Below the pieces are notes generated by a model. The model was not told where the DNA came from, searched no databases, and saw nothing but the letters and a program-made list of their open reading frames with translations. From Membranipora membranacea (lineage: Eukaryota; Bryozoa; Gymnolaemata; Cheilostomatida; Membraniporidae), in the NCBI GenBank assembly GCA_914767715.1, contig OU612070.1:29066025-29130024 (forward strand): a DNA stretch of 64,000 nt, in the 5' to 3' direction. Shown piece by piece: positions 1 through 64,000 of this stretch (within the stretch, counting starts at the first letter, position 1; each line of letters opens with the position of its first letter). The translations under genes were made by a program, and so were the position numbers.

Positions 1-656
1 CTAATTAATAATGTTACAAGTCTAACAATAGCTATTAAATATCTTCAAGTGTCACTGGTTTAATTGTGGCCCACTTGTGTCAGTGGCAGAACACTCTGCT
101 ATATATACAAGAACTTGGAATCGGGCCTCTCTCTCTCTCTCTCTCTATCATAGGGTGCAGGGCAGGTGTGCTCACTCAACCAATCATTAAAAAACCTGCT
201 AAATAAAATATATAATCCTCCAGTAGTAACTATTTTATATAAGGGAAAATGAGGATATTTAGTATATAATATGACTGATGCTATGTCATAGTGTTGAGAT
301 ATTCTACTCATTGTCCCCTGCAGTCTGCTTAGTCATTGAAGGTTTTCATTGTCTGCTGAGTTAAGATGACTGATAATAAGTAAAGATTTGGAAACATCTG
401 TCTTGTTTTTAAATCATTACTTCCCGTCCTTTATAATATAAATGTTGATGGACATACAATATCTGCCGTGCCGGTGCTGCGGTGTATTTATTGTGTAGAG
501 GTATGAGTTATTAGAATGGGAGCAGGTGTCAGTATTTCTGCTCCCTTCCGATAGCTCTGTAACACTTCCTGTAATACCACCACATACATCTCCACATACA
601 CAATATAATTATGTATAATAACATACTTATATTTAATTGTGTATTGTTTATTACAG
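1..656 (+). other. Intron of the Delta gene (5' part outside window)
   Basis: No coding exon was found here. The stretch ends with a pyrimidine-containing acceptor (ttacag, 651-656) before the first EGF exon. In Delta ligands the DSL domain lies immediately before this exon, so the DSL, MNNL and signal-peptide exons must be upstream of base 1. A CT microsatellite lies near 129-147. Confidence 0.7.
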
Positions 657-717
657 CTATCTGTTTAGAGGGATGTCATGATGAACACGGTTATTGTCGC
701 CAGCCAAATGAATGCAG
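657..717 (+). CDS. Delta: Delta exon: first half of EGF1
   Basis: 61 nt between acceptor ttacag and donor gtaaga. It encodes [20 protein letters not shown], the start of the first, atypical EGF repeat that directly follows the DSL domain. It ends in phase 2. Confidence 0.9.
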
Positions 718-3700
718 GTAAGAAAGTCTCAATTTTCAAATTATATTTAATTTATTCATTTCACTGACTAAATATCTATTCTCTGCATTATTTGTGAATT
801 TAGACTCGGGATAAAACACTATCAGTATTTATTTTGGTTGTTTATTATTTAGTTGTCGAGTTGGATGGCAGGGACGTCTATGTAACGAGTGTCTCACATA
901 CCCCGACTGTAAGCAGGGATTCTGTGAGAAAGCCTTTGAGTGTACCTGCTACGAGGGGTGGGGAGGACTCTACTGTAATCAAGGTAAGATTTCACTACTC
1001 TCTCATCTCACACGCTGGCAGCGGCGCTGATCGTCACATTGAGAGAATTCTCCCATGGATTCAGCCCTCCCTATTATATTATATTATATTATTAGCTCTT
1101 TTATGTTCCTAGCAGTAATAAATAATAACATTGTTTGACATCGTGCCACGCGCCGCGCCGCTGTGTCAAAGATTAGCTGTACACATAAATACTCATAAGT
1201 GGACCAGTTCAAGTGTTAGTGTTGACATATACGTCTCAGCTGAGAGAGGGCTGAGCTGTGAGAGGGCTGCCTAATACACACTGACTGATATAATTGCTTA
1301 ATAATCGGCCTAAGATAAAACACTGCACACGAAGACTGCGACCCGATCACGGCACACAAGACAGCCAATTGTTGCCTCCCTTTTGACCAGTTGTCATCAT
1401 TGGTTAAAAAGCCGAGCACACCTGGCATATTTTACTTGATAGCCGTGGGACCCGACTTCACACACAAATTAAAGTGTACACAATGTGAAAAATAAGTGGT
1501 TTGTTTCTGCTTATTATGACCTTTAAAGTAAACAATCTTATGATAGTTTGATGAATAGCTGCTTTTGTTGGGCTGAGATGATGTGTAATATGGGTTTGAG
1601 GCACGCGCCGCCTGCCACTGCACTCTGCCCACCTCCCTCCTATACATATACATGTATACAGAAGTGTGCTGATTTAGTTCCTTCTTATATTGTGCTGCCT
1701 TAGAATATATAAATAAGAATATATATAATAGTTATACCTGTATACTCTGCTGTATCGGAGCCTACAGTATATATAACTGTAGTACAGACACACGGATACC
1801 TTGTGGACAACAATCAATTTCCGTGACAGTCAATCAATAAGTGACAAGCCGTATACACTGTGAGGCAGCGGCGGCTTCAGGGCTTCTCTGTATCATGTAG
1901 AGCGAGTCAGCGACTTTATGTAGTCAGCCTCTTCCTCTAACACTAACTATAATTTGTTTGTTTTCTGAATATAAGATCACTTGTATGTAGGGTTTTATCT
2001 AAGAGGCTACTTGAAATGTCCAATATTTCTCTTCTCCTCTAAGTCTTATATCATGCCGACTACATCCCACATCTGGAAGGCTGGCCGAGCGAGCGCCGCT
2101 ACAGCGTGTCACTGCTGAAGTAACAAATTCTCGTTAAATTTTAATTGTTTTATTTAACCATAGAAGACAATGTTTTAGGATAATTAATACACGAAGTACT
2201 GGGTGCACCCAGCTAATTGTATCAAATCAATAAGTTCTTTTCATTTCTACTTGAATAGGCTGCATTTATACCATGTTAGCCACTGATGATCAGTAAACTA
2301 AACCAGTCAGTCAGTATCACTGCTGTACAACACTTTTATTATTGTCGGATTCCATCTGACCATTATAGTCAGTCATCACTGCCGCTCACTGGCAAAACAA
2401 AACAACAAGTGCTCATCCCCATGTCCCTCAGTCGGTCACATGAGCTTACTTGGCTACAGAGGGTCCAACACGCTGTATAAACAGCTCGACAAATCTCCCC
2501 CCTTCTTGGGAAGCATTTAACATTTCACTTAATAAAAGCGCACAAATAATTAACCTTTCTTAATAAATTACTTGAAAGTGAAAGTGTGCCGTTCGACCAA
2601 TCAGAGTTAAGGGAATGTAATCTGTCACTGAGCCAGCCATCCAGGGTAGCAGCAGCAGCGTGTGCTGCTCGCTGTCTCTCAGAGCTGCTCTGTATGTATA
2701 TAGGGGAGGCTGCGGTGGGGAGGCGGGAGGGGAGGCGGAGTTAGTACCAGCCCAGTCTCTACAGGATATCAGTTAATCCTGTGTACTCTGATCATCGAGA
2801 GTAAATAAATCCTCGGCTCAGCGAAGCTCAGAGTAGCTTACACTAATTTATGTGGCAGATGGCAATCAAAATGTTGTAATTAAACACAGTTACAGAGCCA
2901 ACGCTGTTTAATCTCAAAACACCGAGCTGCAGTGTTGGGCCGCCGAGCTGCAGTGTTGGGCCGCCGCCGCCGAGACTTCAGCCCTTTATATCACCTTGTA
3001 TGTAGTTAGCTCAGTAACTGTGGCAGCTTTTGGCTGACATATCTATATTATATAATGTTTTCTTTTGTTACAGATCTCAACTACTGTACTAACAACAGAC
3101 CGTGTGTTAATGGCGGTACCTGTACTAACACAGGACAAGGATCGTACACCTGTACGTGTCCTGTAGGATATACAGGTGTCAACTGCGAGACTGAGGTGGA
3201 TAACTGCAGAATAAACCCCTGTCAGAACGGCGGTGTATGTAAGGTAAGAACCCGGCTCTCTGTCTGTGTGTCCGTCTGTGAGAGGGGCGAGCGGGAGAAC
3301 CTGCTTATAATAAATCTGACAGCCTGTTTAACCTGATAACCAAATGTCAAACCTTAGATTGTGCCACATTTTGATTTGCCCTCTGGGAGAAAGTTTGATG
3401 TTATTTGAGAGTATTTATAATTATAAAAGTGTGCTGTCATGTTGTGAGTGTATGAGTATATAGTTGGTTAGGGAGATAGTTAGGGAGGTAGAGAGATGAG
3501 TGGTTATTACTCTAGGGTGTTGTTGAGAGATAATATATAATACTAAAGTTCTACAGCCTGTCGACGGGCGACACGAGACAAATACTCTCATATACTCTCT
3601 CTTCTTCAATCAGTACAAACGAGTCAACAAGCAGCGGCTCAGTTTATAATTTTCTCCTATCATGTTTTATATGAAGGAATAATGCTAATATAATTGATCA

Positions 3701-6700
3701 TTGCATGTCATTTATTAAATTAGCAGCGCTGCAGCAGGCTGTGACAGCAGTGCAGCTATAGAGAGGGATCACTGATCCCCGTTATGATATTATCGTTGTG
3801 ATATGGCGTTGTGATATTGTACTCAACGCTAATGATGATGATCAGCAGCTTGTAATCAGTGAAAGTTGATGTTCTGCTATAATCATTGATTTATCCTCAT
3901 TTTACCTCTCGTCCCTCCCTCTCTGCCTGCCTGCCTGACCGGCCTGACATTCTGATCATTAATAGAGAGATCTGGTGAAGCCTCTCTCTCTCTCACTCTC
4001 TCCTCCGATAACCCGATAAAGTCTGAAGCAGATTTAATCATGATGATATGGTACAACCACCGCTTGTATACTCGTATATTATATAGTGTATATTCTTTGT
4101 ATGATTTTAGGATATCGGTAATGATTTCTTATGTGAGTGTCCTCTGGGTTACGCCGGAGCTCAGTGTGAGATATCAGCGGCTCGCTGTGATGAGAATCCT
4201 TGTTCTAACGGGGGAAGCTGTGAGCCTATCGGATCATCATACCGCTGTCACTGTACTTCTGGGTGGTCTGGTGTTAACTGTCAGCAGGAGAGGAACGAAT
4301 GTATGACTGCTGATGTCCCCTGTCAGAACGGTAAGCATTTTATCCACTCACTGTTATCTCCCCTGTTACACTCCTAGTATTATACCTAAATAATAACCAG
4401 CGGAGGCGTGAGGAGCGAAAACATAAACAACAACATGTGTATCTATATCTATATCGGCTGTGTTAGCTGGCAGCTTCCTGCAGCTTCTATCAACAGATTT
4501 ACAGCTCACGTGTAATCATAGGATGATGATCTGAGAGCGAGAGGCTCTGAATCATTAACTAATGGTGGAGAGAGCTCTATCCACCATACTCTCATAATAA
4601 TATCCTATCTAATCTCAAAACAGCTACACGTAACATTATAAAACCATCACTACAATAATACCTCGGCGCAAACATCCACATACCTGCCTAACTATGCTGC
4701 TATCGGCCAGGTAAACAAGCTTGTAAAATGTGAGATCCCTCGACAATAACCAGGCGCAGTATTTCCGTGAATTTACAACCTTCACCCAGACAACAAAACG
4801 CCCACACTTTGGTGCATCGATGGTTTTGTTTATTCTTTTCTGAGTTTGAGGAAATAGTCACATGTATGTTTTATATCGCGCTGCCGGCAGAGCGTCAGCG
4901 GAAATATAAGAGACAGGGACTCAGGGGTAGAAACGCTGCTACCGGGTGACGCAGCGACAGCATAATCTGATGGTGTGATGAGAGGAGATGAGCGGAGGGT
5001 AGTTATTGATGTAATCTGAGATGAGAGCGCACCGCTCAGCTCAGTGTCACATCTACCTGTCCCTGTATGAGCGCCTCTATCAGCACCTCGCCGCCGAGGC
5101 TTCTATCAGCTTCTATTAGTTAAATTACCTGATTATTTCTTTCTTCTCACGGGGATTATATTGGTGCTTGGCGATGAATCGCTGAATTATTGGCGGCCAT
5201 TACAAGCAAACACAAAATATTAAATTGTATCTTATGTAATGACATATTGATTTTTTTATTAATAACAAACCCATAAATGTGCGTATTGTGTTTGAAAAAT
5301 TGAATCCTTGAATATTGGCAGTCTGCCGAAGCCAATTTGACAACGACAGTCATGTCATTAACTGTGGGGTCTAATTCAGGCCAACAGGTCAGGGCCTCTC
5401 AGGCTGCAGCGTCCCCTCCCCCTCCCCTTCCCCCTCCGGTATTATAACTGTGATATTTATATTATATATTATATATTTCTAGGCGGTACATGTATAGACC
5501 TACTGAACTCTTACTCCTGTGCCTGCCCTGATGGTTTCTCTGGAGACCACTGTGAGGTGGATGAGGATGAGTGCGCCGGAGTGAATCCCTGTCAGAACGG
5601 AGCTCAGTGTGTGGACGAAGCTAACGGATATAAGTGTAGATGTAGGCCGGGATTTATCGGAGATCTGTGTCAGAATGATGTCGATGATTGTGTGACCAGA
5701 CCTTGTGCTAATGGAGGTAAGAATCTCACAAGCATTACCTGCGGCTCACTTCTTGTGTGTTGTTTTCATGTACTTACTGTTTTGTAAGTTGTACTATTTG
5801 GCCATGTTCACACTTAGTTATGCTCCTCACACTTTATTAGTAATAATGTGGCAGCAATTTGACACCTTCCAGCTCTTTAGCTGTACTCTATAACAGCTCT
5901 ATAACTATACATTGTTGTATATTTGCAGGGTCGTGTAAGGATAAAGTGAATGATTTTCAGTGTTTCTGCGCTGCTGGCTACACAGGCCGTATGTGTAACG
6001 AGGAGATTAATGAATGCGCCTCTAACCCGTGTAGAAACGGAGCGAGCTGTGAGGATCTAGTGAACAGATATAAATGTCACTGCAGTGCTGAATATGAGGG
6101 GAGTAGCTGTCAGTATCTGTTAGGATCCGCCCCTCAGGTTACAGCCCCGCCCACTATCTCATCCTCAACCACACGGCACGCGTCCCTTCCTACCAGCGTA
6201 GGAGCAGGGCAGAGTACTGAGGCTGTAGTATCAGTAAATAAGGCCGGAGTAGGAGCGGTGAGCTCAGGAGGCGATCAGGGAGGATCGGCAGCTCAGGTAG
6301 AGCTATCACAGAATCAGCTCATACTTATAGTGTGTCTGGGTAGCGGTATACCGATGGTACTATTATTCATACTGGTATCTATACTACTGTACAGGAGGTG
6401 TAGAAATAGAGTGGAGGAGAATCACAGTGAGGAGTCACAGCAGAACGCGGCTAACGCTATGAATAACAGAATACATAACCAGGTCCGTCACAGTAAGGCT
6501 GAGGTATATCAGTATCCTACAGCCGAGAAACTAGTCAACGATATGGAGACGCACCAACCTCTACCGCTGAGCTATAAAAACTCTAACTCAGCTTCTCAAA
6601 CGGCTAATAAAGTACTGCATAAAGAGATGATCAAAGACATCAACACTGAGAAAGAACGACAGATGCAGAAAAATGTGACACCGTCATCAGTATATAATAA

Positions 6701-7902
6701 TAGTGACAGCAGCGCTGGCAGCGCCGGCAGCGGTGGGGGAAATTATAATATAAACACTGATCACCATCAGCAGCAGCAGTATATACAACAAAGAGCTGCT
6801 CAAAACAGTGCATATCTACACCATGATAGAAACAATAGCTGTATGAGCCAACCGCAGCAGCAGCAGCAGCAGCAGCGGAACAGTGTGACAGACTCGCTCA
6901 CTAGTCAGAGACAGAGTCAGCACAGCAGACAACATAGAAATAACAATATAAACTCCTCCTCCTCCTCCCCCTCCAACACGTCGTCCAGGTCTAACCAACC
7001 ATCCAACTCATATATACCTACAGTGTGCAGCAGTGTGATGTCATCACCTCACTCAGCGGCATCGCGTCATCATATGAGCTCTCCTGTAAACCATCATCAA
7101 CATCAGAGGAGCCAACTAGAACATCACGATATACACGAGGTGCCGGACAGCTACGACAGCGTCGTAATCAGCAGGTAATTATAAACAAATATTACTTTCT
7201 GTCTGTCTCTCCGATCTTATATTAAGATGCAGTGCAGATGTTAGTTAGGGGTTAATGTTTACTGATGGTACATCATCATCTCATCTATACAAACAAGGCT
7301 AGCCCTGAGAGACTTAGCTCTATATCAGCAGCGTTATTATTGTATACATCATCAGCCTACTGATGGGAATTAATACTTTTCTTTTTCCTTCGTTGGATGT
7401 GGTTTATTGTCGGAATGTTTCAATAGATAGTCTGACCCTGGTGAATTGTTGAGGCATTGTTCTGTGCTGTGAATAGAGCCAAATGTTTCTACTTGCAATA
7501 ACAGTGCAGTGTTTGCCCTAGCCTGGCTTGATGAATGTACTCAGAGTTTTTCTTACATTCAGATAAGATAAAAACGAACTTGCGAAACTTTAATACATCA
7601 CAGCTACAGTAGAGTCGGCGCTATGGGCGCTATGGGGTTACCAGATAATAGCTCACATAGATAGCGAGCCGACGCTGAGCTGTTATTACTCTGCACTGCC
7701 CTCTGATTCCCCCATGTGCCCCCCCCCCTCTCTTCTCCTGAGCAGCCTCAGGGCGTGTTTACTGCTGCTGATGACTAATAGATCTCTTCTGTTCTTATTT
7801 TACAGCGCCGGTATATCTGATGCTCAGTCCGCCCACAGCCCGGCAGCAGCAGCGGGTTCTGTGTATCTAAACAGATCACACTACAGCGCTACTACAGTAT
7901 GA
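657..7902 (+). CDS. Delta: Delta-type Notch ligand, 3' seven exons (5' end outside window)
   Basis: Single-pass membrane ligand that activates Notch on neighbouring cells. Exons 657-717, 853-983, 3074-3243, 4111-4330, 5483-5716, 5929-7174 and 7806-7902 join in phase with GT-AG introns. The product has nine EGF repeats, a juxtamembrane stretch, one membrane span and a long Gln/Asn/Ser-rich tail. EGF1-EGF3 are diagnostic: the linker CNQDLNYC and the stretch NTGQGSYTC are near-identical to vertebrate Delta-like 1, and the short Cys spacing of EGF1-2 is typical of DSL ligands. Nine EGFs is also the number in Drosophila Delta. The last residues are ATTV, a class I PDZ ligand comparable with the ATEV end of vertebrate Deltas. 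The tail contains NAMN, an NxxN motif of the kind bound by Neuralized (inference). The MNNL and DSL parts are not in the window. Family assignment is firm; paralogue number is unknown. Confidence 0.95.
853..983 (+). CDS. Delta: Delta exon: end of EGF1 and EGF2
   Basis: 131 nt, acceptor tttag and donor gtaaga. It encodes [13 protein letters not shown] (end of EGF1) and EGF2 through GWGGLYCNQ, which match vertebrate Delta-like 1 almost word for word. It ends in phase 1. Confidence 0.93.
984..3073 (+). other. Delta intron, no other gene seen
   Basis: About 2.1 kb between EGF2 and EGF3. Short open frames on both strands lack splice context or protein likeness. A 19-bp direct repeat (gccgagctgcagtgttggg) occurs twice at about 2922-2961. 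No mobile element was recognised. Confidence 0.6.
3074..3243 (+). CDS. Delta: Delta exon: EGF3 and first half of EGF4
   Basis: 170 nt, acceptor tacag and donor gtaaga. EGF3 contains [17 protein letters not shown] and [10 protein letters not shown]4 begins [14 protein letters not shown]. It ends in phase 0. EGF repeats are split mid-domain by the introns, as in other animal Delta genes. Confidence 0.95.
3244..4110 (+). other. Delta intron, no other gene seen
   Basis: About 0.87 kb between the two halves of EGF4. It contains short CT-rich stretches (about 3915-4005) and no recognisable gene. Confidence 0.6.
4111..4330 (+). CDS. Delta: Delta exon: EGF4 end, EGF5, start of EGF6
   Basis: 220 nt, acceptor ttttag and donor gtaagc. 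It encodes the end of EGF4 ([12 protein letters not shown]), all of EGF5 ([12 protein letters not shown] through GWSGVNC) and the first cysteines of EGF6. Entry phase 0, exit phase 1. Confidence 0.95.
4331..5482 (+). other. Delta intron, no other gene seen
   Basis: About 1.15 kb between the two parts of EGF6. No exon, RNA gene or mobile element was recognised. Confidence 0.55.
5483..5716 (+). CDS. Delta: Delta exon: EGF6 end, EGF7, start of EGF8
   Basis: 234 nt, acceptor ttctag and donor gtaaga. EGF7 starts [17 protein letters not shown], a calcium-binding type (DxDEC). EGF8 starts [12 protein letters not shown]. Phase 1 at both ends. Confidence 0.95.
5929..7174 (+). CDS. Delta: Delta exon: EGF8 end, EGF9, membrane span, cytoplasmic tail
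   Basis: The largest Delta exon. It completes EGF8 (GYTGRMC) and carries EGF9 ([14 protein letters not shown] through YEGSSC). A Ser/Thr/Gly-rich juxtamembrane region follows, then a membrane span ([20 protein letters not shown]) and a basic stop-transfer RRCRNR. The tail is rich in Gln (two Gln runs), Asn, Ser and His and contains NAMN. The frame runs into an in-frame stop at 7176-7178 only if the donor is ignored: the true end is AGCAG|gtaatt, phase 2, joining the short last exon. Confidence 0.93.
7806..7902 (+). CDS. Delta: Delta last coding exon with PDZ-ligand C terminus
   Basis: Acceptor tttacag, stop TGA at 7900-7902. It encodes [20 protein letters not shown] and ends SHYSATTV. The last four residues fit the class I PDZ-binding pattern (Thr at -2, Val at 0) and parallel ATEV in vertebrate Deltas, which supports this splice choice over the longer unspliced frame. 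Confidence 0.88.
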
Positions 7903-9300
7903 TAGTACTCTGTCTGTGCGTCCTCGCTGTCAGCTGATCAGCGGCTGTCAGCAGATCTAGTCACTGATACTACGACCCGTGTCCACATATCGTAGATCTC
8001 ATACTCCTCCTCCTGCTAAGCTGATGATCAGATGTATATCACCGACTACTACTACTACTACTAGTGATAATATCTCCTCATCTACTACAATGTGATGGTG
8101 CAATACTCACTCTCCCCCCTGTGCTCCTCTCCTGTGTGAGCTTCTCCCTCCGCCCCCCCTCCCCCGCTGATTGTGAGGACACTGTATACAGCAGTAATAC
8201 TAACTACAGACTGTGTAGTTCTCTGTCTCACTCCGTCTGATCACCTATTCTATAATTACTACAAATACTGCTGACTGCTGTATTATATAAGTCCTACTGG
8301 TCCTACAGTAATGTATAGTCAGCATTCTCACTGCATTTCAAAACAGAATTGCTGGATTTAATTCTTATATTTTTGTACCGTTCGATTGTTAACTGGTGTA
8401 GTGATTTTGTTTACCTACTTCATTTTGAATTTATGAAGGCCAATTGAGATGCCCTCATTTCCAATACATACCTACATAATAATTAATAATATATATTGTT
8501 GTGTTGTCAGAGAAATGATTGGATTTTTTCTAAAATACCAGATAAGTGACTGGCGAGGGTAACGCGACAGAGATTTTGTCATGAGCTGTATTTCTTGGCA
8601 GCTTGAGATGCAAATTTTTTTCCAACTGCTGATTTCGCTACAAAGATGTAAATTAATATTTTAATAATATATTATTACTAATGGTAACATTCTTTGTTTG
8701 AGAATTGAAATTTTGTTCTCGTTTAATTAAAACTAGTCCTCCATTTTTCTCTGACATTGCATAGCATCAGTTATACCTGTCTGTCTAACTGTCTGCTCAC
8801 AATAATTCTATAGTTTCCTTCTCTTATGTTGTTGACGACATTCTAAGAGCTTTAAATCAGCGTTTCGCCGCCGCATGTTTTTGCAAAGCACTCTCTATGT
8901 TGACCTAGTCTGAGTATTTGGCCCTTCTTTACCTGCAGTGCCCTGATGGGACTTATACATTCTGACTAACCTTAAACACAACGAGTGACTACAGAGATTT
9001 TATATTATTTTATTTTTTTGATAAAGACGCTTTATTTGTAAAGTTATTAATTATTATAAGTTATTTCTGTAATGATTATTATGCTGCGATGGGTCCAGCG
9101 TAGCGTCTTGGAAAGTATTATTTATTTTTCGCTGCAGATTTGGCGAGCAGAGTCTTTTATTATCATCACATTTCTTGTTGAGGGATTGTTGGACGTGGCT
9201 GATAGTTCACGTCTTGATGGATTTTTGTTATTTTTGTGTATATATTATGTATAATTCCCTCGGAGAAGGGAAGTATTTATTTTACGGCATTCAAATGCTT
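7903..9300 (+). other. Probable Delta 3' UTR and start of intergenic DNA
   Basis: No coding likeness. It is T-rich with short ACT repeats (about 8048-8062). An attaaa near 8725 could serve as a weak poly(A) signal, but no strong AATAAA was found close to the stop, so the transcript end is not fixed. Confidence 0.4.
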
Positions 9301-10152
9301 GATCAATTTACATAAAATAGAAAAATATGAAAGTTGAACAAACTGCCAGTTTCCTTAGCTGACAAGGCGTAGATCAATAATGGCTGTGGATTGCGCTCAA
9401 CGTTCAGTACTAAGAATTCGTCCCATGTGACCTTTCAAATATTATAACTCTGCTACAAGCAATAACTGTTACTCCAGTTATGACATAATAGTACACTTGT
9501 GTATCGCTTCTGAGGACAACATTTATGAGTTTAGTGAGATACATGAGAACAAAAGATAATATAGGCGGGAGAGTTTGAGCATCAGATCATAGTTCATTAC
9601 CTGCTGTGAGCTAAGCTCAACACTTTCAGTTCTATTAAAAATCCAGTCTGCTTAAAACATCTGCCACTATAGCATCGATTCCTTAAATCATCAAATTAGT
9701 TTGTATTGTGGCCCACACGAGACAACCTGTCTTTACAGAGATAAGTGTTGACCAGGATACAAGGCTATTCTTAAAATTTTCACAGATAACAAATTAAGCT
9801 CTCTTATTTGCTTTAAACTTTTAACTCTGAAAAAATGTCTAGAAGAAAGCTTTGATCTTAGTTGTGGATTTGTTGAAGATGTATTTATGAACACTTGTGT
9901 TAATCATTATTGAGAATCTCTCTCCAGCCATAACTTTTCGCTTTCCAAGAATATCCAGATAAATATTATCTAAACGCTTACATATCTGACAATCTAATTC
10001 AGTTGAGATAATTTACGTCTCACCTACCCCAGCTCAGGTTATGCAACTTTAGGATGCTAGTTGTCAGCTAGTACAGTCAGTGACCCCCCCCCCCCCCCCG
10101 TCCCCTCTCCCCCCACATATCGGCTTCACTTACTTTTTTTTCTGGAGAACAG

Positions 10153-10278
10153 ATTATGATGACAGCTCAATATTATACACTCTCTCAGCTTAGATTAGAT
10201 CAATCAGGGAGGATAATACCAGAATTCCGATCAGTAATAGTCTCGTATAATCCACACATAGCAGTAGTCTGTATACAG
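10153..10278 (+). CDS. Candidate internal exon of an unknown gene
   Basis: 126 nt (42 codons, phase 0 to 0) between a good pyrimidine-rich acceptor (tttttttctggagaacag) and a gtaact donor. It encodes a well-mixed peptide with SQLRLDQSGRIIPEF and NPHIAVVCIQ. This looks coding in composition, but I do not recognise the protein and found no certain partner exons. It could be chance. Confidence 0.3.
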
Positions 10279-12953
10279 GTAACTCCGAGCTATCACTACC
10301 TGAGTACAGAGACACAGAGACAGCGAGCTGACACACCGAGCGCTCTGATATAGAATGACTGAATTCTTACTGAATTCTTACTGTATCATGACTCAATATA
10401 CTTCAGATATTTCAGACATGCCAGGACCTGTTATGGCTTGTTGCTCATTTACGCGGTGTGGGATTTCCATGTATGGACATTATTTGATATTTGTGTGTTC
10501 CACTGTTGAAAGGCAGTTGGTGGATGTGTACATGTTAAACCAATTTAGCAAAATTCCATCACCTTCCACAAAGCCATGGCGAGAAAAACGGGATTGTAAA
10601 AATAATACCTGCAGGCGGGCCCAGATTTCATTATCTTATTTCTCATTCACAACCTTGAGACGGGGGGGGGGGGGGGCACATCTTGTGATCATAGCTACTA
10701 CTAATTGTGTATTATCACTTTACATGATACCTACACGGGACGGACAGACCGGGAGATCAGCCGGGAGATCAGGCCGGGCGGTCATTGTGTGTAAGATATT
10801 ATGATATACCATAAGGTTGTAATGGTCGCTGTCTGTCTGTCTGTCTGATTATTAACTTTTAACTTGTCCTTGTCTCAGAACATAAATAATATACTGATCA
10901 ATAATTAGAAAGCTGCACCTTAGAGAACCTGCCATGGCCTGCCATCCTATAAGTGAAAACTTCTCGCTGCTGCTGCTGCAGAATATAGCCTCATTTCTAT
11001 ACAGTTTCCTGATAACTGTTAGAGAATCTGCCATCGGCTAATTATACGATACTGGTGGACTATGAGGCTAAGGAAATAAAAGTGGAAAGCCTCTATTGAA
11101 AACAAGTGAATAGAGAAATCAGCGGCCGTTCCCACAGTTTATAATAATAATTCTAACAGGCAGGCAGCGGCGTTGTGTTACGGCGTTCTGTTATGGCGTT
11201 GCGTGCCTGGAGAAGGAGTTATATATTATAGTAGTATTATTGTTTTATTGTAACATGATTCTATAGAGCAGATTGTAATGACTATAGCTGATTGTGAGAG
11301 CTGGTTATAGTGGTGACAGTGTTAGAGTAGGACCTGATCATGTGATCACCAGTGTATCTATACGGATCATTGTATCCATACGGATCATTGTTGTTCGCTG
11401 ATTTGTTCAGGTTGCATCCTGTAGAATACACAGCGCAGATTTTTAGCCAATAAAGTTACAAGTGCGTGATCGATGGAAATGTTTACTTTGCACTTGATTT
11501 TTACAGTAATTGCTATCTCTGGTTGCAGAACAAATCAATTCAGATCCGCTGCATCCACAACCTTCTCTATAAGCCTTCTCTCTCTACAAGCCGCTCTACA
11601 AGCCGCTCTACGAGCTGCTCCCATCTGTCTGTATGTAAATATCCTCAGGCTGCTAACAAATCATCAAGCCATCATTAGCATTATAAACTTTACTCTAAAG
11701 TCGGTCATCATCGACGGTGTAAGATAATAAATACAGACCACAGTGCTGGCCACCGCCGCTGTCTGCCGGTGTCTGCTGTATGAATTAAAATTTTATATTA
11801 AGATAAAAATTTCAGCTGTCGGTGACTGGTGACAGGCTGAATGTAGAATGTTTGGATGTCTCCCTTGGTATTAGGAAAACCATGTATCAGTCTAAAATCT
11901 CATCTGTTATTAGCGGCAGCATAATCCTTCATATTTTAGTATAACAACAGTATGTAACAATCAGGGAAAATAAAACATCGCAGTGACATCATGGAAACCT
12001 GCAGACTTCCATCATCCTTATATAGGCAAGCACCTGCAGCCATCTGACAGTGCTTGACAGTAGGTCTAACTCTGGTTATTATGACCCAAATCCTGTCCTT
12101 CTCGTTGTAATGTTCCATTTTCTACATCTGATAATTAAAGCTGTGTACATTACATAATCAATTCTATATTGGCTTTTATTGACAAGATATCAATTACAGA
12201 ATAGATTTATTCAAAAGAAACACTATCAATACATAGCAATCATACAAGCGGAGATGATGAGCTCAAATCTTTTGTTTTGGAGGTAATTATAAACTAATAC
12301 TTGATCTGATGCCTGGATGGCTGCTTGTATATAAGTATTACCATTGTATGTACAATAATTAATCATATGCCTGACCAGCCAGCTAAAAGATCACAATAAA
12401 TATCGACTCATCTATTTAGCCCTAATTGTCTAATTAGTGGTAACACTGACAAATACCGACAGCCCAAATATCCAGTTTTTAATGAAGAATCTATTCTATA
12501 AATAGACTTTACCTATTTGAATATGACGTTGATGTTTGATACCGTCATGAGGATGGTTTTTTTGTTTTGTTTGTGGCTATAGTGGCTGTACCCGAGGAAA
12601 GCTTATCAAGGGCCAGGTCTGATACGCAGCAGCGATTTTGGCTTGTGGTGATATTTTTTATTAGAGTTAGGTGGGATATTTCATTTTCAAGCTAATAAAC
12701 AAGGAGGAATAAGCTGGTTGTTTCACAAATAAAAACACTTTGTTATTTAGTTGCTTGTTAGCCTTGTAGACTACGTATGATTTCCTGGTAAGGGGCGGGC
12801 GGTGCACAGCCTCATACTGTGGGCCTTGTATGACACTGACGCTGTAGATTTCAACTCAAATATTCTGCAGCTATTAATTTTTGCTCAGCTATGAAGAAAA
12901 GCACAAGTGTCATAGTCTGTCCTGAAGCTCTAACTCCCTGACATGGAACGAAC

Positions 12954-12976
12954 GGGGGGGGGGGGGGGGGGGGGGG
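12954..12976. repeat. Long poly-G tract
   Basis: More than 20 consecutive G, the longest homopolymer in the window. Length here is likely unreliable in any assembly. Similar shorter tracts are near 10084 (C), 10663 (G) and 32108-32125 (G). Confidence 0.9.
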
Positions 12977-15840
12977 ACGCTCATCTCTCCCCTCCTTCTA
13001 ACACAAATCAATATATCAATGATTGCTTAGATATCATTGTTTAATTGAGGACTTCTTTATTATTATCAATCTGCCACATTGACTGAGCAGCAATGTTGGG
13101 ACTGCTAAAGTCAGCGACATTAAGTCAGCAAGGTAAAGTGAGCGCAGATATAGCCATGACTAGTCCGGCGGCTCACAGCTGGAATCTGAGAACAATAGTA
13201 ACGATGATCAGAGTATTGTGCTAACCTAATTAAGCTGTCGCTGACAACGGTGGGAAAATTCTCCTCTCAATGGAGAATATCAGAATTATCATCGATTGAC
13301 AAGTAACAAAAAGTCAAGCTGACTCACATCACAATAAAAAATAAATAACCAAACAATACCATCCATAGTATAATAGTATATCAGGTAAACAGTAACAAGC
13401 CTAGTCCAATATTATTCTTCCTCATTGTGAAATAATCGCCTACAAGCCATAAAGTCAGCATGTTACAATTCTGAGATAATTAAAACTAAAATATGAGTGC
13501 AATATAAAGGGTTCTCGGGTATTATGTGCATGTGAATACTAGTGTGGGGGGTTCTTAAGTTGGAGGGTTATAGTGTAGGCGGGTATACTACGCACTGCTC
13601 ATCAGTCTGGCCGGTTAGAGGGGCATAGCACACGACTGTCAGAGCTCTCTTTGCATATGATGGTGAAATTACAATAGCCCAGATAAGAGGTTTCTCATCT
13701 AATATAGGACTTAGCTGCTCGTGTCGCTATGACTGCGATATGACTGGGATATCACTGGGCTGGCCGGCTTGTGCCGCTCTTCACTGATGCTGCACTTGGC
13801 ACCATCTCCGCACAGTCATCACTATTATTATTGTTACTAATAGCTCTAATAACTACCATTGTTTTCTTTCAATGTTTCTATTTAGTCTGATGGGCTTTTA
13901 ACTCTAATCACTGCCTAATTAAAATGCAGCTCTTTTATAATTGGCAGGCTGCTATGAGCGCTGCGTATCAGGCCAGCGACAGCGAGGAGCAGGTGGATTA
14001 AATAATCCACATAGTGTATTGTTTGACTTGTCAGGTATAAAGATTCCGATACAAAGGAGAAGAGAATCATGTTGTTAGTATACCCTGTATGTTATCAGTG
14101 TGTAAATCTGAGTGTGTGTAGATCCTGGATTGTCAGGACAGGCTGCTCATAGTTGTCCAATCAGAGACGGGCACACATCTGCAGATTCTACACCCCTCCC
14201 TGTGTAAGCTACTCATGATACCTGATAGTAACCAGCTCTGAACCGGGCAGCACAAGATTAGAGGGCTGGGCCGAGATCTGTCAGACTATACTCATAGCAA
14301 GTCTAGATGAATGGATGAATTTTTACTTCACTCCCTCTCTCCTCCCAAGAACAAATAATAAATTGACTCGTGAATGCGAAATGATAGATTGATACAGTTA
14401 CAGCATAACAATATGCAGCCTATATGTAGTATGAAATAGCTTGCGCATCTGATTGAGGGGGGGACAACCTTAACATGTACATTCTGCAGCTGATTGTTAA
14501 TATTGTTGTCTCAAAATATATAAGCCAAAGTATTAAATTTACAATTTAATTGCTTTTGACATCATAGAGCTTATGAAGGCTGAAGCGAGTATTTGATTCC
14601 AGTATTTCCTTTAGCTGTGGGTTTTGATCTGCAGCAATAAGGTTTCATTTACCATTCTTTGTCTTCATCCCAATTAGACACCAGAAAGGCAGCGGCAGCG
14701 ATCACTTGTTAGGGAGATTGTAATGAGATGTAACTTTATTAGAACTTCATAAAACTTAAAATGTCAATGAAGAAGAAGTGTGACATATTATCAATAATTT
14801 CTACTATGAGTGAGCGAGGCTGATCGAGCCTAACCCTCTTATGTGTATATTATGTAACAATAAGACAAGGTTGACAGTATTTCTATGTAATGTTACACAG
14901 CTATAAACAATAACAACACAGCCCAGATAATAACAACACGCTGCTGCCAACCGCTGCTGCTGCCGGATCGATCACAGAACACATAAACACATATCAGTAG
15001 GGATTGTTAGATTTATTTCATGTCTTAACCGCCAAATCCTCCCTAACACGATGACCTTACAGCTGAAACATTGGAGCGGCATTAGTTGTTGTTTTACACA
15101 CAATTCAATCTCTATTAAAGTGTAGATCAGACTTTTCAGGGAAATTGTAGCTCATTGAATGTTCTAAAAATAACCAGAATTTACCACATCCAGCACTAAA
15201 GACCTCCATATTTGAGTTGCCGTGTTCCTGAGGGCTGGCTGTGGTTCTAGTTGGTATAACATCAAAACAGATAGAGATAAAAAAGCAGATGTTATTTTTA
15301 CAATCAACATACAAAAAATGGCAGGCTGAGGACTCGGTGAACCTCATCTCAAAACTTGCACACATAACATATACATCCCTGGATTAGTTCCCCCCCCCTA
15401 AAGTACCAGCATGAGAGCAGGGAGGGTGAGAGAGCAGTCATGTAACAATCGGAGTGAGGCGTAAGGTACTCTAACATCCTAGTATGAAGTCATCTAAAGT
15501 CTGAGATAATGAAGTTTCAATATAAAGAACAAATCCTCAATCATTATCTATACATGAATATTTGGGTTTTAAAACAGGGTAAGACAACTCTGAGGTTAAC
15601 TGTGAGGCCTCCCCTCTTAAGCCCCTGATAAAACAGAACCCCTTATCGAGGATAGTAACAATCATAAATCATTGACTCCACCCAATCTGAACAATAATCT
15701 CTGACACGCACAACAATGGAATTCCCCAAAGACAACATTACCAACTATCATCATAACGTAGTTCAGTATATTTACATATAAATGTGATTTCTACATATTA
15801 GCAATAAGCTATGTGATGCCTTGTACCAGTTACTATATAG

Positions 15841-16000
15841 CTGTGGGCGTTCTTGTATATGGCCCACTAAGAGGACGTTCCATTCTATCTACCGTTCTCT
15901 GTACTCTGATGATCCCGAGGAGATTTACAGAATAGATTGCACCAGTGTAGACACAGCTTACACAGCTGAACTCGCACAGTCAGCTTACCGATTTCACTGA
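15841..16000 (+). CDS. Candidate terminal exon of an unknown gene
   Basis: After acceptor tactatatag an open frame of 52 codons runs to TGA at 15998-16000. It includes TFHSIYRSLYSDDPEEIYRI. Composition is protein-like, but a second + frame (VLVYGPLRGRSILSTVL) is also open here, so the frame is not certain. No family was recognised. Confidence 0.22.
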
Positions 16001-16083
16001 CTGATACAATCATGCATAATTGATATTATACAATGATTACAATAGGGAGAATCAGCCCAGCAAAAAAAGTGTGTAGCGTTACG

Positions 16084-16135
16084 ACTGCCCTGCTACTGCC
16101 CTGCTACTGCCCTGCTACTGCCCTGCTACTGCCCG
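16084..16135. repeat. Short tandem repeat, unit ctgccctgctac
   Basis: About four copies of a 12-bp unit. No function seen. Confidence 0.8.
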
Positions 16136-16863
16136 TATTATGGTAATATCATGTATATATATCCGGTAAGCTGACTTTTGTTAGAGAGACACTGCGGCCT
16201 GCCTGCAGTGTCAGAGTCTGTAGAGTATAATGGGAGAGAGTGTACGGTATTATTTTTAGTTTGGGGAGAGTTATGTAGTAGATTATGGGACTAGAAAAGA
16301 TACTAGATATATTCACTATGATTTTTTTGTATGATGTTTACTTTACTTTATCACCATAGAAATATGTACATGTATACATATCAGTGGATATAAAGTTATA
16401 GGGTCATACAGTTATTAATAGAAGTGAGGGAATAATGTCCAATGACTGAGGATGTTACCTAGCTTATATCATGTCCTCTGTACGGTAAGGGGGAGGGGTG
16501 GACAGATAAACACACAGGCTAATATTGAGAACAGAGGCTAACATTGAGAAGACGATGGTGTCACCTGAATGCTGCCCTTACAGTAATTAACTCTCTGCAC
16601 ATAAAATTATCGTATTACGTTGTGTAAATAATACAAATTATGTTTTATTATAGCACACAAATTAAGGCCTAAACAAGATTCGCCTTGGCTTATATCAGCT
16701 ACCAGCGTAAGCTGACTGTGGGAAAAATACATGAAGATGACAAACTAATCATCAAAAGGTAATAGTAGTAATAGTAGTAATAGTAGTTCATTGAACAAAA
16801 AACTGCAAACAAAAAGTGTCAAGAGTTTAATAAGAAACTTTGGGTTGTTAGAATCTAATACAG

Positions 16864-16939
16864 AAATCACAGAGTAAGGATATATAAGGATATATAAGGA
16901 TATATAAGGATATATAAGGATATATATCCTTACTCTGTG
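16864..16939. repeat. Hairpin with (ggatatataa) repeats
   Basis: Left arm cacagagtaaggatatata pairs with right arm tatatatccttactctgtg, with decamer repeats of ggatatataa between them. A perfect-ended foldback of under 80 bp. Confidence 0.8.
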
Positions 16940-17284
16940 AGTAAATGTTGTGCTGACTGCTGACTGGCATATCATCTTATTGAGCGGAGATTTTACTACA
17001 TTGCTGTACTGTATATATAACTTAGCTAACTATAAATAACGGATATATCGCAATGTAGTCATAACTAACAAACAAAACAACTGGGCTTTTTCTCTAACCA
17101 AACAACTTATGACAGAAATATCTTTGCATAGACTTTAGTTGGCCGTGTTGTCGGGTTGTGGGTTTTATCGGTATAGGGTAAAGTATCATATCTCATAAAC
17201 ATGGCGTAGTAAAGTGAGTATATACAAGAGTAGATAGGAGATCATTGGTGACATGTACAGGGGAGGTAATCTGTATATATACAG

Positions 17285-17394
17285 CGTGTAATGTCAAGGT
17301 CGTCCTAGAGTATCTCAGTCCGGTGAATCATCCCTCGGTGTCTCTCTGTGAAGATCTCATCCTAAAACTACAAGAGATAATATCCAGTAAATAA
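17285..17394 (+). CDS. Candidate terminal exon with overlapping poly(A) signal
   Basis: Acceptor gtatatatacag, then 35 codons including KVVLEYLSPVNHPSVSLCED and ending LKLQEIISSK before TAA (17392-17394). AATAAA lies at 17390-17395 and overlaps the stop codon. Amphipathic, protein-like composition, but the protein is not recognised and no upstream partner is proven. Confidence 0.27.
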
Positions 17395-18009
17395 AGAGAC
17401 ATTAAACAGAATCTGTCACCTAACAACATCATCGGTACATGATCGGGTAAATCTCAGCGAGATTATCCCCTACATTATAAAGCCACAAAATACAAAATAC
17501 TCTCCCAGCAAAATAGGAAAACAGATTTACCATTTGGATAATCGGTAATTAAACAGTTTAATTAATCAAAATTAAATATTAATTAGTTAGTTTTAAGTAG
17601 ACCCACATATCATGAACCTCTTGTTATAAGCTTGTGATGGTTTTGTTATCACACAATATCCTTATTGTAAACTCTCTCTTTCTCTATTATTCAAGTTATA
17701 TGGTCTCGGAACGGACGTGAGACAAAAATCAAGCAAACAAAATATCCCAAAAGTTCAAACCTCAGGAGTTTTAACTTTTTAGACAAGGAAGTAATAACAA
17801 TAGTACACCAATTTATCTGCACCTTTTAACCGGTACATGATTAATACAGATTAATTCAAACTAAGCACTTAAAAAACAACTACGTAACTACATGATTCAT
17901 CAGGCGGAGGGAGAGTCTGTCTGTATGATCAGAGAGGAGCATATGCTGTCTTATCGAGTAAAATCTAAACAAATAAAACTGAGCCGCTGATTGTGAGGAG
18001 AGTCGATGA

Positions 18010-18330
18010 TTGTACAGACTACAGAGTGATTACGAGGAGATGATTGTGTGGAGAGATTTAATATCTTATCTGGTGCCCATTCTATTATCCTCTTCCTCAA
18101 TTATTGTCTATCAAGTATTTATCTGGAATTTCCGATATTTTCATACCCTGTCCGGTCTGTTATCAGGTATGGTATACGGTCTGGTTTGGAGTCTGGTATG
18201 CTCTAACATACAATCATATGTCAGACTACACCTCAAGGCTTTAACTAAATGTTACAACAATGAATATATGAGAGAGAATTACATCATAAGCTGTCTGATG
18301 TACGATAAGCAGGCAGCGGATACTCCGTGA
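18010..18330 (+). CDS. Candidate exon of a hydrophobic membrane protein
   Basis: Open frame to TGA at 18328-18330. The first in-frame ATG is at 18040; an acceptor-like tacag at 18020-18024 could instead open an exon. It encodes two hydrophobic stretches (ISYLVPILLSSSSIIVYQVF and HTLSGLLSGMVYGLVWSLVC) followed by a polar tail. Two closely spaced membrane hairpins after a DYEEMIVWRD segment recall reticulon- or ARL6IP1-like ER proteins, but the likeness is only topological. It is the best coding candidate between Delta and the FLASH-like gene; it may be a single-exon gene or a last exon. Confidence 0.4.
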   Translation: MYRLQSDYEEMIVWRDLISYLVPILLSSSSIIVYQVFIWNFRYFHTLSGLLSGMVYGLVWSLVCSNIQSYVRLHLKALTKCYNNEYMRENYIISCLMYDKQAADTP

Positions 18331-18855
18331 GCATAAGTTTTAGAGGATCGTACTCAGAGGCCTGTGAATGCTCAGAGCGCTCTGGGGATAAAACATGTAG
18401 ATAGATCATCGCCTCTTCTCACAGTTTATTTATAATCTGACTGATGTCAGGTAACCGCTGGAGGGTCGAGTGGTGAGGCTATAAGCACCGAGCAGTCGAT
18501 CGATAAAACCAATAAGTCAAAGAGGAGACAGAGGCTGGTAATGCTGGTTTGAGATTCAGAGGAGAACCAGCCAGTGTGTATACTATAAAATATCAATCAA
18601 CTACAAAACCGAACCTCTTAATAGCCAGGGGTCAATATTAGGTTATGTTGGATTATTATAGTTGTGTTTATAGAAGGGCCAGCTTGGTAGGACCTTAAGT
18701 AGACAATGGTGATAAATAATTACCTTTATACATAAGACGATAACTCCTGTAAGTTGTGTAGAACGCTGAGTTTTACGTTGTATCAGCAGCTCCTATTTTC
18801 TTATTCTGGTATTCTTATGGCGGTCTCCACTTCAAAGATAAAATTATATCAATTA

Positions 18856-18865
18856 TTTATTTATT
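18856..18865 (-). promoter_or_regulatory. Candidate poly(A) signals of the FLASH-like gene
   Basis: On the - strand two overlapping AATAAA hexamers occur (tttatttatt on the + strand), about 0.3 kb beyond the last possible coding exon. They are the first clear poly(A) signals downstream of the - strand gene. Confidence 0.5.
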
Positions 18866-19144
18866 TAACATTATTCTATATTCAGACACAACATCATTGA
18901 GATGGATTAAATTTATATATATACCTCAGCGCACAGCCCCTTTAAACTTCAAGTGGAACAGGAGATTTAATATACAAGCATCTAACAACACCAAATATTC
19001 AGTGTACATTTCAATATTAATTTTCATTCTTTAAAAGTGGACAGATGGGAATACCAATTAGCAGAACAAGAATAACTATTCTGCTTTCTTACTCCTTATA
19101 AATCTGCATTTATAAATGTTCAGCAGATATTACAATAAATCAGA

Positions 19145-19205
19145 CTACTTAATATCCCCAGGGGAGGACAAATACTGATCCTGGACCCGTCGCCGCTCAG
19201 TGTAG
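19145..19205 (-). CDS. Possible last exon of the FLASH-like gene
   Basis: Frame YTERRRVQDQYLSSPGDIK then TAG (19145-19147). It would join exon 14 in phase if the acceptor is caacaag at 19206-19207, which lacks a good pyrimidine tract. An upstream acceptor tctgcttag (about 19224) leads to an early stop. Doubtful, but the peptide is protein-like. Confidence 0.3.
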
Positions 19206-22200
19206 CTTGTTGGGTCATATTCAAGTCATGAACTAAGCAGAGTCAGCAATCTATTTATTTTTGGACAATGTCTTTTGAATAAAAATGCAATATCATTGAA
19301 CTCTAAGGCAAACAAATAGGCTGTCATGGTCATCACAAATTTGAATGCTTAGATCATCCAGTAGTTAAAATAAAGGACCTGTTCACACTCACACATTACG
19401 GGATCGTCTACCCTCTGTTATCCTTGAGTCCGATTTCCTCTCGTGGTCAGTAGAGCGCATACTGCGACTCTGTTCTGTGGTTACTCTCTGTCTATTATTT
19501 CCGTGAGGAGAAGATTCACCCTGATTTGATTCTTTGCTTCTGAACCTGTCTTCTCGTTTTACTCTCTCAGATATCGACGGTCTTGTGACTGCGTCTGAAG
19601 CTATCTCAAGCTCAGATTTAAATCTGTCCTCAACATTGCGACCTTCACGGTGTCGCTCACTATGTTTATCATGGTGAGGAGAATCACTTCGCTGCTCTTT
19701 CACTCGCTGACGTGAGTTAGAGCGATGTCGCGCTGCCCTCCCATTACTAATATTACGAGCTGTCCTTGACCTATCAGTAGACTTAGATCTACAACCTTTG
19801 GACTGGAATCTATCAGAAGTTTTAGATATCACAGTTTTAGACTGAAATCGCTCATTTGATTGTGATCTGCGCCGCTTAGACTGAAATCTGTCTGTTGACT
19901 GAGATCTGCGACGCTTACCTCGACTGTCGGGTCGGTCGATGGGTCGTGACCCCTTTCGCTGTGTGACCTCTCTCTTATATTTTTGATTATCTACCTTATC
20001 AGTAGTTATCTCATGTTTATCACGCTGCTCTGCTGACTGAGGTGTATGTCTGTCCGTCTCAGATCTCACCTCCTCCTCCAGCTGTTCGTCCTCCTCCTCA
20101 GCAGAGAGGAGAATCTCACCGTCCTCTAGACTTATGTCTAATATAGCACCATATCCAGCAGCCGAGGAGCTGAGAGGTGCGTTAGGGGACGCGCTCCCTC
20201 TACCCTCATTGTCTGAGCCGTTATCATCATGTGACTGATGTGACGGGCTGTGATCAGGAGATCGGTGGAGATCAGCAGCAGTAGACAGATTACACTGTTC
20301 ATTGTCCGATGGCTGGTTTGAGTCTGTCAGAGTATCTGCCTCGTCAGGCTCATGATCTGATAAATCTACAATAGAGACAGACGGAGGGTTTGATATGGGG
20401 GAGAAGTATGAGGGGAGAGGGGACTTTGCAATGCCAGGTGGGCTGTGCCTCAAAGTTGTGGAATTGATTCATATTATGAGGTGTTTTCGTTTTCTCAGGT
20501 ATTAAGTCTTCCAAGTCTGTGACACTTTCCTTACAGTAAAACAAAGTCTTAGTGTATCTTAGCCAGTGTGACCTTGAGAATAACTAAGAATTAAAACCAG
20601 AACTCTTCGCTGTACCATATAATCTGTACATATTCATTCTTAAGAGCATCTCATAATCAACCTTTAATTTGTATTAAAAAATAAAACATATCTAACAACA
20701 TCAGTTAGTTATTTGACTTCTGAAAGGTAATTATTGATGAATGGATTTATTTATGAGGATGAAACCCTCAGTATATCCCATAGAGTTATTATATACTCTA
20801 GAGTGGACAATGCAGTGCTCAAAACGTCCTACTTAATTATTGCGAAATCCATGACGGACGCAATCTGGTTGTGCATGGCCAGTGCCTGTATCATAAAATT
20901 TATCATTGAGAATTTAGGAATTGGGTATGAGAATTTAAGTTTTAGAGCGCTTATAGCCATTTTTTCGGAAAGATTTTCATGGCACACTATGTGGAACACT
21001 TGTAGGTATTTTCACTTGCATCCATTGGAAAGATTTTCTATTTTTTCCCATCAAAATAAGCCAAAACCCCAACCGCAAACACATCATTGTGATGAGAAAA
21101 AATTACCGGCTAGCTTGTTTTTTCCACGTTTCTCTCAACCATAAGTTGGATTCTGTCTCTTTTACTCATATGTTAGCCATCAAGTGAGTTAATGTTATTT
21201 GTTCAGTATAAGGTGTACATATAGCTTGTAGAAAAGCTGACTGGAGGTTAAAAGTTGGCAGCTAAGTTCCGCCATTTGCAGAAGCAATTTACATACGGTT
21301 CTGACTAAGATACGGCGTTTAGATTTGGCTATGCCATTTAAAGCTCTAAATTCCCTCCCCGGTGGTGTCCTCTAGTTTATGAATTCGCAAAACCATTCAA
21401 CCATACACAGCAGGTTTTGAAAGCATATAAATGAATGCATTTTGTAACAAACTTTTTTGATAAGTAACTGAGTATCAAGTGCATCTTTGAATGGAAAGCT
21501 CACATACATACCTTTCCAGACTATCTCCAGATTTTTCAGAACAATACACACTAATGTGACATTTTAAGTTGACGGATATTTCTGATTTCTCACCATACTT
21601 GAAATAAGGGACCATTTGCTTCAGAGCGGTCGTTGTGGATGCTTGATACAAATTTCTGGTATGATTATTATGACTATGGTTGTTTGTTTGTGTTTGTAAA
21701 TTAATTGAGATGGCAACTTCAGCATCATTCATAATATTTTGTATATACTCCAGTAAAGGCGCTGGCAGTTGACGTATACATGTGTATTTGTTTGCATACT
21801 TTTGAGGGAAGGGGGATTAGTGTAGTACTAGTAGAAGTGTTCAATCCTTTGAAATGACCAGAGTTAGTATTTCATACAGCTGTGATTCTCGGGCAGAAAT
21901 GGATTGATGCTATAACAATATAAGAGAGGCAGCCAAAAAGTGATCTAATGAGCAATGAGGACTGACAGTAACGCCACATCTGATTTTAGCACCAACCTTA
22001 ATTGATCTTCTTTGACATAAGAAACAAAAAACCTATAATAATACCCTCAATAAAGTAACGTTATCTGGAGAGCAAATCTGAATCTTGACATTATGTAAAC
22101 TGTGACTGAAAACGAGGCAAGCTGCAAACTTTTACACCTCCGATCACTTGTTCACAGGCTACTCGTTCTTCATTTAATCAAAAATAAAATAAACCCACTG

Positions 22201-25200
22201 AATGTGTAACATATGAGTAAGAGAGACAGGACACAGCTTATATGGCTGGCAAGTGGCAGTAGAAAAAACAAGCTAGCCTGGTAATTTTTTTTCATCACAA
22301 TGATGTGTTTGCGGTTGGGGTTTTGGCTTATTTTGATGGGAAAAAATAGAAAAATTTTCCAATGGCTGCAAGTAAAAATACCTACAAGTGTTCCACATAG
22401 TGTGTCATGAAAATTTTTCCGCAGAAAAATGGCAATAAGCGCTCTAAAACTTAAATTTTCATACCCAATTCCTAAATTCTCAATGATAAATTATATGATA
22501 CAGGCACTGACCATGCACAACCAGATTGCGTCGCGACATGGATTTCGCAATAATTGAGTAGGACAAAAACTGATGCTATTTTTGTACACATTGACCACTC
22601 AAGAGTATATAATAACTCTATGGTATATCCTCAGATCATGTAGTGGTGCCTGGATAGTGTATGAAGACATATTTTAGAATTTTACAACAAGGAGACAACT
22701 CCAAATTATAGATTTTAGTGTAGATCAGACTTAGAGGCGGGCGCTGATGCTTGCAGGGAGGTCACACTTACGTGTAAGGTTATGAGGACTTGAGGGATGA
22801 GATGAGATACTGAATCTCTCAGCAGTGTACGACTCATCCTCCGAGTCAGCGTGATGTATAATTCTCGATCCGATGGCGTTACTACAATCTCCCATATCAT
22901 CATCATCACCGACAGGCCTGGGACGACTCTATCATATAATCACAAAAAATAGTCAATCACAACCTAATAATTGTAGATCATTGTCATTCAAAGAAATACT
23001 GTCGTACAACAGCAAATTTTTAAAATAATTTTACATGGTATACTGGGAGTTGTCCTTACATTGTAAATAAATGAAAAGTAAACTTCTGGTCACCATGCTC
23101 TAATCAGCAGAAATGTGCTGCGTATAAAAGTTAAGCTGATATCTCTTAGTCATTGATTACTGTAGTTATATCATACTAGAACCTGATGTAAATATTTACC
23201 TGAGATGAGGCAGTACGTTGCGTCATATCTTCACGTCGTCTCTTACTTCTATCTTTACTACTTTCTCTTCTCCTGTAAATATTATAAATCAGTCAGTGAC
23301 CAGGGAAAGTAAATCAGTCAATTAGAACCATAATTCAACATAAAATGGCCGAGTGTGCTAAAGAGGAGACAACTCAAGAACTATCTACAAAATGTCAGGG
23401 ATTTATAAATGAGTAGTGCCTGGTAAGCTTAGTTGAATTCTAGTAGCAGGTATCTGTCCTAATTAGATCATCATGTTTTCGATATAAAGTGATGTACAGA
23501 ATAATAAGTAGTTAAGACGAGGACGATCAGACAGACATAATGACCAAATTTAGAGTGAGTTCACACAGGAGTGTATATAAGCAGTCATTACCTGTTAGTA
23601 GTATCACGGCTCACAGCAGGACGTGATCTCGTACTCTTCTCATTAGATGACCTTGACCCACAATCTCCTCTGTCCTGCTGGCGGCGCCCTCTGGTGGAGG
23701 GGGAGGTTTGGGAGACTCCTGATGGTTTGGTAGAGGAGTTTGTTTTGATCCTGTCTCTCAGATCTGTGGAGGACTTAGACGAGCTGGCAGAGTTAGACTT
23801 TGATCGTCGCCGTGAGTCATCGTCTGACTCTCTCCTCTCTTTGTGTGGTGGTATATCTCTACCTTCTGTTCTAGAGTTAGGGTTGTCCCCCTCACCCAGA
23901 CCTCCTCGACCCTGATCATCACTGAGTGATGCACACTTCCTGCAGCTCTTCCTCATATCATGACGACACGGTGACCTACTTATCTTTTCACCACCGTCAC
24001 GTCGAGGTGAGCCACTTCTCTCTGTTCTTCTCTGTTTATCTGGGTGTAACCCTCCCTGAGTTTGGCCCACTGGTGATCTAGATTTCTGGTGTGTGCTAGT
24101 AGGAGGTTTATCCTCGCTATGCTCAGATTTCGGTACTTTGAGTGTGTCAGTTTGATTCCTCTCCTCTCTCACATCTTTGGTGATTACGACAGGTGAGGGA
24201 CTTCTCTTCCTATCTTCAGTCAGATCAGAGTGCCTCGTCGAGTTGGACCTGCGTGACCCTGAACTAGATCTGGAGTTCTCCCTCCATGACGCTGATCTGG
24301 ATCTGGAGTTTTCCCTACGTGATGCTGACCCTGACCGAGGAGTTGTATCCCTTGTTGATGACGGCTGACATCGTCTGCATGTCTTACTTGTATCATGTCT
24401 ACAAGGTGACCCAGATCTTCTGTCATCAACCTGTTTATCATCACTGTGTCTATCTTTGTGACTGTCATTGTGATTGGTCGGTCTTTCATCTTTGTGTCTG
24501 TCATTGTGATTGGTCGCTCTTTCATCTCTGTGTCTATACTTGGTGGTTTTTGTGTCAGTCTGCTTCTCATAGAGTTTGGAGTCAGATTTTTGTTTAGGAT
24601 GATCTTCTCTATTACTATCAGATCTATGAGGTGATTGAGAGCCATTGACTGTCACATTATCAGCAGATTTTCGTACCACTGCAGACTCATGATTTGATAC
24701 TGACCGTTTAGAGTTATTAGGACCGATCACTGACTGTTTAGAGTTTGAGTCACACCTTCTACAGCTCCTCATACTATCATGTCTACATGGAGACTCACTC
24801 CTCGCATCTCCACCACCTGATGTACCGGAGCCTCTCTCAGCTTTCTCTGTGTGTACCGGCGACCTTGACCTGCTGCTTTGCTTCCTGTCCTTCTCACGAC
24901 GGGTTTCCCTCCCTCTCCTATCCTGGCTTGTATTTGAGACATGAGGTTCTAACCTGGAGTTGGACCTACTTTTAGGATTATTCAGCTTACCTGTGGTTAC
25001 ATCAGGTTTTACACATTTCTCAGTACCACTATTCTCTGGAGGTGGTTTGTGTTCCCTGGTCCTGTGATGGGGAGATGGTTTAGATTTGAGACCTTGTAGA
25101 GGAGTAGATATACATCTTCTACATGTTTTATCGCTGGTATGTCGACATGGACTCACCGCCTTCTCTTCTCTACTATGACCTGACTTCTCTTCAGACCTGA

Positions 25201-28200
25201 GATCCTTTCCCTCGGAGGAGCGTGTGGCTTTCCCTGGCAGATCTAGTTCAGTATCCTGTTTAATTTGACGTGTGACAACCATTGAGCTGGCGTTACCTAA
25301 CACCTTTATATCCCTGGAGACAGGTGGCTGTGGGGTATGAGGGCTGTCTGATGTCTGACTACGCTGAGAAGAGTGACCTGGTTGACATTTACGACATGAT
25401 TTGACGGGGCTATGCCTGCATACATCTCGCAAGTCATTCTTAGTCACTGGTGATGTTTTATCCTTCCCTTCAGAAGATGGCTTTACGCTGTTCCTTGTAC
25501 CATTAGAGGTAGGATTAGTTTGGTGTCTAGGTGGTGACCTCCTGACGGACCTCTGAGCTCTGGACACATCAGACTTTGAGACACGAGGAGATGACTTGAG
25601 TGATCTCCTATCAGCTGATCTCTCTCCTCTTCTATCCGGCACCTCCTCAGGTATCTCATCAGTAAAGCTGAGATCGAGGCTATCACTCAGACTTACTGTA
25701 CGTACATGATGAGCCTCTCTGTCCTCCTCCGCACCTCTCGGAGTGATATCACAGTTATCTCCTCCGTCTGCTGCTCCTCCTTCGTCTGTCTTACTTCTCT
25801 TATTCTCTGAGCTGTCAGAGTCCTCACTGTGAGGCCTCTTCATAGCCGGAGCAGGTGGAGCGGTCGGAGTGGGTGGAGCAGGTGGACCTGTTTTAACAGG
25901 TGGACCTGTAGGAGGCGGTCTCTCCTTAGATATTTTCTTATATTGTGCCAGTGATAAAGCCTGCTTTTTAGGCTTAACTTCATTTTTAATGTCAGACTGT
26001 TTCATTGACTTATCCACTGTGATTTTTGATTTATCAGATTTAGTTTCCTCAGCTTGTTTATCGCATGAGCTGAGCGGAGCTGATTTAGTAGCTGCTGATT
26101 TATTAGCCCCTTTAGTAGCTGCGGTTTTAGTAGCTGCCTGAGTAGCGGCCTTCAGCTGTGCTGTAATATCTAGTAGAGCAGGCATGTCACCTTTAGGTTT
26201 GTCCTCAGTAGGAGATAGTAGAGCTGGCAGTTTCTCAGGAGATAAAAGGTTGGGGGGTTCATGTTTAGCCTCAGTACCAGCCTCACTGCCATCTATAAGA
26301 AACACAATAAGGAGCCTAGAATGTGATGTGTGTACAGATATTACTGATTGCCTCACTCTGTTTTAGAGGATTCAAAATAATGTACCTTTGATCCCATCAC
26401 AAAAATAACTGGTACCGAGATGTGACACTCTGACTGATCTGATCACAAACTAACTGGACGCACATTTACAGACCTAATCTGAGCAGATAGTTGGAGTTGT
26501 TTCCCTACATAAAGAGAAAAGATGACTCTCAGACAAGCTTGCTAACATTGTCTATCCTTATATACCTGACATACCTGTAACCTTACTAAGCTCTTCTTCT
26601 GACCGACGATTACGAGCTGATCTAGATTTCAGATTTCTCTTGGTTTCATGAGACTCAGTATCATCACCACAGCTACCTGTATTAACAAAACATAACATAA
26701 TATCGCCAATATCTTCATCATCCAGCTAGCATATCACTGATCTCCAACCAACACTGACATCCTACACAGTGATGGCCACTTGATACATACAGCATAAAGC
26801 TATAAACATGATGTGATTGAGGATTTGGCATAAAGGCGATCAGAAATCACAATAATTAGTCAGGGCAAAGGAAACTTCAAGTCATCGAGCTAAGGATATA
26901 AAGTATGCTGTGATGCCGAGCATTGAATAACCCTTGGAGGTTATACCCCACACAGTGCGAGGGCTCTGACTAACAAGCTAGGAAGGGACGGGACCTTTCA
27001 GTAACAGATGAAGCCCTAAATACCAGTTTATAGCCTACCTGTTCTCAGTTTGCTGTTAGACACTTGTTTAGTAGTTTTCTGGGTAGTTTGTTGAGCAGTA
27101 CGAGGAGTCTGTTTATCTCTACTGTGATTATTCCTCTCCGACTTATCAGGTGATCTGTGATAACCACGAGAGGACGATCTCTGTTTATCATTTGAGGACG
27201 ATTTTTGATCTTCACGAGAAGACGACCTCTGATTTTCATGAGAGGACGAGTTCCGTTTGTCACGAGAGGACGATCTCGGATTGTCTCTAGCTTGGGGAGA
27301 TCTCTGATTGTCTCTCGGTTGATGAGAGCGTGTTTCCTGAGTTGTTTGTTTACTGGAGGGGGTAGTTTCTCTCGTCTCGTGATGGCGCGATGATGAACTC
27401 TGATCTCTGTGAGATCTGCTGCTCTCTCTCTGCTCATCTCTACTGGAAGTCGCCTCCCCTTTTTTTATCTCATGATTGTGACTTAGACTGCTCATTATTT
27501 CCTCACCTTTTCTATTTGTGGTCGACTTTCTCCTCTTCTCATCTTTTGATGAGTTTTCAGCTTTTATTGTTTTCTCAGAAGATGAATCTCGACTGTTAGT
27601 GCGGTCTGACTTTGGTTTAGAGTTAGGTGAATTTTCTGGTTTAGATTTCCGAACAGATTTTCTGGTAACTTCGTACGGATTAGTCGAGTTTTTAGTAGTT
27701 GGTGAAGTTAGAGGTTCAGATTTAACATCTCTTAATGGTGGAGGGGAGCTTGGACGCTTTTTTGGTATTTTAAAGCTCTTGGACACATTCTTATTACAGA
27801 TATCGAGTACACTGGTCACCGCCGGGTCTGTCTGTGTTCTAGAGAAGGAGGAAGGGGAGACTTTAGGGTGGATATCAGAGTTATCTGCTGTGATTGTAGA
27901 GGCTGGTGATACGCCAGACAACTCTGAGTTAGCTGGAGTGACTGGCTCAGATTTCAGCTGCTCAGTGATATTTGTGCCAGTATTTACAGTGAGAGGCTCA
28001 AGTTTCCTGCCTTTATCATGCTCAGTACTCACAGGGTCAGACTTACTGGGAGATGAGTAATTTATATCAGCAGCTGATTGAGCAGCATGAGGAGGAGGGG
28101 AAGGGGAGGAGTGTTTATTATCTTCTGTAGGTTCTCGTTTAGTTAGTCTGATTGGAGACCTTGCCGTGAACTTAAGTCTATCCTCCCCTTGGTCGTCCTC

Positions 28201-31200
28201 CTCCTCGAGATGAGACAAATTCTCTACTTTGATATCAGCTCTAGCTATTGATGGTAGAGTAGCCGATCTCTTCTGTCTCGGCTCAGACTGAGACTGAGAC
28301 TGAGAAGAGATCGGATCCTGTTTTAAACACTCTATCATCTCCTCCGTCTCTTCTGGTAGACTAGCAGAGTTATTAATGTTATGATGATGAGATGTAGGCT
28401 CTGTGTTCTCACTAGAGTCACTACCTGTGCGGTTTAGCTGTTTGTGTGATTTCTCTTCTTGAGATGATCGTCTCTTAGACTTTGTTGATTTTGAGAGTTT
28501 CTTGTGATCACTTTTCTCTGTATCTGACCAGGTGACTACACTCAGGTCCACACATCCGCTCCTCTCCTCTAACTGAGCCGGCGGTGAGAGTAACCTCGGG
28601 TCACCACTCGACTCGCTAACCTCCGGGGGTGAGCTGCAGTCCAGAGGTATGACCTTCACCTTACTGGTATCAGTATCACCGGACTGTGACGCGGAGTCAC
28701 CGGACCGTGACGCTGTGTCATCATGACTCACATGAGAGGAGGTCACAGTTGTATTACTGTCTAAGTTTTGAGCAGGCGATGAGCCTGAGTGATAATTAGG
28801 ACTGGTTATATTATTACTGTCTGTGAGAGTTGTCTCCCAATCGTAAGACGGAGACGATGTTATATTGTCTTTGTGTGAGACGGAGGACTCGATACGAGCT
28901 GCTGATACGGGAGGGGATAACTTCTCACTGTCGATATCTAAGATAATAAATAATAATGTTAGGTTTAATGGGTAGGAGTAAAACAACTAAAGTTGATAGA
29001 TAGAATGAGAGCAGGGATGGCAGTCGCTGTCTCAGTAAAAAAACACTAAAAGTGCACTGATCATATATGCATCTGCAACAGCTTACGAGAAGACAAAACT
29101 CTCTAAATTTAGAACCATCACCAAAGTTCGGTTAAAAAGAAACTGTCCTCCGTTTAATTGTTCAAAGGGAATTCAACAAAAATAGTTTTAAGACTAAACG
29201 AAGTCGCTGGTAATATCGCCGATGGTGCTCGCTGGCACTGGGTAACAATCACTTCACACTTAAAGACTACCCAAAGACCAGTGCATGTTATAGTCAGGCA
29301 GTTACTTATGATAAAGTTGTGTCAGATTTGCATGGTAACCAGATTCAATGCTCTACTCTGCATGAACTATTGATGGTGGAAATAGTGCCTTCCATAAGGG
29401 AAGGTAACTCTCAATCTCTGCATTATGATATCACAGTCTCCATGAAGTGCTTGTTTCTTGTATTGCACTTCATGGAAACTGTGACATCATAATGCAGAGA
29501 TTGAGAGTTGCCTTCCCTTATGGAAGGCACTCTTTCCACCATCAATAGTTCATGCCAAGCAGAGCATTTAATTTTTTTACCATGCAAATCTGACACAACT
29601 TTTTCATAAGGAACTGCCTGACTACATTATGATTTGGTCTTTGGGTAGTCTAAAGTCAATCAATCGCAATCAGTTTAAGTGTACAGTTTTTCACACAGGA
29701 GGGCGAACCACATGTAGATAACCCGAACCCTCCCCCCTCCCCCTCCTGTAGATAGGACAGCAGTAGAAGAACTTACCAGCAGTGATCACCTCTCTGACAG
29801 GAGAAGTAGAAGTTTCTCTGTCGCTGTCCTCACCACCTACTGATATACAGAGATCCATACAGAGATATACAGAGATGGGCTGGGCATTGTGAGTGTGTGA
29901 GGTTACCCTCTACTGACATTCATTGTTATAAATGGTAAACAAATCAGCGAAGATTATAACTTAATCTATCAAAGCAGATTAAGACATGGGTAAGGCCACC
30001 CGGTGGTAAAACACAAATAATATGGAGACTACAGACTATATACAAATAGTACATACGTATAAATGTACTATGCACAAACGGCATATGAGTACTACATATT
30101 ATTATATGTACCAAATACTGACTACATGTTAGTAATAATTCAGATTATCTTGGCTTACTTACATGTCTTAGTATTGGCAGCAGCAGATATAAGACTGTTA
30201 TTGTCAGCGAATGAGTCATCCTGTGATGCGACGTCACCATTTACTTTATCTGAAACTGTATATATAATATTAAAAGTATGTAATATAACCATCTGCGTTC
30301 TGCTCTTTACATGTTAAGTTTAAATACATAAACTTTGCCCCAGCTGCTGTTCTTGGCATTCTATCATCAGACACCACTAACACTGCCTCTATCACTCTTT
30401 AACTAGTACACATAGAAAGTTTCCCTGGAAGTAAAATCTCATTCCACAACACAAACTACCAGACAGTCTTGAGTCCAGAAAGACTTAGTCTTGATCACAA
30501 ACGTATAAATGTATTTATATGTTTATGATAAACAAATGAAGCTTAATTAGCAAGGACCACTTTAAGCAGAAGTACCAGAGCATGACAGACATCCGTTGAC
30601 AGATGTCTCATGCTTCTTCTAAATTCTAATACACTTCGACTATCCATCAAACTACCCACAGAGTAAAGTATCTGAAGTAACCACCTCTATAAATAATGAA
30701 ATGCAAAGACCACTATTTATAAATAGGCGTACTAATATCAGGTACTAACAGGTACTGGGTAACTATAACTCTAAATACTACACAGAATAATCTATTATAT
30801 ATATATATATCACTGACCTGCTGCAGTAAGTTGATTGATCTGCTCAGCTGGAGGCAGTTGATCGTCCTCAGTTATTGGTGACTGATGTACCTGAGATTTA
30901 GTGCTGCGGGTACTGAGAAGTCCCCCTTGATTCTCCTTACCAGTACTCGTAGTATCTGTTATAGCCGCCGGGCTGCTGATTGACATACTCAGGTCGGAGT
31001 GAGGTGTGGGTTTACCGACGTGACTCTGCGTTTCATTAGTAGAGGTTTGTGTAGGAGTCTGAGCCTGAGTAGTGAGCATGTTATTATCTCCCTCCTCCAC
31101 CGCTGCTGCTGCTGACCCTAAATCTATCTGTAATCTATGACAGCTATTACTATCACTATCCTCAGATAGCTCGCTGCCTCCTCGATTATCGATGACAGCA

Positions 31201-34200
31201 CCGTTTATATAAAGTGATGACTTATCATTACTCTGTTTGTGTATATTTGAGTCCTCTGTTGCAGCGACAGCAGCAGTGACAGTGACTGGAGTATCACCAC
31301 AACTTAACTCTCTCAGTAATGATTGCTTCAGCTCATATAAATCACTAATACTCTCCTCGCCAAGAGAAACTAAACTCTCATCAGCTGATGGACTTGTTGT
31401 TGTACACGATTTATTGGACTTACGGTCCTTTTTAGCTGATCTGACTTTGGATTTTTCAGAAGATTTGAGTTTGGATTCCTTCGGGGACCGATGCTTGGTC
31501 TTTTTGGTTGAATTGAGCTGAGATTTTAGTGGAGGTGATTTGAAAGTCTGTTTGATTGGTGACACTAGTTTTGTTAGTTTATCTCTGCCTCTCAGGTGAG
31601 ATGATGGTTTATCCCTGGTGGTGGAATGCTTACTGCCGTTCTTGTGAGGAGAGGGCCTTTCTATTACATCTCTAGTTACAGACTGTCTGCGGAGTCTCTC
31701 CTTCGCTCGATCTACTCGGGATCTGATTATCTCCCGGGCACTCGAGGATTGTCTCAAAGATCGACGAGGACTGCGCCGAGGACTGCCTGGTCTCTCCGGG
31801 CGCCGAGGACTACCTGATCTCTCCGGTGTAAGCCGACGTTCTCTCAGACTTGTACCCTGGTTGCCGTGTCTATGTCGTGTTTGTCGCTGCTGCGTCTCCT
31901 CTCTGTAGCTGGCTAGTTTATTATTTTGTCTAGACGGAGTCGGGTTCTTATCTTCACCTTTATCGGCTGAGTATTGATTGTCAGTGAGAGAGGTTCTGTG
32001 AGTCAAGTTATATCCACTAACTTCTCTGCTTCTGAGATCAGAATATAAATAAGAGTTATAATAGTTAAAAGTAGGTATGAAAGTATAATAACCTTTTTAC
32101 AACAAAGACAACATATCGGGGGGGGGGGGGGGGGTAATGTAGGCAGAAGGTATGCAGTGGCTGTATGATTGAGGAGGCCGATAGATTACTGTGAGGGTAT
32201 GAGAGATTATGTCATGTGGAGATAATAAGCACTTGTAGACACATGTCATTAACATAGCTCGGCAGGCTAAGGTGAGTACCTAGTATAGTGACAGCTGCTG
32301 TTATACTCTGCTGAGTTAGAGATTAGACCTGAGCTAAGTATATAACCACCTGCCTGAGGGTGTCACTCACAGTATGTACTGTTATGTGTGACAGGGTTAT
32401 TACTGACAGCACCACTGAGGGCAACACTGAAGGTAACACTGAAGGCCTCAAGCACTCGAGTTAACACATCGTGAGGGGGTCTCACAAAATATGGAACATG
32501 CACACATAACGCATAGCCTTGTCTCAAACGCCCCCAAAACAAAAAAAGGGGCCTTTGAGATTAAGGCTAATAACACAAACTTATGTAAAGAAATAAACTG
32601 CAGATATGAGGAGTAAAGGTCCTTCACATGTCTATGTTACCGAGTTTCAGTGACAGATTTGGGGAGAATGATTTGATTAGATTTGACATTAATATGATAA
32701 CCTTCATGAAGACAGTGACCATTTAATAGTGCAGACATTGTGCCTAGGTCTGATCTTCTATAGTACATAGTGTGCCTAGGTCTGATCTTCTATAGTACAT
32801 AGTGTACAGGTTGTCCAGCGCTGCGCTGTAACATTCCAAATATTATGCTAATGAACTTCAAACAAGGGATTATGGTGGTCTACAGAATAAATTACTCTAG
32901 AGGAAGCCAATGAATTTTGATTTATTTGATGCAAATAACAATTTGAACTCAAAGGCAGGATGTTTTCCAGGGATACTCAAAGTCAAGTATTTTAATCTTT
33001 GCGAGGTGCAACATCCTGAGTGAGATCAAACGCATTGCAAATAGTGCTTAAATGCTTGACCTACACATATTATACTGGCAGGGAAATGATGGTGAGCCTA
33101 TAGACAGAGATACAGACAGAGTAAGCCCATAGCCGCTCCGCTGCGCACACGAGTCAGCAGCTCTCTGATGTGTGATTGAGTTGTGCGATCCTCAATATGG
33201 TGAATTAAAGTGAGTGTGATGGGGAAGCAAACCTCCCAGTTTCTCTGGTTTGAATGTAAATCTGTATTTACACTGCATATATTTAAAGGACAGATTTAAT
33301 GGGTTTGTGTGACTCACAACACGCAGAAATTTAGGTTGCTCCCAATGATAGATTATATAAAAGAAAATCTGACCAACTAGTCTGAAGGGAAAATGCACCC
33401 AAGTTTGCGGATATTGTTGCAATGAAAAAATAGATCAATACAGATACTCTGAGCTGCATGGAAAGCAATTATTATAGTGAAGGGATACACAAAGATGGCT
33501 GGTATTATACTGCTTGGGTCAGCCAGGGGGAAGTTGTACTAGGGAAGGCCTCAAAGCAGCGCATAACTCATGGTTAGCTGCAGTGGTTTGCACACAGCAA
33601 TCAGTTACTGTAATACAACAAAGAGGTTGGAGATATAGATTGACGGACTGTTACTGACATGATGAGCTGTTGGTGAGGAACTGACTCATATGTGATACAA
33701 CTCACAGCTAGAAGCCTTGAGTCAAGCGAAGCATTGTCTAGTAAATCCTTCTCAAGGGTGAAAAAACTCTCTGAAGGGTCATATAAGTATCTCACCATGC
33801 TTGGCACTCAAACCAAATGCTGTGATATGACAATTAACCTAAACAACTGCTACACTATTCTGCTTCACTATCGGCCCCTTAGATATGTAGCTCTTACCTC
33901 AGGGGTCGATGATCAGAGTGATGAGCTGCTGCCGGCTGCGCTGTCGACGTTGTGTCAGCTGAGACTGTGTGACCGACAGGAGCAGTTTGTGCTGTATTAG
34001 TATTAGACTGAGTATCTACAGACTGTACTGGGTGAGGTGGGCGGGTGTTACAGAGAGCCCTCACTGAGTCCGTACTCTGTCTGATAGTAGTCCTAGTGTT
34101 AGTATGTCTCCTGTTAGCGTAGTATGGCTGTTCCGCTGATACTAATTGTTTCCTTAGTGTGAGTATAAGTGCTCTCTGTGATTCTATCTCTTTCTTAGCT

Positions 34201-37200
34201 GTGGTCTGTCAACACATCACCAGTATAATAAATCACTACTCACAGGAAATCAGGTACTCACTCTACACAGAGTACATGATACAGGGACGTACGGTAAACG
34301 CCCTCACTACTCACTCAGGTATCATACACAGGGCTCCTCTGGCCCACCTGATCACATATCACCATGGTAACGCGCACAGATTATTATAGTGTCTATCATG
34401 TGTTAATTATATAACAGAATAAGAGGCTCAGTATGAGGACACAGGAGGACAACCCTCACTTATAACAGCATTACTGTATAAAGGCGCAAACAACCTCAGG
34501 CAGTTATTGTAACTTGCAGGCAAACAGTCAAATGATAAATATAAGTTTGGCTGATGATTTGCCGTTTCAGACACTGCAGTTTTTTTATTAGTTGAGCAAA
34601 TTTTATAATAATTTGACTCACCAGTAGTAGGGATATATTATGAGAGAGTAGAGTATTACGAGATGTTAGTTCTATGTTACGCTGACTCAGCTCATCTATA
34701 ACACACTGTTTGTCTTGTAACTCTTTCCTATGCTGGATATCTCTCTCTGTGTGGAGTGAGTAAATATCATCCATTAGATCACAGTCCCCTCCTCCTCCTC
34801 CAGCTGCTGCCACCATCGGGGCCGGCAGCATCATATCTACCGGTGCTGCTACGCCCTACAAATAGCCACTAAATCTTACTACAAATCTCACTGAGCTGGG
34901 ATATACAAACTAACAAAATACCAAGAGCTACACTCCAGTGTCTCATCATGGGATCTGGTCATCGAGTTATCCCTCAGATCTAGAGAAGTAGAGGTAACTG
35001 TATGATATATACTTATATTTATATATAGCAGCAATACATATCAGAGCCTAGAGCAGGATCAGCAACAGCAGTCAGTCTACTAAAACTAATAATAGAGCTT
35101 AGTGATGATGATAATCTGACTTGTGTTGTTATTAATCTCTCATTGTATGTTTGAGTCAGACAAGAAAGCTGCAGGCTCTCACATATAATATAGAGCAGCT
35201 ACCTGAGCAGTAAATAGTGAGAGTTAAACTCTTATCAGTGAAATACAATGTTAAAATAACAACGCGGGACTAACCAGACAGGTAACCAGACAGGTAACAA
35301 CACGCGTGTATTACCAGCATAATATTAGACTAAAATGATTACATCTACCTCATGATGATAATATTATGAGAAATAAAATGTGCTACGATTCTTATCACAG
35401 AGAAATGTAGCCACTTGAGTACAAAGTGAAGCAGCAGTAGCAGCAGCTATAGCAAGTTGAAGTGGGTTTTATTGAAAATTTTGATGTTGCCACACAGTCT
35501 ACTATCCCTAAACACTCACTTTCTACACACGCACCTTCGAGACGCTCATTTTTTACAAACGCATACTTTCTAACCACGCATACTTTCTAACCACGCATAC
35601 TTTCTAACCACGCATACTTTCTAACCACGCATACTTTCTAACCACGCATACTTTCTACACACACAGACACTTCAAATACACGTTTTAGCCCTTCCTATAT
35701 CCTTCCTTTATCAGTAAACATATTTATTGCGGAGAGAATTTCGAGTATTCTTTCATGTTGTGTGTTTTGTCCATGATTCTAGCTCTGAACCTCCCCAGCT
35801 TTATGTTGTTCATGATAACTCTCATTTCCTCTTGTAAACCATTTTAACCTGAATGATTGTTAGTAAACAAGCGAGCAAAGATTCTACCAAGCTGGGAGTA
35901 GAACACCTGCTGACACCGACAGTCGCATTCTGAATAGGGTATAGAACACCCTGACACAGACAGTCACATTCTGAATAAGATAGTGCTTGCCATCAATTAG
36001 TTAGGAGCCACTGATCATTTTACAAATGATTTTTTTAGCAAATGACCCCTTGGAAGATGAATGGGGCAGAGGTAGTTTTTATAGCACTTTGTCCATACTT
36101 CATATGATATTTATTGTCAATGAATATTTTGTAATCAGTTTAGATTTTACTATTTTGTTCCCATCAATTTATGATGGTGGGTATTTAAATTGAATTTGGA
36201 GACATTATTTGTGTCAGCCACGTCTCACACACATACCAGTCACCTCACGCGTATGCTGGTGACAGACTCTTGTAGAGAACAAACTCTTTGTATAAGTATT
36301 ATACTGGTCCTGATAAGAACCGGTCTGTCTGTCTGACAGTAGTGTACAGTCGACACCTTTAGTGTGTACAGTCGACACCTGTAGTAGGTAGTTACAGGTA
36401 GTAGTATGATGATTACCTGCTTGTCTATATGAGTTCTATCCTGAAGCTGCCTCTGCTGCTGCTGTCCTCCTCCAGAAGTCTCTGAGTCCGAGTCGCTTCC
36501 AGTGATGATCGATGTGAGCAGAGTCTGGAATGCCTGCCTCTTTACTGAAGTGTTCCTCATAGAGCCGCTGACTCCGGCAGCATCCTGGTGCTGCTCGCTC
36601 CTCTCCTGTCTCTCAGTGACTCCATCAGATGTATGAGAAGAGACAGTGACTGGTGTTTGTATGTCTGCAGCTGTAGAGGTGATGTGTGTTTTACCTGACC
36701 TGCCCAGCAATCCATCATCACAGGAGGATAGGGAGGCCTTCTCAGGGTCCAGGTCCAGTCTTCTACCCGCGGAGGCCTTCTCAGGGGACTGTAATCTCCC
36801 TACTTCTGAAGCTCTCAACTCTAAAATTATACAATCAAATGAGTCAACCGCTACCCCAACTCACTGATGATTGTGTCAATTACTCATAGAGTTATTATAT
36901 ATAGATATATATAATGATTATATTACTATACAATGTAGGGCTATAAATTAATGGTAATATAATTGCATCAAAACATTTATAGGACACTACTTTATATGTC
37001 TTTGATGATTTACCTAAGTCTATGTTACAGACCCGATTCTCTACCATGGGAACCCTTTAAGACCGAAATTTATGTTTTGCAAGGCATTATGTTTAACAAT
37101 GTGAAAGACCCAGTGTACACTCTTTATAGATATATCAACAAGTTATGTTTCACCTAAAATATCTAATTTGAGTTTATGCATAGTTACCATCTCGTGTGTT

Positions 37201-37769
37201 ATAATATCGGCTCTAATACCCGCATATAGAGACATCATCAGATCAATGGCCCCTTCCCCCCCCCCATCGGGGAATTGAAGTTTATTGATGAGTTAAATTC
37301 ATCGTTGCAGAATTTCCCATTTTGAATGAAGCCACCAGCTATTTGTACAAACATAATATATTTATTTTTATATTTACAAAACTGGTGCTGAAGCTTTGCA
37401 AAAGACTGCAAGAAATGTTGTGTTTCAGTTTTCTCCAGAGGCATTGAATTGACTGATTAGTTCTTTTAGGCTCTTAACATAACCAACTCACCTAACAGAT
37501 CACGGAACAACAAGGGACTATCTTCATCATTCATCTTAGCGTATTCTTTATCGCAGAGCAAAGAAGACATGGGAAATCAAAAACATTTCGTTAGTGGTTA
37601 ATAAAAATCGTCATTACTACTACTAGTAACAGATTGTAATAGAAGCTGCTACTAGGAGTGGATAGTTATAGCTTTTGGGGTTTTTACCGTAAGGAGTATC
37701 TGATTTCTGTGGAGTTCGGATTACTTCATCTAAGCCTTCATACAGCTCATCCAAGCTGTCGCCATCCAT
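19145..37769 (-). CDS. FLASH/CASP8AP2-like nuclear protein, 14 exons plus a possible last exon
   Basis: Predicted protein of about 2,800 residues, mostly disordered and rich in Ser, Arg, Lys, Asp. Exons from 5': 37688-37769, 37492-37545, 36417-36820, 34622-34855, 33898-34193, 30818-32031, 30163-30249, 29777-29836, 27039-28937, 26575-26676, 23592-26292, 23200-23272, 22772-22928, about 19389-20516, and perhaps 19145-19205. The first thirteen join in phase. FLASH likeness: acidic N terminus with SLDELYEGLDEV (human FLASH has LDIYAGLD), a coiled coil whose core RNTLLSHNISLLL followed by KEIESQ matches the FLASH dimer region, and near the end a SUMO-interaction-like SIVDLSDHEPDE and LEDGEI. Human FLASH has DLT-type SIMs and LEEGEI. 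FLASH works in histone pre-mRNA processing and in PML/Cajal-type bodies. No C-terminal Myb-like domain was seen. Alternatives are other RS-rich nuclear proteins. Confidence 0.6.
19389..20516 (-). CDS. FLASH-like exon 14 (SIM-like and EDGEI motifs, frame conflict at 5' end)
   Basis: Main frame from about 20453 down encodes SPPGIAKSPLPSYFSPISNP, then SIVDLSDHEPDEADTLTD (SIM-like), ISLEDGEILLSAEEEDEQ, and an Arg/Ser region with repeats of RRRSQSTDRFQSK. The only acceptor in phase with exon 13 is gtgtcacag at 20517, which opens a different frame (LEDLIPEKTKTPHNMNQF); the two frames do not join without a 1-base change or an extra exon. The main frame stops at TGA 19389-19391, but a good donor (GT|gtgagt after 19393) may instead join 19145-19205. 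Confidence 0.7.
20779..22622. mobile_element. Long-TIR DNA element, copy 1, with 8-bp target duplication
   Basis: Starts CATAGAGTTATTATATACTC and ends with its reverse complement. The inverted arms run for about 350 bp at each end, with about 1.1 kb between. Flanked by perfect 8-bp direct repeats GTATATCC (20771-20778 and 22623-22630). Short open frames inside (for example 21475-21732 on -) show no transposase motif, so it is probably non-autonomous. Eight-bp duplications fit hAT, P or Merlin families; the TIR alone does not decide. It lies in the intron between exons 13 and 14 of the FLASH-like gene. Confidence 0.92.
22772..22928 (-). CDS. FLASH-like exon 13
   Basis: 157 nt, acceptor atatgatag, donor C|gtaagt. 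Encodes SRPRPVGDDDDMGDC and HADSEDESYTAERFSISSHP. Entry phase 0, exit phase 1. Confidence 0.7.
23200..23272 (-). CDS. FLASH-like exon 12
   Basis: 73 nt, acceptor atatttacag, donor CAG|gtaaat. Encodes RRRESSKDRSKRRREDMTQR then TASSQ: a basic nuclear-localisation-like patch. Entry phase 2, exit phase 0. Confidence 0.7.
23592..26292 (-). CDS. FLASH-like exon 11 (five CRH-x5-CRRC motifs)
   Basis: 2,701 nt, acceptor tttcttatag, donor AG|gtaatg; entry phase 1, exit phase 2. Ala/Lys-rich start, proline stretch (GPPVKTGPPAPPTPTAPPAP), then a long Arg/Ser/Asp/His disordered body. Spread along it are five copies of a compact Cys/His motif, consensus S-P-C-R-H-x3-[KR]-[ST]-C-R-[RK]-C, at about 25383-25423, 25111-25157, 24751-24797, 24370-24413 and 23934-23974. 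The rest of the exon is nearly free of cysteine. Internal duplications are also seen (DRHKDERPTNHND copies near 24455-24540). Confidence 0.88.
26575..26676 (-). CDS. FLASH-like exon 10
   Basis: 102 nt, acceptor gttaatacag, donor G|gtatgt. Encodes SCGDDTESHETKRNLKSRSA and RNRRSEEELSKVT. Phase 1 in and out. Confidence 0.7.
27039..28937 (-). CDS. FLASH-like exon 9 (large, SUMO-consensus-rich)
   Basis: 1,899 nt, acceptor ttatcttag, donor G|gtaggc, phase 1 in and out. Disordered; begins DIDSEKLSPPVSAARIESS, contains GCVDLSVVTWSDTEKSD (SIM-like), several psi-Lys-x-acid sites (IKVE, LKSE, VKSE, IKAE, LKQD) and ends in Ser/Arg/His/Gln repeats of the DNQRSP and DKQRSSSR kind. Confidence 0.85.
29263..29652. 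repeat. Foldback inverted repeat in FLASH-like intron
   Basis: Two arms of about 185 bp that are near-exact reverse complements around a short loop at about 29451-29464. Outer ends agactacccaaa (29264) and tttgggtagtct (29640-29651). No open frame. A MITE-like or foldback element in the intron between exons 8 and 9. Confidence 0.85.
29777..29836 (-). CDS. FLASH-like exon 8
   Basis: 60 nt, acceptor atcagtag, donor G|gtaagt. Encodes GEDSDRETSTSPVREVITA. Phase 1 in and out, a symmetrical micro-exon. Confidence 0.6.
30163..30249 (-). CDS. FLASH-like exon 7
   Basis: 87 nt, acceptor cagtttcag, donor T|gtaagt. Encodes DKVNGDVASQDDSFADNNSL and ISAAANTKT. Phase 1 in and out, so it could be skipped without a frame change. 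Confidence 0.65.
30818..32031 (-). CDS. FLASH-like exon 6 (basic, RS/PR repeats)
   Basis: 1,214 nt, acceptor gatctcag, donor G|gtcagt. Contains PERSGSPRRPERPGSPRR repeats, long Lys/Ser stretches (SPKESKLKSSEKSKVRSAKK), an acidic patch EESISDLYELKQSLLREL and a Ser/Thr/Gln end. Entry phase 2, exit phase 1. Confidence 0.85.
32100..33897. other. FLASH-like intron 5, no other gene seen
   Basis: Contains a poly-G run (32108-32125) and a 30-bp direct repeat gtgcctaggtctgatcttct at about 32737-32807. Short open frames here lack support. Confidence 0.5.
33898..34193 (-). CDS. FLASH-like exon 5 (end of coiled coil)
   Basis: 296 nt. The acceptor agctaag|AAA keeps phase 0 and yields KEIESQRALILTLRKQL, which completes the coiled coil; an alternative acceptor six bases upstream is out of phase with exon 4. 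A Thr/Gln/His-rich segment follows. Donor AG|gtaaga, phase 2. Confidence 0.65.
34622..34855 (-). CDS. FLASH-like exon 4 (first half of coiled coil)
   Basis: 234 nt, acceptor tttgtag, donor CTG|gtgagt, phase 0 at both ends. Gly/Ala-rich start, then DLMDDIYSLHTE and a heptad-rich helix through KELQDKQCVIDELSQRN and NTLLSHNISLLL. This aligns by eye with the FLASH N-terminal coil (LDLYEEIL ... NENQSLKKNISALIK). Confidence 0.75.
35571..35660. repeat. 17-bp tandem repeat (aaccacgcatactttct)
   Basis: Five near-perfect copies in the intron between exons 3 and 4 of the FLASH-like gene. Confidence 0.85.
36417..36820 (-). CDS. FLASH-like exon 3
   Basis: 404 nt, acceptor ataattttag, donor CAG|gtaatc. 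Acidic and Ser-rich, with a repeat of the phrase PEKAS and an amphipathic FQTLLTSIITGSDSDSETSG followed by Gln run. Entry phase 1, exit phase 0. Confidence 0.75.
37492..37545 (-). CDS. FLASH-like exon 2
   Basis: 54 nt, acceptor gataaag, donor G|gtgagt. Encodes EYAKMNDEDSPLLFRDLL. Phase 1 in and out. Confidence 0.6.
37688..37769 (-). CDS. FLASH-like exon 1 (start codon)
   Basis: ATG at 37769 downward; encodes MDGDSLDELYEGLDEVIRTP then QKSDTPY. Donor G|gtaaaaa, phase 1. Chosen as the start because it is the first Met of an acidic segment resembling the N terminus of FLASH and splices in phase. Confidence 0.7.
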
Positions 37770-38718
37770 CGTTATATCAATATCTCATTAACTAAAAGTA
37801 TTACACAAATTTTATCATACTATTATAATACAGTTTCTGCCTGATGTGTGCTAGCTGGGGTCAGTTGGATCATCTGCCTGTCTGATTTGTTGTCATGAAG
37901 AGTTTTAATTTATAAACCGTAACTCTGACCCTTTGTGGTCTAACTTACTAGGCCTTAGCTACTTGATAAAACGCACGTTCATTTATGGTCTCGATACCTT
38001 GCGATACCATGTGTGAAACCTTGATGTTGTTCGGTCAATTTATTGTACTGTATACCAAAGTGGCACAGGAGCATTTGAGGTCGGATGCCCTCCCTGACAC
38101 CACCGTGAATCAGACACGGGACCTTTTGATTGAAAGTCCCATGCCCTATCAATAGCACCAAGGTTGCTCCCTGCCTTAGTTACTGGATAACTAATATTAT
38201 TACTGGATTACTGCTTAGTAGTAGAAGTCTCAAGCACCTTGGCTTGGGCAGGCAAATTATCAAACTTTCATTTCATTTTACAGTATGGTGGTGTTCTCCT
38301 TGTAGCCAGGGGCCCATATATCTATGTATTTAGTCAGCTATGTAATGTGACTCAATCAATGGCATGATCATGTCCAACAGTTGGTACTAACTAAGGTACA
38401 ACAATGGATGGGTGCTGTGGTAGCATATAATATAATAGTGAGTCAAACTCACTCACACTCACTGGACTGACAGTCACATGTCTACTCACTGCAGCAACCA
38501 ACCAAGGTCAGTCATACAATGGATTAACAGGTCCCTCCTTCTTGCTCATACATTACTTATTACTAACTTAACCACCAGCACAAGACATAGTATCATAGGC
38601 ATCAAGAGATCCATAGGCATCATGATCAAGAGATCCAGATTAGAAGGATCAATCAAGATAGGCACAAACAAGACAAGAGATCCAGAAGCTTTGTTCTGTC
38701 TGTCTTGTTGTGTGAAAC

Positions 38719-38843
38719 CACAGACAGCAGGTCACTGACAGTTGATTTGATGAGTTGCAGCCTTGTGTGTGTCAAACACAAACCAGACACACACAAGGCT
38801 GCAACTCAACAACAAATCAACTGTCAGTGACCTGCTGTCTGTG
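38719..38843. repeat. Foldback inverted repeat
   Basis: Left arm cacagacagcaggtcactga pairs with right arm tcagtgacctgctgtctgtg. Arms are about 55 bp around a short spacer. Could form a strong hairpin if transcribed. Confidence 0.9.
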
Positions 38844-40595
38844 ATGAAACTCAACTGATCGTGACTGAGTGATGTCTTAGCACTGTTCCTTGTCTTCAGT
38901 CTATGTGTACCTTATTACTAGCAATACTGTTTGTCATCCTGTGACGAGTCAAGGAGTTGATTTACTACACATTCATTTACCTTGCAGGATTTTGTGCATT
39001 AAAATTCAGGATTATGGTTAGTTCAACTTTCTCCCGCCTTGCTTCATGTGATTTAGAGAACACAATTGGAGTAATGCAGTTCCGATGTCTATGCTCTAAA
39101 GTAAAATCCTTGATGATTGGCCATCACCACTAATTTCTGTTCCCAACACAAACAAGAAGAAGTCAGGGCTGTGATTGACTGATTATTTGTTACAAATTTA
39201 TCCCGGTTATTTGATTGGTCAATTGGGTGATAATGTTGTTTACGCAGAATACTCTGACTTTAGACCTCTCGTAGCTAGGTTGTGGTGGTTGTCCTCTTTT
39301 TAAGAATGGGAGGACAACTAATAAGTTGGAAATGTTCATACTTGCATTGGCAGGTACAGGAGTAGCCTGCCCAGGCTAGAGGTACAGGAGGGTGTAAGGC
39401 AAACTAGCTAAACAAAGTGTTGATGGCTCTGATCAGACTGTCAGATGGGAATCTACCTACTTGGCTTATTATTTTTATGTAGTTATTGAGTGGGCAGATA
39501 CTCAAAATACCAAGCTATCAGTCTCACATAGTGATTTTGGGAAAAAAAGAACAAATTGAGAAAATTCAGGAATTGTAATAGCCAGCTTGCAGCGCGTATT
39601 TGTGATATTTCAAAGCAGCTTGGCCTGTTCAGTACAGTATGTATATGATATACATATTATACATTAAATGAATGTTATACATGTAATGTTCAGTACACTA
39701 TATTTTTCTAGCCGACATGTCTTTATGATTATGATGATTTGGTGACTTACTATGATGACGTTATACAATTTATTGCATTTTTCTGTACTATCAGTACAAT
39801 AAACATATACTGTGCAGTACACATATATTATACAGTCTCAGTTTATTGGTACATTTGGTATCATGAGAATGATAAGTTGAATGCGTACATTAATTAAAAT
39901 ATGGTCTAGGAAAGGTTAAGGTTGTATGTTGTTAAAATAAGACATTAAGGGTGGAAAAAATGATTTGGCATGTTTTTGAGTCTTGCAGATCTTGGGTCGG
40001 AAAATAGTGTTTAGAAGAGAGGATGTTCTGTTATTGTATCGTATTACTCTACTAAAATTGAATGTTTTACATATATGTTTATTATGTATATGAACATGTG
40101 TATCTACAGTATATGTATATGACCATGTGTATCTACAGTATATGTATATTGAGGGTAGGCAACTTGAATATTGAGGCATATATTACTTGTTTAGTTAGCC
40201 AATGCTGAAAATAGTTGAGTAAGTCTAAATTAAGTGACACAAAGTATGCATTGCTGATTTTAGGGGTTCATGATTATATAAATATATTTTACATATAGAT
40301 ATCTACATATAGATATGCGAAGTGACAGATGTGAAAAAAACAATCTTTAAAGAGATAATAATTGGTGGGACAATGAGTGATATAGGTGGACCGATGGGTT
40401 GTCTATGAAAACCAACCAGTTTTAAGCCAGCAATCCTCAGCACATAGTCACTATATCACTTCAAACACCCCAAACATCATAAAAAATATCAGTAATTTCT
40501 TTGATAGCGCAAAGTAATATTATGGCACACAATTTTTATTGGTGTTAACTATTACCTGCTTCAAGAGCTTTCCAATAGATAAGCAATATCTGCTA

Positions 40596-40765
40596 ACCCC
40601 TGCCCTCCCCTAACCTAACCCCTGCCCTCCCCTAACCTAACCCTAACCCCTGCCCTCCCCTAACCTAACCCCTGCCCTCCCCTAACCTAACCCCTGCCCT
40701 CCCCTAGCCTAACCCCTGCCCTCCCTAACCCCTACCCTCCCCTAACCTAACCCCTGCTCTCCCCA
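40596..40765. repeat. Telomere-like minisatellite (ccctaacccctgccctcc)
   Basis: About seven to eight units of 20-26 bp built on cctaacc and ctgccctcc. It begins about 125 bp beyond the P450 stop codon. It contains CCCTAA-like phrases but is not a pure telomere repeat. Confidence 0.9.
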
Positions 40766-40888
40766 TTTCTACATTAGTAACTTTGTTGACAGTGTTTAGA
40801 TTGAGGAAAGTGTTCTTCAATAAGTGTAATAAACTCTCTATTATGGCCGGGTGTGGATCTTTAGCAGAGCACTTAATATTGCTGACTA

Positions 40889-41029
40889 TTACGTCCTTGG
40901 GGTAATAGTACACTTTACACCACTTATCGGATGTGGGAAAACTCTCTGCCCATCATGATAAGTCTCTGATTGGTCAATGTGGAAATCAAAGTTCTGGAAG
41001 AACTTTGCGATGAAAATCTTCATATCCAT
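40889..41029 (-). CDS. P450 exon 11 (C terminus)
   Basis: Acceptor tatcttgtag, stop TAA at 40889-40891. Encodes MDMKIFIAKFFQNFDFHIDQ through KCTITPRT; human CYP46A1 has QMEVKVVMAKLLQRLEF and CTLRPRG. A longer open frame in another phase (40725-40913) overlaps it and is a shadow. Confidence 0.92.
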   Translation of the reverse strand: MDMKIFIAKFFQNFDFHIDQSETYHDGQRVFPHPISGVKCTITPRT

Positions 41030-44000
41030 CTACAAGATAAATATCTGTACCTGTAATTGTCTGTTATAGTGATAACAGAGACTATAGATATAGCCTATAG
41101 TCTATATAGACTATAGTCTCTGGTGATAATGTGTAATTTATATCAAATCCTAACTATAAGATATATTCACATTATCTTGCACAGAGTTGAGCAGGTTTAA
41201 ATATTTTGATCAGGCATTTAAATAAAAGCAGTGAAAATTAACTCGGTTTTATATCATATTTATAAACAAGATCTGAGTTTGAACCTAGCTAACTTGCCTG
41301 AGCGAGCACCTGTCCTATACAATTTCTCTTTCCCAGAGAGAACGGTATGTTTGAGTATAACGGTATATGTCTACAATAATATATGAAGGTATGAATTAGA
41401 TGTAATCTCTAAAAAAGTCATATTCTACATCAACAGTAGATACATAGTGCTTATGGTAAGAGACATCTCTAAGATAATTGATTAATTCTTACTAGAAATG
41501 CCGTGATCATAAATGCCACAAAACTTCAGGGGTGTGGATGATATACACTCAAGTTGTCGATTGAGTTTACGATGGATGGCCAATTGGCGATGTCATTGCA
41601 AGTGCAAACTAAAATGGCTGTCCTTACCATGCAACCTATGAGGAAGACAACCTGAGTATCGTTGACCTATTAGGTGGCAGAACTCCTCAATGAGTACATC
41701 CATAGAATATAGCGCAACAAACATGTTATAATTATGGTTCAAACCACCAAGTAGTAAAAGAGATGATAAATCTAAAAATCTGTCTTCATCGGGATTTGAA
41801 CTCGGGCCTCTCGCGCATCAAACATGTTATAATGACGGTATAAACCACCGAGTAGTGAAAGAGATGATATGTAAAAAACAAAATCTGTCTTCACCGGGAT
41901 TCGAACTCGGGCCTCCCGCGCAACAAACATGATATAATTGTGGTATAAACATAGAGTTATTATATACTCTAGAGTGGAAAATGCAGTGCTCAAAACGTCC
42001 TACTTAATTATTGCGAAATCCATGATGCGCGCAATCTGGTTGTGCATGGCTTGTGCCTGTATCATATAAGTTATCATTGAGAATATAGGAATTGAGCATA
42101 AAAATTTATGTTTGAGAGCGCTAATAGCCATTTTTTCGAATAAATTTTCATGTCACGCCATGTGGAACACTTGTAGGTATTTTCACTTGCAGCCATTGGA
42201 AAATTGTTCTATGTTTTCCCATCAAAATAAGCCAAAAACCCAACCGCAAACACATCATTGTGAAGAAAAAAAATTACCGGGCTAGCTTGTTTTTTCCATG
42301 TTTCTCTCAACCATAAGTTGGATTCTGTCTCTTTTACTCATATGTTAGCCATCAAGTGAGTTAATGTTATTTGTTCAGTATAAGGTGTACACATAGCTTG
42401 TGGAAAAGCTGACTGGAGGTTAAAAGTTGGCCGCTAAGTTCCGCCATTTGCAGAAGCAATCCACATACCGGTGGTGTCCTCTAGTTTTTGAATTCGCAAT
42501 ACCATTCAACCATACACAGCAGGTTTTGAAAGCATATAAATGAATGCATTTTGTAACAAAATTTCTGATAAGTTGCTGAGTATCAAGTGCATATTTGAAT
42601 GGAAAACTCACACACATACCTATCCTGACTGACTCCAGATTTTTCAGAACATTACTCACTAATGTGACATTTTAAGTTGACGGATATTTCTGATTTCTCA
42701 CCATACTTGAAATAAAGGACCATTTGCTTCAGAGCGGTCGTTGTGGATGTTTGATACAAATTTCTGGCATGATTATTATGACTATGGTTGTTTGTTTGAG
42801 TTTGTAAATTAGTTGAGATGGCAACTTCAGCATCATTCATAATATTTTGTATATACTCCAGTAAAGGCACTGGCAGTTGACGTATACATGTGTATACATG
42901 TGTATTTGTTTGCATAGTTTTGAGGGAAGGGGGACGAGTGTAGTAGAAAAGTTCAATCCTTTGAAATGACCAGAGTTAGTATTCCATACAGCTGTGATTC
43001 TCCGGCAGAAATGGATTGATGCTATAAAAATATATAAGAGGCAGCCAAAAAGTGATCTAATGAGCAATGAGGACTGACAGTAACGCCACATCTGATTTTA
43101 GCACCAATCTTAATTGCTCATCTTTGACATAAGAAACAAAAAACTGATAATAATACCCTCAATAAAGTAACGTTATCTGGAGAGCAAATCTGAATCTTGA
43201 CATTATGTACATTGTGACTGAAAACGAGGCAAGCTGCAAATTTTTACACCTCCGATCACTTGTTCACAGGCTACTCGTACTTCATTTAATCAAAAATTAA
43301 AAACACCCACTGAATGTGTAACATATGAGTAAGAGAGACAGGACACAGCTTATATGGCTGGCAAGTGGCAGTAGAAAAAACAAGCTAGACCGGTAATTTT
43401 TTTTCATCACAATGATGTGTTTGTGGTTGGGGTTTTGGCTTATTTTGAGGGGATAAAAATAGAAAATTTTTCCAATGGCTGCAAGTGAAAATACCTACAA
43501 GTGTTCCACATAGTGTGCCATGAAAATTTTTCCGAAAAAATGGCTATAAGCGCTCTAAAACTTAAATTTTCATACCCAATTCCTAAATTCTCAATGATAA
43601 ATTACATGATACAGACACTGGCCATGCACGACCAGATTGCGTCGCGTCATGGATTTCGAAATAATTAAGTAGGACAAAAACTGATGCTATTTTTGTACAC
43701 ATTGACCACTCTAGAGTATATAATAACTCTATGGGTATAAACCACCAAGTAGTGAAAGAGATGATATGTAAAAAACAAAATCTGTCTTCACCGGGATTTA
43801 AACTCAGGCCTCTCGCGCAACAAAGATGTTATAATTGTGGTATATATAAAAATATGGGATTTTTTACATTCATGTCTTTGCTTTTTTTTGGTTACAACCG
43901 GGAATTTAACTTGGGCCAATCGGCCACCCAGACCGCTGAAGCTTATTGATTTTCATTGATGTATGATGGAGATATATGGGTAAAGTAGGCTGTTTTTTAA

Positions 44001-47000
44001 TTTTTAATCAATTTCAAGCTTTCATGGCATAAACCGGAAAAAAAAAATAGCACATCCTCATCTGGTTTTACTACATATACGTGGTAGAACACAGGACTGT
44101 GATTCAGCAGTTTTTTCTATTTTTTTCAAAACACTTTTTGGGAAAGTGATATGAGGCACTGGATTGGGTTTTGTATACACATGCGTTTATCATAAACACA
44201 AAACTGAAGTTTTTTTTGGACTATATTTACTTGTAACCTTGATCTTGATCATAGCGACTAGGATTGAACCTTAACGGTTCATCAATGAGCTTCTCGCTAC
44301 GATTAGCAGCAAACGAGTTAACCTGCAAAAAATTAACATAGAATCTCGTTTAACCCCAAGTTGATGAAAACAAACAAATAAGAATCTTAGAGTACAAAAT
44401 CCAAGTATCTACAAAATTCTCAGAGCGAAAAAAAGTCACCAAACATTAGACAGTTTTCTGAGCTCTGATTTACGCCTCAATTCAGAGTTTTCCTCTCTCC
44501 AGTTTGGTACTTTTAACCCATTCAGCACAGGAAAAGAGGGTAATCTTGAAAACCGCTTCGGTTAGGATAAAAATGATTTTTGATTCAGAATCTGCACCAT
44601 AGAAAACTGATATGGACATAGTTTGGGAAATATTTTTGGTATTAGGATAGTCAATTATATCAATTTCTGCCAGTTTTGCGGACAAATTTCATGGAATTTT
44701 TCAAGAACTTCGTCCATAAAATTAAGATTTATCAACATTCAAGCCTCCAACGATTTGGAAATCCTGCCTCGCAGGGTTTTCTATGGTGCAGATTCTGAAT
44801 CAAAAATAATTTTTTCCTAACATAAGCGGTTTTCAAGATTACCCTCTTTCAGCACGTTTCTCCTATGCGGCGTGGGTTAAAAGTACCAAACTGGAGAGAG
44901 GACAACTCCGAATTGAGGCAAAAATCAGAGCTCAGAAAACTGTCTATAATGCGAAAATCCTTGCTACTCTAACATTTTATTTTTTTGCTGGATTGTATCA
45001 GACAGTTCATTGATCTTACCGCCAACGATACGATTACATAGATCTTAATTGTTTTATGATTGCTTATGATCTTTATTTTAATTAAGGGTATAACAGAGTT
45101 ATCCAACAGTCAGGCACAATAGAGCAATGATCAGTAGACTGTTGACTCTGCACCAAGAGGTGCTAGCAAGGAGTGCTCCTTGGTGCTAAACAGCCGTGAT
45201 ACAAAAGGGAATAGTAGAGGGATGCTTCACTGCAACTTCATGACTTGTGATGCCACAAGATAGAATAGGACAGGGATAACAGGACACAGGGATAACAGGA
45301 CACAGGGTTGCTTCTCTGAGGGGCCACATGTAACAATGTTATCACTTACCATCACTGTAGTTCCTGCAGGGATAAAGTAGCCATCCAGTTCGGTGTTTCT
45401 CAATGCTTTCTTGAACATACCCGCCGGTGGATGTAAGCGCAGCGTCTCTTTTATGACCATTGACAGATAGTGCAGCTTTGTGATGTCATCGCATGTTATC
45501 TCGTTCTTCCTCCCAACAACCTCATCTACCTCAGACTTTAATCTTAAATAAAAAAGGGCTTATTGAATCAAAACGATACGCCAACCTAACCCAAGTGAAA
45601 ATGTGTCATGTTATAGTCGAGCAGTTACACATGATCGATCAAGTTATGTAAGATTTGGCTGAGACGGCTTACAATTGGCTCTTGCATTTAATGATTAGTA
45701 ACACGATAGGCATCTATCTATAAACTAGCCTTGATAGCACAGTTCCTGGTTACTGCCGCTATAGACGTTTGTCTGATCCCAACCCAGGGTGTAATATTTC
45801 ATGCAACTTATTCAATACGGGTTGCAGAATGGATGAAGCGTTTTATACACAAAAAATTAGCTTACATTTGAAATCTGTCCTTGTAGCCAATATTTATATC
45901 AGAACTTCTATATTATTTCACTGGCTTGATTGTATTAGAAAATACAGAACAGACCTGCTGAGAACATGAGGATGTCTGCTTAACTCCATGAATATATACT
46001 CCATTGTGTTAGCTGTCGTATCCATACCGACGGCTATCATATTAATAAACTCATCTACCATCGTCTCAAAGTTAGGGTAGATATTCTCGTCTGTCACTAA
46101 AAGGTAATAGAGTAGTGGTAGAGTGGATTCAGCTTGATAAAATACTAAGTTAAATCAGGAGATAGCAGTTTAAGTTGAATTACTGGTATTTTGCCTGATC
46201 CTGATCCAGTCTAAATGAAGAGCTGCCTCTCCTAGACCCTATTGGGAGGGATTTCATTCATTATAGTATGTAAGCTGCAACCTACTGCTTTACCAGGCAA
46301 TAAGCAGGCGTGTGAAGCTGCGCACAACTCTTATTTGAGGTCAACTTACAGTAAGATTTAACCATAGCAGTAAGCAAATCATTAGGTACATCATCATCTG
46401 TCTGGACGATAGTTATCCTCTCTTGTATTGTCTTGGCCGCCACATTACGCATTCTGACGACTACCTGACGGAATTCTTCTCTGAAGCTGCGATTGAGTGG
46501 ATTCCACTATAAACACGTAAAGATAAAATGAGGGTATCAATGGCAATATTATGGTATCAGGAATGAATGTAAAAATCACCTGGCACAACTTTGGGTGAAA
46601 CATTCACACAAAGCCGAACAACTCTGATGATCCCCTCTCTCTCTCTCTCTCTCTCCCTCTCTGAGATGATTTCTTTAACTCAAACAGAAGGTTTAATACA
46701 GCAGACAATTCACATATTATTGGTTAATGACTTTATCCAGCTCACCTCAAAGAATGGAATCTGAGACATCTGAAGCCCTTCAGTGACATGAGTGACAAAG
46801 GTATAAGCTATCTGATGAAACTCGTTTTCTAGTTCTGCTGATTTCATCGAGAACATTATCTATAAAATACAAATCTGATACTTACTCTGCATGATACATA
46901 GCCTATGTGATACTTACTCTATGTGATACTTACTCTCTCTGATACTTACTCTATGTGATACTTACTCTCTCTGATGCTTACTATATGTGATACTTACTCT

Positions 47001-49615
47001 CTCTGATACTTACAATATGTGATACTTACTTTCTCTGATACTTACTATGTGTGATACTTACTCTATGTGATACTTACTCTACGTGATACTTACTCTAAGT
47101 GATACTTACTCTATGCGATACTTACTCTATGCGATACTAACTCTATGCGATACTTACTCTACGAGATACTTACTCTACATGATACTTACTCTACGTGATA
47201 CTAACTCTATGCGATACTTACTCTACGTGATACTTACTCTACGTGATACTTACTCTACGTGATACTAACTCTACGTGATACTTACTCTATGTGATACTTA
47301 CTCTACGTGATACTTACTCTACTTGATACTTACTCTGTGTGATACTTACTCTATGTGATACTTACTCTCTCTGATACTTACTCTATGTGATACTTACTCT
47401 ACGTGATACTTACTCTATGTGATACTTTAGACTTTTTACAAGGCAACTTTTTTTGGCCGCATAGCAAGGCTAGTGATACTTACTCTAGGTATGTCTTATT
47501 CTTTGCAATATTTAATAATAATATAATATTATAAGTACTTACCTTCATAACACCATCTAATATAAGTACTTACCCTCATAACACCATCTAGATTGATTTT
47601 ACGAAATAGATCACCCAGTACTACACTCTCTCCAGATTCTATATATGGAACCAACTCCTCGATCAGTTCATCTCCAACAAAGTTCATCGACTCGATCTGA
47701 TTCTGCAGGTGAGATCTTTGGAACAGTGGATCCATAAACTTTCGTCTCGCAATCCATTTATCGTAATCATACAACAGAAATATGCAGTCACCGACCAATC
47801 TACAACATTAGAGCAAAGAGTTAGAGGTTAGAGTAATGATGAGGATATCTGTACATGACAGAGCGGGACACTTTTATTACCAGTATAGTCCGCCTGGGGT
47901 GTTACAGTTTGTGGCTCACATTAATTAAATCCAGTTGTTGACAACCTTGTTAAACCCAAAATAAAGATTCACTATTATCTGATGTAGCAGATAATCTCTG
48001 ATTCAATAGACTACAAAAACATTTCCTAAATGTTCCCACTATGATAAAAAAAAGGAAAAAGTTCTGCTTATATAATAATACCACACATACTACACAGGTT
48101 GCCACATATACCCTCTGTAGTTGGTGCAAGTCCAGTGAATGCGCGCCACAGTGGTTGAGGGTCTATCTCTCTTCAAGGTAATGAGATATTTTGCTTAAAG
48201 CATAATTCAAACTGCTCTCACATTCCATCAGTAGCATATTTTCCCGAGCATAGGATTGATTTTTGATTGAAATAATATTGTCAAATTGACCCTATAACCA
48301 GGGCGTGTTGAGTGTTTTCAACCATTCACATTTGCTAAGTAGCGGTGTCATTCTATCAGAATCAATCATTAGTATGTGAAAATATGCTACTGATGGAAAG
48401 TGAGAGCAGTTTGAATTATTTTTTTAGCCAAATATCTCATTACCTTGAAGAGAGCAAAAGCCTGAACCACTGGGGCACTCAAACACGTGACTTGCACCAA
48501 CTACAGTAGACCTATGGCTTACCACTTTGGAATTAATCGTCACATTTAATCAAGGGGCGTGACTCAAGAAAGGTACTTCACTTTTTAAATCAGCCAGGAG
48601 TTTTTACCTTTGTCCAAACAGAGTGTGAAAAGAGATGATGGTTGTGTGCTCAAACAATTTATCGGCATGCATTAAAGTTGTCTTCACAGCCGCTGGGCTC
48701 TGAACTATGACCAGCGGGCGATGTAACATAAATATGACATAAACATCTCCGTACTCTTTTCCCCTGTAAGAACAATTTACCATATTACTGGTCATTGTTA
48801 ATTATTACCAATACCTACTTTTGGCACTTAAATATCGATAGAAATTAATTTTGAAGCAGTTCAACCCAATTTTTCATATTTTGGAACAGTATGTTGTTTC
48901 AAACCAACGAGTTAGAGAGCCTTCTTGTTCAGACAGAGGTAAAACCATTATTAATCACAGCAGCAGTGCTTAGGTTAAACAGGCTAAGTCAGCGTAACCC
49001 TGATGGTGTCTGTGACTCACCATTCAACAAGAAGTTCATGGAAAAGTGGTTTGATCCTTCCTCCGTCCGCAGGAAGGACGAACGTATCTTTACCTTGACG
49101 AGTCAGAGAGACTATCTGTCCAGTATTTCCAAAGAAGAAACTACAATAAGATAGTAATTCAGACAATGTGATCACATAGCATTGAGTACTGAGTCATGTT
49201 AAGCCTTTTTTCTCTGCTATTTCAGAGCAAGATAAGATGGAAGTAACATTCATGTCGGCCTCTTTAGCTTACGGCGAAGTGACGGTGTGTATTCTTGCCT
49301 GAATCTCTTGTATGACAAATCACTCATAATTCCACTGGCTGTATTTTGGGGTAGGTATTAATCCATGTGCTCCAACTCCATTTGTTGCTAATTCACGGGT
49401 GTCTGTTTATCCGCCCGAGCTTGAGTTTGGGTACTAAGACTATATAGAGACTATAATATAGTATAATACTATACTAACCTTGATCTTGGAGGTCCGGGAA
49501 CATGACGATACTTTCTATGAACCAGTGTGATGACAACAACGTTCCAGATCAGTATTAGAAATACGACTATGAGGATTAAACTGATCAACCAAAGAGCAGC
49601 TAAGAGTGAATCCAT
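40889..49615 (-). CDS. Cytochrome P450, CYP46 (cholesterol 24-hydroxylase)-like, complete, 11 exons
   Basis: Heme monooxygenase anchored in the ER membrane. Exons from 5': 49479-49615, 49021-49140, 48608-48763, 47574-47799, 46746-46859, 46350-46506, 45955-46096, 45350-45542, 44231-44322, 41298-41370, 40889-41029; all join in phase, about 515 residues, a normal P450 length. Visible motifs: N-terminal membrane anchor, hinge HVPGPP, I-helix AVGMDTTAN, K-helix ETLRLHPP, FNPSRY (PERF-like), heme loop FSLGKRNCIG with the axial Cys, and C terminus CTITPRT. Human CYP46A1 has HIPGPP, ETSAN, ESLRLYPP, FNPDRF, FSLGHRSCIG and CTLRPRG at the same places. CYP46 hydroxylates cholesterol at C24; whether this enzyme keeps that substrate is inference. 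Several introns carry repeats. Confidence 0.92.
41298..41370 (-). CDS. P450 exon 10 (heme-binding loop), GC splice donor
   Basis: 73 nt, acceptor attattgtag. Encodes HIPLYSNIPFSLGKRNCIGQ then VLAQ; F-S-L-G-K-R-N-C-I-G is the P450 heme signature with the thiolate Cys. The exon ends CAG|gcaagt, a GC-AG intron, and joins exon 11 in phase 0. Confidence 0.93.
41737..41949 (-). repeat. Tandem tRNA-derived repeats (interrupted by the TIR element)
   Basis: Two units of about 103 bp here and a third at 43734-43850 beyond the insertion. On the - strand each contains GAGTTCGAATCCCGG or a variant, which is a tRNA T-arm with the RNA polymerase III B box. No full cloverleaf was found, so this is SINE-like or pseudo-tRNA sequence rather than a tRNA gene. 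Confidence 0.7.
41950..43733. mobile_element. Long-TIR DNA element, copy 2, with 8-bp target duplication
   Basis: Same element as at 20779-22622, with the same CATAGAGTTATTATATACTC ends and long inverted arms, in the same orientation and 1,784 bp long. Flanked by perfect 8-bp repeats GGTATAAA (41942-41949 and 43734-43741). It was inserted into a tandem array of tRNA-like repeats inside the intron between P450 exons 9 and 10. Confidence 0.93.
43734..43850 (-). repeat. Third unit of the tRNA-derived tandem repeat
   Basis: Begins with the target duplication ggtataaa and continues the phrase accaccaagtagtgaaagag found in the units at 41737-41949. A more diverged B-box-like sequence follows at about 43895-43940. 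Confidence 0.65.
44231..44322 (-). CDS. P450 exon 9 (PERF region)
   Basis: 92 nt, acceptor ttttttgcag, donor AA|gtaaat, phase 2. Encodes VNSFAANRSEKLIDEPLRFN then PSRYDQDQGY. F-N-P-S-R corresponds to F-N-P-D-R of CYP46A1. Confidence 0.88.
44448..44945. repeat. Foldback inverted repeat in P450 intron
   Basis: Left arm agacagttttctgagctctg and right arm cagagctcagaaaactgtct; arms of at least 120 bp with a non-repeated centre. A second internal inverted pair (gattcagaatctgcaccata near 44582 and its partner near 44783) lies inside. No coding frame. Intron between exons 8 and 9. Confidence 0.85.
45350..45542 (-). CDS. P450 exon 8 (K helix)
   Basis: 193 nt, acceptor tatttaag, donor ATG|gtaagt. 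Encodes LKSEVDEVVGRKNEITCDDI, then LSMVIKETLRLHPPAG with the invariant E-x-x-R pair, and DGYFIPAGTTVM. Confidence 0.95.
45955..46096 (-). CDS. P450 exon 7 (I helix)
   Basis: 142 nt, acceptor cttttag, donor AG|gtctgt. Contains FINMIAVGMDTTANTMEYIF, the oxygen-activation motif A/G-G-x-D/E-T-T, and MELSRHPHVLSR, nearly the CYP46 phrase MELSRQPEIVAR. Confidence 0.94.
46350..46506 (-). CDS. P450 exon 6
   Basis: 157 nt, acceptor gtttatag, donor T|gtaagt. Encodes WNPLNRSFREEFRQVVVRMR through DVPNDLLTAMVKSY: G-H helix region with the usual D-[IL]-L-T phrase. Confidence 0.9.
46746..46859 (-). CDS. P450 exon 5
   Basis: 114 nt, phase 0 at both ends, acceptor attttatag, donor GAG|gtgagc. Encodes IMFSMKSAELENEFHQIAYT and VTHVTEGLQMSQIPFFE, continuing DGVMR of exon 4 like MDILAKAAFGM in CYP46A1. 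Confidence 0.88.
46890..47425. repeat. 16-bp minisatellite (gtgatacttactctat), donor-like on the sense strand
   Basis: Roughly thirty copies in the intron between P450 exons 4 and 5. On the gene's sense (-) strand the unit reads atagagtaagtatcac and contains GTAAGT, the consensus 5' splice site. Confidence 0.93.
47541..47603 (-). repeat. 31-bp tandem duplication of a splice donor
   Basis: The block tagatggtgttatga followed by a gtaagtacttata donor occurs twice, 31 bp apart, at the 3' end of P450 exon 4. Using the outer copy adds 31 nt and shifts the frame. Confidence 0.9.
47574..47799 (-). CDS. P450 exon 4 (C-D helices)
   Basis: 226 nt, acceptor aatgttgtag. Encodes LVGDCIFLLYDYDKWIARRK (the C-helix W-x-x-x-R heme-propionate site is W-I-A-R-R) through FRKINLDGVMR. 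Donor AGG|gtaagt, phase 0. The last 31 bases with the donor are tandemly duplicated just downstream, giving a second possible donor after 47543. Confidence 0.92.
48115..48506. repeat. Foldback/MITE-like inverted repeat in P450 intron
   Basis: Ends ctgtagttggtgcaagtc and gacttgcaccaactacag; arms of roughly 150 bp with mismatches. No open frame. Lies in the intron between exons 3 and 4. Target duplication not resolved. Confidence 0.8.
48608..48763 (-). CDS. P450 exon 3
   Basis: 156 nt, acceptor ttcttacag, donor AG|gtaaaa. Encodes GKEYGDVYVIFMLHRPLVIV and KLFEHTTIISFHTLFGQR, matching [20 protein letters not shown] and the LFGQ region of human CYP46A1. Confidence 0.93.
49021..49140 (-). CDS. P450 exon 2
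   Basis: 120 nt, acceptor tattgtag, donor TG|gtgagt. Encodes SFFFGNTGQIVSLTRQGKDT through KPLFHELLVEW: the segment before the A helix. Its antisense shows an open frame that is only a shadow. Confidence 0.85.
49479..49615 (-). CDS. P450 exon 1: signal anchor and proline hinge
   Basis: ATG at 49615 downward. MDSLLAALWLISLILIVVFL begins the membrane anchor, then LVHRKYRHVPGPPRS. Donor AG|gttagt, phase 2. Confidence 0.9.
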
Positions 49616-49638
49616 AGTAGTATACTGTACATACAGAG

Positions 49639-49903
49639 TACGGACTGACTAAACAACAGTAGAGAGCCTGAGATTGACCTGTACAGACTGACTAAACAAC
49701 AGTAGAGAGCCTGAGATCGACCTGTACAGACTGACTAAACAACAGTAGAGAGCCTGAGACCGACCTGTACAGACTGACTAAATAACAGTAGAGAGCCTGA
49801 GATCGACCTGTACAGACTGACTAAACAACAGTAGAGAGCCTGAGATTGACCTGTAGACTGACTAAACAACAGTAGAGAGCCTGAGATTGACCTGTACAGA
49901 CTA
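49639..49903. repeat. 43-bp minisatellite next to the P450 start codon
   Basis: About six copies of gtacagactgactaaacaac agtagagagcctgagattgacct, beginning about 25 bp upstream of the P450 ATG (gene on -). It occupies the place of the 5' UTR or core promoter. Confidence 0.92.
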
Positions 49904-50934
49904 ACCCTTACTGTCATCTGTCTATCTGTACATCACAGTATCATATACCCTGGATGGTTTTGCAATAGATCAAAATTTAGGTTCAAACACTCTAGTCTGA
50001 TCTCCTATACGTGACAGAGTGTCAATACTCGGGTCGGGTGACTACCCACAACCCGATAAGCACATTGGTCTGATCCATACAAGTAGAGTTGCAGGCTAAT
50101 TGAGGTCTGATGAATATATTGAGATAAGAAAAGTCTAACATTAAAACTTGGCACAGTATAAGAATAATTAAGTTAGGTCAGTGACCCTTATTGTCGCTTT
50201 GTAGAAGAGATCATATATAATCACATGTGAGCTCTGATGTAGTAAGTTTGGGTGCACGTGTACTATTTGATCTGAGTAGTCCTGTATATGTCTTGTACAA
50301 TGCATGTGTTGGTGTCATGCACATTTTTGGATGATTGAAATGGGAAGTTTTTGTAGATTTGACTTTCATTGTGATAAACAAACAAAAAACAGAAAACTGA
50401 TTATGTTCGAGAGGGGGAGCCCCCCCCCTCGGTAACCAAAAATAAACGAAGAAAAGAGCAACAATGGAGCAAACTGCTCTCATTCTAGTTAAAGATCACT
50501 TGACTAGAGACAGTTAATAAAGAAATCAATTGTGTGTCTGAGCAGATCCATTGCTATCAGATGGTTAAGTAAACAGAGGTAGATGAAAATAGGATACATA
50601 AAGGCTATCAACAAATAATAGTAGAGCATTATTTTGTAACATTTAAGCCTTGAATAAATTAAAGCTTTGATAGTAATTAACTTCATTGTAGAACACAGTC
50701 TATGTGGCTGATGAGATTCTTGGTACTACTGCTATGTCAGGTAGTAATGTTGTTACGTTGTGTTATGTTACTCAGCTGTTATGTCACAGTGTAATGTTGT
50801 TACGTTGTGTTATGTTACTCAGCTGTTATGTCACGTTGTAATGTTGTCACGTTGTGTTATGTTACTCAGCTGTTATGTCACGTTGTAATGTTGTTACCTT
50901 GTGTTGTGTTACTCAGCTGTTATTGGCGGAGATC
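49904..50934. other. Intergenic region between zinc-finger gene and P450
   Basis: No gene supported. Contains the 47-bp minisatellite at 50749-50926. The zinc-finger gene's 3' UTR must start within it (gene on -, stop at 50935). Confidence 0.55.
50749..50926. repeat. 47-bp minisatellite
   Basis: Between three and four copies of ttacgttgtgttatgttact cagctgttatgtcacgttgtaatgttg, immediately downstream of the zinc-finger gene's stop codon, probably in its 3' UTR. Confidence 0.9.
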
Positions 50935-51037
50935 TTATGGGATATCTGTTGCTGCTGTGTTAATACTGTCTAATACTAGAGACTCATGAACCGGATCTAC
51001 AAACGAGGGTACTAACTCAGCTTTGTGTAGCTCATAT
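50935..51037 (-). CDS. Module 3, exon E (last exon)
   Basis: Acceptor attattcag, stop TAA at 50935-50937. Encodes YELHKAELVPSFVDPVHESL and VLDSINTAATDIP. It joins exon D of module 3 in phase 2, exactly as exon E of module 1 does. Confidence 0.82.
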
Positions 51038-54000
51038 CTGAATAATAAAACAGTAAGTCTGTCAGTAAAATATGTCCTGTGTTGTGTCCGGTACTCAGGG
51101 GGCAGAGACAGGGGAGGGTTAGGGGGGAGAGACAGATGGGGAGATGTAGATGTTTGATATATGTGTAATGCTAGGTTTAGCGATTCCCTATCGTTAGACT
51201 TTTAGCTAGGGGATTTTTGACTTGGGATTTTACTGACGTAACTCAGACTATTGTCAATCAATGTATAACCTTTACTGATGAGCTTTACTGAGATTACTAC
51301 CGTGAAATCTAAAAAGATTAACACAAATGATGACTATATTATATAAAAGCATTACACAGGTTCTCAAAAAGTTACCTTTATAGTGTTACTTTACAGCTTT
51401 TAAAATAAAGTGTTATTTCCAAAACGTAAAATAATAAGGTGTCAAATTAAGCCTTTACACAATTCAAGGTATATATAATATAATTAATCCTTGAATGAGG
51501 AATGCATGTTGCAATAAAATGATAAGGTTAAAATTCATACCTTTTTCCTCTAAACATTGTGTATATTTCTTGATCTAACTGATCTGAGTTTATAATAAAG
51601 TGAACTGCCTTCTTTGACATGTAAAATTACACTGAAACAGGATAAGTTTTGCCAGATATACAGGGAACACACCAACACAAAGACCAGGGCGGGCCCAAAT
51701 CCCCTCAGACCAATCACGGACAGCCAACGCCCCATAAAGATGTTGGGAGGTGGCCAGAAGCTGCAACAAATACACTCCTCGACACAATACTGCACCCTGG
51801 ATCCCCTGTTTGAAGAGTAAATTACTCTATTGTTCCCCCGAAATTGGACTGAACCTAATTCTGCAGATGAGAGCAGTGACAACTAGTTGGAGTTGAAACG
51901 AGTCTCCAGGTTAAGCTGGTGAAACAAAAGAAGTTTTAATTTAACACATACTACACGAGTTTGTTACGTAATGAATTTTAGTTTGTTTTTGTTAAGCTGA
52001 TGAGTATCTTTACACTAGGCATGGGTGAACTCACTTTTACCACTCATGTCATGTAACGATATTCATTTTTATAGTTATAGTCAACAATATCACTGAATGA
52101 GAGTTTTCTGTGTGGTGTACTTACTGACAGGTAAGTTAGTGTCACTCTGTACGTGAGGCAGGGGGTGGGTAGAGGGGGAGTGACAGGGAAGTTTGTGACT
52201 CACTGTATACGCGGTAGGGGTTGAGTGGAGGGGAGTGACTGGGGAGGGGTGAGGTGGGATCCAGAGGGGGAGGATCTTCACTGTGTATTACTGGCAGATA
52301 TTATCGCCACGGTGTTTTACTCACAGTTTGAAGACGACTCTGACGATGCTGTTATCATGTTGATCTCCCTGCTCTCGTCTCCCGTGCTCAGCTACGAGGT
52401 GATGAAGAAGTCCTGCTTCGGATGGTGAGAACGGAACGTCACAGCTCATACAGAATACCATGGCTACACTCTGTAATATTATCAATAATACCATCTGTAG
52501 GTAACCCCAACCTACCTACAGTAATCCTGCTCCCTTCTCGCTCAGATGGTAAGTCAGGCCGAGTTGTTACTGAGAGGATAATGAATCTGATGGAGATGTT
52601 TTGCCAGAGTCATTAAAGAGAAGAACAAGCAATTATAGAATTACAGTACATGTCTGTACTATAGATGAATGTACAGACAGATAAAGATATATACTATAAA
52701 CGTATACTTTATACATATGTAGATGTATAACGTATCGTGTACAGTATATACAGGAATGTATCGCGTCCCGGTGTTTACTTACCGGCTGTGTTTGACTGTG
52801 TGGGATTTTATCTCTACGTTTATAAGACCAGTCGTTGTTATCTATCACAGAATGAGATGATACCCTCATGTGTCTCAGAGCCTCCTCGATAGTAGTGTAT
52901 GTCTCAGTACACTGAGGTGATACACATCTATAACTCTTAGAATTATAGCACTTTATAAGACTCTCTACTGTATAACTTCTCTCCTCCATAACTCGAATCA
53001 GACGGTAATAAGCCAGATGATTATCTACAAACACAAATATCACTTCTATCACTGCAGATAATATACCCCTGTTATCAGGTTCCTGATGAGTGGAATTTAG
53101 GATTTAAGGTTCTATGCTATATGTGGCCTGTCTTAACAGCCATTGATGGTGGGCGAGGGGGGGGGGGGAACAAAGCTTAACTACTGTTTTAGTAGACTTG
53201 TTTAGAGAGTTATTCCCTCTCAAAATCTGAGAGAATAAATCTCTCCTCATTCAGAGTTTTCCAGTCTGTGTTCACTTTTCCCGTGGAGTTTGGGGCGCAT
53301 GACCATAACCCTCCCTGGCATAACAAAAACGGGAACTCCTTATTGGAGAGTTGTCTCCCCGATTTTGAGAGGGGACAACTCTCTTCTTGAGTTGACAAGC
53401 GTTGTTTCTCCCAACAAACAAAGTAAAGGTAGTAATAGTATAAGATAACTCACCATCTTTAATATCCTGATGCCATAGTTTATAGTGAGCAGCCATACCG
53501 AGTAGTGAAGGGAACACTCTAATCTCCTTAGAGCAGAACCTCATCATACAAACTATGAGATATTGACAGTCTCTAATATGTAGAGGATTAGTATAACTAC
53601 AAGCCTCTAGTATCCTCGCTCTATCAGGTCTCTGTATAAGTATGTGTATATGAGAATATATGGGTGTATATGTACAGCTAAGTATGTATATAACATACAT
53701 GTATGTCTGTGTGTAACGTACATGTAAGTCTGGGGAGGAGGGGATGAGGGTACATACCTGTTGAGGTAGTTGTGGCTGAGTAGATGTGCTCTCAGCAGCA
53801 CCAGTAGGATACGTGGTGAGTATAAGATGAGGTATTCTATACCTGCTCACTGTTGTATGCTTGTTTGTTATAAGATGATTTAACGCTTCCTCTTCATGTA
53901 TAACTCTCTGGTGACAGGAGTCACAATATAATGCTGACTCGTAACTGGAGTTATCCTCACCGGTTAATACAGCTGCGCTCGCTGCATTATATAAAGTAAC

Positions 54001-57000
54001 ACAACATTGCAAATTATTAGTATTCATATCAATGAGTCAAAGTTCATTATCCTGATAGCCGGCTCATTTATATGGATGGGGGAGGGGGGGGGGGGGTTGT
54101 GTGCCCACCTTATTATTATATCCAATAATATAAGGCACTTTGGCCTCAGGTCTACGAACTTAGACAAACTAGATCATGAGGCTTGTCAATAGACTACCTT
54201 TACACAGTCAATAGACTACCTTTACACAGTCAATAGACTACCTTTACACAGTCAATAGAATACCTTTACACAGTCAATAGACCACCTTTACACAGTCAAT
54301 AGACTACCTTTACACAGTCAATAGACTACCTTTACACAGTCAATAGACTACCTTTACACAGTCAATAGAATACCTTTACACAGTCAATAGACCACCTTTA
54401 CACAGTCAATAGACTACCTTTACACAGTCAATAGACTACCTTTACACAGTCAATAGACCACCTTTACACAGTCAATAGACCACCTTTACACAGTCAATAG
54501 AATACCTTTACACAGTCAATAGACCACCTTTACACAGTCAATAGACTACATTTACACAGTCAATAGACTACCTTTACACAGTCAATAGACTACCTTTACA
54601 CAGTCAATAGACTACCTTTACACAGTCAATAGACTACCTTTACACAGTCAATAGACTACCTTTACACAGTCAATAGACTACCTTTACACAGTCAATAGAC
54701 TACCTTTACACAGTCAATAGACTACCTTTACACAGTCAATAGACTACCTTTACACAGTCAATAGACTACCTTTACACAGTCAATAGACTACCTTTACACA
54801 GTCAATAGACTACCTTTACACAGTCAATAATGTTTTTTCAATATTGTGATTGGCTCAAAATTTGTTTAGTGACATTCTGAAATGGCGGGTGGCGCAATGA
54901 CACTAAGGGACATGATGCAGTGTTTATGAATGCGATGTCGAATGTTTCCTGTACTTTATATATACGGATGTAATTCTATGTACAAGCTGAGAACTCACCA
55001 CTTAGAGAATCTACCTCCTTCTTCCCTTTGTTATTCTCCTCTCTCATCTTCCTGGGGAGTCGAGCCTGACGATTCCTCTTCGCAAAAATCATAGCAGGAG
55101 CCATTTCTCTCATCACATACCTGAGTACAGTGTAAACTGGTTAATTCAAACTTTATAATTCAAAATTCCTGTTAATTCATACAAGGAAATTTGGTCACTT
55201 CAGCCAGATTTCAATGCATTATAATATCACTTAATATAAACTCTGCTTAATTAGAACAAATTTTGGTGGTCCCCAGAGGTTTGAATTAAGTGAACTGCGC
55301 TGTATATGATACATTATCACATACCTTAGTATATTATTCATCATCATTCAGACGGATCACTTATATAATCATTACTTCATAACACAAATAGATGAGAGCC
55401 AGAGCAGACATGATGACTGTTACATAAAGCCTAAAGCTCACAGAACTACACAGAACTACACAGAACTACAGAGTGCTGCTATGTTTACTTTGATTGAGAT
55501 TTTATCAGAGGTTTCAGGGGTCGACAACCTTGAGTGATATCATGTAACTAAATAAATAGGAAATGTTAGACACAACAACAGTGACAAGTATGCTTACCTT
55601 TTATATACGACCTGTACAGGTGATAGTTTAGTTTTCGTTGCTTCATGCTTAACTCCGTGGTACTGAACAAGATGCTGGATAAGTTTTACCTCAGAATGAG
55701 TCTGAAGTTCGATATCACAACTCATACAATACGGTACTATCAGTACCTATAAAATACAATACAAGGTATAATTAGTATAAAATACAATACAATCGTTTGT
55801 GTGTGATATCATCATGACTGGTATAGTAGAAACTTGAACAGTAGTAATGAGAGAAATATGTACACCAACAGGAACACATTATGATATATATCTATCAAAA
55901 TTATCTGATGAGTAAAGATTCGCTGCTGCAGATATATTATTTTACATTATCACAGTACAGAGAGAGGTAAGTACAGAGAGAGGTAAGTACAGATAGATGT
56001 GTACACAGAGAGGTAAGTACACAGAGAGGTAAGTACACAGAGAGGTAAGTACAGAGAGGTAAGTACATAGAGATGAGTACATAGAGAGGTAAGTACATAT
56101 AGGTAAGTACACAGAGATGAGTACACAGAGAGGTAAGTACAAAGAGGTAAGTAAATAGAGGTAAGTACATAGAGATGAGTACACACTACACAGAGTATAA
56201 CTATATGGTGACTGACTGTATATTACTGACCTCGCCATTCTTTAGCTCACGGTTAGTTTTATTAAACTGTCCAGCACTCATGCCCATATGATCATGTCGT
56301 ATAAACTCCTCTGCTGATCTAAACTTTCTCTCACACATGAGACAAGGATAGAGGTTATCTGGTACACACTGCTTCAATGTATCTATACTTATATCTACTG
56401 ATATAACATCACCTTCGTACTCAAAATAAGCCATGTTACACGCTGAGTTCAGCCGTATACCTAGATAGAGAGAGTCAACTGTGGTAATATCATACAGTAT
56501 CACAACGATGCTGGAGTTAAACCAAGTATTCGTATTAGAACAAATAATAAACAGATAGGTAGGTAGTCATACACAGCCAAATAGTCACACATATACACCG
56601 TCCCATACAGGCATACGATCACAGATACCCAGTCAAGACAAGCCGTCACAAACACATCACCATGCCATCACACAGACCTAGTCAAATGCGAGACGTCACA
56701 AACACATCACCATGCAGTCACACACAAAGTCCCACAGTCATGCACCACACACACACACACAAACACACACCCTCATACACACAACGTCACACAATAGTGT
56801 GTGAAAAGAGATCAATCACTGGACATCATAAGTGACATAATTTCTAGCATCATCATCACTACATACAGTAAACTCCCATATAATACTAACATGATGACAC
56901 TTACTACTGGGTTGCTGAAAGTCAGCAGACTGGTGATGCTGACTGCAGTGTACGCTGAGGATGATAGGAGACTGACTGATATACAGCTCATCAGTACATG

Positions 57001-60000
57001 TAGAGGCCAGACATACACATACAATGTGACAGTCTCTTAAAGGCTTATCAAGTGTCCAGCAGTGCTCCCTCCATATATCACTGTGAGGTGACTTCATCTA
57101 AAAGGACACAGTATATATTAGGTACAGTGCAGACAGTAGCTGGTGAGATAAGAAGGATTTTGTGGCTCACAAGGAACATGAAACAGTAAACAGGTGACAC
57201 ACGGGACACGGGTCAAGGAGAAGAATCAGATTAAGTTATCATGTTGCGTAGTTACCTTACTAGTACAGACACCGTAACGTTTATGAGGTAGAGGTACACG
57301 ATAGCTGCTCACTGAGGTGTGACCAGTAGTTAGTAGATGATCCTCTGCCATATCAGCTGATACTTTCACATGACACTGATCACAGTAGAGATACCTAATG
57401 AGGCCTTTAGTTCTACTCCCAGTTAGAGATAGAGTGTCTGTTACATGTCTCCGGACCTTGAAGGGATAAGGCTTCACTTGTTGAGTAGATGTGTGCGGCA
57501 CTGCTGTCACTTGTTGTGTTTGAGGCACTTCTGTGACTTGCTGTGTTTGAGGCACTTCTGTGACTTGTTGTCTCTGTGGCACTGCTGTCACTTGCTCTGA
57601 TTTGATTTCTAGCCTGCCATCAAAGCCTGAGATATTCTGACTGATACCACCAGATGCCAAACTGACCACCTGAGAGATGACCAGAGCCTCAGGATCTGGT
57701 TTATGTGTCACACCTGGAGCTAGAGCAGGAGCTGGAGCTTGAGTTGGAGAGGGTGTGTACAGTGTAGGATTAGTAATCACTCCTGGAGGGCCAAGTACAG
57801 GAGGTCCTACATTCATCTCTCTAATCTCTCCAGTCCTAGCCTCAGGTCTTACAGCATGTTTTGATGATATCGGCTGCTCAGATTGTACAGCTCTAAAGGG
57901 AACTGAGGTTGGTTGGTTCACTGCACCTGGTCCTAAGTCTAATTCCATATGACCTTATTTTTTGGGGCTGACTGTACAGGCTGCTTGATAACGTCCCTCA
58001 ATCCTGTATATACACAGAAAACAAAGATAACAACACTATAATATCTGGTAATTATTCCCATATTGATAATCATGAAGACTAGGGATGAGGGAATAGACTA
58101 GGGTACCCTTTGTTTTTTCCGATATGAAAATCATAAGTAAAAAAACTAGAATAACTGGTACTAAAAGTTGTTCCTAAATTATTTTTATCTTGAGGACACA
58201 ATACCATGTACAGCACAATATACAACACAATGTACAACACAATGTACAACACAGTGTACAGCACAATATACAGCACAATGTACAACACAATGCACAGCAC
58301 AATGTACAGCACAATGTATGGCACAATGTACACCACAATGTACAGCACAATGTACAGCACAATGTACCACAGAATGTGCAATATGTACCATTCTTTGTTG
58401 AACACAAAGAACAAACCTATATGTACAACAAAAGGTACAACACTATGTTAACAGTATGAACTACAGAATGAACTCACCAAGCCCAGCACTGCCCTGTTGC
58501 TGAGTTGTTAGCTTCCTCATATTGAATTTAGGCCAGTGTGTCTCACCACCTCCACCGATCTTTTCTAGGTTAGCGTTCTTCCCTTTCTTATTCTTAGTTT
58601 TCTCTGTAGAACAATGCACTTAAATCAGACCCCAGAGTCTTGTCAGGACGAGCAGGAGGACGAGCAGGCGTGGTGACAGAGCGGGGGCAGGGGTGGGGGC
58701 AGGGGTGGTGACAGAGTGGTGACAGGGGTGGGGGCAGGGGTGGGGGCAGGGGTGGTGACAGGGGTGGGGGCAGGGGTGGTGTCAGGGGTGGGGGCAGGGG
58801 TGGAGGCAGAATGGTGACAGGGGTGGAGGCAGGGGTGGTGACAGAGTGGGGGCGGGGTGGTGACAAGGGGGGTGACAGAGTCGTGACAGGGGTGGGGGCA
58901 GGGGTGGAGACAGGGGTGGTGCAAGCTGGGCTCGCTGAGAGTCAGGTAAAGCTGATATGATTCTGAGCTCATTATTTCAAGGCAGTTTATCAAATTAAAG
59001 TAATTTTTGGCTTTGTTTAAGAAGTAAACTATAGAGCATAGGCCTTAATTACAGAGATTTATCCCCCTTCAGAGTACAGGTGCCGGGACACATGGTGCTT
59101 AAGCCTCTTCCTATACCAGGGGTGTCCAACCTATGGCTCATGAGCAACCTCGGCTCATTTTGGCTGGCTCATTTTAAGATTTGCAAAATTCACGCGCTTT
59201 TTGACGCGAATTTCATGCATTCAATTCATGCAGTACAATGTACATTAAATGTATGTATAGTGTATACAAGTTCATTGTACTGGGTGCCTGCATTGTAATA
59301 TGTGTGTAGAGTTGTCTTCTTGCAGACTTGCCAACCTAAATTTTCCAAAATGCTTACAAAAATTTGCAAAATGCTTAAAATGCTTACAAAACTCCAGGGC
59401 GTCTTATATGACCAGAAATTGCCTCAAAATTTTTTTCGCGCTACGCGCATAATCTCATACAATGACATGATTGCTTTGGAATTTTTTGCCAACACTTATG
59501 CATATATATCACTGGCTGTTTCCATGTTGTCTACATGCGACGTGGTCACCTCATTTGGTTTAATTGATTTTTGAAATGGCTCATGTGAGAGAAAAGGTTG
59601 GGCACCCCTGTCCTATACCCTTGCCTGTTGGAATTCTGGCTACTCTTTATCTCGAATAGGCAGAGGGAGATCTTTTTACAGCATGTGGAGTGTGTAAACA
59701 CAAAGTTGATAAAGGGTTGATTAAAATCAGATGTCATATCACACGCCACATCCCAAAGCATGGGCGGCGACATACCAGTTGCCTTAGGGGCTGGGCTGCA
59801 ATATCTGCACCCATTTGCTCTCAGTTTGCAGGCAGGTCGGAGCACACCTGGGAGCCAACCAAACCCCAGTAGTCGATAGACTACAGTGGGATTTGAACCC
59901 ACGACTTTCAACATTTGCATGCTGAAGGGACAGCACTCTAACCAAGCTACTCCAGTGGACACCCTACAATGGACATCCCGTATTTTTAATTCTGCTCCCC

Positions 60001-63000
60001 AATGACCTGGCTAGTGCGTGTGCCAGTACCAAATCAACAATGAGCGCAGGCACAATAGAACTTCGACCTCACAGATCAAGTCCACACCTTTCTCCTCGAG
60101 ACCACTCCGGACCCTTCAACTGAGGTAAACAGCAAATTTGCTGGCATAAAACAGACATTTACCCTTTGTGATATCCGACCTCCTAGTTGCAGAGAAGAGA
60201 TGAGATATAAATAAGTGAGAAGAAGCAGCAGCTGAGGTAGTTATAAGAGACTTACTTTGACAGGGTCGTGTCTGTGGAATGAGATCACTCAAATCAGTCT
60301 TCAATAACTTCTCTTCTGATTTCACCAACTCATACCTATAAGATATGTTAGCATCGAGTAAAGAAAGGGACGTTTCAGTCTGACTTCATCACAAAGACTC
60401 AAAACTACAACTTCTTATCAGGGCGACTTAAAGCTCGCTCGAGACTGTAAGTAAAAGGACCTGATTGTGCTAAAAGAATAAGCAATTAAAAATGCCATAC
60501 AAACTGCTTGGGTAGGTCAGCGCATGATATAAACTCCAGTCTAATCTGGGACTATAAATACTCACAGTTTCCACACCAGTTTGACAGGTTCGCTCACATT
60601 CTTATCTCTCTGTCCGTGATCATTCACCAGGTGTCTGACTACATCCTGAACTCGATTACACTCTAACACAACGTAACAGCTCTCACAGAACAACTGAGCC
60701 AAATTCTGCAGAATATCAGAGAGATACCAACATGACTAACATGGAGTATAACATAACACACCGCAGCAGTCTGAGCAGGGAGGCCGGGATATACCCTCAT
60801 CAGTCTGAGCAGGGAGGCCAGGATATACCCTCATCAGTCTGAGAAGGGAGGGTGAGATATACCCTCATCAGTATGAGAAGGGAGGGTGAGATATACCCTC
60901 AGCAGTCTGAGCAGGGAGGCCGGGATATACCCTCCCCAGTCTGTGTTAAATTGGTGGTATGCTGGACGATTCATTGAATCTTTAACTTCCTTGATTTTTT
61001 GTACACATTGATTTCATACATTGCAATTCAAAAAGCAGTACTTGAGTCTAAGCTCAAATCCGGTATATGCTTAATGAAGGAGAAAAAATAAGCCATACGA
61101 GATCACACACTATAATTATTACAGAAATCATTTATTCAAAAAATTACCTGCTGTAGTGTAAGGGTTGTGGTTTAACAGATGGGATTCATGATTATTAGGT
61201 TATTTACCTTCCCAAAGCGTAGTGGATTAGAGTTTATCTGTAAGTGATCGTCCGGTTGGTGTATATTTGTTCCCTCCATGTAACACCCAGTTTTAGTGAC
61301 ATGCTGGCGAACAGCCTTAGGGCTCGAGAACAGCATGTGACAGTTGAGGCAAGGGAACAGAGATCTCTTAAAGTAACTGCTGAGATAGGCTCTGCTCATC
61401 GTGAATCGACATATATCTCTCACATACTTAATGTAGGCATACTCGTGTGTACCTAAATCAGATATAATCATTCAATAGTCCTCAAAACTTGAGATCTCAT
61501 AAGGTGTAATTAAACAAATCTGTCTTACAACCACTACATTAGAGACTCAGACTTTAGACACTTTGCTCATGGTCTCTCAAATATCCTTATCTTTTGTCAT
61601 ATCTCTAATATTGTAATTTTTCTCTATTTCTCTTATTTAACTGACACAGTTAGTAGCATATCGCTAACATGTAAATTAATACCTAGAAGAGTGTTAAAAA
61701 ACACATCGCTCAAAATATGGCATTTCAACCTTTTTTTATTTATCTACCCTTTGCTGGCAAAACTCATTATCACAAAATTTCGATGGAAATATGCTACATT
61801 TTTAATTATGAATAATTACTTTCACAAATAATTCTCAACTAATTTCTCTTGTCCAACGGAATGACTGATCATCAAACGATTGTAATAATAAATAAAACTT
61901 CACATAGAGAAATTATTTAAAGCTATTTTTGATAATTTTCTAGTCCCAAATTTGTGATAGGGCGTGTGGAAAAAATTCTCACCTATAACATGATAATTAT
62001 AATGATTGAGTATGTTTACCTTTGACGCGCCGCTCATTTTTGTGAGTAGCACAGTGCTTAGCCAATAGTAAGGGTGATAAGCAGACTTTTACAGAAAGGT
62101 TACACATCAAACAGGCGACCATCATATCCGCGTCCCGAACGTGTAAGGGTATGGTACATCTCCCTATCCCCTCATTCAACAACTGAGCGTTACAGGGCTT
62201 CTACAAGGAACAGAACAATATCAGATTAGAGAATAAAATCACCACCTAGCTTATCAGGTTAGGTGCATGATTTTATCTAGCCGTAAGCTTGAAACTGAAT
62301 TTTTTATTACATAAATAATTGTTAGATTTTTCATGTTAAATTCAGTGTTGCACCTCCTTGATATACCCTAATATTATAACCAAATAAGGTAAATGTTGGA
62401 AATATTCAACATGATGCCGCCTGGACATGTTATATGAAGAACACCCAGCAGCGATCAATCATGTAACACTTTCATCTAATTAATACTTCTAGGGATCCTC
62501 ATGGAATAAAAATGTGAAACGGAAAGTTTTTTTTAACGTATTGTATGAGATCCTTTAGCAGATGGGTATCATTCACATAAACAAATAACATATTCATTTA
62601 TCTTTTCTGTGACCATTCAATTTAACCAGTAAAGCCAAAAAGTCAGTTAACAAACGCACCTTATGTATGTCATAATCCGGAGCAGAAGTATCAGGTACAA
62701 AGTATAAACTGGAGCTGGCGTGCTTAGATTGGGCGAGATGTTTCCTAGCGTCGAGCTCGGTGAGCCTGATATGACATAAGTCACAATACAGAGCAAAGTA
62801 AGAATCCCATCTGGTGTTACTTGATGAGATGACCTGTTTGGTCAATCGCCCGATTATAGACCCTCTGTCAGGCTCATAGTCAGTCCCATCAGGTGACTCT
62901 ACATTAAATGTAACAAACAACTTACTTATTTATAACATTATTTATTACGCCTGGTGTTTAGAACATGACTAATGCATCAAAGAATAAGAATGCTAAATGA

Positions 63001-64000
63001 ATCGAAATAAGAAGAAAGCTTTTTGTCCTAATGAGTGCTGTGGACATGAGTTAAGTATCATCATGATAGAAAGCTACTCACAAAATTTAGTAGCTTTGAT
63101 GAAATACTGCTGATTATATTATAGTCATAGCGATACTCACCCTTAATTGTGTTAGCGAGTTTGGAGTTGTGTTTTGACTTGTGTTTAGAGACTTTAACAT
63201 CAGATGCAGATTGATGTGCTGTCTTGGCACCTGCCTGTATTTTTTTATTTGAAGATTTGAAATCTGTAGTCATAGTTTTAGCCTTTATGTCTTTACCATC
63301 CCTTTGTGACTGTGAGACAACTCTAAGGTTTGGCAGTGAATCATCTTCATGGCTAGCTTTGTTTATTTTAATGGTCTTCTTATCCTCATTATAACATGGA
63401 ATCTCTGGTCGGCCAGCAAACATACCGGCAGGGAAAGTCACACTACTCTTTGATTGTTTGACAGTAACAATATCCACCTGCTGTGTAAACCTTATGATGC
63501 TGGCTGACTGACCAGCATCAGACGATGCTTCCCTTTTGACCTCCTGTTTTATGATTTTGTTGATTTGTTTTAGTTGGGGATTTACGGGAATGTTGAGATC
63601 GTGTTTCTTCTTGGTATTATCGGGTAAAGTGGATGTTACACCAAAGGTCACTGGATGAGGTTTCACTTGCTCTTGATTTGTGTTTAGTTGATAGCTGTCT
63701 GAAACTGGTATCATTCTTGTTTTTGGGGAAATACTTCTACTCTTTGCTCTATGGCGTCTCTTCAGAGAAGTAAAGTCACTTCTGACAGGAGATGACGGAC
63801 TATTTAAAGTATGAGATAACAAAGCTGCTGATTGCCTCATGTTTTGATCTTCCCCGACTGGAGAACGAGATCGGTCATCAGAGTGATGTCTTCTGTCGTA
63901 CTTGAGCGATGATCTTTGTTTAGCTGAAGGTGACCCACGATTCTCAGACCTTGCCATATATTTCGGAGAATGTGCATCGGAAAGTATCCGCCTCGAATTC
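50935..64000 (-). CDS. Zinc-finger protein with three tandem five-exon modules (5' end outside window)
   Basis: About 1,375 residues are visible. After an RS-rich, disordered N-terminal exon come three copies of a module A-B-C-D-E. Module 1: 62660-62898, 62020-62200, 61208-61452, 60566-60705, 60256-60335. Linker: 58478-58603. Module 2: 57256-57953, 56905-57097, 56231-56460, 55598-55746, 54999-55120. Module 3: 53758-53981, 53454-53631, 52783-53024, 52325-52470, 50935-51037. Exons A to D end in phases 0, 1, 0 and 2 in all three modules, and E in phase 1 in modules 1 and 2. A is a matrin/U1-type finger (C-x2-C-x11/12-H-x5-H), D is C-x2-C-x13/14-H-x4-H, B and C are degenerate. Fingers of this kind bind RNA, DNA or proteins; no family name is assigned. 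Probably nuclear. Confidence 0.85.
51038..52324 (-). other. Last intron of the zinc-finger gene
   Basis: About 1.3 kb with no supported exon. A 110-codon - strand frame (51550-51882) has no splice fit or protein likeness. Confidence 0.55.
52325..52470 (-). CDS. Module 3, exon D
   Basis: 146 nt, acceptor atattacag, donor CT|gtgagt. Contains VFCMSCDVPFSPSEAGLLHH then LVAEHG and VVFKL. The antisense frame at 52225-52428 also looks protein-like but is a shadow: only this strand fits the module, the phases and the neighbours. Confidence 0.85.
52783..53024 (-). CDS. Module 3, exon C
   Basis: 242 nt, acceptor gtttgtag, donor CCG|gtaagt. Contains YRCVSPQCTETYTTIEEALR then HMRVSSH: C-x4-C-x12-H-x5-H. 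Entry phase 1, exit 0. Confidence 0.87.
53454..53631 (-). CDS. Module 3, exon B
   Basis: 178 nt, acceptor ttatacag, donor G|gtgagt. Encodes CSYTNPLHIRDCQYLIVCMM through SLLGMAAHYKLWH. Entry phase 0, exit 1. Confidence 0.85.
53758..53981 (-). CDS. Module 3, exon A
   Basis: 224 nt, acceptor ataatgcag, donor CAG|gtatgt. Finger: ALYCDSCHQRVIHEEEALNH then LITNKH and SRYRIP, followed by a Thr/Gln/Pro end. Entry phase 1, exit 0. Confidence 0.87.
54190..54830. repeat. 22-bp minisatellite (cagtcaatagactaccttta)
   Basis: Nearly thirty copies of a 22-bp unit in the intron between modules 2 and 3. Variants agaat and agacc occur in an ordered pattern in the first half; the second half is uniform. Confidence 0.95.
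54999..55120 (-). CDS. Module 2, exon E
   Basis: 122 nt, acceptor gtactcag, donor G|gtgagt. Encodes YVMREMAPAMIFAKRNRQAR and LPRKMREENNKGKKE: strongly basic, nuclear-localisation-like. Entry phase 2, exit 1. Confidence 0.8.
55598..55746 (-). CDS. Module 2, exon D
   Basis: 149 nt, acceptor ttttatag, donor AG|gtaagc. Contains YCMSCDIELQTHSEVKLIQH then LVQYHG: C-x2-C-x14-H-x4-H. Entry phase 0, exit 2. Confidence 0.85.
55958..56185. repeat. Minisatellite of agaggtaagtacaca units
   Basis: About fifteen units of 13-17 bp in the intron between exons C and D of module 2. On the + strand, antisense to the gene, each unit contains AG|GTAAGT. Confidence 0.92.
56231..56460 (-). CDS. Module 2, exon C
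   Basis: 230 nt, acceptor ctatctag, donor GAG|gtcagt. Contains LYPCLMCERKFRSAEEFIRH then DHMGMS. Entry phase 1, exit 0. Confidence 0.85.
56905..57097 (-). CDS. Module 2, exon B (degenerate)
   Basis: 193 nt, acceptor tccttttag, donor A|gtaagt. Encodes CWTLDKPLRDCHIVCVC, LASTC and SPIILSVHCSQHH. Matches exons B of modules 1 and 3 in length and phase, but the first Cys pair is distorted. Several overlapping shadow frames exist here. Confidence 0.78.
57256..57953 (-). CDS. Module 2, exon A, with Pro-rich extension and coding repeat
   Basis: Donor AAG|gtaact, phase 0. A long Pro/Ala/Val-rich extension (SPTQAPAPALAPGVTHKPDP) and four copies of a QQVTEVPQT-type repeat (about 57480-57600) precede the finger YLYCDQCHVKVSADMAEDHL then LTTGH and SSYRVP. 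The acceptor taag at 57954-57955 is in phase with the linker exon but weak; the other candidate, atatacag near 58009, leads to a stop. Confidence 0.8.
58203..58380. repeat. 15-bp minisatellite (acaatgtacaacaca)
   Basis: About twelve variable copies in the intron before exon A of module 2. All six frames are partly open because of the repeat; none is a gene. Confidence 0.9.
58478..58603 (-). CDS. Linker exon between modules 1 and 2
   Basis: 126 nt, acceptor gttctacag, donor G|gtgagt, phase 1 in and out. Encodes KTKNKKGKNANLEKIGGGGE and THWPKFNMRKLTTQQQGSAG. Basic, Gly-rich; no counterpart in the other module junctions. Confidence 0.75.
58660..58925. repeat. G-rich minisatellite (ggggcaggggtggtgacag)
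   Basis: Variable units of 12-20 bp built on ggggcaggggtg and gtgacag, in the intron upstream of the linker exon. Proline-rich open frames on the - strand here are repeat artefacts. G-runs could form quadruplexes on the non-template side (inference). Confidence 0.88.
59117..59610. mobile_element. hAT-type MITE with 8-bp target duplication
   Basis: 494 bp. Starts CAGGGGTGTCCAACCT and ends AGGTTGGGCACCCCTG, the terminal pattern of Charlie-like hAT elements (established family knowledge). Flanked by perfect 8-bp repeats TCCTATAC (59109-59116 and 59611-59618). No transposase frame. Sits in the intron between exon E of module 1 and the linker exon. Confidence 0.92.
59880..59965 (-). repeat. tRNA-like sequence (SINE head or pseudo-tRNA)
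   Basis: On - it has an A-box-like TAGCTTGGTTAGAGTG and a perfect T-arm GTGGGTTCAAATCCCAC, spaced as in a tRNA. The acceptor stem does not pair, so it is not scored as a functional tRNA. Confidence 0.6.
60256..60335 (-). CDS. Module 1, exon E
   Basis: 80 nt, acceptor cttatag, donor A|gtaagt. Encodes YELVKSEEKLLKTDLSDLIP. The start YELVK matches YELHK of the final exon. Entry phase 2, exit 1. Confidence 0.8.
60566..60705 (-). CDS. Module 1, exon D
   Basis: 140 nt, acceptor tattctgcag, donor CT|gtgagt. Contains LFCESCYVVLECN and VQDVVRHLVNDHGQRDKN, then KLVWKL. Too short for a long open frame; found by homology with exon D of module 3. Entry phase 0, exit 2. Confidence 0.82.
60758..60940. repeat. 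34-bp minisatellite (cagtctgagcagggaggccg)
   Basis: Five units ending gatataccctcat, in the intron between exons C and D of module 1. Confidence 0.9.
61208..61452 (-). CDS. Module 1, exon C
   Basis: 245 nt, acceptor tgatttag, donor AAG|gtaaat. Contains LFPCLNCHMLFSSPKAVRQH then VTKTGC (C2HC). Tyr/Arg-rich helix-like segment precedes it. Entry phase 1, exit 0. Confidence 0.85.
62020..62200 (-). CDS. Module 1, exon B
   Basis: 181 nt, acceptor ccttgtag, donor G|gtaaac. Encodes CTIPLHVRDADMMVACLMC and a finger ending LLLAKHCATH. The PLHVRD phrase recurs as PLHIRD in module 3 and PLRD in module 2. Entry phase 0, exit 1. Confidence 0.85.
62660..62898 (-). CDS. Module 1, exon A (matrin-type finger)
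   Basis: 239 nt, acceptor aatgtag, donor AAG|gtgcgt. Finger: LYCDLCHIRLTELDARKHLA then QSKH; C-x2-C-x11-H-x5-H followed by SSSLYFVP. Entry phase 1, exit 0. Confidence 0.85.
63141..64000 (-). CDS. Zinc-finger gene: RS-rich exon running off the window
   Basis: Open to the window edge without a stop, so the Met at 63957 need not be the start. Encodes SRRILSDAHSPKYMARSENR, Arg/Ser/His-rich sequence, IKQEVKRE (SUMO-consensus-like) and a Lys-rich end. Donor G|gtgagt, phase 1. Confidence 0.8.

Follow-up and report, generated by a model that had tools for sequence, protein, structure and literature searches.

Three series of zinc-finger exons follow one another on the minus strand of a 64,000-nucleotide stretch of the Membranipora membranacea genome (hereafter the window), and we asked whether they are copies of one multi-exon block, whether that block belongs to any described domain, and what kind of protein it may build.

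Three tandem copies of a five-exon block

Exon boundaries were GT-AG splice sites selected by eye on the minus strand. The gene opens with a long RS-rich first coding exon, the 3' part of which lies at 63,141–64,000 and ends in phase 1; its open frame continues past the window edge to an ATG at C6:29133080 (chromosome 6), giving 1,305 amino acids in all. Module 1 comprises exon A (62,660–62,898; finger C-x2-C-x11-H-x5-H; phase 1 in, 0 out), exon B (62,020–62,200; phase 0 in, 1 out), exon C (61,208–61,452; a C2HC finger; phase 1 in, 0 out), exon D (60,566–60,705; phase 0 in, 2 out) and exon E (60,256–60,335; phase 2 in, 1 out), followed by a Lys-rich linker exon, F (58,478–58,603; phase 1 in, 1 out). 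Module 2 starts within a probable exon at 57,256–58,003, proposed from its acceptor score and frame analysis, and continues with exons B (56,905–57,097), C (56,231–56,460), D (55,598–55,746) and E (54,999–55,120; phase 1 out). Module 3 consists of exons A (53,758–53,981; phase 1 in, 0 out), B (53,454–53,631), C (52,783–53,024), D (52,325–52,470) and E (50,935–51,037, with a TAA at its end).

All 15 exons of the three A-B-C-D-E series described in the initial annotation could therefore be placed between 62,898 and 50,935, and the reported phases were recovered, exons A to D ending in 0, 1, 0 and 2 in all three modules and exon E of modules 1 and 2 in phase 1. Because the block in the window gene begins and ends in phase 1, it could be copied with the frame intact. 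Exon sizes are generally similar, as had been stated, except for module 2 exon A, at roughly three times the usual length. The phrases said to recur do so with variations, but three of them are not common to all modules: PLHxRD (KPLRD in module 2) and LYELxK occur in modules 1 and 3 only, and LYPCLMC in module 2 only, the counterparts being LFPCLNC in module 1 and YRCVSPQC in module 3. Identity among the three modules is 25–27%. Scored against a profile of the other two, modules 1, 2 and 3 (M1–M3) reached 84.3, 75.7 and 105.3 bits, compared with 12.6, 12.0 and 15.6 bits for the best of 1000 shuffles per module in which Cys and His were held fixed (982, 990 and 993 of them reported by the program). 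On these predicted exons, an old five-exon block stands at the locus in three consecutive copies, each encoding some 290 residues that carry four C2H2/C2HC fingers, set apart and unlike one another.

Chromosome 6 holds two other genes with the block (at 15.5 and 1.9 Mb), and in both of them two modules accompany a long first exon. Their exon order and A–D phases match those of the window gene, bearing out the earlier proposal that the five-exon block was duplicated as a whole, and, as read from the assembly, no fewer than three genes of a single bryozoan chromosome form a family that shares it. The family totals seven modules and 28 fingers: M1–M3 of the window gene and the paralogues X1 (module 1 of gene 2), X2, Y1 and Y2. 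A profile built from the window modules only scored X1 at 160.4 and Y1 at 111.4 bits (best of 500 Cys/His-fixed shuffles each, 19.2 and 14.5), and Y2 at 6.6 bits, which is not above shuffles (2 of 498 Cys/His-fixed shuffles reached 6.6, and the best full shuffle 8.7). When each of the seven modules was left out in turn, scores ranged from 49.3 to 183.9 bits, and for every module none of the 998–1000 reported shuffles reached the real score. In an exon-class test the right class was the best match for 14 of 20 paralogue exons (9 of 10 in X1/Y1 and 5 of 10 in X2/Y2). The module tree separated only X2 and Y2 from the rest (100/100), with a program warning of long branches meeting. Pairwise identity is 17–31% over the seven copies and 23–30% among type-1 modules. 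The low type-1 values are what might be expected if the similarity were due to chance and open frames had been over-interpreted, an explanation of negligible probability that is already refuted by profile scores far above shuffles and by two more loci with the same A–D phases.

Elsewhere in the genome, a weak match was found on C8 (E 2.6). Weak matches on C5 and C7 (E 2.8 and 6.2) were rejected as family members because they sit in open reading frames that we take, by eye and from their motifs, to encode Ty3/gypsy-like polyproteins.

Four unlike fingers and their relation to known domains

The fingers within a module differ as originally described, A to D being unlike one another and placed one per exon. 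Lax C2H2/C2HC ligand patterns were present in 28 of 28 exons A–D of the seven modules, with the final ligand of finger C a Cys in M1 and an unusual H-x-H in the same finger of M2; 18 columns are invariant across the seven modules, 14 of them expected metal ligands. The description of fingers B and C as degenerate applies in part: the B spacer is longer, but B keeps two Cys and two His, and of the four fingers C is closest to the conventional type.

Finger A had been called matrin/U1-like, which is right by spacing but not by profile. Matrin/U1-type fingers follow the rule C-x2-C, about 12 residues, H-x5-H, and exon A shows C-x2-C-x(11–13)-H-x5-H in seven of seven modules; zf-U1 (PF06220; E 0.064), zf-C2H2_jaz (PF12171; E 0.1) and zf-met (PF12874; E 3.7) each matched one of ten sequences, below cut-off. 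Against zf-C2H2_jaz, a profile annotated as dsRNA-binding, finger C of X1 obtained 20.3 bits (cut-off 22.6). The modules resemble matrin/U1/jaz-type fingers in these two respects and differ from them in that no profile reaches its cut-off and finger A here opens a fixed unit of five exons whose four fingers differ from each other. Single-exon structure models were weak (mean pLDDT 59.9 and 62.2). The exon A model contains strands at residues 33–38 and 43–45, a helix at 47–57 and a strand at 63–67, with block pLDDT of 67–84 there and below 50 elsewhere; a Foldseek search with this weak model gave a best E of 0.72 and nothing at 0.001.

No Pfam or NCBIfam match spans the module, in agreement with the initial annotation, and neither does any of the 60 PDB sequence matches listed (of 165). 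Six of the seven modules matched zf-C2H2_2 (PF12756) weakly, over finger C, B-C or C-D: Y1 equals the cut-off (26.9 bits), five modules fall below it and M2 is unlisted, so that only finger C, in one of seven modules, reaches a Pfam cut-off. This family covers ZNF622/REI1-type proteins (ZNF622 itself appeared in the PDB search with an E of only 0.02), and its matches, unlike the module, extend over neither finger A nor the entire unit. Among 1,472 candidates of a seven-module profile search in the protein database, three ENA proteins matched exon A of gene 2 (E 1.3e-12 to 4.8e-12), the likeness stopping at the end of that exon. There were no relatives among 669 protein-database candidates for module 3 alone or among 5,914 for an alignment of the three module regions, both of them weak negatives. 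The P0002 search of genome contigs and viral contigs gave 66 and 3 pattern matches, respectively, none confirmed, and a few literature searches of partial coverage found no paper on the module family.

The modules could alternatively belong to sequence-specific DNA-binding transcription factors with drifted fingers. The PDB matches listed (60 of 165) are ordinary DNA-binding C2H2 proteins, with PRDM9 and ZBTB17 on finger C, HIC2 on C-D and, more weakly, GLI and CTCF on B-C, and Y1, one module of seven, lies just at the zf-C2H2_2 cut-off. The earlier statement that the fingers are not ordinary DNA-binding arrays is fair, even if a likeness to ordinary C2H2 is seen in finger C and, locally, in B-C or C-D. 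DNA-reading C2H2 arrays have short conserved linkers between adjacent fingers; here the fingers sit on separate exons, tens of residues apart and without such linkers, and the four are unlike each other, which makes a DNA-binding family unlikely. Tandem C2H2 factors share with the modules C2H2 ligands, a multi-finger protein and internal duplication; however, they repeat a single finger of about 28 residues within one exon, whereas here the duplicated unit spans five exons and contains four unlike fingers.

The frame between modules 1 and 2

In the assembly, the reading frame is interrupted between module 1 and module 2. The strong acceptor at 58,003 (score 10.2, above 31 of 35) continues exon F in phase, running into a stop after about 20 codons; the module 2 frame has its own ATG at 57,948, overlapping that stop, which ends at 57,941, and continues into module 2 exon A. 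The best in-phase acceptor uniting both frames scores 3.8, compared with a leave-one-out minimum of 2.8 and median of 8.1 for 35 accepted sites. From 57,948 to 57,783 the codon score favours module 2's frame (0.31 per codon versus −0.42 and −0.40). Exon F scored 0.288 in frame, with exon F itself and four control exons in the training set. In sliding codon windows the module 2 frame stays near zero at starts 57,956–57,929, turns clearly positive from 57,920 onwards and drops back to around zero or lower from 57,821, and the exon F frame is positive in no more than the two opening windows of the sequence that precedes the ATG; codon use therefore gives no sharp position for the frame change. 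Programmed −1 frameshifting was set aside because, judged by eye, a stop lies just 5' of the ATG in the new frame, so that a shift at the upstream A-run would terminate at once.

The three modules may plausibly lie in a single polypeptide. It is also quite conceivable, if somewhat less than probable, that there are two neighbouring genes or open reading frames, one for a protein that is RS-rich, has module 1 only and terminates at 57,941, and another for a protein that begins at the ATG at 57,948 and has modules 2 and 3. The second would then have an N-terminal part and two modules, the layout of both paralogues, which carry two modules apiece; the only strong acceptor found leads into the stop, the frame-joining one scores below the median of accepted sites, and the sequence after the ATG is coding-like in module 2's frame. 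Against two genes, the stop and the start share one probable exon and the phase 1-1 of exon F matches. None of four poly(A)-like hexamers occurs in 58,003–57,256 either; they are likewise absent within 1 kb past the final stop, so their absence at the junction weighs little. Introns downstream of a stop make a message a likely target of nonsense-mediated decay, and a two-ORF message would have many. The frame break could instead be the first lesion of a gene turning into a pseudogene; this is very improbable, as the remaining exons are open with usable splice sites, 12 of 12 window-gene fingers keep C2H2/C2HC by the lax patterns, and the control exons score as coding in frame, though they were training data.

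A possible nuclear scaffold family

The RS-rich arm bears on function. By the composition criterion for SR-related proteins in PMC9479744 (S+R making up 70% or more of a 20-residue window, with no less than 20% of either residue), the first exon of the window gene qualifies, with 46 windows of 20 residues at S+R ≥70% and a best window of 80%; genes 2 and 3 fail the same test. The likeness to SR-related proteins lies in this composition. The differences are that a Pfam search of exon 1 at E 0.01 found nothing, including no RRM, and that the paralogues have no RS domain, so an RNA-processing role cannot be inferred for the family as a whole.

The family proteins are probably nuclear, with a likely role in handling RNA or chromatin. 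Our best joint explanation, which we hold tentatively and at less than an even chance, combines the three-copy block, a family of at least three genes, nuclear scaffold proteins and one protein from the window gene. The scaffolds would serve RNA processing or chromatin; each module, organised by zinc, would bind structured RNA or a protein partner and would not read DNA finger by finger, and module repetition would add avidity. In the window gene, exon 1 and the three modules would form one protein of roughly 2,400 residues, which its RS-rich N-terminus may direct to condensates of splicing or transcription, and the frame change near 57,948 would come from an assembly or allelic indel, or from splicing not seen here. 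More speculatively, and on balance doubtful, the A–E block may be a new domain of about 290 residues, with four unlike fingers in one RNA- or RNP-binding unit, that originated in or near bryozoans, spread by block duplication inside genes and along one chromosome, and was once fused to an RS-rich, splicing-factor-like arm.

The finding adds a zinc-finger module that we were unable to match to a described domain and that is repeated as a whole exon block, in a phylum with few annotated genomes. It is a clear case of phase-conserving multi-exon duplication, with seven copies kept at 17–31% identity, and the RS-rich member, if confirmed, would contribute a possibly lineage-specific component of bryozoan RNA processing.

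A repeated module and its paralogues on chromosome 6

All 15 exons of the initial annotation were placed on the minus strand, from 62,898 to 50,935, with GT-AG sites (picked by eye), and the phases it had proposed were recovered: exons A to D end in phases 0, 1, 0 and 2 in all three modules of the window gene, and exon E closes modules 1 and 2 in phase 1. In module 3, exon E terminates in TAA. The repeat among these modules is real: a profile built from the other two scored module 1 at 84.3 bits, module 2 at 75.7 and module 3 at 105.3, while shuffled controls with every Cys and His fixed (1000 per module, of which the program reported 982, 990 and 993) reached at most 15.6 bits across the three. 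Therefore, the repeat is not due to shared zinc ligands alone. A 22-bp minisatellite (29 copies, 97% match; 54,185-54,829) occupies the intron between exon E of module 2 and exon A of module 3, and further short arrays lie in neighbouring introns.

In the genome (339,339,785 bases in 18 contigs) the window spans C6:29,066,025-29,130,024. Searches of that genome with module 3 (six-frame), X1, and Y1 with Y2 as queries revealed a family of at least three genes. With module 3, weak matches in collinear order appeared at C6:15.49 Mb (E 0.06 to 1), where reading by splice sites yielded gene 2 (940 residues), a long first exon followed by A-E modules X1 and X2. Querying with X1 added gene 3 at C6:1.89 Mb (best E 2.4e-7), which reads as 941 residues with modules Y1 and Y2; the 16 matches listed for Y1 with Y2 were confined to these three loci. 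All three genes lie on the minus strand of chromosome 6, with 13-14 Mb between them, and each begins with a long exon, phase 1 at its end, ahead of exon A. The A-D phases recur in seven of seven modules. Exon E varies, with phase 1 in the window gene and phase 2 where the first module of gene 2 or gene 3 passes into the second.

The gene family is real. A profile from the three window modules only scored X1 at 160.4 bits and Y1 at 111.4 (best Cys/His-fixed shuffles, 500 each, 19.2 and 14.5, respectively), and X2 at 17.5 bits against shuffles of up to 13.3. With this profile Y2 scored 6.6 bits, which was matched by 2 of 498 Cys/His-fixed shuffles (best full shuffle, 8.7). When each of the seven modules was scored with the profile of the other six, values ranged from 49.3 (Y2) to 183.9 bits (X1), and none of the reported shuffles matched the real score. 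X2 and Y2 split from the rest of the module tree with support of 100/100, albeit with long branches flagged by the program, and no order was resolved among M1, M2, M3, X1 and Y1. On this tree, the window gene would comprise three copies of the first module type and lack the second. In pairwise comparisons, modules of the first type are 23-30% identical, X2 and Y2 share 31%, and identity falls to 17-21% from one type to the other.

The join between modules 1 and 2

The initial annotation held that a whole block was duplicated inside one gene. This stands for modules 2 and 3, which join by matching phases, but the join between modules 1 and 2 runs into a stop. Module 1 is followed by a linker exon, exon F (126 bases, phase 1-1), and a strong acceptor lies ahead of module 2 at 58,003; it scores 10.2, above 31 of the 35 accepted sites from three genes that formed the acceptor matrix (minimum 2.8, median 8.1). 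Joined in phase to exon F, this acceptor leads to a stop codon that ends at 57,941. The module 2 frame has its own ATG at 57,948, overlapping the exon F-frame stop (57,948-57,941), and a stop just upstream of that ATG. Among acceptors that would connect both frames directly, the highest score is 3.8, and the site at 57,953 has -9.9.

Codon use was coding-like from 57,948 to 57,783 in the module 2 frame (0.31 per codon, versus -0.42 and -0.40). The 17 codons past 58,003 scored 0.29 in the exon F frame; 2.5% of the stop-free intron windows score as high (39% of 17-codon intron windows are stop-free). Neither frame was clear in sliding windows from about 57,983 to 57,920, so codon use gives no sharp place for a frame change. 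One reading is that 58,003 to 57,256 forms an exon with an internal frame change (57,920-57,985, minus strand, inside a probable coding exon), arising from an assembly or allelic indel, from unseen splicing, or from two overlapping ORFs. It is plausible that the three modules belong to one protein.

Module anatomy and relatives

Alignment of the seven modules gave 18 invariant columns, 14 of which are expected metal ligands (C,C,H,H in finger A; C,C,H in B; C,C,H in C; C,C,H,H in D); the others are Asp, His and Ser in A and Leu in D. Finger A follows C-x2-C-x(11-13)-H-x5-H, finger B has two or four residues between its Cys and a long spacer, finger C is the conventional finger of the module, and finger D has C-x2-C and a 13-25-residue spacer. 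Counted from the alignment and patterns, two of the 28 fingers are unusual (a terminal Cys in M1C and an H-x-H ending in M2C).

None of the Pfam matches spans the module; they were weak and on single fingers, and the cut-off was met only by finger C of Y1 (zf-C2H2_2, 26.9 bits, equal to the cut-off). Finger A had been called matrin/U1-like, which its spacing supports but the profiles do not: exon A alone gave zf-U1 at E 0.064, jaz at E 0.1 and zf-met at E 3.7, each in one of ten sequences. Two weak NCBIfam matches were taken as unrelated. Among the best 60 of 165 PDB sequence matches, PRDM9 and ZBTB17 ranked top, aligned over finger C, with HIC2 over C-D and weaker GLI and CTCF matches over B-C. 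The exon A model comprised two strands, a helix and another strand (block pLDDT 67-84, below 50 elsewhere) and had no Foldseek match at E 0.001; the exon B model was weak.

Protein searches found no relatives with module 3 alone (669 candidates) or the three-gene alignment (5,914 candidates). The seven-module profile (1,472 candidates) recovered three ENA proteins of 181-190 residues (E 1.3e-12 to 4.8e-12). All three match exon A of gene 2, two with 68% identity across 17% of the query and the third with 50% across 31%. They share the phrases SDIVEV, LFCDLCHxKL and YKHYSASxYNVPVS with that exon, and the likeness stops at its end. These matches suggest that the finger A exon, at least, is conserved in a further, probably related, species. 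The acidic SDIVEV stretch ahead of finger A (C6:15,493,129-15,493,433, minus strand; also in the ENA proteins, P0001-P0003) resembles a SUMO-interaction motif.

Sequence context and putative function

The first exon of the window gene extends beyond the initially annotated coordinates and lies mostly outside the window, upstream of exon A; it is open for 1,305 residues (phase 1 out), with 68 RS or SR dipeptides and 46 windows of 20 residues in which S+R reaches at least 70% (best 80%). It falls within the composition rule for SR-related proteins given in PMC9479744; genes 2 and 3 do not. Upstream of the gene, open frames in the neighbouring stretch L009 (7,312-8,055, plus strand) resemble a retroelement endonuclease fragment by eye. 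Downstream, within 45,227-47,807 (minus strand), are a cytochrome P450 exon at 45.2-45.6 kb (Pfam p450, E 2.3e-20) and a second frame at 47.5 kb with no Pfam match at E 0.001. Other minus-strand frames, likewise with no Pfam match at E 0.001, include a Ser/Arg/Lys-rich one of 924 residues (23,588-26,362), carrying five CRHxxxKSCRRC-like motifs with 91-145 residues between copies, and long Ser/Arg-rich ones at 27,028-28,986, 30,810-32,096 and 19,389-20,468. On the plus strand, EGF repeats precede a likely transmembrane stretch (by eye) and a long tail at 5,362-7,178, perhaps a Notch/Delta/Crumbs-like gene.

The fingers had been described as unlike ordinary DNA-binding arrays. Finger C does resemble an ordinary C2H2 finger, but the fingers are spaced and mutually unlike, and finger-by-finger DNA reading would thus be unlikely. 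The spacing of finger A and the jaz score of finger C in one paralogue, which falls below threshold, tend to favour binding of RNA or RNP; for the window gene, its RS arm would tend to favour a place in splicing condensates. A limited literature search found no description of the gene family; zinc-finger proteins are a known kind, and the module family is a variant rather than a categorically new system. Judged from sequence, the window gene may encode a nuclear scaffold for RNA or chromatin whose binding modules are repeated, a tentative reading to which we give somewhat less than even weight.
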